Translations under genes and position numbers: made by a program | NCBI GenBank assembly: GCA_026545225.1 | Contig: CM048852.1 | Location: 60,709,146-60,773,145 of the forward strand | Source: Cornus controversa | Lineage: Eukaryota > Streptophyta > Magnoliopsida > Cornales > Cornaceae | Reading direction: 5' to 3' | DNA: 64,000 nucleotides | Shown here: positions 1 to 64,000 of the stretch, in pieces | How positions within the stretch are numbered: the first letter of the stretch is position 1 | Layout: each line of letters begins with the position of its first letter | Notes under the pieces: generated by a model | Told to the model about the DNA's origin: nothing | Database searches by the model: none | Seen by the model: only the letters and a program-made list of their open reading frames with translations

Positions 1-529
1 CTTGGAATGAGCCATTTTTTTTTTTTTTTATCATTCAAGACCAAGTGATATCATTTTATTTCATTTTCATTTGACAATACAAGCAAGAGTCAATTTTTAG
101 TCCTTTCATTTCCTTTTGCAAGGGCTATGCACTTTTTTCTCTTTGTAGTGTAGTTACCAATATTTGCTTTGCACAAACTTGTTGCGGGTGGCAGGTGCAT
201 GGGTAGAAAACAAAATTTATGATGGCTATAAAATTTTCTTCAGTTTTTATTACAAAAGACAAACATGTCTTTGTTGCTATGGGATTCCCATGATCAATTC
301 TCATTATCAGTTCTTTTATTTATTTTAAAATTGAATTTCTAATCCTTCATGTCCTATGCATTGGATATGCCTTCCATTTGTTTCTCTTTATATGCTAATC
401 AGCCAGCCCTGATTTCTAAAGTAAAATAAAAATTATTACAGTAGTTATTTAAGATGTTGGCATATTTTACAGTTAGACCGACATTTCCTTTGTTCAAACC
501 AAGGTTTCAAGGTACTCCTATTGCTGAAG
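1..529. other. Intron 4 sequence of the kinesin gene, no exon seen
   Basis: AT-rich sequence without a kinesin-like reading frame on the minus strand. It lies downstream of the P-loop exon at 4812-4864, so it should be intron or the gene's continuation. I looked for the expected next motor segment (after TMH, the family reads GDQ..SPGIIPLA) and did not find it. The next exon is therefore probably beyond the left edge of the window. Confidence 0.4.
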
Positions 530-1271
530 TGTAATACCCCGCATTTTTATAAATAAATTAATTGGGTTTAATGGGATTTATGGAGGGTTATATATTTTTA
601 TTTTGAATTTAATTGGATTTATTTGCATGTTGTTAATTAGGTTTTAATTTAGTTGTGTTTTAATTATTTAAATATTTTAGTTGGATTTAATTTGTTTAAT
701 TTTTTATTTATTTGGGTTGGGTTTTGTTTTAGTATATGTTTGGGCTCATGGGTGGAAATGATGGGTTTATTTTGTTTAGGCCCAAGCTCATATGTTTTAA
801 GGAAGAATATATATATGTTAATATGTTAGGATTTCTATAAATTTCATTATACGTATATTTTTAGAAAGAGAGAGATATAGAGAGGAAGAGAGGGAGATAC
901 AAACCCTAGGGGGGATTTGAGAAGAGGAATTGAAGAGGATCGTGATTTTGGGCAAATGGCTTTGTGCTTACGGGATTTCTACCTTTGTTTTCGAAGAGGC
1001 AAGTACATTTTCTTCTCTTCCCCTTTGAATTTATAAACTCTTCACCTCTGAAACGATATCTATATGTATATATGTTTTTTTTATTATAAAGCATGAATGT
1101 GTTAAACTAGGGTTTCGTTTCTAATATATATATTAATAGAAACCAGGGTTTTATTTTTGGAGATATGTATTTTGACCAAAATCTAGGATTCCGTTTATGG
1201 AATTTATATGTAGTGAGTTAAATCGTGTTGTATGCATTTACATTTAATTCTCGTGAACAGTGTCATTGATA

Positions 1272-1700
1272 CTTGATATAGGACAGGATTTTCAACAAAC
1301 CTGTTTTGACTCCACGAGACTCATTCTCGATCAGAAACGACCCAATAAGCAAAACCCAGTAGAGGCCCATGTTGTTTTCGGTCAAAAACCTTCGTCTAGG
1401 TCTCCAAAATCACATTTTTCATTCTATAGGAAGACTGAATATTTCGAGAATTTTGTTCATGGACCAAACGAACTCAGAATTGGCTAAAATTTCATATTTG
1501 GTAGTTTTTAATTATTAGGTTTCTTATTTTTTTTTATAGAATATTTGAAGAGTTTTATTTTTTTAGCAATTCCTTGTGCTGCTAATTTTCTTTTGTTTTT
1601 AGGTTTTCTTGTGCTGTCAGGATTAGGATTTCTCTATAATAAATACGTGTACGACAGAGAGCAAATCATGCAACCCATTCAATTATCAAGTACTCGTGAA
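1272..1700 (+). mobile_element. LTR fragment of the same family as the gypsy derivative at 5307
   Basis: This stretch matches the LTR at 5307-5848 over most of its length: shared blocks include TTTTGACTC, CGACCCAATAAG, AAAACCCA, ATAGGAAGACTG, TTAGGATTTCTCTATAATAAA and CCCATTCAATTATCAA. It stops before the 3' part of that LTR. It lies inside the 3.1-kb LTR-like block, so it is either a nested partial copy or shared ancestry of the two. Fossil fragment. Confidence 0.6.
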
Positions 1701-2824
1701 CAATGCCATGAACTGTACCGATCAGACTACACTATTTTCTTTTTATTTCTTTATTATTAAAGTTGGCTCCTTTCTCTTGTTTTAAATTATCGATTATACG
1801 TCCCTAGATTACCGGGTTTGGTTTTAGGATGGAACATGATGTAGATTATGTGAATTTTATATTTATTTTTAATGAAAAAGGATAAATTAGTTTAAATATA
1901 TGGTTGTGTGCATTTAACTTATTTTTCATAATAATGAATATATGCATAAGATTGTTACAGGAGCATAGGATGCAATACTGAATTGGAAGCTAACTAATAA
2001 GCAGTCTCACCAATATATATATACGAACCAATATATATATATGGCATGTCAAGATTGTCTATTTACATTTACACATTGTTATTGTTCTTTATTATAGTAG
2101 AATTGTTTATCAAATATGTGTTAGGTGTATGGTGGTTGGTATATAAATTGCTATATGTATATATATAGATGTGTGTAAATTTGATATATATACATTTATA
2201 TATGCTGCTATATTGTCATTGCAATTGCTATATGGTTTTGATCTGTTATATATATATATATATATGTATGTGTTATATATATGCAACCATGTACACATGC
2301 TGATTTTTAATTTGTATACAATCGGTTACATGTTTATATATAGGCTGTTATATCTATTGTTTGTATGATTCATGTTTAAAGTCTATTATATAGACGTATA
2401 TGCTGATGTGTCTATTGTCCTAGATGCTTTGCATGCTATGATTTCAAATACATGTGTAGTGTTATCCTTATGCTACTACTTGAATTATATGTATGATCGT
2501 TTTCTCTTCTAAATTCTATAAACTAGTATGATAGGATTAAAGTTATGTAGTGCATTAGTTGTTTAATTTTCAAAACATGCTGATGTTTAGTGCGTTGTTT
2601 GCTTTGGGATTTCAGGTTATGATGATGGTTGATTTAATGGTTGTGTTGAAATATTTTGATTATGCATAAGAGCTTAAAATGTTACTTTCATGTGATGATT
2701 GTGAGAAATATTCTATAAATTGTCAGATATGTTTATGTTGATTTTTTTTTAATCACATTGTAAATTGTGTATGTGTAATGGAACCACTGTGGGCTTGCTA
2801 ATAAGTCGGGCTCACTAGTACCAA

Positions 2825-3105
2825 TTGGCATGGTTGAGTTGCTACGGCATGGTTGAGTTGCTGGGTACGTGGTTATTTGCAGGCATGGTTAAGTTGCCTA
2901 TTTTTGTTCTTATATATAATTGAAGGTATGGTTGAGTTGCCTATTTTTATTCTTATATATATATTTGCAGGCATGGTTGAGTTGCCTATTTATTTGTAAT
3001 TGTAGGCATGGTTGAGTTGGCTAAACCTTTATGATTTATTTTATTGCTCACATATGTATATTTTTTTATGTGTGGAATATGTCGGCACGGTTGAGTTGTC
3101 TAATT
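2825..3105 (+). repeat. Degenerate minisatellite, core GCATGGTTGAGTTGC
   Basis: At least six copies of a core close to GGCATGGTTGAGTTGCCTAT occur with variable spacers (near 2827, 2849, 2883, 2930, 2973, 3006 and 3083). The spacers often contain TTCTTATATATA. The array is internal to the long LTR-like element and so probably belongs to it. Confidence 0.7.
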
Positions 3106-3670
3106 TTTTATAGCTTATAAATTGTCATCTATATATATGTATATATGTGTGGATGTTATTATCAGTTCTTTGTTATATTTATGGAGATGGCGGGTTTATC
3201 GGTACTCTGTTAGGCCATAGTAGAGAGGACTTGCTCATGGGATTAACCCACTTGTTGTTGATAAACTTTTATGTCGCAGTCAGTTTCAGCTACAAAGTTG
3301 AGTTCGGGATTCTTCTTAGATTCATGTGTCTACATTCTATTCTAGTCTTTTCGGAGCAAAATTTGATTCTATTTTATTTTCCAAATTATTAGAATATGGT
3401 TTATTTCCAGTTTTTGCTATAGGGGTCATTGAGTTGGATTCTCGAGTTGTATTTAATTGAGGATTTTGGTATATACTCCGAATTAAAAGTTTATGATTTG
3501 GAATTTATTATTTATTAGAATTCCTTTCTGCTATTAAATTCTTTCTTTATTGCATCTTGTATTATGTACTTGTTTATTGTTGATTGCCGGACGCCTCCTC
3601 GTTTTCGTGTGTGAGCCTGGCCAACTCATGTGTGAAAATTGGGGGGTGTCACATTAAGTGAAATCATTTC

Positions 3671-3784
3671 AGGTTGTCTTGTGTGATTGTGATATATACC
3701 GAACAAATATGATATCAAAATCTATTTAGGTTGTCTTGTGTGATTGTGAAATATACTGAACAAATATGATATCAAAATCTATTT
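3671..3784 (+). repeat. 57-bp tandem duplication
   Basis: Two adjacent near-identical 57-bp copies start AGGTTGTCTTGTGTGATTG at 3671 and 3728. They differ at about two positions (GATATATACC against GAAATATACT), so the duplication is fairly recent. It abuts the right end of the 3.1-kb LTR-like element. Confidence 0.85.
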
Positions 3785-3817
3785 ATTAAAATCTGCCATT
3801 TTACAAATGAACTCTAA

Positions 3818-3939
3818 AAGGACTAGCCCAGTGCACGAGGCTCCCACCATTTCGAAGTCTGGGGAGGGTCAGATGTACACAACCTTACCTCCGCACAGAG
3901 AGGTTGTTTTCGGTTTTGAACCCGTAACCTCCAAGTCAC
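3818..3939 (-). mobile_element. Au-type SINE with 12-bp target-site duplication
   Basis: Read on the minus strand, the block has a tRNA-derived head with a B-box-like GGTTACGGGTTCAAAAC, then the typical body (GTACATCTGACCCTCCCCAGAC) and the end GTGCACTGGGCTAGTCCTTTT with a short T tail. This matches my memory of the Au SINE family. A direct repeat AATGAACTCTAA flanks it exactly (3806-3817 and 3940-3951), showing a retroposed insertion. The copy lacks the first tRNA bases. It lies in kinesin intron 4. Confidence 0.8.
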
Positions 3940-4811
3940 AATGAACTCTAATTCAAATAATTTGGTTCAGGTCCAATCACATTAGAGGTGTCATTAAAAG
4001 TTGAAGATTGAAAAAAGGGAACTTTGGATACTGATACAGTGAGTTAGTCACAGGTCAAAAGCCATCAAAGATATCAACACATTTTTTCATGGATTTTTGG
4101 CTTATCCGCAGTTCAAACCTGCAACTTCCCATGGCAACCCAGGTCAACCAACGCAGAGATACAACTTCAAAGAATTGATGAAAGCCACAACTATTGGGAA
4201 TTTTTTTGTAACGTCAATTCACGACTCATATGTTCTTCATTGTGGTTTGAAGTGCCTGTTAGCATTCAGCTGTAAATAATTTGTCTTCTCTGTTTTTTTT
4301 ATGCCATATGCCTTAAATCTCAATAAAATGCCCCTGCAATGTATTTCCATAAAGCATCCTTAAAAAGGATTAGCAATGGAATCGAAGAAATTATTATTAA
4401 GTTATGGACCTTAACAATAATTATGTTTTATATGCTACTTTATATTAAATTATGGACCTTAGCAATAATTTTGTGATTTATATGCTACTTTAAAGATGCC
4501 ACTTTACATGATCATCATGTTTGATAAACGCCCCTCTACATGATCATCAATCACCTTACAAAGATCTCAATGCATAACACCAAGATTGACTAAAAGGAGA
4601 GTTTTTCATGCCAATGCTTCATGTAGAAGAAAATGAAATCAGATCATGCAGTAAATCAAAAATAGAAATATGACTGCATTTTGTGTAAGGTTGGAAAGCT
4701 CAAACTATGTTTTATATTAATGCATAGGGAAAATAGAGTTGTGTCATTGATTGTACATTAAATATGAAGATGTCAAGAAACCAAAATGTATGTAAAAGAA
4801 ATATTGCTTAC

Positions 4812-7800
4812 ATGCATAGTGTGAGTCTTCCCGCTGCTTGTCACACCATATGCAAAAATTGTACCTGATATTAGAAAAAGCATCTGTGAAATTAACTGTA
4901 GTTAATGGCCACATCAATACTTCTCAATAAAATTGATTTTTCGAAAAAAAAATTATGAAAATTGTAAAATAGTAAGGAAATAATTGATCCACAAAGTTTT
5001 CATCCAAGAACTGCCACTACTTGAGCCATGAACTTTCATCCAATAAATGCTACTACTTTCAAGGTGGTGTAGTTGAGTTGTCAACACACGTAACACCCAC
5101 ATTAGGCCTTCAGTAGTCCAGACGACATCCAAAGGCTCCCGAGGACAAACCTCCTTGAGCATTCCAGTTGAGGCGGTATTCTAGCTGGGGTGGTTTATTT
5201 TAAAAGGACCAAGTGAACAACCAAGAGCTAAACGAACCTTGTCATGGAAATATTGTAGGTCAAGATAATAATGGTTGGATTACTAAAACTTCTAGTTTGG
5301 AGTTGATGTAGAACAGAACTTTCGACAAACCTATTTTGACTCGACAAGACCCATTCTCTATCGGAAACGACCCAATAAGAAAAACCCAATAGCTAAAGCT
5401 ACTGGCCCATGCCGTTTTTCGGCCAAATTCAATAGTCTAAGAACTCAAAATCGCATTTTTTCGTCTTATAGGAAGACTGCTAATTATTTCGGGATTTTAG
5501 TTGGGGCCCCAAACGAATTCGGATTCAATTGAAATTTTATATTTAGTAGTTTATAATGATTAGGTTTCTTACTTTATTTTTTCAAAATTATTCGTGAAAA
5601 TTGAATTTTTGGCTATTTTCTAGGTGTTAGTTTCCTTTTGCTGTTAAGTTTCCCTTAATATTAGGATTCCTTATGCTATTAGGATTTCTCTATTATAAAT
5701 CCATGTACTGTAAAGAGTAGATGGACCCATTCAATTATCAATAAAATATCATATTTCTCTGTACCTTGTGTTTGCAATTTATCCTAATTTTGTGGATTTA
5801 AAGTTTTCTTGTTCGTGCGCGAACATTTATAGCTTCCGCTCTATCAGTCGATATCAAAGCCTTGTTTTATCCTGGTTTGATGGCAATTGGTTGTTTTGGT
5901 AGCACCCACTTTGGCGACGATGATTGCAGAGTGCAGGCTCCTTAGGCAGCCGTGCAGGCTCCTTAGGCAGCCATGTTGGTTTTGATCAACAACGGCGATT
6001 TGATCAACAGTATATACAGATTGCTGGTTTTGGGATTGGTGACAATCAGGTTTGTGGTCCAATTTGGGATTGAGTTGGAGATGTTCCTCGGAGCCAACCG
6101 AACATGGGTTATGTTCCTGTACAACCACATAGGCCTCCAGCCTATGCAGATTATTCCAATGATGAGTAGTTTGAATTTAGAGGAGTTGCAGCAAATAGGC
6201 GTGATTGAGATAGACGTGGCGGAATATGTAGATATCTAGACAATCGTGAGTTTCAAAGAAAACTTGATTTACTGAGTTTTAATGGAAGTTTTATTGTTGA
6301 GGATGTCTTGGATTAACTCGAAGAAGTTGAGGAATTTTTCGAGTATTTTAACATACCCAAAAACAAGCAAGTTTCGCTTGTAGTGTTCAAGCTTAAAGGA
6401 TGGGTTCAACTTGGTAGGAAGAGACAAAGATCAATCGGATGAGGCAAAGAAAACAACTTATGCAATCTTGGTACAAGATGAAAAGGTTGTTAAAAGCTAA
6501 ATGCTAAATTCCTAAGACCAGATTATGAACAAATAATGTATAATAAGTATCAGAATTGCAAGAAAGAGAATACATCTGTTGATGAGTACACGAAGGATAG
6601 TGTTAATTTTGTAGAAGAAACTAGTGACTTTGTGGAGATTGATTGCGAGCGAAATTCTGTTGTTTCACCTTTAGTTGTTGAAGATGATGAAGTTAAGGAT
6701 ATAGAAACATCAATTCCTTTACAAAAGTTGGTAGATGAAGAAAAGGACTTCAACACACCGAAAGAAGATGGTTAAGAAAAAGAATTACAAGATATGCAAG
6801 CTCCAATAGTGAAATTAGAATGTGAAGAAACAATTGATATATTTAGAGTTGGTTATGATGAAGCCAAGGAACAGAAAAGCGAATTAGAAAAATCAAAAAA
6901 TATGGTTGAAGAAGATTATCAAAAGAAGTTGAAGGAAGGAGAAAATAAATGGGCGAAAAATCTTAAGGAAGTTTATGAAGCATTAAGACCAAGTTCTCAA
7001 TGGTATGAAATTATGTTCATACTCATATATGATGAGTGTTGATAAAATAAAATAAAATTGAAGAGAAAAATTAAACAAGAAGATCAGAAGAATATAACGT
7101 GGTTCGGCCACTACGGCCTACATCCACGACACAAAACCCGGAGGGCTACATCACTTTTATTGTATTCTCTCTTAATTTTGTTTACAATGACCACCTCTAT
7201 TTATAGGTAAAAGAATACACGTAATAAACATGAAAAATATATTAATGGAAGATTCCTAAAATCAATCCCTTGAATCACTCCTATCAATCTTCTATCAAGG
7301 CTTAAATCACTCCAATAATATATTCTCCAACACCCCCCCCCCTCAAGTTGGTACACAGAGATTTTAACTCAAGTGTCCAACTTGAAACTAAATACGAAAT
7401 TTCGGAGGATCCGAATCAAGTTGATCCGAAGATCCGAGAAGAGTTGATCTGGAGATCCAAAACGAGTTGATCCGAAGATCTGAGACGAGTTGATCCAAAG
7501 ATCCAAGACGAGTTGATCTTTTGAGCCGAGATGAGTTAATCCGGATATCCGAAATGAGTTGATCCGAATATATGAGATGAATCTTGAGTATAGTATGATA
7601 ACCTGCTCTGATACCATGTTGATAAAATAAAATTGAAGAAAGAAATTAAACAAGAAGATCAGAAGAATATAACGTGGTTCGGCCACTACGGCGTGCATCC
7701 ACTACACACAAAGCCCAAAGGGTTATATCATTTTTATTGTATTCTCTCTTAATTTTGTTTACAATGACCACCTCTATTTATAGGTGAAAGAATACACGTG

Positions 7801-10800
7801 ATAAACATGAAAAATACATTAATGGAAGATTCCTAAAATCAATCCCTTAAATCACTCCTATCAATCTTTTATCAAGGCTTAAATCACTCCAATAATATAT
7901 TCTCCAACAATGAGTATTTGCAGCCAAACTCGAGGACAAGTTTTTTTCAGGCAGGGGAGAGACAAAATTTTCAACGAACCTATTTTGACTCGATGAGACC
8001 CATTCTCAATCGAAAACGACCCAATAAGAAAAACCCAGTAGCTTTAGCTACTGGCCCACGCCGTTTTTCACATCTGGATAAATATTTTTAGAAATAGAAT
8101 AAAGTCACCCTCACACCAAATAATTTTAAGATTTTGCTCACATCTGGATAAATAATTATAAGAATAGAGAGTAAAGTGTCCCACCCTTTCTCCCTTCCAA
8201 GAATAAAGTTTCCCTTCCTCCCAATAATTTTAAAATGCTGTGGAGGCCTAGTGGAAAAGGGATAAATTGCTTGGTGCAACGAAAAAACTCGGATTAACAA
8301 GTGGGAGGTTGCATGTTTGTGCATGAGAGCAGTCACTTTGTATAAAATAATGCGAAAAATTATGTCTATCTTCAGTCTTTCCCTCCCAATACCTCATGTA
8401 GGGAGGAGATACAATGGGTAATGCACTTTTGTGAAGGCTGACTAAAACTCTTAAAAAGAAAAGGCCTAGCATTTTTCTGAAATTTGGATACATAATTTTA
8501 AGATTTTTCTCAATTCTGGATAAATAATTTTAAGAATATAGAGTATCCACTTCTCTAAAAAAAATTAAATTTTTTCTCACATCTAGATAAATAATTTTAA
8601 GAATAGAGAGTAAATTTTCCCTCCCTCCAAATAACTAAGATATTTTTCACATCTAGAATAATAATTTTAAGAATGTAATGTGGGTCCCAAAGGCCCAAAT
8701 ATAATTTACAACTAGGACAAACCATTCTGGTATAACCAATGCACAGGAATCAAACAAGCTAGTGGAGACTGGTGGACAGGGCCAAAGAGAGGTTCCAGAA
8801 ATCAGTGCTAGTAAATCAACACAAGCATAGCCTGTCATGCTTTGTTGAGCAATCAATTGTATTATGAGAGGAGGATGATCAAATGAGCCCAAGTATTATA
8901 CTATGCAACCTCAGTTTATAAACTAATATAGGAAAGTGAGAATGAGATACAATTTCTTTATAATGGTTGGGAAGCATATTCAAATATAAAACATCAATGT
9001 TTTACTAGAGATTAGACAAGCAAGAGAAGAACAATTGCTCCACATAATTGGAACATACTACTTGTGTAAACAACATAATTACGTTCATTTCCCAATGCAA
9101 TATAATCAGAAACAAATTGATGATTGAACAAAATCTACGTGTTTCCCCAGAATAAGATTTATTTAAGACAAAGAATAATACTGTTTACCATTGACGCCTT
9201 CCATAGCACCACTAACAACGTGCTGCGCAGCAACATCATAGACATGACGTGTTGTAGTTGTAGGGCCAAATACCCGATCTGGGAGCATATGAAGAAGACA
9301 TTCAATTATATATAGAATATTAATCAAATAATTAGCTTGTACAAGTTTTTTCATTTAAATATGTGATGTATAATTGACATGGAAAGAAAGCATAATATTT
9401 ATTTAAATTATTGAGAGAGAGAAAAATGGATTAACAAACACGTACAACAAACTAGATCAATATTTAAAGTTCTTAAAACAAAAAAATTTTATTTTAAGAG
9501 CAAACTTGAAACAAGGCCAGCTTGGAAGTTGTTTTATTTCAATGTAGAACCTTTGAATAAGGCTGCAAAACAAATGAAGTAGCTAAAGCTTGTCTCAGCA
9601 ACTTTCAAGCTTGGAAAAAACACCTTGTAATAAGACTTCAAAGCACCAGCTTTCTGATCCCCACCCCCCTCCCCCAACATCTTTCTACAACACATTAAAC
9701 AGCTCAGCTCATCCACTGCACCTCCCAATAATCAACTACCGCACAAATCTAAGATCACACATTACATCTTACTCAGCAGACCTGAGATAAGCAGCAATCA
9801 GCCACCAAAGCAGCTTCTTTGTTCTCAGCTATGCCAAAAATCTCTGCAAATGATGTCTTCAGATCTACCACCCCACACCAAATGTGATGCAAAGGTAAAC
9901 TTTCTGACCATCTCCCATAGAAAGCAATGAATTTAGCAGTCACTGACACTTCTCAATCTCTTTCCAGAGACCAACCCGTGGAGCCCTAATACGTTCCTTC
10001 CACCATCTTTCCTATGGGTTTCTCCCACCTGTCACAAATCTCCATAAACACTTACCTAAAAGGGTTTTGATTGAGCACCTTAAGCTTTCAGAGCCTCAAA
10101 CTCATCCTCCAAATCCCCGCCCCAAAGAAAATGACTCCATAAGCTCTCAAGTCTGTCTGCTGCTAATGATGCAAGTGTGAAGAGCTACATGAAGCCAGTG
10201 AAAAGAGGTTGAGGCATCAACCTTCCTCCCTAGGATAAGAATTGTCTATTCTGCCGACAATCTCCTGTTGAACCTCCCTACTACTCAATCGCACATGGCC
10301 TTTGCTCTTACAAAAGCCCTCAAAAAGTCAAAGGTAGCACCAAATATGCAGAAGGTAGATAGCCCACCTTGCATACGCAAAATAGTAGCTAAATTATCCA
10401 TCCTTCCCACCTTTCCAACTGAGGATTTACCCAGGGCCGGCCCTGGGCCTAGGCGGCCCAAGCGGTCTCCTAGGGCCCCAAAAATTTTTAATTTTTTGAG
10501 GGCCCCCAGCCCACTAGGTGTTATTTAAAAAAAATATATAATAACTAATAGCCCAATACACTAGTCTGGGCCAATAACAAAGTGGGCCTCATTTAAAAAA
10601 ATAATAATGGTCCAATACAATGGTCTGGGCCTCATTTAAAAATAAAAAAAAATAAATTACTACTAACTATTTGTCTTAGGCATTTTTATTTTTTTTTAAA
10701 ACTCCTTCCCAATACACTAGTCTGGGCAATAACAAAGTGGGTCTCATTTAAAAAATATTGATGATGGTCCAATACAATGGTCTGGGCCTCATTTTTTTTT

Positions 10801-13800
10801 TAAAAAAAATAAATTACTAATAACTATTTGTCTTAGACATTTTTTTTTTTTTTAGAACTCCTTTCCTTTTATTCTTCTATTTTCACAACGGCAATACAAC
10901 GACTTTCCTTTGAGGATTGTGAGCACTTTAATTGATAATTTTGCAGCTCAAGATGAAAGACGATCACATCACATTTACTTTGATATGACTTTCAATTTTG
11001 ATTTTTGTGATTAAAGTGTGTTGAATATTTTTTTTAATTTTTTTATATGAACTGGATCGTGCTATTTATAAAGCACCAAGACCAGGATTTTTTTCAACAT
11101 TAATATATTTTATTTGTTTATTGTCTCATTTTAATAAAAATTTTGCACTCCTATAGAATTTATCCGCACGTGAAAATTTAGGTAGAAAGGGCCCCATTTG
11201 AAAGTCCGCCTAGGGCCTCTCAACATTTTTGGAATCTCAGGGCCGGCCCTGGATTTACCTTTAAACCAGATAACATAACAGTGAAAAATAGTGTAGCTAC
11301 TCGGCCTTGTCCTGTGGCGACTTGGCGTGCCAGAAGTAATCGTGCCATTGGCATATGAACTGTGAAATACTACAAGATTTGAGTCTCCTAAATCCCAATA
11401 TACCTACTAGAAACCCCTTACCATTCCGCCATCTACTGTTTTTTTAATCATCCAACAAAATCCTCCATTACTATAATATGGAGAAGAGGCAAAAGGGCTG
11501 TTGCTGCAAATTTCTAAAGTTGGCGAAAAATTCTTAAGCCACTAACTAAAACAGAGAACCTAACTGTGGAGAAGTGCAAACTGATCCAATTGTTCCATTT
11601 GCACCTAAAACCCATCCTTTTTATCACATAGAGTAAAAGGCTCCAGTTCACTTGTACGTACTCCTCGTTCTTTATGAAGAAGAATAAGTTCAGTAACATA
11701 AAAGTGCACACAACAATTTAAGTGACTTGCATTTCACGGATGAAGTCAATCGAGGAGTTCCACTATGGAGATTTTAAAAAATTATGGACACCTAAGTTTC
11801 AAACTAACCCTTTCTTACAATGAGTTTGCTCTCAATATAAATCCCTAACTGGTGCTAGTAAGATCCAAATAAAGGAGAAATGCCAACAAAATCCAAAATA
11901 ACGCACTGTGTTGTCCCAGAAAAACAGTCCCCCGATAAAGACTTCTGGTTTGAAATCACCTAATTCATCATCCCTGTCTATATCATCATCAAAACTTTAG
12001 CCAAAAGTTAACAAACCTGACTTATAGGATTATTGGCCTAAAATCCTTCAAATCAACCACACCTTTCTTAGGATTAATGAGATCAACACATTCAAATCTC
12101 TCACTAATTGGCGTAATCAACATGCATTATGGTGTTATTACAACCCTTTCTGTGGCAAGTGATTTATGACTAACTTGAGGCCATGATTGGATGTTTGGAA
12201 TTCGAATCATTAATTGAAATCCATATTTGAGGAATTGGTCGATTCCTGTATGTGAAATTGGAATTGAATCACAATTATGACCAATAAAGTATAAAAAGAA
12301 AAAATAGTATTTGTAGGAGATGTAAACACTAACCAGTATGGGAGCATCTTAATTGATTGGTGAGAAGTCATGTACACTACACCTCTTCTCTAGTGTTTTG
12401 TATTCCCAAACACAAGGGAATGCAACCTCCACCACAATCAACCCCCTTCCTTTTTGCCTAGGTTTGGGATTGAGATACCCTACCATTAGGTGGAGGCACT
12501 AATTAGTGCCTCTGAGTTCTAACAACCAAAGGTGGCCTAAGGATCATTAATAATAAGACAATGAACTTTCAACTCTCAGACTGATTAACCAACAAAAAAC
12601 AATAAGACATGATTTAAGTGGAGAACATTTTCAGTAATGAGCATGACTGACATTTACAAATTCAATTGAAAGAAATTTCTACAACAAAAAATATGCCCAT
12701 GAATGATTTGCAAATAGGACGTTAGACAATCACAATAATCATGTTTACAGAGACAACATAACTAAATTGAGAATGATGAGATGAATGACATTAATGGATA
12801 AAAATTAAAACCATGAACATTTTTTCAGAATATAGAGGCACCAACCAAAGCAATTTAAGAAAAGGTTGATGAAGATGTTTTGGCCCTATTCAACCATGAG
12901 CCATCACTGCACTAATGAGGACTAATATGGTTTAGGTCAGTTTATGATGTAGCTGTGGACCCAATTGGAGATTTCCTAAAAGTTAGGGAACACCCGAAAA
13001 AGGAAGGAAGTAGAAGAAGGGCAAGAAGAACCAGGAATTTCTAGCAAATTCTGGTTTAATTCTGATTTTCAGCAATTTCCTAATTTTCAGCAATTTACTT
13101 TATTTCAACAACTTTCCTATTTTTGTTTTTGATTTATATTTGGTAGTATAGCCATCTATAACTAAGATTGAGGAAGAAGAAACGTTATATAGAGCATTGT
13201 AATTGTTAGGTTTCATTATTGATTGAAATTATAATTTTTCAGCAGCGAATAACTTGTTTTTCAATACTCCTTTGATCTCTTCTTTGTCCTTTATTTCATT
13301 TCGATATTGTTGCGAAGACGATTTCATCATCTCCTCTTGGTTGGGTGGCATCAGAGCTTTGGTTTCGGCTTTCTGACTGCTCAATCATGCCTCCACGACA
13401 ACAACAGAGAGGTGAAAATCGTAGGATGCAGGCTTCGGCTGAACCCTTACCCCAACAACACCAAGACAAAATAGAGTTTCTGCAGAGACAAGTTGAGTTA
13501 TTGACTCAACAACTGGGTCAACGTGTTATCAACCCGCCGGTTTTTGGCAATATCCTGGTAGATGACGATGTGTCAAGCACCGGAACTGTTGCAGACAATC
13601 CGTTCTATGTTCCGCATCGCCATAGATCACCCGACGAACGGACCATCGTTGGCTGCCAAATATCAAAATCGAGATTCCTGAGTTTCATGGAAGTCTTACG
13701 GCCGAGGAGTTCATTGACTGACTGAATACCGTTGAACGTATTTTTTAATACCAAGAGATACCTATTCATAATAAGGTCAAGCTTATAGCTATTCATATGA

Positions 13801-16800
13801 AAGGAAGGGCTTTAGCATGGTGGGAGCAACTTCAAGTTACCCGAGAGCGTAGAGGTAAACCAAAGATCATAGAATGGGAGAAGTTGAAAAAAAAGATGAT
13901 GGAACAATTTTTGCCTTATAATTATGTCCAAACGATGCATCAACGTTTATATAATTTAAGGCAAGGAAGTCGCAGTGTTGAAGATTATACTGAAGAATTC
14001 TATCTGCTTGTTGCACGCAATGATTTATCAGAGAGTGATGAACAGCTCATGGCACGTTATATAAGTGGATTGAGGCCTAGTATACAAGAGGTTTTGTTTT
14101 TACATTCATTTTGGTCCATTTCGAAAGCTTCCCAAAGGGCTTTGGTGGTGGAGAAGCAACAAAACAAGCAAGTTTCACGCTCCAGCAGTAGTTCCACAAG
14201 ATCTCAATCCACTTTTAAGGGAGAATCAGCCCCTACAACAGTGCAAAATGGGGCCCAAAATATGAGACAGCAGCTTCCACAAGTTGTTGGAGTTAGAGAG
14301 CAGGCTGCCAATGCTGGAAACTGCCAAAATTATGGAAGGACAGCAGGCCAAAATCGAGGCGGAGACCTTGGGATGATGTGTTACAAGTGTGTAGAGCCCG
14401 GGCATAGATCGGTGGAGTGCAAAAAACATGAAAAACAGTTTTTGATCGAGGAAGATGATGCAACCCTAGAGATCGAGCCAAAATGTGATGATTCCCCAGA
14501 AGAAGAAGAGGATGATGATATCCTATATGTTGATGTCGGCGAATTCTTGGTCATGCAAAAGTCACTATTGCCTCCGAAACATGAGGATGAAGAAGACTGT
14601 TTGCGCACTAACATCTTTCACACCACTTGTAGTATTGGTGGAAAGGTGTCTAACATGATTATTGATGGCGGTAGTTGTGAGAACGTGGTGTCCCAAGATA
14701 TTGTGGAAAAATTGAAACTCAAAGCTGAGAAGCATTCGAGGCCTTACAAACTCTCTTGGTTTCGTAAAGGGAATGATGTAACCGTTTCACAACATTGCTT
14801 GGTGTACCGATAGATGCCTGTCATATATCGTTCCGGGGAGGAGGGGCGCTTGGTAATTTGATAAAGATACTTTACATCATGGTCGAAAGAACACGTACAC
14901 CTTTTGCAAGGATAACGTGAAAGTAACATTAGGTCCTATGCATGAGAAATTTGGTCCCAAACCTAAATTAGGGGAGGAAACAAATTTTCTTACCATGAGT
15001 GGCTTAATAAAAGAAGCTGAAAAAAGTGGGCAACTCTATGTTTTGGTTGCAAAAGAAGAGGTTGCACCCCCATCTATTCCTGCTATTATGGAGTCATTGA
15101 TGAAATAGTATATGAATGTATTTCCAGGTGACCTACCATCAGAGTTACCACCGATGAGAGACATTCAACATTGTATTGATTTAGTGTCTGGCGCGAGTCT
15201 TCCTAATAAAATAGCTTATCGATGAGTCCAAAGGAGCATGAGGAGTTGAGTTGTTAGATTGCGGAATTATTGAACAAGGAATTTATTCGTGAAAGCATGA
15301 GCCCATGTGCTACCCCAGCACTTCTTACTCCAAAGAAAGACGGTTCTTGGCGTATGTGCGTGGATAGTTGAGCCATCAACAAAATAACCGTCAAATACCG
15401 GTTTTCGATTCCTCGCCTTGATGGCATGCTGGATATGCTTGCGGATTCTTCAGTTTTCTCAAAGGTTGACTTGAAGAGTGGCTATCATCAAATTCAGATA
15501 AGACTAGGTGATGAGTGGAAGACAACCTTTAAAACGAAACGTGGGTTGTACGAGTGGTTGGTAATGCCATTCGGCTTATCAAATGCACCCAATACTTTCA
15601 TGCGCATGATGACCCAAGTGCTAAAACCACTTATTGGAAGGTGCGTAGTTGTTTATTTTGATGATATTTTGGTGTACAATCGCAACATTATTGAGCATTT
15701 ACAGCACCTTCATTCAGTTTTTGATATATTGAGGAGAGAGCACTTATATGCTAACCTAAAGAAGTGCAGTTTTACAACGGACTGATTGGTATTTTTGGGT
15801 TATGTGGTCTCTTCTACAGGTATTATGGTAGATGATGACAAGGTGAAAGCAATTCTTGAGTGGCCCACTCCTGCTACAGTGCGTGACGTAAGGAGTTTCC
15901 ATGGTTTGGCGACATTTTATAGGTGTTTTATTCGTAGTTTTAGCACCATTGTTGCCCCACTTACAGATTGCATGGGAAAGAAATTTTTTCAGTGGACCCA
16001 AGAGGCGGAGAAGAGTTTTCAAGCATTGAAGAAGAAATTACAGAAGCAACAGTACTTCCTTTATCGGATTTTGAAGCAGTATTTGAGGTAGATTGTGATA
16101 CTTCAGGTGTTGGCATTGGGGCAGTCCTTAATCAACGAGGGAGACCTATTGCATATTTCAGTAAGAAACTTACTAGTGCAAAGCTCAAGTACTTACGACT
16201 TGGATTTCTATGCCATTGTTCAAGCTTTACGCATTGATAGCATTATCTTTCTTACAAAGAATTTTTCTGGCATTCGGATTATGAAGCCCTCAAGCACATC
16301 AACAATCAATGCAACTTGAGTTCAATGCATGTAAATGGGTGAGTTATCTGCAGCAATTTACTATTCCTTTGAAGCATAAGGCTGGTACAATCAATCATGT
16401 AGTCGATGCCTTGAGTAAACGAGCCTCTTTTCTTGTGATTATGAGCACACAAGTGATGGGATTTGATTCTTTTCGAGATTTGTATGCAAAAGATCCTTAC
16501 TTTGCGCCTACTTTGGAAGAAGTAAAATCTGGGCAGCATTCGGATTATTTCTTGCAAGATGGATTTCTCTTCAAAGGCTTAAAATTGTGTATTCCTGAAT
16601 GCTCCTTGCGTGAAAAGATTATAATAGAGCAACACAATTTGGGACATTTTGGGAGAGATAAGAAGCCTAGAGATGATTAGGAATGAGTACTATTAGCCTA
16701 ACTTGAAGAGGGATGTCACAAGGCATGTAGAACGTTGCCACGTGTGTCAAAGAGCAAAAGGGACTGCAACTAATGCGGGACTTTACATGCCTTTGCCAGT

Positions 16801-19029
16801 ACCTAAGCAGCCTTGGGTGGCATTAGCATGGATTTTTTGCTTGAGTTGCCTCTTACTCAAAGGAAATGCAACTCTGTTATGGAGGTGGTCGATAGATTCT
16901 CAAAGATGACGCATTTTATTCCTTGCAAAAGGACTATGAATGCATCTAATATTGTTAATCTTTTTTTAAAGAAATTTACAGGTTGCATGGCATCCCACAC
17001 TCAATTGTTTCAAACAAAGACACCAAATTTATTGGTCACTTTTGGAGGACTCTATGAAAGAAGATTGGAATTGGAGCTTAATTTCAGCACTTCTTTTCAT
17101 CCTCAAACCGATGGGCAAACATAAGTTGTCAATAGGAGTTTGGAAATTTTGTTGAGATGCTTAACGGGTAACAGTTACAAAAATTGAGATTTAACTCTAC
17201 CCCTTGCTGAGTTTGCTTATAACTCATCAAAGAATCGTACTACAACTCTTTCTCCTTTTGAGGTTGTCTACAGAGCAAAACCAAATAGTGTGCTTGATTT
17301 GGCTCCAATTCCTATTTCCAAGAAGGCGAAGATATGGCTGACCTTATGCAAGACATTCATATGACAGTGAAACAGCAAATTGAAGCATCAAACGCGAAAT
17401 ATAAGGCTACAAAAGATTGAGTACCACCCAGTTCTTTCAAGAAGTTGGGTAATAGAAAGATTAGTCCAATCGAGGTGATTAAGAAGATTAATGATAATGC
17501 CTACCAACTTAAGTTACCAAGCCATATTCACACATCAGATGTTTTTAATGTCAAACATTTGGTTCCTTACAAGAGGAGTTCTTCTGATGAAGATTCCGAC
17601 AACTCGAGGACGTGTTCTTTCCAACATGGGGGGACTAATGTAGTTGTGGACCCAATAGAAGATTTCCTAAAAGTTTGGGAACACCCAAAAAAGGAAAGAA
17701 GTGGAAGAAGGGCAAGAAGAACAAGTAATGTCTAGCAAGTTCTGATTTAATTATGATTTTGAGCAATTTCCTAATTTTCAACAATTTACTTTATTTCATC
17801 AACTTTTCTATTTTTGTTTTTGATTTATATTTGGTAGTATAGCCATCTATGGCTAAGATTGAGAAAGAAGAAACATTATACAAAGCCTTGTAATTGTTAG
17901 AGTTTCATTATTGATTGAAATTATAATTTTAGAGTAGCGAATAGATTGCTTTTCAATACTCCTTTGATCGCTTGCTTTGTCCTTTATTTCATTTCGATAT
18001 TGTTGCGAAGAAGATTTCATCGTCTCCTCTTGGTTGCGCAGTATCAGTTTATGACATTTGCAGGGTCAAAATGTCTTAATACGCACACTCAACAACAAAC
18101 CAATTACCCATTCAAACAAGAAAACAAACATGAATATTTATTCATATTTGAGAGCTGCAAATAAAATAGTTTTGATCCTATGAAGTCTACATTACAACTA
18201 TCAATTTTCACATTAATTTTCTAATTTGAAGCTAAATTTCCACCCTCTCCAGAACTTTTCTTCACTTATTTCTAAGGACAATTTAAAGTATCAATCCTAT
18301 TCACACATTTTGTAAGCTAACTACAAAATTGTCAAGATCAACTACAGACTAAATAATTTAATGGTATATAAAAGAACAGTAACTTCTCATTTTATTATTT
18401 GATTACTCTTTGTTGTTCAATTTCAATGGTTTCTTCGTTACACAGTATTTAGTTCCTCATTCACTTTTTTAATTAGTTATGTCCACAGCAAAATAAATAA
18501 ATAAATTTCAATAATCCACAAGCATTTGAACTTTTTTTCTCTGAACATGTCACAATCACGTACCATATGCATATGCAATCGATGGATTATGCTCATTCCG
18601 TACAATGCTTTCTCCGTCTGCATACCATGCAATCTCTTCTCCTTGTCGAATTTCTCTCGGACTACTCCAAACACGAACGAAACGTTCAAAAACATTGACA
18701 AATAATTAAACCAAATTCAGAAATTCAAAATTAGAATCAAACACTCAGAAATCACAACATTAACGAAAAATTAACCAAATTTGGAAATTCAGAATGCACC
18801 TGAGCGGCCGAAACCGGACAGTAACAGTTACATTCTCTTTGGATCCCTCTGCATTCAAACTCTCGGAGTAAAAGTACTGTGGTTTACTCCTGGCGGACGA
18901 CGCCGGTGAACTCAGACCGTCAACGGAAGGTTCCGGAAACTGTTTGGACGACGAAGTCGTTGATGACGAAGGCGAGTTCACTCCTTTTGAGCTCGATTTC
19001 TTCGAGGTCGATCCTCGTTTCGGTGCCAT
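4812..19029 (-). CDS. KIN-7-type kinesin, 5' part of gene (4 exons, continues past left edge)
   Basis: Plus-end microtubule motor; the visible part is the N-terminal extension and the first third of the motor domain. Exons on the minus strand: 19029-18800 (start MAPKRGS, serine-rich leader, then [12 protein letters not shown]), 18661-18564 ([18 protein letters not shown]), 9278-9189 ([18 protein letters not shown]) and 4864-4812 ([15 protein letters not shown], the ATP-binding P-loop). Phases 2, 1, 1 and 0 join without a break to give 157 residues. The sequence is closest, from memory, to Arabidopsis At1g21730/MKRP-like KIN-7 proteins. An upstream in-frame ATG at 19050 would add seven residues; I chose 19029 because MAPKRG begins the family-like serine-rich leader. 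Introns are 138 bp, about 9.3 kb and about 4.3 kb; the long ones are filled with transposons. No neck, stalk or stop is in the window. The N-terminal Ser/Lys/Pro-rich leader could be an organelle signal, as proposed for MKRPs, but this is not shown here. Confidence 0.93.
5307..8068 (+). mobile_element. Deleted Ty3/gypsy derivative with TRIM nested inside
   Basis: The 5' LTR runs from TGTAGAACAG (5307) to about 5848, followed by a primer-binding-site-like ATATCAAAGCC (about 5849-5861). The internal region carries a gag-like segment (residues such as YQNC..SVDEYT, about 6200-7040), then the polypurine tract GGCAGGGGAGAG just before a truncated 3' LTR (about 7963-8068) that matches the first 100 bp of the 5' LTR. 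No protease, reverse transcriptase or integrase is visible, so this is a non-autonomous, broken fossil. A TRIM element (7037-7909) sits between gag and polypurine tract. The whole lies in kinesin intron 3. Confidence 0.75.
7037..7909 (-). mobile_element. TRIM retrotransposon with two 293-296-bp LTRs and 5-bp TSD
   Basis: LTRs at 7037-7332 and 7617-7909 begin TGTTG and end CAACA in either orientation. On the minus strand the primer binding site TGGTATCAGAGCAG follows the 5' LTR directly (about 7604-7616), complementary to initiator tRNA-Met, and a G-rich polypurine tract precedes the 3' LTR (about 7333-7345). The internal region is only 284 bp and non-coding, with repeated GTTGATCCGAAGATCCGAGA-like units. 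The flanks ATGAG (7032-7036 and 7910-7914) are an exact target-site duplication. By eye the LTRs differ at about 6% of positions, which suggests an insertion a few million years old. The structure is whole for a TRIM. Confidence 0.93.
8069..8680 (+). repeat. Dispersed direct repeats around CACATCTGGATAAATAATTT
   Basis: The motif CACATCT(G/A)GATAAATAATTTTAAGAATAGAGAG recurs near 8069, 8140, 8510, 8578 and 8648 with CCCTCCCTCCAA spacers. The block begins where the truncated 3' LTR of the gypsy derivative ends and is interrupted by a SINE-like stretch at about 8236-8445. I cannot assign it to a family. Confidence 0.55.
8236..8445 (+). mobile_element. Degenerate Au-type SINE, sense orientation
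   Basis: GGCCTAGTGGAAAAGGG resembles a pol III A box, GGAGGTTGCATGTTTGTGC a decayed B box, and GAGAGCAGTCACTTTGTA plus the CAGTC..CCTCCC body and GTAATGCACTTTT end follow the same order as in the SINE at 3818-3939 (opposite strand). No clear target duplication remains, so it is the older of the two. Confidence 0.6.
10432..11251. mobile_element. Non-autonomous hAT element, 820 bp, perfect 8-bp TSD
   Basis: Both ends carry the palindromic terminal motif CAGGGCCGGCCCTG, followed inward by GGCCTAGGCGG on one side and its inverse CCGCCTAGGGCC on the other. The flanks GATTTACC (10424-10431 and 11252-11259) are an exact 8-bp duplication, the hAT hallmark. The interior is AT-rich with an internal repeat of about 170 bp (CCAATACACTAGTCTGGGC.. 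at 10553 and 10710) and no transposase. Located in kinesin intron 2. Confidence 0.92.
11260..12947. other. Kinesin intron 2 sequence, no recognised feature
   Basis: AT-rich unique-looking DNA between the hAT element and the gypsy element, without a supported coding exon, tandem repeat or inverted repeat. It may include old transposon remnants that I cannot classify. Confidence 0.4.
12948..18046 (+). mobile_element. Ty3/gypsy LTR retrotransposon, full length but broken
   Basis: LTRs of about 398 bp lie at 12948-13345 and 17639-18036 or slightly beyond; the 5' LTR is followed by TGGCATCAGAGC (13346-13357, initiator-Met primer site) and the 3' LTR is preceded by the purine run GGGGGGACTA. The flanks CAGTTTATGA (12938-12947 and 18045-18054) repeat directly. 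Parts in order: gag with a CCHC zinc knuckle (about 13800-14430), aspartic protease (about 14600-14720), reverse transcriptase with the YFDD motif (about 15300-15790), RNase H (about 16080-16430), and integrase with HHCC (about 16640-17130) and its C-terminal domain (to about 17640). The order places it in Ty3/gypsy. The reading frame is interrupted at several places, so it is a fossil. LTRs differ at roughly 9% of sites by eye, pointing to an age of several million years. It lies in kinesin intron 2 in the opposite orientation to the gene. Confidence 0.93.
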
Positions 19030-19700
19030 TGTAGCTTCAAATTGAAACATGAATTACTAAAAATGAACAAAAACAACTTCGAATGTAGATTGCTTAACAA
19101 ATTAACAGATTATATAGTGAGATTTGAAGATTACCATAAAGGAATCAGCCAAGCAGTAAACAAATATAAATATAAATATAAATATAAATATAGAAAGAAA
19201 CAGAGATGGAATTGTATTGGAGATCTTTTTAGGAGTAAAGGATCTGTGAGAGAGAGTGAAAGAAGAACATAATCATTATAAGAATTATGAGAGAGAGAGA
19301 GAGAGAAATGTGAGGCTTATATTAGGGCTTTTTGGTGAGATTTTATTGCTTGCCTTGGAAGCGATGCCATTTCATTGAAAGGCAAAACGCATTTTCAATC
19401 CATACTTTTTACTAGTTAAAGAAGATCTATACTTTTAAAGAGAGAGAAAGAGGACACGAAGAGAGCGTGTGCGTAGGGAGAGAGATTGAGGGAGAGAGAA
19501 TGCGAGTGAGATAGTAGGTTCAACATCCAGTCTAGAGAGAGAAAGTGGTGAGAGAGAGTGTGTGTGGCATGAAAGGAGTTAAACGTCTTTCTCTCTTTCT
19601 CTCTCTCTCTCCTCTTTCTGAGAGACGCTGAAACGTTGATTTCTTTCCGTTTCCATTTTTTCCTTTTTGTTTGAGGCATTGAGCGCAGACGTACGAGTGC
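19030..19700 (-). promoter_or_regulatory. Kinesin 5' leader and promoter region, pyrimidine-rich on the sense strand
   Basis: Upstream of the kinesin start codon the minus strand is rich in CT repeats (19281-19310 and 19440-19620), a pyrimidine-patch arrangement common around plant transcription start sites. A short (AAATAT)n run lies at 19161-19191. No single TATA box can be assigned with confidence. Confidence 0.4.
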
Positions 19701-20314
19701 GATGATAGTACTAGTAGATACCCTGTCGCAGTAGTCGTGTGCGACGAGTTTAATATTTGGGCTAATAGGATAGAAAGTCTAAAATCAATTAATGATTGTG
19801 AATGAAAGCACCACTAAAGGGGGTATAGTGGTCATTGAGTATAGTTTATATCTCAAGTGCATGGCACGTGACTTCTTTTCTTTACTTTTTTAACGGCATG
19901 ACGGTAGGAGGTATTAGCAATATTTTAAGAAACTTTAGGGAGATTTTAATTATTTATTGTTTCTTTTTTATACCTGAAAGTACTTTATATTATTTGTATT
20001 CTTTATGGTTTCAAAAAGGGAAAGAGTGAGTTTTCAATTGTTTAGTTTTTCTAGCTACTCCCACAAAGGGAGGGAGAGAAAAGCTGTCTACCAAACCACT
20101 CATTGTAACCAAAAGGATTCCTCGTGTGTGTTGGCGACTGCTTATCGTTTTGTTTTCTTTCCAACTGTCTCAATCCAAGTTAGGTATGTATAGCCCCCGA
20201 AATAACTCCTTAAAAACCACCTAATTGGCCTTCCCAGAATATTATTATTACCTCATTTTCTGTAAAGCCAAATGATAAATGACGACTCATTTAATATTGG
20301 AAATTGCCATTTAT

Positions 20315-20345
<31 letters not shown>

Positions 20346-21223
20346 TACAGTGCATAAAATTTTTCTCTAATTTCAAACACATGTAAAAAAAATTCCTTCA
20401 TGTTCACTTTGCACCCTTGTAATTTCAAAAATGTACAAATCAATCTTTCTGGGCTAAAAACACATTTTAAGTTCCAATTTTACCATTCTACATAATTTCT
20501 TAATATTTTCAATAATAGTAATTTTATTCTTTTATATATATTTTTAAAATATTAATTTAATTATAAATAAATATTCTTTTTTATTATAATTTAGTGGCCG
20601 AGCAACAAAAAAAAAACTTCATTGTTAAAAAAATCATTTGACATTACTTAATTTCTTAATATTTCCAACAATATAAATTTTATTCTTTTATATATTTTTT
20701 TAAAAATATTAAAAAAAGGTATATTTTAAACAATGCCAAAAAAAAATCATTTAAAAACAATGAAGTTTTTTTTTTAAAAATTTGCTTGCCCACGAAATGA
20801 TAATAAAAAATTAATAATTTATATATAATTAAATTAATATTTTTAAATATATATATAAAAAGAATAAAATTTCTATAGTTGAAAATATTAAAAAATTAAG
20901 TAATGTCAAATGTTTTTTTTAACAATGAAGGATTTTTTTATTTCACAAAAAAAATGATTTTTTTTTTCTTGGCCACGAAATAATAATAAAACAAGAATAT
21001 TTTATTTAAATTAAATTAATATTTTTAAATATATATATAAAATAATAAAATTGCTATTGTTGAAAATATTAAAAAATTATGTAGAAGGGTAAAATTGAAA
21101 CTTAAAATGTGTTTTTTAGTTTAGAAGAGTTGATTTGCATATTTTTGAAACTACAAGTGTGCAAAATGAACATGAAAAAAAAAATTGCATGTTTTTGAAA
21201 CTACAAGAGAGTTTTATGCACTT

Positions 21224-21278
<55 letters not shown>
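20315..21278. repeat. Long foldback (inverted repeat) about 0.96 kb with (TA)n(GA)n ends
   Basis: The left arm runs from (TA)n(GA)n through TACAGTGCATAAAA, TTCAAACACATG, TGTACAAATCAA and TTTTACCATTCTACATAATTT; the right arm carries the same blocks inverted (AAATTATGTAGAAGGGTAAAA, TTGATTTGCATATTT, TTTTATGCACTTTACTCTC, then (TC)n(TA)n). The pairing continues inward, including two copies of TTTTTAACAATGAAG/CTTCATTGTTAAAAA, toward a centre near 20,790. Even the flanking microsatellites are mirror partners. No coding sequence. It could be a foldback or Mutator-like MITE, or a hairpin RNA source; I cannot define a target duplication because the ends are simple repeats. Confidence 0.85.
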
Positions 21279-21900
21279 AGTTATCATGGAGGCTCTCACA
21301 TGCTCGTTAGGGATATAAAAGTATTTTTTATTCATTTTCATCGTTTATTCATTTTCATCGGGGCGATATTAGTATATATATATATATATATATATATTGG
21401 TTGGTTGGATTAGCCGTGATAAAAATTAAACTTATCCTCCTTTTAGATGTCAGCTTTTAATACACTACCATGATACCAACAGTTTGGCATGAGTGACAAC
21501 TAGAATGATTGTGACATTCTTTTTAATAGGAACTCCCTATTTGTCTCAAATGAATTGGTTGTCCATACTTGTGGTCAATAATTCTCTTTTCTATAATTGA
21601 CGCCACTTATGTTGGTGGTGGCCATGGAAAGGAAGGCATATAGAATTGCATAGTGGTTGTAAGTCCAAATATACCTTTAAGTGCTTGATTTTAGGCTTGC
21701 AACTGGTAAATGACAAGCCATTAAAGTTTGAAATTGGTGTTTGATAAACCAACCGTCTTTATCATTGTACTACTATTCTCATCTATATCTGTCACTGAGC
21801 AAATATTTCATTAGGCAGCGAGTATTAATCTGTTTCTCACTAGGGCACCACCATGTGATTGCATTACACCCCTACCTATTTGCTCAACTAAACCTCATAC

Positions 21901-21944
<44 letters not shown>
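21901..21944. repeat. (TA)n microsatellite
   Basis: A nearly pure TA run of about 40 bp directly abuts the 5' LTR of the copia element. A second, shorter TA run is at 21373-21398. Confidence 0.95.
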
Positions 21945-21947
<3 letters not shown>

Positions 21948-24039
21948 TTCTTAGATTATTATTTTTATTGTATTTTAGCTCTGAGAGTAGAATAGTATTT
22001 TCACACTTTTTTGTTTGGCTATATAAACCTATTTAGGTGTATTATCTTATTATCTTTACTAATAGAAACCATAGTCCCCATTTTCTCTTGTTCTCTCTTC
22101 GCAATTTTCACATGGTATCAGAGTAGTGATTCAGATGAGTTCTTTGATTGGTAATAACATGAAAGAGTTGCACATCCCATCTACGCGATCCACAGATCCA
22201 TTTTTTTTTTTTGCGTTTTGGCATCGATCTAGTTCTGGTATTACTTTCGTCTAGTATTGAACTGGTTTGTTCTTTGGCGTTACTTCTCGTTTTGTTTTTT
22301 TTGACATCTTGTCTTGGATTTTTGTTTTTTTTTTTTCAAATCTATTGGTGTTCGTTTATTTGATATTTTTCACAATTGTTGGTGAAAGAGATAATTCTCT
22401 ACAATCAATTAGTGTAAGATTGAATGGCAATAATTACTCGTATTAGAGTTATGTAATGAATAATTTTTTGAAAGGGGAAAAAATGTGGGATTATGTCAGC
22501 AGTGTGGTGAGCAAACCCGCAAATCCTAAAGATGAAAAATATGCAGATTTATTGGATAATTGGGAATCAAACAACTCAAAAATTATTACTTGCATTAATA
22601 ATTCCGTTGAATACTGCATTGGTACATAATTGGCAAAATATGAAATAGCAAAATAGGTCTAGGATCACTTGGCAAGATTGTACACACAATCCAATTTTGT
22701 CAAACAGTATCAGTTGGAAGCCGATATCCGAGCAGTGCAACAAAAGGATATGAGTATTCAGGAGTTTAACTCTACCATGTCTGATCTTTGGGACCAACTG
22801 GCTCTCACGGAGTCAGCGTACCTCCAATGCCATATTGACTACCTTGCTCGTAGAGAGGAACAACGTCTTGTTCAGTTTTTTATGGCCCTACAGGGTGATT
22901 TTGAGGGACTTCGGGAAAATATTCTGCATCATAATCCCCATGCCCTTGTTGATGCAGTTGTAAGTGAACTTTTGGCTGAAGAGACACGACTTAAGACTAA
23001 GGCAGGAAAGGGCCCTCTCCCAATGCCTAATCAATCTGTTTTGGCTGTCCCTACTAAGCCATCTTTGAGCAATCAAACAAGACTCTCTTCGGAGGTTGGT
23101 TTTAATGAATGCAATTTTTGTAAGTAAAAAGGTCATTGGAAGACCTAATGTCCTAAATTGTTTAATAAAGCACAACCACCACAGTAGCAATGGTGGCAAC
23201 CCCCACCTCAGCAGTAGTGGAGGCAACCCCCGCCTCCGCAGCAGTGGAGGCAGCCCCCACCTCAACCGAAGTGGCGTTCGAGAGGGCAGTCCCAACAGCA
23301 AGTTTATAGGCCTCCACAGCCCACCACTGCAGCATATGTGCTTGAATTTGCATCTTCTTTGGATCCCAACATAGACGCTCTTACAGAATTGTTTCAGTAG
23401 TTCTTTGCCACACAGCCACTGCCATATCCCATGTCCACTTCATCTTCAATAAGTCTGTCATCTCCTAACCCTTCAAGTATGACTACATCTTTGTGGGTTT
23501 TAGACGCTAGTGCCTCTCATCACATGTCCCCTGATTCATCATCCTTTATATTTATATGTCACTTTACTTCACCTGCGTCTGTCATAACTGCTGATGGAAC
23601 TCCCATACCCTTGGTAGGAGTTGGTTCTTTTCGTACACCTCATTTATCACTTTCTAATGTCTATTGCATTCCCAACCTTGCAATGAATCTCATTTCAGTG
23701 GTATGCGATTCTGGTTATTCTATTCACTTTTCTTCCACTTCTAGTCATGTGCAAAATCCTCAATCTTAGAAGCTAATTAGGATAAACCGTAGCCAGGGGA
23801 ACTTATATGTTTTGGACGAGTTGCGATTTCCAGATGTAGCTGCTTTGGGTGTTGATTTGTCTTCCTTTCGTTTAGATTCCTCTTCTTTTAGTTTTTACTT
23901 GTGGCATTCTAGACTTGGGCATGTTTCGGCCCCTCGTTTAAAATATTTGGTTTCTAGAGGATCTTTGGGTATATTACAATCTCATGATATTTTAATAGTC
24001 GGAATTGAAAATAGAGGCACAAAGATGCCTGGTGCTTGA

Positions 24040-24893
24040 TAAGTCCATCTGACTGGCCAGTGGTTTCACATCAACCTGTAAACTAGTAATCCAAAATGAC
24101 AGAATGTACAGAAGGACTGTCTAAGGACTGCTCTATTGATGCATGTGTCACGGCTATTTGAGTTACATGTAGTGTGTGTGTGTCATCTACATTGCATCTA
24201 AATAAACAAATTGTTCGTTTCAAGTTTTACGCTTCTTAAACCATTTTAAATAAGTTTATTATTCCGTTGTTTATGGATGAGTTATGACTTCATTGTTTAT
24301 AGGCAAGTTATATTTCATGCTTATGTGTAAATGTATATTAGTGAATACTTGTGAAGCATGTGAAAAGGGAAATAGGAACATGTTAGAAAGAACAACGTTG
24401 CGTGCATGTTCTCTTAGAAATTCTTACTTTAGTCTAAAATGTTTAAGGGGGGACAGTTGAGTCATTTATACTAAGCCATCGTTGCTCACCCTACAGATGT
24501 ATCATATTTTTCAGGGAAAAGGGATAGAAATGATGTTACTTTAGCTCCAGAAAGCTTGAAGTGGCATATTTCTTTTTTGGTGTTTTGTAGTTATACTTGC
24601 ATGCACTAGGTATAACTTGGATAACATGTATGTTACGTTATTCGGGGCCAGTCTGTTGGCTTAGTACTTTTGTACTTGTATGACATGTTATATTAAGGAG
24701 TTTTGTGATTTATCTTCTCTATTGAGCACGTTTAATGTATGTTAATTATAGTTAAGTTGTTTGTCACTTCTGCAATGATGACTTTGATGTCGGCTCGGGG
24801 TCCGGGATTCGGATCATTTTCTATTCATTTCTTATATTTTCTTTTAGTCGTAACTCGGGTCTTTTGGATTCGGGACGTGACAATTTGTACCTG
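24040..24893. mobile_element. Non-copia insert within the copia remnant, possible LTR piece
   Basis: About 850 bp without copia similarity separates the two copies of the protease-proximal copia segment. Its right end GGGACGTGACA resembles the end of a gypsy-type LTR. No coding sequence and no clear target duplication. Confidence 0.35.
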
Positions 24894-25905
24894 AAGTTGC
24901 ATCTTATTTGGATCCCAACATAGATGCTATTGCAGAACAGTTTCAACAGTTCATTGCCACACAACCAGAGCCATACACCATGTTCACTCCATCTTCAATA
25001 GGTATGTCATCTTTTAACCCTTCAGGTATGACTACACCTTTGTGGGTTTTAGACTATGACACCTCTCTTCACATGTCACCTGATTCATCATCCTTTATAT
25101 CTATATGTCACTCTACTTCTGCTGGTCGTATTCTTCTTTCACTCTATGTAGATGACATGATTATTACACGCGATGATGTTGATGGAATTGTAGCATTAAA
25201 GATTGAATTAACTAATCAGTTTGACATGAAGGATTTGGGCCCTCTACGGTATTTCTTAGGTATTGAGGTAGCATTTTCACCTAAGGGTTATATTCTTTTT
25301 CAGTCAAAGTACATAGCAGACATCCTTCAACGAACTTGTCTTATAAATACTCGAACTGTTGATACCCTATCGAGTTTCATGCTCGCTATGCTCCTATAAA
25401 TAGTAATCATTTGCCTGATCTCACATTGTATCCGACTATTGTTGGTAGCTTAATCTATATCACTATTACTAGCCCCGACATTGCATATGTTGTCCACGTT
25501 GTTAGTCAATTCATTGCTTCCCCTTCTACAATTGATTGGGTTATTGTTCTTCGCATTCTACATTATCTTCGGAGCATTTTCTGTCAGAGTCTTTTATTTC
25601 CTTCAATGTCTTCTTTGGAGCTCTGGGCATACTCTGATGTTGATTGGGTTGGTGATCCGACTGATCGTAAGTCTACTACAGGTTTCTGCGTTATCTTTGG
25701 AGTACTCTTTGTTAGAGTCTTTTATTTTCTTCGACGTCCTCTTTGAAGTTTTGTGCATACTCTGATGTTGATTGGGCTGGTGATCCGATTGATCGTAAGT
25801 CTACTATAGGTTTTTACATCTTTTTAAGTGGCTCTCTCATTTCTTGGAAAAGCGAAGCAAAAAGTTGTCTCTCGATCTTCCACATAGGCTGAGTACCGTG
25901 CTATT

Positions 25906-26333
25906 AGAGCTGCAAATGAACCGAGCTGCTCGGGCTCGGGCTTGTTAAAGGCTTGGCTCGAGCTCGTTTGTTAAGCAAATGAACCGAGCTTAAGCTTGAT
26001 TTTTAAGCTCGTTTAATAAACAAGCCAAGCTCGAACAATGTTAAGCTCGGCTTGTGAACATGAACTCGTTTATGTTCGTGAACAAAACTCATTTAGAGCT
26101 CGTTTAGGGCTCGTAAGCTTGTGAAAATGTTCATGAACATAGGCTTGTGTAGGCTTATTTACGTTCATGAACAAGCTAAAACGATCTTGTACACGAACCC
26201 AAACGAATTTTTTTTATTAAACGAGCCAAGCCCGAGCTTCTCAAAATAATGACGATCCCGAGTGAGCAAGCTCACAAACAAACGAGCTCGAGCCTGAGCC
26301 CGAGCAGGCTCAAGCTTGGCTTAGTTCATTTGC
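25906..26333. mobile_element. hAT-like MITE, 428 bp, inserted in the copia RNase H region
   Basis: Inverted ends GCAAATGAACCGAGC / GCTTGGCTTAGTTCATTTGC enclose GC-richer subterminal repeats of CGAGCTCG and AAGCTCG type and no coding region. Flanks GTGCTATT (25898-25905) and GTGTTATG (26334-26341) are an imperfect 8-bp duplication (6 of 8). The copia sequence is similar to its relatives directly on both sides, which fixes the insertion limits. Confidence 0.8.
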
Positions 26334-26832
26334 GTGTTATGACATCTACTATAAATGAGGTTGTGTGGTTGCGTTGGTTATTAGCATATATGGGTGTCAC
26401 TCTTTCTACTCCCACCCCTCTTTATTGCGATAATAAGAGTGTTATTCATATTACTCACAATTCAGTCTTCCATGAGCGAACCAAACACATTGAGATCGAT
26501 TGTCATACCACTCGGCATCATCTTCAGCGTGGAATGATTACTTTACTTTTTGTCTCATCTTCCATGCAGATTGCAGATTTCTTTACGAAGTCTCAAGCCG
26601 TTCAACACTTTCGTTTTTTTGTTGGCAAACTCTCGAAACTTTTTGCTGCTGCATCGTGAGTTTGAGGGGAAATATTAGATATTAGATTGTTATTTTTAGC
26701 TGTGAGGATAAAATAGTCTTTTCACACTTTTTTGTTTAGCTATATAAACTCTTTTGTGTATTCTTTTATTATCTTTACTAATAGAGACCCTATCTCCCTT
26801 TTCTCTTCTTCACTCTCTTTGCAATTCTCATA

Positions 26833-28182
26833 GTGATAAGCATAGATCTACACGGTCCATTGTGAGCTCACCATCAGAGAATTCTCATGATGTGCTTAAA
26901 GAAAAGATGACAAGATATCATCACACAGCATTCATCATGAGCCAAGTAGTTTTTTTTTTTTGAACTGTTTCTTAGTAAGAGTTCAATTTGTTGAAACATC
27001 CTTATAGTATAAATTTTTGGTGGTTGACATGCATTTCATACACGTCCATTTAAAAAATCACAATCTCTAAAATAAAACTTATTTTAGAACGGATGGAAGG
27101 AGTACCATTTATTAGTTCGCACGAACGACAGCAATACATGGACAGCAACAATAAATAAACAATGTAAGGTTGGCCACACATTTCACATAACCACATTTGA
27201 AATAACATTTCAAGAAAAAAGATACAAGAATAAATTACGAATAATATGAATTTTACTTGGATGGAAAAGATAACAAATAAAAGAACATATAACAAATTGA
27301 GTATGTGATATTGTAAAGTCACAGTTTTATGTTGAATTATCAATGCAATCGTCACAGAACTCAGCCCATTTCACATGCCACAAGTGCTAGCACTATCTTA
27401 TTTGTGTACTTATTTGGCTTTTAAGAGCATAGGTTCAATATCATGAAACGTAGTTCTAACAAGCGAATCAGACAACTTAATCCTTCTCTAGATAAATAGA
27501 TACGTAGATTGAGACCACAAGGAGAGTTCTAAATACATTTTTCATTTGGTTAATTATGCATATAGAGAGGATGGGGCATGGTACCAAAGTGTTAAAGATT
27601 AATCTTGAAAATCTAGAGATGTTGTATTCATGCATCTTATCATAACATTCATACATGATCTATAGACTCCCTATGAAGAGAGTTAACAAAAGAATATTAG
27701 ATCTCTCCATCTGGTCCCATTAAAGGGGTGTCACCTCCTTTTCTGTAAGCAACCAAAAACCAAAACAACAGCCTCCATGTAAATTACCCTTCGTCGGTGT
27801 AGAAATAAAAACATTGCTTAGCCCAATTCTAAAGTTATTTTGGTGCTTCCAGTAAACCACTGTGCTTCCAATAGTGGCATCACAGTACCAAAACCCAACA
27901 CTGGTATTAGAGCATAAAAAACAAACAAAGGTATCAAAGCACAGTGACACTGAAGGTCTTCCATTTCATAGCTCAAGGATACGAGATAATATGGATGCAA
28001 AACAAAGCAGCAGGAATAACTGGTTCATTTTCACACTCCACATATATAATTGGATGCCAGATTTTTTGATCTCAACTAGGAAGCATCCAAAAACATTAAC
28101 CAGCAGAGAAGCATTTCAAGGGCTAAAACTTGGAGGATGCGTAGTTACTTTCTTATCAGACAACACCTCAAGCAGCAATCGA
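26833..28182. other. Intergenic and 3' flank of RMC1, Stowaway-like end near 27,100
   Basis: No coding sequence is supported here. On the minus strand the part nearest 28,182 should be the 3' untranslated region of the RMC1 gene. At 27,075-27,104 the sequence AACTTATTTTAGAACGGATG followed by GAAGGAGTAC resembles one terminus of a Stowaway MITE (inverse of TACTCC.TCCGTTC), but no second terminus was found. Confidence 0.4.
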
Positions 28183-29697
28183 TTAATTTGTTTCAGCAAG
28201 AATTCGGCAATATGCATTGTGCTCTGTAGTGTTCTTAAAGCCCGGAATAAAATCAGAAAAGAATCTTAGCACTGCTGCTAAATGTTGGGAGTCCTTAGAA
28301 GTATAAGCCGCTTCAAGAAACAGTGATGGCCGGACAGTAGTGACCTGAAATCCACCCCCACATTTATGTTAGAAATCCTTAAGTTTTGCTAACTCTACCA
28401 ACATCAAATTATAATCTGTGCGAACATTTCGCATTAGTGACCTGAAATCCACCCCCACATTTATGTTAGAAATCCTTTAAGTTTTGCTAACTCTACCAAC
28501 ATCAAATTATAATCTGTGCGAACATTTCGCATTTTGATGAAAAACCAGGTGTAGTTGTTCTCCCTAAATTAATAGCACAACCGGAGTATTTCCAACACCA
28601 CATCAACTTTTCAATGCAAAGCTACAGAAGCGTTCATTGTTTACTTAGATATGTGTTACAAAAAGGTTTCCCAGATTCATTAATCCAACAAATAAAAAAG
28701 GAGACATTTCCCAGATTTATTTTCCCTAAATATCCAACAAAGCATAATTTTCAATAAACAAAATTGTAACGATAAGTAGCAAATGAGATTAGTAACTGAG
28801 CATGAAAATTAGAAAATAATGATGATAATGGGACTTTTTGAGATTCAAATAAATTAAAAAAAATTGAAGTTCATTTATTAAATCAAAGAAAGCATAGGAA
28901 TAATTACCTTATTTTTCCGTGCATAACGTAAAGCTTCAATATAATATCCATCTTGCACTAGTAACAAAACATAGTCATGATGTAAAGAGAGCTGTCTTAG
29001 CATCTCAAGACCTAGCTTCCTTATCTGGAAATTCTGACGACCTGACTCCAGAAGTTGCAATGCAACTTCTTTTGAGGGTTCAAGAATCTGTAACAGAACA
29101 GATTAAAATTTGAAACTTATCATTAACATGGCATACTTTCATCAAGCCCAAGCACAAACAATTTAAGAGAGAGAGAGTGTAAACCTTGTTTATAATGAAT
29201 AATCCTAGTTCTGTATATCGCCCGTTGCGGGCTAAGAGTTGTATGGTCAACACACAAAGATTTGGATGTACTTTAACTTTTTCCAGATTAGCACTGTGAA
29301 AATAGAAATAGCAAAGAAACAACATAAGGGACCACCAGAACAAAAGCTAACTATTTGGGTTAGCAGATGAAAATATTATCAGTGTTTGATAACATGAAAA
29401 TATTATCAATTTTTAGTAACACCTTCTAATTTATCACTATATTAGTCCACCTGAACCAAGTCGCTCACCACGGCCATTCCATAACACATCTTGAGCTATG
29501 TTCAGTAGCACACTGGACCAATCTACCTCTGTAGTGATAGCTTGATCACTTTCTGACCTGGCCTAAATGGATCTGTATACCCCTGCCCGATTTTTTTCAT
29601 AAATACCATATTGTTTTAATCATAATTTTCTTTTATGTTCTTAAAAGTGGCAATTAAACAACATTTGTAACTATTTTCCCATGTACACATGTCTGAT

Positions 29698-29728
<31 letters not shown>

Positions 29729-32700
29729 ATGAAATACATATTGGCATGTACTTGTCCCAATTTTCCATTAATACAGTTGGTGGCTTGGCAAAGATTTGGC
29801 AGAGCCCCAGAACTTTGCATGATGGAAACCATTTACTAATATGAAGAAAGTCAAGTTCCTCAAATTCACTTCAACTTCTTGATAGATTAAGTGAAGGGGA
29901 TATAGCAAAGATTATGAAGGGAATCCTTACATTCGTATTCATGTTCCCGGTTATAACTGATCAATACAGTGGCTAATATAGGCTCAGCACTACCGTGAAC
30001 GAAAGGTTCACTATCATATTTAAATTCATAATAACATTAATAGTGTTTCTTAAAATAGTACCTTCGCAGGAACTCAACAATGATGGCTACCAAGTAAGAA
30101 CAATCTCCTGCTATCTCTTCCTCAACGATAGCAAACACAAAGCTGTACATCTCATCTGGTGAAATTGCCGCAGAGACAACTTGAGACTCCTGCTGCTCAG
30201 AGACATTAGCATTCAATGGATTGTTACCTGGTCGAAGAAGCTTAGAGCGTAAATCTGATGGATGTATTTCAGCACCCATCAAGTTTTCTCCGTCTATTTT
30301 ACCACCCATAAAATTAACATCATGTGAGTTGCTTTTCTGCTGTTCAGAGCTGGCATTATCCTCAGAATCTGAAGCCGAAAAAGAACACCTGTTAATAGAT
30401 TCATTGTCCCCTCCTGCAGATTCATGTGTGATGGATTTTCCAAATGCATCTACCCTACTGGTGGATTCATCAGCAATAGTACCAGGATTATTCACTGGTG
30501 GAGCGCCAGAAGGTGAAGTCTTCTCTGCTTTAACTCCCTTGAAATAACTGCCCGTTTTGATTGAATACGAGTATGAGGTAACTAATACATCCATTGCCCT
30601 AGCAACCATGGACACAGGTCTTCGCTCCAGAATGATAGTGCGAGCTATTGCCAAACACAATTGTTTAGCCTGAAACAGCAAGTGGCATAACATAACTACC
30701 AATTATGCGTTCTATTTTAAAATAGTTGTGCACCAAATATCTTTAAAATGGATACTGGGACATCACAAGAAGAAAAAAAATGCTCCATTTAGTGCCACAA
30801 CATTTAAAACAAATTCATTCACTACAGACATGTTTATTGTCCTATTGAATTTGAATGGTTCCATTCATTTTTTATATAGCATTTGAATGTGATCATCTTA
30901 AATGGAATCACTTAAGATAATGGGAGACCAAAACATTACTTGGCATGTGACCTCTTTTAAGTTTACTTGGAGTTGCATTCAACATTCTTATCATCATTTT
31001 CAAAGATGGTAGCACATTTTCGTAAAGAACTCCATAAAAGATGATAGATGCTTTAGAGTAAATGAATGAACGGGGCCATTCAAATTAAAGGGCCCTCCAA
31101 CCAGGCCCTACATTCTTTTATAACATTACCAACACACGTGCATCCTACTGGGGCTTGAACCCTACACCTCACCCTTTAGGAGTGGCAGCAGATACAACTT
31201 AAGCTAACAGCTTGAATCCAACCAGGCCCTACATTCTTTTATAAGCATTACAGACGCGTGTGCATCCCTACTGGGACTTGAACCCTGCACCTCCCTTTAG
31301 GAGTGGCAGGAGATAAAACTTAAGATAACACAATCCAACCAAGCCTACATATACAGGATCATTTAAATGAATCCAAGAAACAATACCATTCCATTATTTC
31401 AGTATTATGTTGAGTAATGTTTTCAATTTGCTGTACTGACTTGTTCTAGATGATGGATTTGCCCCTCCAAGTGCTATTGTCGAAAAAAAATATTATTTTC
31501 CGTTTAGCCATAGTGTTTCCTAAAACAGATCACGCAGCCAGATGCTAAAGTTTGAATGAGATGCTATTACCTTATTTGCTTCCAACTTCCTTCTCTGCAA
31601 GAACTCTAGCACCGAGGACACTTCTGAACTACTGGCAGAAATAGCCTGTGAGGTAAGGGTGATATTTCATTGCAAGGATAACAGATCACTTCATAAGAGA
31701 ATGCAGAAACCAACAATCAGAACTTACCTCCAAGTCCAAATGGATTTTCCACAACAATCCATTGGCAACACTGCATATAAGATCTGGAACAAGAAAAGTC
31801 CAATCCTCTCCATAAATAATTGCTTCTGTATTACTTAAATCTTTTGCTTCTGAACTCTCGGTATCTTTGCTGCTCATCTGAGAGGATGAAGTACTAGGCC
31901 TAGCAAAACCTCTCACCAATAGAGGAAGTGGAGCAGATATAGGTGCTCGGGAGTCCGCAAATATGTCATACAATATAACGACCTTTGCATCCACTTGATG
32001 AACAAGCAAAACATTGTCAACCACACTCACAGCAATCTTGCTGGAATAAATGGGCAAAGAACCCTGAAAATACAAATGATATAAGAAGAAGATCAAGAAG
32101 AGGAAGACAGAACAATTAAATAGTAATGTCATTAGTTAATTTACTTTAATTGCTCGAGGTCCCGCAGTGTGGCCTCACTACCAAAAGAAATTCTCTATCT
32201 AAGAAGCACAGAAATGGATACGGGACACGGATACGACATGACAAATCCTAAAAAATTAGGACACAGACGCGGCGGGGACACGAAATAATAAATATTATAT
32301 ATGTGTGATGTTGTACTTTAAGAAATTAAGAGTAAATTATTTTTTATCAACCTAACAATGAAAACAAATTGTGTTTTGCTGAACTTTAGAATTTGTGGTT
32401 TGCTGGAAAAAAGAATGAAAGATAGAAAGAGAGTTAAGAAAGAGAAAAAACAAAGAAACAAAGAGGATTAGGATTTTGTTAGAAAAAGAATTAGGGCTTA
32501 GTTAAAAATAAAGGTAAGAATCCATAGAAGAGAAAAAGTGCATGGAAACAAGCCTAAATATATGATTGTTTTAATATAAAATTGTTTTATAAACCAACAA
32601 TTTTTTACTAATTATGTAATGACCACCATATTATTGAAAGTTATTAAAGAACTCATATTTACACTTTATCTCATTCCATCCAAAAGGAAAACAAAACCTT

Positions 32701-35700
32701 TGTTAGATTAACAGGAAACATATTTTTACTACACATTACTTGCAAGAAGGTTCTCTCTCCCTCTCTCTCTCTCTCTCGCTCTCTCTGTGACAAGTAAAAG
32801 TATATCATAAAGCGTGAGCATACAAGAGAGACCACCAAGAAGGTCTAAAACCTACCTAGAAATTATATCAGAAAATCAATATAGTAGTCAAAAATTAAGT
32901 ACAGATAACTAGGGGCTTGATGTTTTAACTTTCAGACAAGATTAAATGCCCAACTTGTTCCTTCCACACAATCCACTAGAGGTTGAGGGAGACACTTTCA
33001 ATTTTACTTCCAGGAGGGCATGTTCTAAATTGACTCAAAAGAAATAAATTTAGAATTTATTAGCATAAGAATGAAAATATATATACATAAGATAGGGAAC
33101 AAAATATTTTTGTAAAAGATAAGAGAAACAACAAGATAATGTTTCCTTCAATGAGAGACTATTTAAAAAAAAAAAAATCAAATGGATCAAGAACGTTAAA
33201 AAAATGAAAGCTCCCATGGACTACTACGGGACACAAAAACTGACCTTGCAGACAAGGAATATATGGAAATTTGCAAATAAAGCAGCAAGAAGGAAAAAAA
33301 AAATGCTTGGTCACTTGCACTCTTTTGGAGAACATTTTTGTCCAAATGAATGTACAAGGAAGACAAGCAGGTAAGGGGAATAGTCTTCAATAAATTAACT
33401 CCAGTTCCAAGGAATTTGATACTAATATAATGGATTTTACTCCCATACAAGTAGGGGTGCACAAAGAACCGTCGGAACCGCTACCGGAACCGGAACCGAG
33501 GGGAACCGTACCGGAACCGTACCGAACCGTGGCTATGGTTCCGATTCCGGTTCCTAAAATTAGGAACCGTTACCAACGGTTCCGGTTCAGGTTCCAGGAC
33601 CAGTAGAACCGTACCGGAACCGGAACCGTTGGGGGTAACGGTTCCTTGGAACCGAACCGGAACCGGAACCGGAACCGTTTTATATTAAATGTGTATATAT
33701 ATATATAATATAATAACTATATATAATATATATATATATATATACACATTACATATAATAATTATATATAATGTATATATATTATGTATAATAATTATAT
33801 TATCATATATTATATATAATAATTATATTATAATATAATTACTATACATAATATATATACATTATATATAATTATTATATGTAATGTATATATATCTATA
33901 ATATAATATAATAATTATATATATAGGGTGCCATTTTTAGATTGTAGGTCTCACATTTATTTAATGAATATATATATATATATTTTGTATTTTCAAGTTT
34001 AAAAAAAAAAAATCTTAAGGAACCGCGGTTCGGAACCGGAACCGTACCGAGAACCGCGGTACGGTTCCTCACGGTTCCAACCCTTAACGGTTCCGGTTCC
34101 GGTTCCAAAAATCAGGAACCATTGGTAACGGTTCCGGTTCCGGTTCCACCAAGAACCGTGAGGAACCGTACCGTGTGCACCCCTACATACAAGACAGTTA
34201 AGTTGCTTGCTCTTCTTAAAGAAATTCCTTCATCTTAAAAAATATTTTTTGAACTATCAAATCATTAATTCCACCATTAGTCATTGTTAAGATTAGAACT
34301 TAGGTGATGTTTGATAAAACTGAAAATTTTAATTACTGAATTTAAAGTGTTGAATGTATCAATCTGAAAATTTGTTTGATAATGTCTTAATGTTAAGCAC
34401 TAAATTCATTAAGATTGTTTTTTAAATACAAAAGTTGAAGTCTGAAAGTTGTAAAGACTACATTTGTGTCCTCAATATCTTGTTCTCATAACATTTTTAT
34501 ATATATAATATAAAAGCATATAAAACAACCAATTTCATTCAAAGAAATATATCAATTTAACAATGAATATTAATGTCAAAACTAATCATAAAAAAATATT
34601 AATTCAAACTTAAATAATGAACATTATTCAAGCAATACTCATTAACATAATTTTAAAAGTCAATGTCTCAAACCTGTTAAATTAAGCTAAACATATAAAA
34701 TTTTAAACTCGAGAACTAAACAAATCATTTGTAATTTGGTTACGTAAATTAACCATAAGAATACATTAAAATATTTTAATTTAATAAAATTGAATATATA
34801 TATACTTACAAAAAAAATAAAGGGTAAAGTTGACAATTTAAGGTAAAGTTGAGAATATAACCTGAGGTCGTTGAGTCTAACAAGGAGGAGTAATAAAAGG
34901 CTTGTAACGAGCTATTCTAAATTTCTAAATATTATTATGATATATCTAGAAATGAAAAAATAATAACCAATTCTAGATTTTTCTAGAAAAAATTAAAGAA
35001 AATTAGAAGGTGGAAGTGAGTTGTAAATAGGCTCACATATAACCTGAGGTTGTTGAGTGTAACAAGGAGGAGTAATAAAAGGCTTGTAATAAGCTATTCT
35101 AAATTTTTCAAAATATTATTATGAGATATCTAGAAATGAAAATATAATAAACAATTCTAGATTTTTCTAGAAAAAATTAAAGAAAATTAGAAGGTGGAAG
35201 TGAGTTGTAAATAGGCTCACAAATAAATTGGCAAGCTAAACACGAAAGCATAACATTACACAGAAGCGACCCTGGAGTTCAAAGTGAGCATTGAAAAAAA
35301 TGATCAACCCTCAAAAACACTCTCATTTTCTTGTTAACAGTAACAATAGTACATTCAAATATAAGAACAATGATGGAAAAAAGACAGTCATTGGAGAAAT
35401 AAACAAAATATAAATGGATCAATTATAATAAGTTTGCTATTGGAGAAATAAACAAAATATAAATGGATCAATTATAATAAGTTTGCTATTGGAGAAATAA
35501 ACAAAATATAAAATGATCAATGCAAGAAGTTCAGTGGAAGAAGTTGAAAGCGGTAGGAGATGGTAGGACATCTTCAGGTTTTTAAACACTTGTACGAAGT
35601 TTATATCAAGGCAATTAGGTCAATAACAAAATATTTTAATTAGGTTAATAAAAAAATATTTTAAAACTAGGATAGCTGAGCATGTTTAGTGTTCAGCGTT

Positions 35701-38700
35701 AAGCAAGGAACCCATCGCTTAAATTTTGAGCTCTTTTCAACTACGCTTATTTATTTAAGTGGCACCCAAAATGGTTATCAAACACGCTGATGTTCTAAAA
35801 TCGGTAAGCGCATTCAGTTTTAAGCACTTAATTATGTTATTAAACAGGCCCTTAGTGTTGGCAAATTTTGTAACAAAAGCCGGAGTCTTTATTATTATTT
35901 TTAGCTTTTGATTAGATTTTCAAAAGTTAGTTTAGTTACTTAGTTTGTAGTGGTACCTAAGTCCAAGAGAAGAATCAGAATTTGAAGATACACCAAAGGG
36001 CAAAAAGGGAAAATCACTTCTTGGATAACCGACTCACCGATTAGGGTTTCATGATCATGCATTTTCATTTTAGGACACAAAGTATACACATTTTGATTTA
36101 TGAAGAAGATTTTTTAATGCATGAAGTTGTTTTTGGAATTAATATATTTAAACAAGAAGTTGGAAAAAAGTCTTGGTGGTTGTTGTATATTTAAAGAAGA
36201 AAATTCTACAAAAACAATAAGCCTTGAGCAAAGTGTCAATCAGTTGAAAATTTTCAGAAAAATTATATCCAAGTACAAAATGCTTTGATCGAAGGCTTGA
36301 TTGATCGAAGTTGTTCCCGTGTAGCTCGATAGATAGGTCGATCGATCGAACTGTGCGCGAATAGTTTTTGGAAACTACTCTAAATTAAAATTCTAAAAGG
36401 ATTAGGTCTCTTATTCTAATTATAATTAAGAAACCCTAATTCCTTTGGACTCAAAGCACTATATAAAGACCTCCAGACTCTCATAGACACACACAGTTAC
36501 AGAGAGATCTCTACACACACAATAAAGAGAGAACATATATTTTAGAGAGTATATATATTTTTTCATCATCTACATCTTGGTGAGTTATTATTTGGAGTGT
36601 TGATCACTATCTCGTGGAGCTTACAACCTCATCAACACCGACGTGTTTCTACACAACAAACACACAAACAGACGACTAGTGGTTGAGACTGAAATCATTA
36701 AAGAAGCAAGTTCATGAGCAGATGTTGTAGACAAGCAGACGAACGGCCTGGAGACTTTTGGGAGAAAGTTTGGTGTCACTTGTGTCTAGAGGTAACTAGG
36801 GGTTCAAGAGTCACTGAATTGTTAACCGAGTTGTAATCTATTTCTCATATAGTGGATTTGGTTTGCCTGGATTAGGTCCCGTGGTTTTTTCCTTCTTGGA
36901 GTTTTACATGCATAAATCATGTGTTCTTGTGTGGTTGCATGATTTATTTATTTTTGCTTTATATATTTAACTGATTCATATTGTTGTGTTCCAAAATATA
37001 ATTATGGCAATTCAAAAATCAGATATTGTTAATCTATTCTACAATCTAGATCTATTTTGGGCCTAACAACCACAATAATTTATAGTAAAGGAAAGCATGT
37101 GCTATGCACATGCCCCTTAACCACATCGTACAACTCTCCTTGGTTTCAGCTATTTCCCATTATATCTTCTGGTCTCCTCCACTTTCTCCAGCTATTCTCA
37201 CATTGCCTAACTGTCCAACCATACCTGGATTAAAGATGCACATCACATTTGTGACCCACTTCATTTTCTTTCCCGGGACTTGAACCTTGCACCTTCCCCT
37301 TGAGGGTTTCAGGGGATATCACTGAGCTAATACTTGGTGGTACAGTCAGAGGACACTTCTTACTTGGGTTACTTCAAAGCATAGAGCTACTAAGAGATCG
37401 TAGCTAAGCCACTGCTAACTTGGGTTACTTCAAAGCACATAGAGCTACCAGGAGAAGATAACAACCAGATTCCTAAATTAAAGTGTACAGTCTTTATTCA
37501 ATTAACAGACAAGATTTGGCATAGAACATTTCATAAGAAGGTGAGCACATATAAAGTAGTGTCAAATGGTAAAGAGGCATGCTAACCTACATAATTTAGC
37601 AGTTAAAATAAGGCACTCATGTGATTTCAGGTCATCATTGATTAAGCGACTGTTGCATGTGGTTTGACCAAGGCTATGGCCTTAAATAGAACGGAATGGA
37701 ATCATAGCATTCATGTAGCCGACCCTAAATAGTTGGAAAAAGGCTTGGTTTTTGTTGTTGTATTGATTAAGTAATTGTTCAAAAGCAAAGTGGGAAGACG
37801 AACCCTGTCCCACTCATTTTAATGAACCCAACAAACGCACATTTGACATTGCTCCCACCAAATTTATTCTCATTGGAACAAATTTCCAAGCATTGTATTT
37901 GAGTTGAACAAAATGTTGAATTAGAAAGAAATTTGAGCAAGATTTCACCTGTTGAACAACAGCATCGCGGTAAAACCTATACGAGTGAAGTAGCATTGCA
38001 ACCCTATCAATTTGCAAGCAGTATATCCTACCATAGCTGTTAATCGAGAAGAGAATTTGGTATTATATTTTGGACAAAAAAAAAATTAACTATGTTCACA
38101 AAAGAAATGTAAAAAAACAAATATAAAATCTTACACAGTCACAATATGGACATCTTCAGCAGCAAGGACCGGTTTACTGTTTGCCTCAGATTTAGCCATT
38201 GCCATTTCAAACCTTGGCAAGCGAATAATTCCTGCAGACGAAAGCTGAATAGAAGAAACAGAAACTATGTAAAATAAAAAAAATTATATATATATATATA
38301 TAAAAAAAAATTAGTCATCCATGTTGCTTCACTCAGTCCAATGTGGGAAAAATACTCAGATCAATAACCACAGCATACCCAGACTAAGACTCACCAATAA
38401 TCAAGGAATGGAAAACTTTCTCCCTAACAAGGTCAAAGATTGACTATATATAAGATTCTATAAAATGTTTTTAAGGAGAGGTGATTTAATGAGATATCCG
38501 TATTAGTGACAATAACTTCAATACACAGCACTGCATTGCACCAACTAGAAGTATAGAGGTGGAGATGATTTCTACGGTGGCCCTTGTGGGCGGGTGCGAG
38601 ACATTGGGCGAGCTACCACACTAGCAGGCTACTCAATCCCACATCACATGGGTGTGGAATGGGGAAGTGTTATACGTATGTTCATCACCCTTCTATGACA

Positions 38701-39847
38701 CAACACGTTTTAAAGTGGTGATGACTGTGAACCCATCAAAACTCCCCAATTAAACGGCTTAGCTGGGAGTAGTACCAGGATGGATGACCCTGAGAAGTCT
38801 CTGGTCCGGGGGAGCCAAAAGCGAACAATATTGTGTCGGGATAGGGTGGAGCGTTACAAATGGTATCAGAGCCTGACCCAGCCGGAAATGTGCCGACGGG
38901 GACGTCTGGCCTCCAAGGGGGGTGGATTGTGGTGACCCTTGTGGGTGGGTGCAAGACATTGGGCGAGCTACCACACTGGCAAGCTACAGGGTGCTCAATC
39001 CCACATCACCTAGGTGTGGAATGGGGAAGTGCTATATGTATGTTCATTACCCTTCTATGGCGCAACGCATTTTAAATTCGTGATGGCCGTGAACCCATCA
39101 GAACTCCCCCGTTAAGCGTGCTTAGCTGGGAGGAGTACCAGGATGGGTGACCCTCTTGTCCGGACAGTGACGGACCCAGGAATTTTTGTGAGGGGGGGCA
39201 ACCTTTAACACTAAATTTTTTTTTTAAGCCATCGTAATAATTCTATTGAATAAATTTATCATTGTTCATTGATAACATTTACTTTATTATTAAAAATTTT
39301 CAAAAAAAATATTTACTTCATTAATTTTTTAATTTATCTATTAAAATTAAATGAATTTATTAATTTAAATTGTTTTTATAGATATAGAGAGAGAGGGGAC
39401 AAAGACTCAGAGAGAGGGTAAAAAAGAGAGAAATAGATTGGATAGAGAGAGGGGATAGAGAGAAAGAAAGGAAAAAAAAGAGAGCAAGAAAGAGAGGGAT
39501 AGAGAGAAATATTGGGGAGAGAAAGGGGACGAAGAGAGAGAAAGAGAGCGGAAAACAGAGAGAGAGAAAGATTAAAAAAAAAATTAAGGGAGCCTAGTGG
39601 TTTTTTTTTGTAATTTTAGGGGGGGCAAGGGGTTATATATAAGTATATAATTTAAAAAATAAAAGTATAAAAAAGGGGGAAAAAAAATTTCAGTGGGGGC
39701 ATCTGCCCCCACTGGACCCAACATGGGTCCGTCCCTGTGTCTGGAGGAGCTAAAAGCGGGACAATATTGTGTCGAGATAGGGTGGGGCGTTACAATTTCA
39801 TCATAGTACGAGTACCATGAAGGTTTCTTACTCCAGAGCAGCACAAG

Positions 39848-39878
<31 letters not shown>

Positions 39879-40388
39879 AGGTGTTCTCCCTCCATTATAA
39901 GCCTCAGGAACTACAAAATCTAAAAGCGCAGTTAAAAGCAGATGGACATCCTACCCTAAACTATTTACTTTCTTATGCAAACTTCAATATTTAGTAAGAT
40001 TTGCCATAATTAATTTAATTTAAAATAGTAATTGACCTTTTTTATCTTCAGCTGCTAAGGTTTTAGTAACAGTTGTTCATCATGCTCAACCAAGAATTTC
40101 TTAGATGCAACTGCATATATAGATGAGAAAAGAATTACAACTAACCTAATTTGACCAACACAGTTTGTGTATGGAGATACACTTGATACTACATTGAACT
40201 GGAACTCACTAGTTGTCCGAAATGAGTGAAAACAACAAACTAAGCTAAAAAAAAACTTTCTTGTACACCCCTACTCAATTTGTACTTTACATTACTAATA
40301 CTAACTAGAAGGGGTTATTCCTTGGTATAAAGGTAAAAGCTCTAGCTTCGCAAAATGAGAAAGTTCGAGAGCAGCCACTTCATGTAAA

Positions 40389-40424
<36 letters not shown>

Positions 40425-43400
40425 TAAAATAGTGGAGTGACGGCCTTTTCCAGACTAAAACCACTAAACATCACCGAGATATAAACAGTGGAGCTCTACA
40501 AAACCAAAGCCTTGATCATTAATTTTCTGAAGCATTAAATAAAGGCTAGATGATAAAGGATTTGAACAAATTTTGGCTGCAAAATAAGCAAGCAGTTATA
40601 CCTGATATCCAGTAAAACTCTTGCTCTGCATTCCTGAAGCTAGAAGAACCACACGGCTTTCATGTGTGTAGACATACCAACTCACATTAAATCTCTTTGT
40701 CTCAACCAAATGAAGCGATTTCAGATTGGAATCATAAGAGAACAAGTCCAGCCCGCTGTAATCAAACTCCATTTCAGTGGAACAAGAACAAGTCTATAGA
40801 AAATTTAATGAGTTCTGGGAAAAGTTCATTAAAGAAATAGAGTAATTCAAAACCAACAGTGTAAATTGAATACAGATAAAACCATTACTAATCACATACA
40901 GGATTCCCCAAAATGTTCTTGAACAAAAAATATTTTTTAAAACCAACACACCACCTCCCCCCCCCCCCCCACACACACACACAACAACAACCAAGTCTAA
41001 TTTCTCTTATTTTCTCACCAATGGGCGTCACTCCTAATTTTTCTCTCACACTTTCATTAGTAATACTATCTCTTTGAGTTACTCCGACCATCCATCTTAA
41101 CATTCTCATTTTAGCTACATGAAAGCGTTGCTCTTGCCCAACCCAATCTAATTCTACTAATTATATCCCTATTTATTTCGCCATCATTTTGTATTATTGA
41201 TCTAGGTATCAAAAGTGGTTGTTATGAATAATCCTTTGGTTTTGAAGTGTTATCATTATATTACCAATATTTGAATCTTTATTAAATTTACAATCAATAT
41301 ACTCGGTTTTAGTTCTACTAATATTCAATCCTTTTGATTCTAACGCATCCCTCTACATTTCTAATTTTATTGCTAAGTTTTCTTTAGAGATATCCACTAG
41401 CACTATATCATCAACAACTAAGATGCACCGTGATCTTTAATTTAAAATTATTGCAAATAAATATAGGCTCAACATTGATCCTTGGTGCAACCCTAATGTT
41501 ATAGAAAACTCACTAATCTCTCGACATATAGAACAAAGTCTAGTTTCTATGTTCATATACATATCCTAAATAATTTTTATTATTTGCATAGGAATTTGTT
41601 TTCTTTGTAAAACCCACCAAATTATGTCTCTTCCCTATCAAATGTTTTTTCTAAGTCTATAAAAACCATATGTAGATTTCTTTTCTTACTCCTATATTCC
41701 TCAATTTATTGTCTTATTAGGTAAATTGCTTCCATTGTTTATCTTCCCGGCATAAACCCAAATTAGTTATCGGATACCGTCGATACCTTTCTTAATCTTT
41801 GTTCTATCACCTTTTTCCGCAATTTCTATATTGTATGATTCATTAATTTAATCCCTCTATAGTTGTCACAATTTTAAAGGTCGAGGGTTCAAGTCCCTGT
41901 AGGAGACAAAGTGGGTGTGTGAGTTTCTTGCCAAAGGTTAAATATATACAGTTGCCACAATTTTGTATATCTCATCTATAGTTGCCAAAATTTTGTATAT
42001 TCCATGTATTTTTGTAAAGGACCATGCTACTTAGACAGAACTGCTAGATCTACACTTTTACTTCATTGGATGCATGTGGTAGGTCCCACCACATGCATCC
42101 TATGGATGAGAAAATGTAGATCTAACAATTCTGCCTAACTATCATTTTCCTTTTGTAAATTGGTATTATTGTGATTTTTCTCCACTCATTTGGCACCAAA
42201 CCTGTTAGCCATATAATTCTTATCTTTCCTAACATTCTTCATGCCTCGATAGATATATTGTCTGGTCTTACTAGGGGTGGCAATTCGGGTTCGCAAGTCG
42301 TGTCGAGACAGGGGTATTCTGATAAATGGGTCAACTTGAACACGATTACTAATCGTGTCGCATAGCTTGAACACAACCCACTTATTAAACGGATGACAAG
42401 ACACGACCCGTGTAACCCGTTTATAGGTGGGTCTTTTATCTAAAAAGATTTTTTTGTGAGAAATCAAACTTGAGTCATACCACTTCTAAATTAGTGGGAC
42501 ACTTCTGCCACTAATCCACCAATGACTTTTGTTTACATATGTCACAACAATAATATTTAATCTATAATAATAAAAGTTTGAACTTAATAAAGTTTGAAAC
42601 ATTAATTAAATTACAATAATATTTGCCCCCTCATTTTGAATATAACAAACAAACGTTATTAATTATATTAACTAAGTAATTAAATCAATAACATAATTTT
42701 CACTATCTTGAAATCAAATAAAAACATTAATCCCACTCAAATAATAGAGCATTTAGAACAAACATTAAGTATATATCTCATTGAATTAACATATTTTTTT
42801 AATATATATTAATGTTTAATATATATTAATGTTGAATTATTATTGACAAAAAATAAAAGAGTGGTCTAACTTATATTACTTTAACTATTATATGTTATAC
42901 TATATATCTCGGGACAATAAAGAAAAACTTAATTTCATAAAACTAGATATTCAGATTAAATGGTTTAAACTCATCAATTATTTTAATTGATTTTTTAGAC
43001 ACTGAACTAATTAATCAGGATTTGAGAAAATATAAGAAAATGGTTTAACTTATATAACTTATAACTGTTATATGTTATATTATATATTTCGAGACACTAA
43101 AGAACAATTATAGCCATCATTCATATATAATTATATACATATATATCCACCATATATATATAATTATATATATATATACATATCTCCACCTAAATATAAT
43201 TATATATATACATATACATATATATCCTCCATATATATAATTATATATATCTATATCCACCAAATATTACCTGCACTCCAATAATCTGTTATACATTCAC
43301 ATCTCCTTCCAAAAATTAAATAATAAGGAAGAAAAGAAAAGATATTATTCTCTTTAGTAATCATCACTCTCTCTTTCCATACATACAAGGAGTTACACTC

Positions 43401-45849
43401 ACAACACCTAACTCACACCACTAGAGTCTAGCACAAACAGTGTATCTCAAACACTCCAAAGCTAAACATAGTCAAACTTCATCAAACTTCATGGTCAAGT
43501 ATGACACAATCAAGCCCACATCGGTGTAACATAAAAGAATTGATTATCGCATGAAGTTGATAGAGATGAGTTTTTAGTGAATTTTAATTAATTTAGTGAA
43601 TTTTATTGATTTCTTGGAGACCATTTAGCATAAGTAATTATTCATTTATAAATTGCATGTCCATGTCTTTATTAAAAAAGTGAGTAGTTGTTTTTTTACT
43701 ATATCAATTAATACTAATAGATTTAAGAATGAAATAAATGAACATTTATACTATATATATAACATATTAGAAGATAAAAAATATATACATAATACACGTC
43801 AGAACAAATAGTGTGAAAATATATGTTTACATGTTTACAATATTAAACTTTATATTTACAAATTTACAATATTAAGCTTTATATTTTTTACATTTTAAAA
43901 TAAATTAATAAATATTAACGCTAAACGGGTTGATTCCACCCGTGTTGACCTGACATTACCCGTTAAATTAAACGAGTTAAGTGGGTTGAACCCGAATCCG
44001 ACACATTTTTTTCGTGTCGTAATCGTGTCGACCTATTTATGACCCGAACCCGTTTAACCCAAACCCACTAACTTCGTGTCGATTTCGAGTAGTGTTGGCT
44101 GCTCGTGTCGAATTTTGCCACCCCTAGGTCTTTACCGCCTTATTCTTCCCCATCTTTTTAAGTGTGTTTTCCACTTCCTTATGGTTAATTTATTCATCAT
44201 TCCTATGTTAAATTTAATTTCTTCTCATCACCTCTCCTATGGGGATAAATAGGGAGGGTGGGATTATGAAATCAAGTTGACGTAGAATAGAAAGAATGCA
44301 GAGGATGAGAAGATGGAAGATGAGATAAGGCTAGAAGAACGAGATGAGAAGACAAATGAAGGAGGTAAGAAGGCAGATTGAAAAAATATTCAGTCTGAAG
44401 AGTTGAGATGAGCAAGAACAAAGAGAGGGCAGAAGAGAGAGAGAATTCTCAAACCACAATAATATTCCAATAATCAAAGCTGAATATTTTGATTACATAG
44501 TAGCCTTTCTATAGGCAAAGACCATAACTAAACCCTAAGAACTCTAAAAATAGGAAAATATGAAAGTAACCCTAAAACTAAACATTATCATAAATAACAA
44601 TAAATAGAATTACATAACCCTAATTTACAAAAATTCCTATTTTTATTTATCTTTTCCCCTTCTCCAATAGTAGGTGCGAGTCATATGCAGTTCCAGCTTT
44701 CAGTTCATGTCTTGGTCTCCATCGGATTGATAACCAAGGCATGAGTATTGGTGATATTTGTGTTTCCAACTCCTTGTTAGTTTCACAAAGGCTTATACAG
44801 ATATCATGGCATACTAGCAAATAGAATTATCCATCTCAACTCTAATGAAGTCCAAAATTGTGTCCAAATTCAAAAACACATCATGGATTAAATGTTGAGA
44901 GAGAGAGAGAGTTATAATTTGTGTCATCATCAAAAGGTGTTCTTATGGCTAAAACACATTCAGTAGATATGTGTTTCCAAGACCGAAGGCGTCAAACATG
45001 GAAAACATAATGCTAAACTGATTTGAAATGAATGATCAAGCATGTGACAAGGTAGCAACTGAGATATGAAGCCAAGCCATTAAGCAGTATAAGAAACTAT
45101 TTTCCCAAAATTTGCATTTATATATATATATATATATATATTCTCTCAACCGGTCACATATCAATTGAAGATATAAATTTTTCTAATCAAGTTGAGATAT
45201 CATAGATTTAAAATAAAAAACATTATAGTTAAATATTTCTAATATAGTTGGGACAATTTTCTAGTGCTTACCTGGTTTTTACAAATACAATATCGCAGGT
45301 TGGGCAGTCTGTCCAAAAAAATCCAAGAATGCTCTCTGACTCAGATCTGCATCCCTGACTAAAAGTGTCTCCGGTTTCTCTATTGCAAAACTGAATCTCA
45401 TGATTAGATCGTTGAATAGCTAAAAACTTTGCATCTAGAGAATATCGCATTGATAACACTGGCCCTTCGCTTATTGAGTCACAGGTGGGAGCAACATGTG
45501 GAGCAAAGGGAGCAGTTTTCCATGAGAAAACCTAGAAAAAAGAACGGACGTGCACAATTCAGTTCAAACAGTACAAACTAAAAAACTTAAATGCTGAAAT
45601 ATTTGTCTCGTCACTTGTGGAAAATAATTGTTGATAGTGCAAATGCACAAAAAGTATTTTAGTTATGATCTATCACATTACCTGATCAGACGTCATTGAG
45701 AGTAGTAACTTATTCCCATCATCATAAAATAAACCTATTGATCCAGGAATGCTGCATCTTAAAGGTGGATACTGAATATAAACATGTGACAAAGCACCAG
45801 ATCCACAGAAACCAACACTAAGCTGAGAACTTGATGCTTTCCCAAACAT
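28183..45849 (-). CDS. RMC1: RMC1/Mic1-family protein (regulator of MON1-CCZ1), 749 residues, 11 exons
   Basis: In animals RMC1 is a subunit of the MON1-CCZ1 complex that activates Rab7 on late endosomes; the plant protein is known mainly by homology. Coding exons (minus strand): 45849-45682, 45531-45272, 40755-40602, 38244-38135, 38036-37949, 32063-31728, 31645-31571, 30669-30062, 29293-29185, 29087-28908 and 28344-28183. All have GT..AG borders and the phases join to one 2250-nt frame. The start MFGKASSSQ begins the family-like N-terminus with YIQYPPLRCSIPG and GLFYDDGNKLL; an earlier in-frame ATG lies in the leader. Residues 1 to about 350 form the beta-propeller-like part; a serine-rich, poorly conserved stretch follows (exon 8); then DEMYSFVF and the C-terminal Mic1 domain (VKVHPNLCVLTIQLL, LLLVQDGYYIEALRYARK). 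Arabidopsis At3g12010 is, from memory, the orthologue with similar length. The stop (28183-28185) falls slightly before a family-like SIAA ending. Five of the introns carry transposons but the frame is intact, so the gene is probably functional. Confidence 0.96.
28338..28532. repeat. 97/98-bp tandem duplication covering the last RMC1 3' splice site
   Basis: Copies at 28338-28434 and 28435-28532 begin TAGTGACCTGAAATCCACCC and differ by one base in a T run. The unit includes, on the minus strand, the acceptor ATTTCAG and the first bases (GTCACTA) of exon 11, so a second identical acceptor now lies 97 bp upstream within intron 10. The near identity shows a recent event. Confidence 0.95.
29698..29728. 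repeat. (TG)n microsatellite in RMC1 intron 8
   Basis: A run of alternating TG followed by GCGCGCG, about 30 bp, potential Z-DNA-type sequence. It lies in the intron between exons 8 and 9 of RMC1. Confidence 0.9.
31097..31340 (-). repeat. 121-bp tandem duplication with tRNA-like (SINE-type) motif
   Basis: Two copies start CCAACCAGGCCCTACATTC at 31097 and 31218. Each contains, on the minus strand, a B-box-like block (AGGTGTAGGGTTCAAGCCCC and GGTGCAGGGTTCAAGTCCC). A related motif is at about 37,260-37,340. I read these as remnants of a tRNA-derived SINE that was then duplicated. It lies in RMC1 intron 7. Confidence 0.65.
33452..34185. mobile_element. Non-autonomous hAT element, 734 bp, perfect 8-bp TSD
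   Basis: Termini TAGGGGTGCACA and TGTGCACCCCTA are exact inverted repeats and the flanks CATACAAG (33444-33451 and 34186-34193) are an exact 8-bp duplication. Subterminal regions on both sides are packed with GGTTCC/GGAACC units (GGAACCGGAACCG and inverses), probable transposase-binding repeats. The core is nearly pure AT. No transposase. It lies in RMC1 intron 5. Confidence 0.95.
34861..35222. repeat. 182-bp tandem duplication
   Basis: Two copies start CCTGAGGT(C/T)GTTGAGT at 34861 and 35043 and both end AAATAGGCTCACA. They differ by a handful of substitutions and short indels. Internal to the TIR element. Confidence 0.9.
35390..35520. repeat. 49-bp tandem repeat, about 2.7 copies
   Basis: Units begin ATTGGAGAAATAAACAAAAT at 35390, 35439 and 35488 and are almost identical, so the array is young. 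Confidence 0.92.
35856..37068 (+). mobile_element. Probable solo LTR, about 1.2 kb, copia-type
   Basis: The stretch starts TGTTGGC and ends GCCTAACA, canonical inverted LTR termini. It holds a promoter-like TATATAAAG at about 36,463, a CA/GA-rich leader and the LTR motif GATTAGGTCCCGTGG, also found in the related LTR fragment at 47.6-48.5 kb. A GATCGATCGA-rich segment occurs in both. No internal coding region follows and no target duplication is seen, so a solo or recombined LTR is likely. Fossil in RMC1 intron 5. Confidence 0.65.
37235..37345 (-). mobile_element. SINE-like tRNA-derived fragment
   Basis: On the minus strand TTAGCTCAGTGATATCCCC resembles an A box and GCAAGGTTCAAGTCCCGGG a B box at tRNA-like spacing. 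A clear body and tail were not found. A short repeat unit (ACTTGGGTTACTTCAAAGCA at 37,361 and 37,421) lies next to it. In RMC1 intron 5. Confidence 0.5.
38573..39794 (+). mobile_element. Cassandra retrotransposon with 5S rRNA-like LTRs
   Basis: LTRs: 38573-38858 (286 bp) and 38928-39794 (286 bp once a nested hAT insertion is excluded). Both carry a 5S-rRNA-like segment (CCCATCAGAACTCC, AAGCGTGCTTAGCTGGGAG, AGGATGGGTGACC), the hallmark of Cassandra and the source of its pol III promoter. The primer site TGGTATCAGAGCC is at 38861-38873; the internal region is only 69 bp and ends in a purine tract (CCAAGGGGGGTGG). Flanks ATTTC (38568-38572 and 39795-39799) are an exact 5-bp duplication. Structure otherwise complete; Cassandra never codes for protein. 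It lies in RMC1 intron 3, opposite to the gene. Confidence 0.95.
39165..39737. mobile_element. hAT element, 573 bp, inside the 3' LTR of Cassandra
   Basis: Termini CAGTGACGGACCCAG and the inverse of GGGTCCGTCCCTG are hAT-type inverted repeats. Flanks TGTCCGGA (39157-39164) and TGTCTGGA (39738-39745) are an 8-bp duplication with one difference. The interior has GAGAGAG-rich sequence and a G-rich segment near 39,620-39,700, without coding. Removing it restores an LTR exactly as long as its partner, which confirms the limits. Confidence 0.93.
41876..41949 (+). mobile_element. Short SINE-like insertion with 15-bp TSD in the LINE
   Basis: A 74-bp segment with the B-box-like GAGGGTTCAAGTCCC is flanked by AGTTGTCACAATTTT (41861-41875) and AGTTGCCACAATTTT (41950-41964), a 15-bp duplication with one difference, as left by LINE-driven retroposition. 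It is truncated at its 5' side, with no A box. Confidence 0.75.
42019..42150. mobile_element. Mutator-like MITE, 132 bp, perfect 9-bp TSD
   Basis: The whole element is a near-perfect hairpin: GGACCATGCTACTTAGACAG at the left and the inverse, GGAAAATGATAGTTAGGCAG, at the right, meeting around TGCATGTGGTAGGTCCCACC. Flanks TTTTGTAAA (42010-42018 and 42151-42159) are an exact 9-bp duplication, the length made by Mutator-like transposases. Inserted in the RTE LINE. Confidence 0.92.
42272..44126. mobile_element. Non-autonomous hAT element, about 1.85 kb, in the LINE
   Basis: Termini TAGGGGTGGCAA and TTGCCACCCCTA are exact inverted repeats; flanks GGTCTTAC and GGTCTTTA(C) are an 8-bp duplication with a one-base slip. 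Subterminal CGTGTCG and CCCGTTTAA units are repeated on both sides; the interior is highly AT-rich and has no transposase frame. LINE sequence continues on both sides. Confidence 0.9.
44240..44670 (-). mobile_element. Possible LTR remnant
   Basis: Read on the minus strand the segment has the architecture of a plant LTR leader (GGGTTACTTTCATATTTTCC, GGTCTTTGCCTATAGAAAGG, a run of CT repeats), but no partner LTR, primer site or coding region is present. The assignment is tentative. Confidence 0.35.
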
Positions 45850-46312
45850 GTTTCTTAGTTCCTCGCCTTTCAACTAACTCAAATGTTGCAGAGCTTAGAA
45901 AGTACTACAGTGGGGAAGCCTAAACCAAGCTTATAAGCTACAATAACACTGAAGAGAATGGGGGGGAAATTAATAAAAAGGGAAGAAAAAATTAGTGTGG
46001 CAGCACCAAACGTGTGAGAGAGAAAGCATATCATTTCAGATAAGTGAAAAAAATACTTCTATAAATGATGAACATCAAACCTTTTGTCATGCTCCAATTA
46101 AAATCTCTGAGCTATTGGAATTGCGCCTACAGTGTTCAGTATAAACCTCGAGATATTTATGAAAGAGGAACATGAACTTAAACTTTTCGTCTGAGCTATA
46201 AAGCAAAAAAAAAGAGAGATAAATGCAACTTTTGGTTAAAAGGAAAGAAACAAAACACTAATACCAAGATATTATTTTCCCATCGCATTATCACATAAGA
46301 CAAGACAATAAA

Positions 46313-48764
46313 TCATACCACATTCTGCATGCAAGTCCTTAATGCAAGAAATTCTTTTAAACACATATCTCGTTCAACTTCTGGAACTTTTGCGGCAACA
46401 CAACTCCCATATTGTTTTGCCTGCAGAAATGGAGTTATAATTGTAATTTCAATTACAAGGCATTGAGCACTTCTATTCACTTCTTAACAGCAACTCATGG
46501 TAAACATCCTTTGTGAGACCTGAAAACTCAAAAAGTAAAATAGTAATGGACTAAATAAAGAGAGCTATAAAATAAGTGATGACAACTGTATAAGTTATTA
46601 AAAGCGCAAAATATTTTTTTGACAAGTAAAATTTAAATTTGACAAGTACACAATTTATTAAAACCGAACCTGCACGGAACCAATGTTCAAAAACTTCAAA
46701 TTTTAAATATATTATTCACACAACACCATGGAACCAATGTTCAAAAACTTCAAATTTTAAATATATTATTCACACAACACCATGGAACCAATGTTCAAAA
46801 CTTCAAAAGATTCACACAGCCTATCACATCTTAGTATCTAGTGCACATAAAGAGACGCAATTCTGGTTTTAGATGCAAGCACAAACTTCAATTCAACTCA
46901 ACCCAATAAAGCCTTAAACCAACTACTCCAACACTATTGCAAGAAACTTATTTTACCATTATGCTCTATGCTTCTATCTAGTGCCATACTTTCAAATTTT
47001 CAATTAGCCCATATGCTATTTGTCTTTCCGTACTATCTACACCTAGGCCGATTTCAGTCTTCCCTTACCCTAGAAATGCCCCTCAATGAGGACTACATTA
47101 GTTTTCTGCACTAGCAAACATGAATATGTCCTATATGTGACAAAACCGTCTTAATTGGTTTTTTCATTCTTCTACCTCCTCGGTGCAACTTCTGACGTCT
47201 CACAAATATTATTTATTTGTTATCCTATCTTGTCTATCCATACATGCATCTCAACATACACATCTTGCTTTCACTAATTCTATAAACACATTTCTTAGTT
47301 GCCCAACATTTGTTCATTAAGACATGGCTGGTGTTTAACTGTTTCATGAAACTCTCTTTTCAGCTTCACAACACATGTCGCACAATACCTCAAAAGCACT
47401 CATCTATAGCCCTGTTTGGTATGTACTTTGTTTTGGTGTTTTGTTTTTGGACTGACACTGTTCATACTATAGGAGCCCAAAACATGTTATGTGCCGGCCA
47501 CCAATTCTGTTTTGCCTTAAAACGTTTGGTTAAAAAATTTCGTACAAAACAAAGTTTGTAATCTTGCTTTTTAGTTTTTGTTTGTGTTTCAAATTAGTTA
47601 CCACTGCCCAAGGGAAAATCATAGAATTTAAAGCTTCAATGAAGGTAAAAAGGTAAATTCAACTCTCAAAACCGTTCACTCACCAAATTAGGATCATGCA
47701 TTCATATGATTTAACATGTTAGGGTTTTAATTTGAAATATTTCAATCCTTAAAGTTTTTTGGGGGGAATACTTAAATTGTTTTTGGAAATCAAAATCCTC
47801 AGAGAACTAGGACCGGGAATTCAATCAATCGAATGATCAATTAAATTAAATCTCACTGGATTAGGTTGGATCGAACCTATCTCTCGATCGATCGAAAGTT
47901 GCAAAATGACAATTCCTAAAACTGTTTCAAACTCTTTTAAACCCTGATCTTTTTCAACCCCCATGGTCTATATAGAGACCCTATGCTTTCAGAGAAAGCA
48001 CACAAGCATATATTGAGCATCGTATACAACTATACATAGTTGGTAGGTGTTCATGAATGTTGAAACTTATCAATCATAGAGCTTTTCAACAATTTTAGCA
48101 CCACAACCAATCCTACACAACAAACAACCAATTGGAGGTGACTAGTCGTTAACTGGCAGAAACAGAGGTTGGAGTGGATCATCTGGTGCGAGTCCAGGTC
48201 AGATGTAATTTGGGGATTCTTGAGTTTAAATTCTGGTTAACCTAGTGTTATATGCCTTTCCTCTAATAGTAGAGTTGATCTGCCTAGACTAGGTCCCGTG
48301 GTTTCTCTCCTATGGGGTTTTTCATGTAAAAATTGGTATCCGTGTGTGTAGGTGATTTTTTTGTTTTATATTTATGCACTCTACCTACTTTCACTTCCTT
48401 ATTGATCGACAATTAAATTTTAGTTAATTGTTGTAATTTCAATTCAAATATACAGTTAGGGTTTTGAAAGACCTATCCACCCCCTCTAGGTGGAATTGGA
48501 CATTGCGTACTCCGACCATCAGAGCCTAGTCCTATTTCTTCAACCTTGATAAAAGTTATGCACCTATATTACAAAAACATCACAGTATGCTTGTGACCTC
48601 ATCCAACAATTCATATATGATATATGTAACTCTAGTGTTCCAGATGCTTAATTCCAAAAACAAAAGGAATTTAAAACAGCACTTAATTGAGCACAATAAC
48701 AGACCTGTGATGCACAATTCACTAAAATGAGCTTGAGTTTAGAAGTAGGGTTCTTTTCTTTCAT
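46313..48764 (-). CDS. Twin CX9C (CHCH) mitochondrial-type small protein upstream of RMC1
   Basis: Two coding exons on the minus strand, 48764-48705 and 46420-46319, join in phase 0 across a 2.3-kb intron with GT..AG borders. They give MKEKNPTSKLKLILV followed by NCASQAKQYGSC and MCLKEFLALRTC: two exact C-X9-C pairs (cysteines at residues 16, 26, 39 and 49), the fold of small intermembrane-space proteins imported through MIA40. The closest family I recall is the NDUFAF8-like complex I assembly factor. If the donor at 46318 is not used, the frame ends at TGA 46313-46315 after 56 residues (NVV); if spliced, the acceptor before 45,870 adds two to five residues. A leader exon probably ends at 49498 (donor GTATGC). 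The frame ends within tens of bases of the RMC1 start in the spliced form. There is no obvious polyadenylation signal or promoter between them. Confidence 0.85.
46676..46800. repeat. 54-bp tandem repeat, about 2.3 copies
   Basis: Units start GGAACCAATGTTCAAAAACT at 46676, 46730 and 46784 with almost no differences. The array lies in the intron of the CX9C gene. Confidence 0.93.
47580..48540 (+). mobile_element. Copia-type LTR fragment with primer-site-like end
   Basis: Shares GACTAGGTCCCGTGGTTTC and the GATCGATCGA block with the LTR at 35856-37068. Near 48,480-48,535 it passes into CCACCCCCTCTAGG and ATCAGAGCC, the junction and initiator-Met-type primer site common in copia elements. No coding region follows. 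A broken fossil in the intron of the CX9C gene. Confidence 0.6.
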
Positions 48765-49497
48765 AGTTGCATACCTGCAAAGAAATGCCCAGAAAGATAA
48801 ATACATTGATAATCATAGCTTAGAAATTTGTTAGCATATATACTAAGGCTCAACTAAACAAAACTTATTCCAACATTACAGTGTCAGCTATATGCATCTT
48901 GTTTCACCATTCCAATTTGTCCAGCCATAGATAATATGTTATCATGATCAGCATAAATAACGATGATAGTGAGATTGCATGCGAATATTGAACATCATTG
49001 AAGAAGTGTCATTCAAATTTAATAAAAACAAGTGATCCTTTACATCAGTATGATATATGATAGATGTTTTAACTAAGATGACATTCATTAATATCTTTAT
49101 TGAAACTTTCTGATTCAATTCTATGTTGATCATTTCAAATGTGAGCATCATAAGCCACATAGTTTTCCCGTAGCATTTAGTCTTCAAAGAGACAATAGAA
49201 TTGGATTCTTTTTACATTTGTCACTCTAAAATTAACCTCATTCCATTTTAAACAATATTTTTCACATATTAGTGATGACTCCATTTGGCCAAGTTTCAAA
49301 TGGAATAGGTTTCGAAATAGTATCATTTGACATGTGTAGCCAAAGTCTAATTGTGCGCAGATAAGTAAAATAAAAAATTAGGGTTTTGTAGAATTCGCTG
49401 AACAGATTAATCAAAACCTAGAGGAAATTCTTCGCGTCCCAATTGCGGCAATTAACAATGAAATTTGAACAGGAAAAGTCAGAAGTGAGAAGCATAC

Positions 49498-49620
49498 CTT
49501 GTGTTCTGATCATTAGTGGAGACAAACACCGAAAAGGCACAGTCTATCTGTAGCTTGGGATCTAACAGTGTATCAAGACGAGTTGCAGTACACTACCTAA
49601 CGGTCTTGCAACAAGGAGAG
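49498..49620 (-). other. Probable 5' leader exon of the CX9C-RMC1 transcription unit
   Basis: The minus strand has a strong donor (CACAAG before GTATGC at 49498-49492). Joined to the acceptor at 48774 (TTTGCAG), it supplies untranslated leader before the CX9C start at 48764. A nine-codon ORF (MIRTQGMQL) would overlap that start. The transcription start is not defined; GA/TA repeats lie just upstream at 49,615-49,670. Confidence 0.5.
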
Positions 49621-49679
49621 AGAGATAGAGACCGAGCTATATATATATATGTGTGTGTATATATATCGTTTATATTTTC

Positions 49680-50578
49680 AACGCTAAATATCACTATATT
49701 TTTTGGGTAAATAACGCTAATATCATAGTAGCTTGGTAAAGAGGGCAATTTTTTTTTTTTAATAAGTAAAATATTCATATAAAAACTCAACTTTTTCAAA
49801 AGTAAAATATTCATAAAGACCCTATCAAGCGAAGAGTATATTATTGAATTACACAATTATGCTAAAAATCAAATGTTAAAATCTAGGAAGCACTCGCACG
49901 GAAATGGGTACTATACGAACATGAATATACAAAAAAAAAAAATTATAAAAAAAATTACAGAAATGACTAGGATTAAGCTATAAAATAATATATTAATATA
50001 TATTCATTATTCAACAAAAATATACTAATACTTTAATTAATCATCAAGTAATTAAGAACCAAACAAACTTATAAACATAAATAGACAAATAATTAAAAAA
50101 TATTAAAGAACCAGACTTACTTAGCTGTGATGCTTCAATTTTTAGTCCTCTGAATATATTTAGTTTAAATTGTTTATCATAACTCAATTGAATGTAAATT
50201 TCTCTCGAAACACATGAACATATGTTAATGGTAGAAGTGTTTGATACATCTTGAATGAGTGTCAAAAAAAGAAAATTTTCATGACATTTCTACAAAGTGT
50301 TCAACATGTGTTCGAGGAGTATCTAACATGATATCCAACACCGGCACCCTTCGATGAAGTGTTCGTGCTTCCTAATTTAAAATTACCTAATCAATTTCCT
50401 AATTTTGAATTTCTCCAAAATTTAATCATACGTTAAAACTTAATTAGTCAAATTTATTTTGACAATGACAAATGAGTTAATCCATAAAGACTGGAAAGAA
50501 AAATGGAGTATAACTCATATTCACAATGTGTTCCGTTGTATAACACTTTGCAATTGGTTTTAGGTAGCTAATATTGGC
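49680..50578. other. Upstream intergenic DNA, no gene seen
   Basis: AT-rich sequence with no supported coding frame, RNA gene or repeat structure. It probably includes the promoter of the CX9C-RMC1 unit at its left end. Confidence 0.4.
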
Positions 50579-51674
50579 GCTCCACCAATATCTTATGGCA
50601 CTCCACTCATATCTATTTTTATAATAAAATTACAAAAGTGTCCTCATACTATACAATCTTTGATTATTGTATTTTTAATATCCTAATTGCCCTTTTACTA
50701 AATTCCAATTCCTTTTTTTATCTTTCTTAAAATATAAATTCAATCACGTTGTATCGTATTTTTTCCCTTTTTCTGGACTCTTTCCAATTCCTTTCCTACC
50801 TTTTCTATAAACCAATAGAAATTAAAAATTATAAACATACGATCAATTTGTGAACAAACAAAATAGAAAGGAAGGAAAAAAAATATATAAAGCAAAGGAA
50901 GAAAAACATCCTATCAAATTATTATTGTTATTTTATTGAAATTTTGCTACAAAGACTCCTTAGCTAAATTATGACAATAATAATTTGAAAAGGATTTCAG
51001 AGAATCACGTTTGTCTTTTCATTTCTTAATTTCTAAAAGTTCACTTCTAAAATAAAATAGCTTTCCTTGGTTCCCTTAAAAAAATATACATCATAATTTT
51101 TTATTTAAGTAAAACTAAACTTTTCTTTGATTTTAAATATAATTAATTTTTTTCCAAGACAGGTTTTATTCATTGATATACTGTTTGCTTCCAACTCAAA
51201 TACTTTATAATATAATCACATAACTTTTATTATCATAATCACATATATTTGATCGATACTCTCTAATCATTATAGAATCCTAAATTTTCTACTTCTAAAA
51301 TAAATATTGATAAATTGATTCAACAAATAAAAATAATATTTTCAAAACCGATTCAAAAAATATATTCTAAAGAATAAAGTAGAACAAAAAAAATCACATT
51401 ACCATGGACATTAGGGTTGAGTGATTCATAAATTTTTGAATTTGTTGTCTTAACAATATCAATAACTTCCTCTAACTCAGACATTGTATCTTTCATTTTT
51501 GGAGTGAGAGAGAGAGGGGGGAGAAGGAATGTGAGAGAGAATTATTTTTTTATCAGAGAAAGGAAATTAGGGTATTAAAAACATAATAATTAAAAATTAT
51601 ATAGTATAAGGATACTTTTGTAATTTTATTATAAAAAATGATGTGAGTGGAATGCTAGAGGATATTGGTGGAGC
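50579..51674. mobile_element. Mutator-like element with about 140-bp TIRs and possible captured exon
   Basis: The left arm GCTCCACCAATATCTTATGG, CACTCCACTCATATC, ATAATAAAATTACAAAAGTG is repeated inverted at the right (GGATATTGGTGGAGC, GATGTGAGTGGAATGC, ACTTTTGTAATTTTATTAT). TIRs this long suggest a Mutator-like element. No transposase is visible. Between the TIRs, on the minus strand at 51496-51403, lies a short exon-like frame (MKDTMSELEEVIDIVKTTN..) preceded by a CT-rich leader and ending at a good donor (CATG before GTAATG). This looks like a captured gene piece, as in Pack-MULEs; I do not recognise the gene. The target duplication could not be defined. Confidence 0.7.
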
Positions 51675-51830
51675 ATCAACATCATCCGCCTATTTTTATT
51701 GATGACAACGTAATACAATTTTAAAATTTTCTTAGAATTGGTGAAACAAAATTTAGTGGAGGGAACAAAATACAAGGTGGGTAATCCCCCTTGTACCCCA
51801 TTGCGTAAGGTGATATAAACAATAAAAATT

Positions 51831-52276
51831 TGGATAAATTACATTGACCTCTTTTGAATGTTGGATAAATTATATACGGATAAAGCGTTTGAAATTTATA
51901 ACTTTCATCACCTTCGAGATTTGACACGCTAAATGACACCCCCTGACATTTTCTTTCCATTACCGTTAACCAATTTTTTGAAAATGACTATTTTGCCTTT
52001 TCCTTTAACGATATTAAGTAAATTACATTGACCTCTCCTGAGGTTTGGTCAAATTACACACGGGTAGAATATTTAATGGTTATTACTTTGATCTCTCCTA
52101 AACTCGTTAGCGAGCTGACGAAGGTTAAGATTAAGTGTGAAAAGTCAGTAATGCCCTTAAACTATAATAATATATTATAGTGCAAATATCTGTTAAATTG
52201 ACAAATCATTTATGTCATTCAATTAAATATAACTTGTGTTAGGCCAATTGTAAGTAAATGTTGTCTCTCGTTTTAT

Positions 52277-52316
<40 letters not shown>

Positions 52317-52800
52317 TGCAAACATGATTGAGCCGAATGGGTTTTGGTGCCGATAATGGTGGTGACCACTCTTCGTTTTGCTTCTCAAACGAACTGCTAT
52401 TGCCACCAATTTGCTTTGAAGTAATATGGATGACTATTATTGTCTTTTCATACAAAGAAAAGGGCAATATAACAAATTTCTAAAATTTTGTTCATGGTTC
52501 TGAAGGATGAAAAATGGTAGAAGTGTCATTAAGCACACACGCCAAACCTTAGGGGAGGTCAAAGTAATAAACTCAAATGCTCTACCTATGTGTAATTTGG
52601 CAAAACCTCAGGAGAGGTCATTGTAATTTACCAATAATAATTTTATATTAAAATATTGAGGGTAAAAAAGACATTTTGCAATATAACTTAATGTCCGTTA
52701 GAGATTTAACATCCACATGGGAGGTTAGAATAATAACGGTTAAATGTTCCACTCATATATAATTTGTCAAACCTCAAGGAAAATCAGTGTAATTTACCAG
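51831..52800. mobile_element. Outer inverted-repeat MITE, interrupted by a relative
   Basis: The left arm (TGGATAAATTACATTGACC, later AAAATGACTATTTTGCC) has its inverse at the right (AAAAAAGACATTTTGC and GGAAAATCAGTGTAATTTACC). The arms are interrupted by a second inverted repeat of the same family at 52018-52632. The type is the common plant element with ends TAAATTACA.TGACC and no coding capacity. Confidence 0.7.
52018..52632. mobile_element. Inner inverted-repeat MITE of the same family
   Basis: Ends GTAAATTACATTGACCTCTC at the left and its inverse GAGAGGTCATTGTAATTTAC at the right pair over about 120 bp (next blocks: CTGAGGTTTGG, AAATTACACA, TATTACTTTGA). The core has a (TA)n run at 52,281-52,314. 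The arms match each other better than those of the outer element, so it is the younger insertion. Confidence 0.8.
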
Positions 52801-52919
52801 GAAAACTTTGAACACTTTATTTTTTTGGCTTTTAGAAATATTTGAATTTTCTTTGGTATTTTTGTCAATTCAACCAATCACCAAATACTCATTCAAATGT
52901 GTGAAAAAAATGCTCAATT

Positions 52920-53460
52920 TGATACATGGACAACTATGGACCCAATAAAATTATGATTGAGGTAATTGGGTCACCACAACGGCTAAGACAAGTCCAACCC
53001 CAAAGCCCATCACGTGTCCTGCAAAGCCCAGCCCACCACAGCTAGTTACATGACGTGGGCTGCTTTAATGCTTAAGATAAAGCTAAACCCCAACAAGCAC
53101 ATACCTATCACATGGCGGGCCATCATCATCACGGCCCACCTCACGCTCTACAAGATAAGATCACCCGCAAATATATAAGGTCCAAAAATATGCCCAGGAG
53201 ACGGTATGACAATCATAATCCACAAAATAAGGGTAGAAGGAGGGGGCCCATGAGACATCTAGGGGACAAGGGTGAGACAGGCCCAACCAAGAGGATGGGG
53301 ATGAAAGAAATGAATATAGTATACAAGGGAGAGGGTATTCATAGTGTAGGGTTTTGTTTTTCCCAAAAAAATGATATCAGAAATAAAATATCCTTTTACT
53401 TGATCGTTGTTCTCTTATTATGAAGTGTGATTACGGTGATCACAATTTTGAGTATCTACA
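52920..53460 (+). mobile_element. Possible LTR-like remnant
   Basis: The segment is GC-richer than its surroundings, contains GGGTTTTGTTTTTCCC, an AATAAA-like signal (AAATAAAATATCC, about 53,383) and ends TATCTACAACA, resembling the 3' part of a gypsy-type LTR. No second copy, primer site or coding region is visible, so the call is weak. The open frame at 53112-53423 in it is probably fortuitous. Confidence 0.3.
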
Positions 53461-53524
53461 ACAACCTAATTGTAAAGTGTCTATGCATATAATTGTTTTT
53501 TTAATGTTTTGTAAACCAGCCTTA

Positions 53525-53932
53525 AGGGCTTGTTTGGATTGAAGAAATTGGAAGGAAAAGAAAAGAAAGGGAAGGATAGTATTTTTTGTGTTTGAATTGT
53601 TATTAGTAAGAGAAAAGGAAGGATTAAGAGTGATTTGGAGGGATAACTTATCCTTCCAAATCTCTCATATACTATCCTCCCAAAAGTGGAAAGATTTGAA
53701 GAGAAATGATAAAACTAAGTGAATATTTCATAATACCAAAAATAACCCTAACATTTTAAAGAACAAAGTTTAAAATACATTTGGATATATCTTGTAATAG
53801 AAACACAAAAGGACATGATAGTAAATTGATTAAAATGGTTTTTTTTTTTTTCTTCTCTCCTTTACCTTTTCCAAACAAAAAGGCAATCATTTCCTTTATT
53901 TTCCTTCATAATTTATCCAAACATGTATTATC
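53525..53932. mobile_element. MITE-like inverted repeat, about 400 bp
   Basis: Left GCTTGTTTGGATTGAAGAAA and the inverse of the right end, ACATGTTTGGATAAATTATG, followed on both sides by GAAGGAAAA-type purine runs, form imperfect inverted ends of the widespread 'TGTTTGGAT' MITEs. The target duplication is unclear. Confidence 0.45.
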
Positions 53933-54977
53933 TTTTTTTTTTTTCTCATAACTAATATTATCATTTATTTTCTTTTCTCTCCAGTTTATTCATACGAATC
54001 CTAACTCAAAACAGTTGTACAATTAAATTTTAAGTTATGAAGGGCAAGCGCATGCCATTGGGTTGTTTTTTTAAAACTATTTTCTGTTTGGGGAAAAAAA
54101 AAAGACGTTGAAAACATGTTCATTGTTGGCATTTTTTTGTTGTTGTAATATTTGGCAAGAAGAACTCGTTTATAGGAATTTATCTTTTTCCGTAAAAATA
54201 TTTGTTAGTAAATTTCAATTTTGGACATCTTTTTATCAGTTAAAAAAAACAATTAAAAATGCACAATTAAGTAACCACCAAAGTTTTTATGCTACTGGTA
54301 TCTTTTTTAACTTTCAAAATAAAAGGTTGAGGGTTGTTCCCTCAAGAAAGCAATGGGTGAGTGGGTGATATTAGTAAAAAAAATTAAAGAATAAAAGATT
54401 AAAAAAAAAATTATAAATTGAATCAAGATTTAAAAAAAAAAAAAAATTGCCATCCACATGTCACTGACCAAAAATGTCAATAATGGAGGTCTCATTCAAT
54501 TAATTAAGCCTTTGAAAGGTATATTTCTTATTTTGACAAATAAAAAGGTTTTTATTGAGTGTGTGTGTGTAAAAAAGAAGAAAGAATGGAAAAAATTGGA
54601 GATTAAAACACCAAATATAGCTATGCATAGGAAATTAGGAATACAAGGTTGGCCCATGGAATGAAACCCATGTAAAGGCTCTTCTCCATCGGTGTCCTCC
54701 ACACCGGAGATTGCTGATCGTGGGCTCTCCCCATAGCTGATTCAGCCCACTTCTATAGGACGATTATCAATGGCTTGGGCTACTCGTCCCAATGTGTCCA
54801 GCCCAGACTTGTACTTGCATAATCTATTTTTGCATGTATTTTGATTTGTCAATACAATGATGGGGGGAATCAGGGTCCTCCAGCGCACTGGCTGATCTCA
54901 TTCATTTTAACTTGCAGGGTGCAACAACAACGATACATTGCGGACGTGGCACTGATACAAACACTTGTGTAATACAT

Positions 54978-55102
54978 AATTTGATAATACAACTGTTCGC
55001 ACCGAAAAGTGGCGCTACGGGCTCGGTGGCTGCGACTATAATTATAATTTGATAATACAACTGTTCGCACCCAAAAGGGCTTGGTGGCTGCGACTATGGC
55101 AA
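54978..55102. repeat. Imperfect tandem repeat, 57-68 bp
   Basis: Two copies start AATTTGATAATACAACTGTT at 54978 and 55046 and both end GGTGGCTGCGACTAT. The first copy has an extra GTGGCGCTAC block of about 10 bp. Confidence 0.85.
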
Positions 55103-55109
55103 TGACTAG

Positions 55110-58100
55110 GGTTAAGTTGGGAAGGCACGAGTCATGGTTATTAGTTGGTTCGATAATAATTTTATAGTTAAGATTGTGGGTATGTGGTTTCAACCAGAGT
55201 TTACTTGAAGGTTGGAAGTGGACTCTCAAAATTGGATAGAATCATAGAGATAAACTTGAGTGAGTTGTCATGGCGAAGACTTATCACATCTCATCAAGGA
55301 CAGTAGGCTGGTGCAGCTTCTATATCAATTAAGTGTTGGTATGATTTTGGGACTCAAACGGGGGCTTGAATCAATAACAAAGAGTAGGATTGACATGCGT
55401 TTTATTTTTGCTTAAAATAGAACAAGTGTTTTGTTACGAGTATGTTTTAAATAAAACAAAAAAACAAATTTGGCAAAGAAAATTTGTTCAAGTGTTTTTT
55501 GTTTTTTTTCTCTTGTTATAATTGCTAAAACACAATAAAAATATCAAAATGATGTTTTCAATTTGACACTATTCAAACATAACGAACGATACCAAATATA
55601 TTTTGTTTTTACAATGCCGAAACAAAACAGAAAAACAAAAACAAAACGCATCCCAAACAGTCCCTAAATCGGTGGAATTTAAAGATACATGAAGATTTGG
55701 ATATGCCAACATTTGTCAATTTGTTTTTATCTTTTTTATTTAGTTATTTTTCATTTTATTTTGTTTCCTGTTTTTAGGAAATTGTTAGCTTTCTTTTATA
55801 AATAAGTGTAATATGAGCGCGTGCAAAGGGTTACGTAACCAATTCATAAACTTGCAGCAACTGCAATCTCTCTCATTTTTTTACAAAATATCTCCGTTTT
55901 TTTCTAACCCTATCTCTTTCTTATATTTCTTGCTCCCTATCTCTTCTAATCAGTGTATCTGTCTACATCTCTCTCTTGCTATCTCCCTCATTTCTACGAT
56001 TCAGTATTGTAATTCTTTTGCACAAATTGAAGTCCTCTTTGTTAGGACCAAAAAAAATCTAATAGTGAGTTTGGTATTTCGTCTCACTAGTCACTCGTTT
56101 GATCCAATTATTCTCAAAAGGGATATTGTATTCGATCAAATACTACTTTCTCTTGAGCTGATTGAATGGCTTTGGCACGACTGAATCACACGCAAATTTA
56201 GCCAATTTAGTGGACAAACAATAACACTCGTGAAACATATTACATCCATTATTCCATACACACAATCACTAGATTGAAAAAATGCAACACCTTTGTATCC
56301 TTGTTTTAACGGAATTGCATTTTCGATTTAATATTTCTGTGTGATGTTGTTTCATTGATTTAATTGCATTGGAAAGAACAGTGCACAAAAGTGTACTGGA
56401 TCTGAGTTTAACAGTGAGGTGATATATAAATACACACAAAACTTTTTACGACATTGGAATTTGTTTTCTTTTTTTTTTGTTTTCTGAAAATGTTTTCTAT
56501 TGAAACAAACTAGTTATTTAAAAGAGTTTGAATGATTTATTATATGAAAAGAAATTTACATAATAAATTATCAAATGGTCTCTTATTAACATTTAAGTTT
56601 TACATTGAGGACTATTTATCTTTTCTTGATTTATGGTCACTTTAGAATAATTTTGTTTAGGTTTAGTTACTAAAATCTAATTTTTTCTTAATTTAAACTT
56701 TTTTAGACATAAAAAAAGCTTTATAAATGCACAGTAAACAATTTATTCTTCCGGCTTAAATACACAATTAATGAGATGTATCACACACTCGTTTATAAAT
56801 GTTTTACATATATACTCCTCAAGTCCATTCATACTTATGGAGAAAATCGAATTTATAAAATGAAACTACTGAAAAAAAAAAACAAAATTATTCTTATATA
56901 TTTATTTTTTGTCCTTTGTAATTTTTTGAATTACGCTCATACAGAAAAGTTCAGTGCATCGCACATGCTTTTTACTAGTGTGTGTATATATGAGCATGTT
57001 TGGGTTGCTATTAAATTGAAAAAAGGGTTTTTGTTAGTCAAGTTGCCAAAAAAATTTATTGATAAAAAATAATAATAGGTATTTGGTAATACATTGTATA
57101 AAATACTTTCTATTTTTAATATATTTGGTAACAATATTTTTTAAAATACTTATATTGCTAATTTTACAATAATGTCTTTTAATCAAAATGTTACTATATT
57201 TTATAATAAATTTATAAAAAATGGTGAAATTGTCTTTAAGATAATAAAAAAAATAAAATTGTTTAAGGAGAAATAGTTACCTAATATATAAAACTTCTAC
57301 TTTGAAGGCAATTTTAAAAGTTATAAATTGTAACTTCATTCAAAAACTTTAATAAAGGCTTTTAATGATTACTAAATACATCTAAATATAAAATTTTAAA
57401 ATAAAACTACTTTTAAGCTATTGAAAAGGAATCCCAAACGGACTCATATTGTTGATACTATTACACATTTACACCACATGCATTGTTCCTCTTTCCAAAA
57501 ATTGTGATTTTGTAATTGATATGGTTACATTTTCTCTAGATAACAACGCTTCGCTAACAAATCTAAATTTACAAACAATTTCCTCTTGCACTGTGTTCGA
57601 AATGATGGGATTTGATGGAATTTAGAATTTAAAATAGAATTCCTAGTGTTTAGAATCAAAGCAATTAAAAATTGAATTGGATTTTATATCTGAAATTCAA
57701 AAAATGTAGTGTCCTCAAATCTATGAAAAATGGTGAAATTTAATGAGATTTGTAAATTAATTTAGTTGTAGGTTTGTAACTTACCCAACTTTTTTCATTA
57801 GTGAAACATAATATTGTAATTTTAATTAATAAGGATAAACGGAAATGATCTCTTACACACAATTGAACAAAAAATTTATCCACACCAACCATAATAACCA
57901 TTGGATATGATTATGGTAGTTACAAAAAAAAAACACATAAGAATCATATCTAACGGTCATTTTGGTTGATGTGGATAAATTTCTAGCTCACCAGTGTAAA
58001 AAAAATATTTCCTTTATAATTAAATTTCAGCTTAATCCAAACACATAAATGAGATTTCATTTCAAACTCAATTCCATTTCTTTTCCTTTTCCAATTCCAA

Positions 58101-60129
58101 TTCCAAATCACAAAAAAGAAAATTGTTATATTTTGTTGCATGGAATTAGTGGGTTTGGAATTAGAATTTGAGAAAATTTAATTTAAATTTTGAACTAAAT
58201 TTTCTTCCATTTTAATTCTAAAACGTCAATTCCGTTAAACCGAACAGAGTTTCCAAACAAAATCTCACTCATATCTAAATCTTTCAATTTCTACTTAAAC
58301 TATGATCACGAATCTAGTGTTTGGTACCAATAGAAAGAGAAAAAAAATAAATCTATAGTTTGGTGTTTGCATGGTAAAAGTAAAACCTTTTAGAATGGGA
58401 CGAATCATGTTACGATATTTCATAAATAAGACACAATCCACCGTTCCACTTCAAAGAAATTTCATCTATCCAATTAATTTACTTTGGGATAATCTTTTGT
58501 CAATCGCAAAATTTATATTAAAGACTTTCTCTCACATAGAGTTAAGGCTACCACCAGGTCAATTTGTGAATGTTGTCACGAGTTGTCTTTAAAATTAATA
58601 TATTTTAAGCACCAAAAGTATTGCACAAGTTATATTATCGCGTTGTCCATGTCAAAAAGGTCTAACAAAAAAAAAAATATATCAAAAAATTGATTGATCC
58701 ACGTGGTCTACTATAATCATTTTTGATGCAAAAAATTGACTATATAATCTTAATATGATCTTCTTTCAAATGGTCATGTCTGTCTCAATAGCTATACATT
58801 AAGATAAAAAAAAGTAAAGAAATTGATGATGTAAAAATCTTTGAAATTTGATAAAATCTTTAAAATTTGATGTGATCACCTTGTCTGGCCGAGTACATTT
58901 TGACGATGAAGTAGTACTTATAATCGTATAAATATGTTATATAATTAATACTTGTTTTGTCCTTTTTAATATGCCTGACCTTCTTTTTACAAGAGAGTAT
59001 TTAGTCTTCTTTTCTGTTCAAAACTCTCTCAAGCTCTCTAATTTCTCTTCCAAATTCAGCCTCTAATTCTTCACTTTATGCCCCAATAGAATACCCCAAA
59101 GTCCTAATCCAATTAGGAATTAATTAGGTTTTCCCGCAGCACTAATTAGGTTGGTTTTTCCTGCTGACGTTCAGCCCAACTTTTGACCCACTAGAAGTCC
59201 GATTCATGAAAGTAATTATTTTATCTCTTAACTAGAGCTTATCTTATTCATTTAAGAATTTGTTGTAGAGTAAAATTTTCAAATCAGAAATCATAACAGT
59301 TGTGATAAGATCATCTCATTACAACCCTTTTATTCGTGTGTATGTATATTTGCTACTAGTTTTTTTTTATTAACTAAAGTTATGGTAAAAAAGAGATGAA
59401 GAATGACAGCTATCAATTGCTAACTCTTCTATCGCTAATTAAATACTGTGATACTTTTTTATCTTATAAAGTAGAAGGTGAAGTTTCTGATAATAAAATT
59501 AATCCATCTTTTCACATTTGGTACCTAAATAAATAAATAAAAAACTACAAGTGAGGTTTGTAAAGATGCAATCATGCTTTATGCATGATTTGGTTAAGGT
59601 ATGAATTGATAGATTATAATTACAACACTCATAAATGCCTAAAACATCTAAGAATAACGGAATTAATGACTCAAGCATAATACATCAAGATCTAAGGATC
59701 CATCAACCTATCTCGACTTGTGAGTTGTGACAACTGATGGGAAATAAACCGGACACTTGGCTGCAAATATATACTCATTTTTTAAGAATTGGAATAAATA
59801 TCGGGTAGGTTTCACCCACATGCACCGGACTCATCTAAATCTTCGGTGCACTACTCGCTTTATAAATTTCATCACATATATAGAGTACTAATAACCCAGA
59901 TACACCGAACGCACGATGCATCAAGCACAGCGTACATTTACTCCTAAAATTGACAAGGACAAAAAACCAAAATTTTTATAAGGAATCAAAATTATTTCCC
60001 CAAGTCCCCTTAACTAGTTCTATATATTTATAATATAGAAGCTTGATATAATAAGAACAAAAAATTCAATCGGATCAAAAGTAGTTAAAAAATCAATCAT
60101 GTGATTCAAAATATCTTTTGCTATCAATG

Positions 60130-60130
<1 letters not shown>
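55110..60130. other. Intergenic DNA, scattered MITE-like sequence, no gene supported
   Basis: Five kilobases of AT-rich DNA without a convincing coding exon. At 55,370-55,670 the right end resembles TTAGGGACTGTTTGGGATGCG inverted, a MITE-type terminus. At 57,590-58,250 GGAATT-rich arms facing opposite ways suggest another old MITE. A CT-rich, leader-like stretch at 55,860-56,000 could belong to an LTR remnant. None has a target duplication that I could identify. Confidence 0.35.

Positions 60131-60131
<1 letters not shown>

Positions 60132-60191
<60 letters not shown>
60132..60191. repeat. (TA)n microsatellite, about 60 bp
   Basis: An uninterrupted TA run, the longest in the window. The adjacent open frame at 60224-60583 has no family resemblance that I recognise. 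Confidence 0.97.
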
Positions 60192-60193
<2 letters not shown>

Positions 60194-60929
60194 AGACGTT
60201 GCAATAAAGCTTTCCAATAACTAGTGCCGATCAGGGACCCTACCCTTGTACCCATGGCAAGAAAAAGAAATTTATGTGTGGAGGAAGTAGTGCAAAAAAG
60301 ATGTAAAAATCAGAATACATGGGATAGTACTTCGTTTGGGACCACCGTTGGATGCCAAAGAGCATTGGTTATCAAGCTAAGTAGCATGGCCCACCTAGTG
60401 CGTGGACTACTTAAGTCCCCTCTTTCTCTGACTCATCTGTATATGGGACTTAATAAAAAAAGTACTAATGAACAACTGCAAGCATGCTTCAAAATTTGGC
60501 TGCACATCCGTCTTACATTGCCAAGGAAAGGGTGCATGAATGCCAAAAGTTGGGCTAGAATCGGGCTTTTACTAGGAGGATAATTAAAATAGTTAGAAAC
60601 CACGTGGGACAGAATTTTATCTTCTTTTGCTGTACAGCCTGTACTTAAATAATAAGCACTTTTTTTTTTTTTTTACCCTTTTTTCTTCCATTTTTTTATT
60701 TAGAGCTATAAAAAATGTATTGTTCCTTAGAGCCACCGGTAGCATAGTATGCAAAACACTTTTTATAAATAATCTTGGAAAGACAAGGTTTTGTTCTTTT
60801 ATCTTAAAAGAAATGATGTTTTTAACTTTAACTTCATAATTGAATGATTATATTTTTTAAAATTACACTATTACTTTTTTAGATATCTTCCTTTTTGTCT
60901 CTAATTTTTAATGTTTTCGGTCTCTTATG

Positions 60930-61520
60930 ACAAGATCTAAAAAAAATATCTAAGAAGAAGAGATTCAAAAAAAGTTCTCTCTTTTGATAGGACCAAAAAA
61001 AAGTTATCTCTGTTAAATAAATTATTTCTTTTGATAGAAATTGTAAAAAAAATGACCCAAAAATAAGTCATCTCTATTGAATAAATTTTCTTTTTTGACC
61101 AGACATAAAAAAATATATATTATGCAACAAAAAAAGGATCCAAAAAAAATATATTATCTTTATTGGATAATTTATCTCTTCTCACATGACCCAAAAGAAA
61201 AAAAGTTATATCTATTGAATTAAATATCTTCTATCGAAAAAAAAGTATGGTATGCCAAAAAAAAAAATTAGTGACCCAAAAAAAAGTTATACTTGTTGAA
61301 TAAATTATTTCTTTTGACAAGACCCAAGAAAAGAAAAGTACCAAAAAATAATAATTCCCATTGATTAAATTATTTCTTTTGACGGGACCCAAAAGAAAAA
61401 AGTACAAAAAAAAAAATATCTCGGTTGAATAAATTATCACTTTTGAAAGGATAAAAAAAGTACCAAAAAAATAATGACCCAAGAAAAAAGTTTTCTTTTG
61501 ACAGGAACCAAAAAAAATTC
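60930..61520. repeat. Degenerate minisatellite of 60-80-bp units
   Basis: Blocks close to GTTGAATAAATTATTTCTTT, TGACAGGACCCAAAA and AAAAAGTACCAAAAAATAATGA recur about eight times with variable spacing (for example near 60,980, 61,045, 61,125, 61,180, 61,300, 61,370 and 61,430). Strongly diverged units indicate an old array. The strand is A-rich with poly(A) spacers. Confidence 0.8.
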
Positions 61521-61924
61521 TTTTTACTAAAGGAGAACAAAGAAAGTAAAAAGAGTTGAAGTTTATGGTATTATAAAATAAGGATAATCATGGTATTATA
61601 AAATAAGGGATGATGCATTAATGAGTTTTAGGTATTTTTTGTCATTTCCTTTAAAGAAAAAGACAAATGGAGTGTAATTGTAAAAAAAGTGAAGTGTGAA
61701 TATCGCCTCCCATAATCTTTTCTCATAATCATTATCACCATCATCATTATCTTTATCTCATATAGATGAGGTCTGCCACATGAATTTTTTTTTCATTCTT
61801 TCCTATTATACAACATGTTTTCTCTTAGATTTAATTTTTTGAAATTATGTCTAATTATTTCATTTCACGTACGTATTAATGGGGTTTATTTGTCGTTTAC
61901 TTTCTAGGCAAATAACTATTCATT

Positions 61925-62480
61925 TTTTAACCGATGCATCATGGAGTCTACTCTGAATATGACCATACCAGCTAAATCACTATCTCTAATTTTATCATCT
62001 ATAAGCAATATACATATATAATGTTTCCCTCACATGCTTATTATTTATTTTATCTTTTCTTAGTTACTCTTATCATGCATCCAACATAACATTCTCGTTT
62101 CTACTATATGAATGCATTGTACTTGTGTCTTTTTCAAAGTCCAACACTCTATTCCATACAACATTAGTAGCCTAAAAAATTATTCCTTCCATTTTTTTGG
62201 TATAGGTTTGTCACAAAGGATACCACTAGATTCCTTCCATTTTTTCTACCCTAGCTATTCTAATCTTACTTATTATATCACCATCTATCTCTCCATCTTT
62301 TTGTAATATTGATCCTTAATAATGAAAATAGTTATTTTAAGTAACTACTTGGTCTTGAATTACAATATTTATATTATCATCCTTCGTTACTTTATCAAGT
62401 CTAAATTTCATATATTTTTTTACCTCTAGTTGCAAAGATCTCCAATTTTGAACTTTGGTTTGATGAACCAATCTTTTTTT
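61925..62480 (-). mobile_element. RTE-clade LINE fragment (3' part of the reverse-transcriptase frame)
   Basis: On the minus strand successive frames show GSILQKDGEIDGDIISKI, SSGILCDKPIPKKWK, LMLYGIECWTLKKTQV and ETRMLCWM, in the same order as the C-terminal region of plant RTE LINEs; GSI..DGEI is also in the copy at 40.96-44.2 kb. The frame shifts several times, and both ends are missing. Old truncated copy with no visible target duplication. Confidence 0.8.
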
Positions 62481-63720
62481 CTCTGTTACCAAACACTTCA
62501 TTAATATAATGAAGTGTTTGTTGGGTTTCCCTTATCTACCTCCCTCTTTCCCCATTTGCCTTCCGAAAAAAAATATATAAGGAAATAAAGACATCTAAAT
62601 CCAAAGAAATAGTGGGATTGAGATATTAACAATGTAATACCTCCGATATGATGAATAGTTATTTTCTATCATCAAGAGAAATGGTGTTCGCTACCATATA
62701 ATCATTACTTCCAGGGTATTCAGTATTTTTTCGTTGTTAAGAGTCTTGATTGCTTGTTTTGAGTTTTGTTGTTTATTGTTAATTATTTTTTGTGTAATAA
62801 AATTTATTCCTACGTACTAAAAAATAATATAAAGTTATCCTTGGCTCACGAGGTGGCTTTAAGTGATAGGGGATTTAAACCGAAAGGCTTAATAAGAAGG
62901 GGTAATTGCTTTGTTGAAACTCTTCCCTTGCTTTATCTCGCTTCAATAGTAAGAAAATGAGTGAAAATCTATATATTTCATTGAGGGTTTAAAGCCCTAT
63001 ATATACATGTAAAAATAATAATAAAAAAAATGGAAATGACAACTAAAATTTTGTCATTGATAATGTTGATGCTTTCCTGCAACAAAGAGGAGATGTGATT
63101 AGGATCGGGACTGGTTAGGTGTTAGTCGGATACATTTCAACGATCAAGTCAAGTCAAGTCAATGTTTGAAATATTTATATACCAAAAAGAGAAAATTTAT
63201 GTATGTATTTTCTCGTTCTTTTTGATCAACCATTCAGTTATCTTTTTCAATTTAACTAGGAGAGATAATTTTCTCTCAGTGTAAATTTCTAGTATCTGTT
63301 AATAATATTTTTTTAGTAACGAATAAACTTTCTACAGTTATGGTTTAAGATAGAAGTCTTTCAAGAAAGCCTTGACAACTCGGAGCGGAAGCAAGGGATA
63401 AAAATTAGGCTATGAGAAGTTTTCTTTGCTTGGAGAAGTGACCCTGCTTGCTATTCTATCGCCCCTCGCCCGATCTTTACTTAATAGGGCATCTTCACCG
63501 GAATCAATAGCCCAGCTATAATACCACTACCTGTGAGATAGAAATATCGACTCATCCACTAAACACACATTAGACCTTCCAATTGTGTAAACTCTGAATA
63601 CACATAATTATTCATAAACCACGTGCATCATTTAAGCGTCAATCTGATCCTCATTGAGTCTCAGTCTAACAATCTAAAAAAATTATTTCCAAGAACCTTA
63701 CTAGAGAGCTAGTGGGTGCG
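62481..63720. other. Intergenic DNA, no gene seen
   Basis: AT-rich sequence without a supported frame. Small features are a TCAAG repeat (AAGTCAAGTCAAGTCAATG, about 63,146) and a GC-richer stretch at 63,400-63,540 that I could not identify. Confidence 0.4.
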
Positions 63721-63721
63721 A

Positions 63722-63955
63722 GCTAATAATTATCTCCATTAATTTAATTATTAAATTATTTTCTACCATTCTGCGTAATAATGTTTGAAAATGTTAGGCA
63801 TTTATTTTTTTTCACACTCGTGGTAAATGGACTGTGCAGGCTAATAATTATCTCCATTAATTTGACTATTGAATTATTTTCTACCATTCTTCGTAATAAT
63901 GTTCGAAAAAGTTAGGCATTTTTTATCTCTCACACACATGGTAAATGGACTGAAA
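63722..63955. repeat. 118-bp tandem duplication
   Basis: Two copies start GCTAATAATTATCTCCATTA at 63722 and 63840 and both end GGTAAATGGACTG. They differ at about 10% of positions, mostly single substitutions and a shortened T run. Confidence 0.92.
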
Positions 63956-64000
63956 CATTCACGGGAGTCTCTCAAGTCTCATGTCAGCATCTAAAATCAA

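What the first reader, a model, noticed from the sequence alone, without database searches (positions are those of the whole stretch)
45847..48764. Twin CX9C protein encoded directly upstream of RMC1: possible bicistronic host transcript
Seen: two exons on the minus strand give a 56-60 residue protein with two exact C-X9-C pairs, and its frame closes either at 46313 or, if spliced to the exon that carries the RMC1 start, within a few tens of bases before the RMC1 ATG (45849). No polyadenylation signal or separate promoter is evident between them. Known: twin CX9C proteins are MIA40 substrates of the mitochondrial intermembrane space, and RMC1 works with the late-endosomal Rab7 exchange factor. 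Inference: one mRNA may code for both, the small ORF acting as a peptide-coding uORF that links a mitochondrial factor to an endolysosomal one. From memory, the Arabidopsis RMC1-like locus is listed with a conserved upstream ORF; I could not verify this.
Basis: partly seen in the sequence, partly recalled or inferred. Interest (0 to 1): 0.82.

Follow-up and report, generated by a model that had tools for sequence, protein, structure and literature searches.

The report
Plant RMC1's known twin-CX9C upstream gene
A plant gene for an endosome-trafficking protein carries, just upstream on the same strand, a tiny gene for a mitochondrial-type protein; this pairing was described in land plants in 2007, and the tiny protein looks like the plant version of a human respiratory-chain assembly factor.

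Summary
On the minus strand, directly upstream of RMC1, a 59-residue twin CX9C protein is encoded in three coding exons, not two: 48764-48705, 46420-46319, and most likely 46195-46178. The stop at 46313 is read-through into an intron. Both introns sit exactly where introns were reported for plant conserved-peptide uORF homology group 8 (HG8). Length, cysteine spacing and downstream partner also match. HG8 (At3g12010) was published in 2007 as upstream of a "Mic1-like" ORF in the land plants sampled, and called a probable dicistronic transcript in 2012. Two things are added here. Pfam identifies the downstream ORF as RMC1, whereas the 2012 table calls it a TGF-beta/GDF15 relative. The small protein aligns better with human NDUFAF8, a complex I assembly factor, than with seven other twin CX9C proteins; seven of these eight human sequences were recalled, not fetched. 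Searches of this 772 Mb genome found both genes only here. The single mRNA was not tested: no cDNA or plant relatives were available. Most likely this is a housekeeping dicistronic transcript. A mitochondrion-endolysosome link, or translational coupling, is not shown.

The parts
49498..49640 (-). Putative 5' UTR exon 1 (TSS assumed near 49640, below TATA-like runs at 49674-49643); donor CACAAG|GTATGC. Contains ATG at 49513 of a 9-codon mini-uORF
   Evidence: TSS and splice inferred, no RNA evidence
48705..48774 (-). Exon 2: end of mini-uORF, whose TGA overlaps the next ATG as ATGA; start codon (48764) and first coding exon of the twin CX9C protein, ending after Cys17-Ala-Ser-Gln
   Evidence: own-genome match of query residues 1-22, E 1.7e-4
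46319..46420 (-). Exon 3: second coding exon, carries Cys27, Cys40, Cys50; donor AATGTG|GTATGA four residues after Cys50
   Evidence: own-genome match of query residues 11-55, E 1.1e-17
46178..46195 (-). Favoured third coding exon (LRRKV-stop); acceptor TTTTTTTTTGCTTTATAG|CTCAGA. Alternative: 45948-45931 (CYCSL-stop)
   Evidence: intron position as in HG8; splice inferred
46081..46177 (-). Intercistronic part of exon 4 with a 28-codon uORF (ATG in weak context) and the ATG of a 6-codon uORF, the two overlapping as ATGA
   Evidence: inferred exon
45949..46080 (-). Putative fourth leader intron (CAAAAG|GTTTGATG ... TTCTCTTCAG|TGTTAT, 132 nt)
   Evidence: inferred from splice consensus only
45847..45849 (-). 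RMC1 start codon
28186..45849 (-). RMC1 gene body as far as matched: RMC1_N on frames from 45849 to 45268; RMC1_C on open frames 30702-30040, 29346-29083, 29102-28881, 28368-28186. Exon borders not worked out; the end of the gene may lie lower

Best explanation
This is the local copy of plant CPuORF homology group 8: a 59-aa twin CX9C protein gene, found once in the genome, fused transcriptionally to RMC1, giving a capped mRNA with the small ORF first and RMC1 second. The small protein is most likely the plant counterpart of NDUFAF8: a small CHCH-fold protein oxidised by the mitochondrial disulfide relay, which stabilises NDUFAF5 during assembly of the complex I Q module. RMC1 would be translated from the same mRNA by leaky scanning or reinitiation, or from alternative leaders. 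Shown here: the coding frames, motif, consensus splice sites at the published intron positions, RMC1 identity, a single locus found and the NDUFAF8-like sequence. Shown in print for other land plants: the shared cDNA. Inferred: the mRNA structure in this plant, the NDUFAF8 function, and how RMC1 is translated.
For: Peptide of 59 aa with C-X9-C, 12 residues, C-X9-C. Published HG8 values are 59-62 aa in land plants, nine residues within each pair, 11-15 between pairs, introns after the third residue past Cys1 and the fourth past Cys4, and a Mic1-like mORF in all land-plant cases. Each is met. PF21029 RMC1_N 109.9 bits; PF07035 RMC1_C. Own genome: 2 matches to the peptide, both this locus. RMC1_C: 3 matches, all in this gene, 1 over the cut-off, 0 of 14 control genomes ring. 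RMC1_N: 4 matches, 1 over the cut-off, this gene; 2 of 14 control genomes (a bacterium and an archaeon) ring, 1 over the cut-off, so that model has some background. HG8 called probably dicistronic, twin CX9C cluster 21, no known function. NDUFAF8 comparison: local score 80 against recalled human NDUFAF8 (0 of 2000 cysteine-fixed shuffles reach it, z 10.3). Seven others: CHCHD5 pieces 61 (z 6.5, 0 of 2000), TRIAP1 37, CMC4 36, CMC1 35, CHCHD7 33, COX17 31, CMC2 28. The recalled NDUFAF8 agrees with the 74 aa and all six aromatic positions in PMC7042492. The human HG8 member in the 2007 paper (given as EST BU541024, not named further) is 74 aa too. The disease residue Phe55 lies at Cys3+4, as does F44 here.
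Against: No cDNA, long read, ribosome or proteomic data were available here. PF16860 (CX9C) scores 23.8-25.3 bits, below its cut-off of 26.4. The CHCHD5 N-terminal hairpin also matches beyond shuffles, and is the best PDB sequence hit (E 0.0042). The passages seen of the 2007 and 2012 papers do not name NDUFAF8; the 2007 paper has CHCHD7 as the nearest other CHCH family. NDUFAF8 was not found in the protist Andalucia. The human NDUFAF8 letters were recalled, not fetched. The last coding exon is undecided between two candidates.
Confidence: 0.8

Rival explanations
1. The small ORF is mainly a cis-acting uORF that represses or conditions RMC1 translation, its peptide being the sensor.
For: It precedes the Mic1-like ORF in all land-plant cases of the 2007 paper. 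Further short uORFs and ATGA overlaps lie in the inferred leader. The 2007 authors considered a dual role.
Against: The peptide is conserved in eukaryotes where no mORF seems to follow it, and is a full CHCH domain. The 2012 review lists it under putative dicistronic transcripts, not true CPuORFs.
Confidence: 0.15
2. Two separate, closely spaced monocistronic genes with their own transcript ends.
For: 328 genomic nt lie between them, and plants can use weak poly(A) signals (general knowledge). One AATAAT (46276), one AAGAAA (45856) and one TATAA (45935) exist.
Against: No AATAAA or TATAAA between them. The AATAAT lies inside intron 3, before the small ORF's stop. Published land-plant cDNAs join the two.
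Confidence: 0.08
3. The peptide belongs to another twin CX9C family, such as CHCHD5, CHCHD7/COX23 or TRIAP1/Mdm35.
For: CHCHD5 is the top PDB sequence hit, score 61. The 2007 tree put CHCHD7 nearest to HG8 among the other CHCH families.
Against: NDUFAF8 scores higher and aligns over both hairpins. CHCHD5 aligns over the first pair only. CHCHD7 is near shuffle level (176 of 2000 shuffles reach it) and TRIAP1 little above it (59 of 2000). HG8 is a clade apart from the CHCHD7-, Cox17-, Cox19- and Mrp10-like groups in the published tree, with a human member of its own.
Confidence: 0.1

Closest known systems
Plant CPuORF homology group 8 (HG8), Arabidopsis At3g12010 (PMC2075485, PMC3426882)
   Same: Length, four cysteines, both intron positions, position upstream of a Mic1-like/RMC1 ORF, single copy
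   Different: No difference found in what could be tested. The 2012 table labels the mORF a TGF-beta/GDF15 (Mic-1) relative; here Pfam says RMC1
NDUFAF8 (C17orf89), complex I assembly factor (PMC7042492)
   Same: Twin CX9C, tyrosine at Cys2-3, invariant phenylalanine at Cys3+4, EFxALRxC, basic residues after Cys4 (in the favoured splice form)
   Different: Human protein is 74 aa with a longer N-terminus and 15 residues between pairs (12 here; from the recalled sequence). NDUFAF5 binding untested in plants. The human HG8 member ends in its own poly(A) according to ESTs in PMC2075485; that it is NDUFAF8 is my inference
Drosophila CG9865 uORF3 (group 8-like; PMC2276209)
   Same: Twin CX9C ORF upstream of a larger unrelated ORF
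   Different: Different mORF (putative mannosyl transferase); an independent fusion according to PMC2075485

Membership tests
CPuORF homology group 8 | 59-62 aa in land plants | tested here: met
   59 aa with either candidate third exon; range
CPuORF homology group 8 | C-X9-C, 11-15 residues, C-X9-C | tested here: met
   12 residues between pairs
CPuORF homology group 8 | Introns after residue 3 past Cys1 and residue 4 past Cys4 | tested here: met
   CASQ|A and CMQNV|; published positions. Splice sites are inferred from consensus, not from RNA
CPuORF homology group 8 | Directly upstream, same strand, of a Mic1-like/RMC1 ORF | tested here: met
   RMC1_N 109.9 bits, RMC1_C
CPuORF homology group 8 | On the same mature mRNA as the mORF | not testable with these tools
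   No plant cDNA collection held
NDUFAF8 | Best match among twin CX9C families | tested here: inconclusive
   Score 80, next best 61, of 8 yardsticks, 7 recalled and 1 pieced; no full proteome
NDUFAF8 | Invariant Phe55 and conserved Tyr32 | tested here: met
   F44 at Cys3+4, Y24 at Cys2-3; human residue numbers, their cysteine offsets from the recalled sequence
NDUFAF8 | Stabilises NDUFAF5, needed for complex I Q module | not testable with these tools
   Human data only
Pfam CX9C (PF16860) | Score over curated cut-off | tested here: not met
   23.8 bits (59 aa) and 25.3 bits (55-aa form) against 26.4
RMC1 | RMC1_N and RMC1_C domains over cut-off | tested here: met
   109.9 against 27.3 bits; 56.1 against 26.9 bits for one of four RMC1_C frames

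The most novel reading that the evidence does not exclude
Land plants have kept for hundreds of millions of years one mRNA that encodes a complex I assembly factor (NDUFAF8) followed by the Rab7-exchange cofactor RMC1. Plant HG8, left without a function in the CPuORF papers seen, is that assembly factor, and translation of the pair is coupled.
Probability: 0.2. Interest if true: 0.5.

Novelty: already known. Interest (0 to 1): 0.25.

Why it matters
The arrangement itself has been in print since 2007. What could be useful is a functional name for HG8 (NDUFAF8-like) and the correct name for its mORF (RMC1). That turns an 'uORF of unknown function' into a testable dicistronic gene pair, and warns that RMC1 mutants with upstream insertions may also hit complex I.

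Tried and rejected
Relatives: RMC1 exon in viral contigs (6 pattern matches, 0 confirmed), peptide in viral contigs (9, 0 confirmed) and in prokaryote genome contigs (48, 0 confirmed). These are virus and prokaryote collections, so this says nothing about conservation in plants; that evidence is taken from print. RNA families and tRNAs: 0 in the window. The bacterial promoter/terminator scan (none found) does not apply to plants. No structure prediction was run, because the spliced protein is not contiguous in the window.

One search (at least 3 of 5 terms) listed 8 of 8 papers; none of the 8 holds both NDUFAF8 and 'upstream ORF'. Of the 9 papers (NDUFAF8 and Arabidopsis) I looked at passages of 4. 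Two were reference-list mentions only, and the passages shown name no plant NDUFAF8. One search listed 20 of 45 papers; none of the 20 holds both CPuORF and NDUFAF8. I therefore cannot say that the identification is unpublished. Papers seen: passages of PMC3426882, PMC2276209, PMC2075485 (plus its section 11), PMC7042492, PMC10434966, PMC11362043, PMC7050145, PMC8790184 and PMC7106846 (there the 'HG8' hits in the passages shown were HG80 to HG88, not HG8); PMC9305500 was searched without hits. All others were seen in search listings only.

Against my reading and kept: the PF16860 score below cut-off, the CHCHD5 resemblance, CHCHD7 as the nearest other family in print, NDUFAF8 missing in Andalucia, and the undecided last coding exon. 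On rechecking I corrected the length of the alternative splice form: it is 59 aa, so length does not favour my gene model.
Full report
What is there. On the minus strand of this plant window (one place in a 772 Mb, 61-contig assembly) lies a small gene immediately before RMC1. Its coding exons are 48764-48705, 46420-46319 and, most likely, 46195-46178, with GT...AG introns of 2284 and 123 nt. They encode MKEKNPTSKLKLILVNCASQAKQYGSCVAAKVPEVERDMCLKEFLALRTCMQNVLRRKV (59 aa). The stop at 46313 is reached only by reading into intron 3. It cannot be excluded without RNA. I favour LRRKV because its acceptor is strong and the basic tail resembles that of the human relative.

RMC1. The downstream ORF begins at 45849. 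Its first two coding exons, joined, score 109.9 bits against Pfam RMC1_N. Four open frames at 30.7-28.2 kb match RMC1_C, one of them over the cut-off by itself. In the whole genome only this gene gives an RMC1_N match over the cut-off (1 of 4 matches; 2 of 14 control genomes also ring, 1 over the cut-off), and all 3 RMC1_C matches are in it (0 of 14 controls). The small protein also turns up once (2 matches, both exons of this locus). These searches score only the best candidates.

Is it more than chance. A contiguous twin CX9C frame turned up 4 times among 62,397 ORFs of 60 Markov-sampled windows, and once among 1,131 ORFs of the real window, in an unrelated frame. Spliced frames were not modelled. 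The motif alone would be a weak argument. The agreement with a published family is the strong one.

What it is. Hayden and Jorgensen 2007 (PMC2075485, passages and section 11) described uORF homology group 8. It is 59-62 aa in land plants, with nine residues inside each cysteine pair, 11-15 between pairs, and introns after the third residue past Cys1 and the fourth past Cys4. All land-plant cases lie upstream of a Mic1-like ORF, with Arabidopsis At3g12010 as the locus. The present gene meets each of these: 59 aa, spacing 12, introns at CASQ|A and after CMQNV. A 2012 review (PMC3426882, passages) calls HG8 a probable dicistronic transcript of twin CX9C cluster 21 without known function. It lists the mORF as a TGF-beta/GDF15 (Mic-1) putative ortholog. 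The Pfam result here says RMC1, so that label looks like a clash of names (my inference).

What the small protein is. Against eight human yardsticks (seven recalled, one pieced) the best score is NDUFAF8 with 80; CHCHD5 follows with 61 and the other six lie at 28-37. With cysteines held fixed, 0 of 2000 shuffles reach the NDUFAF8 score; the same is true of the CHCHD5 score, which covers the first cysteine pair only. The recalled NDUFAF8 agrees with the length and the six aromatic positions given by PMC7042492 (passages). In that paper NDUFAF8 is needed for NDUFAF5 stability and Q-module assembly, and p.Phe55Leu is a patient variant; the matching residue F44 is present here. HG8's human member is 74 aa in the 2007 paper, as is NDUFAF8; the paper gives it only as an EST. 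Against this: CHCHD5 tops the PDB list, the Pfam CX9C model stays below its cut-off, the passages seen of the HG8 papers do not name NDUFAF8, and NDUFAF8 was not detected in Andalucia.

How it probably works. One promoter, with TATA-like runs at 49674-49643, drives a leader with a 9-codon mini-uORF whose stop overlaps the small gene's start (ATGA). Then come the 59-aa ORF, two more short uORFs that overlap as ATGA, and RMC1. This leader rests on splice consensus and an assumed transcription start. The small protein would be made first and oxidised by the mitochondrial disulfide relay. RMC1 would follow by leaky scanning or reinitiation, or from other leaders. The stop of the first ORF lies upstream of splice junctions, so such an mRNA should be sensitive to nonsense-mediated decay unless ribosomes reinitiate (general knowledge, untested). 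[quoted passage not shown]

Verdict. Real, correctly spotted from raw sequence, and already known in print. The added value is the corrected gene model, the RMC1 name and the NDUFAF8 lead.

Noticed in passing
13276-17732 (+): Ty3/gypsy-type retrotransposon remains: gag (PF03732, 75.3 bits, cut-off 24.1) at 13749-14810, with a zinc knuckle just below its cut-off; further reverse transcriptase- and integrase-like frames by eye only
   Followed up: partly
22663-26656 (+): Ty1/copia-type fragments: RVT_2 66.7 bits (cut-off 31.6) at 24881-25396; gag- and RNase H-like frames by eye only (26180-26656 had no Pfam match)
   Followed up: partly
about 41.3-41.9 kb (-): Broken LINE-like reverse-transcriptase fragments inside an RMC1 intron, by eye; coordinates approximate
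   Followed up: no
18763-19053 (-): Frame resembling a plant kinesin N-terminus ([11 protein letters not shown]), by eye from recall; no Pfam match at 0.1
   Followed up: no
46676-46807: Tandem repeat inside intron 2 of the small gene, period 54, 2.5 copies, 98% matches
   Followed up: partly
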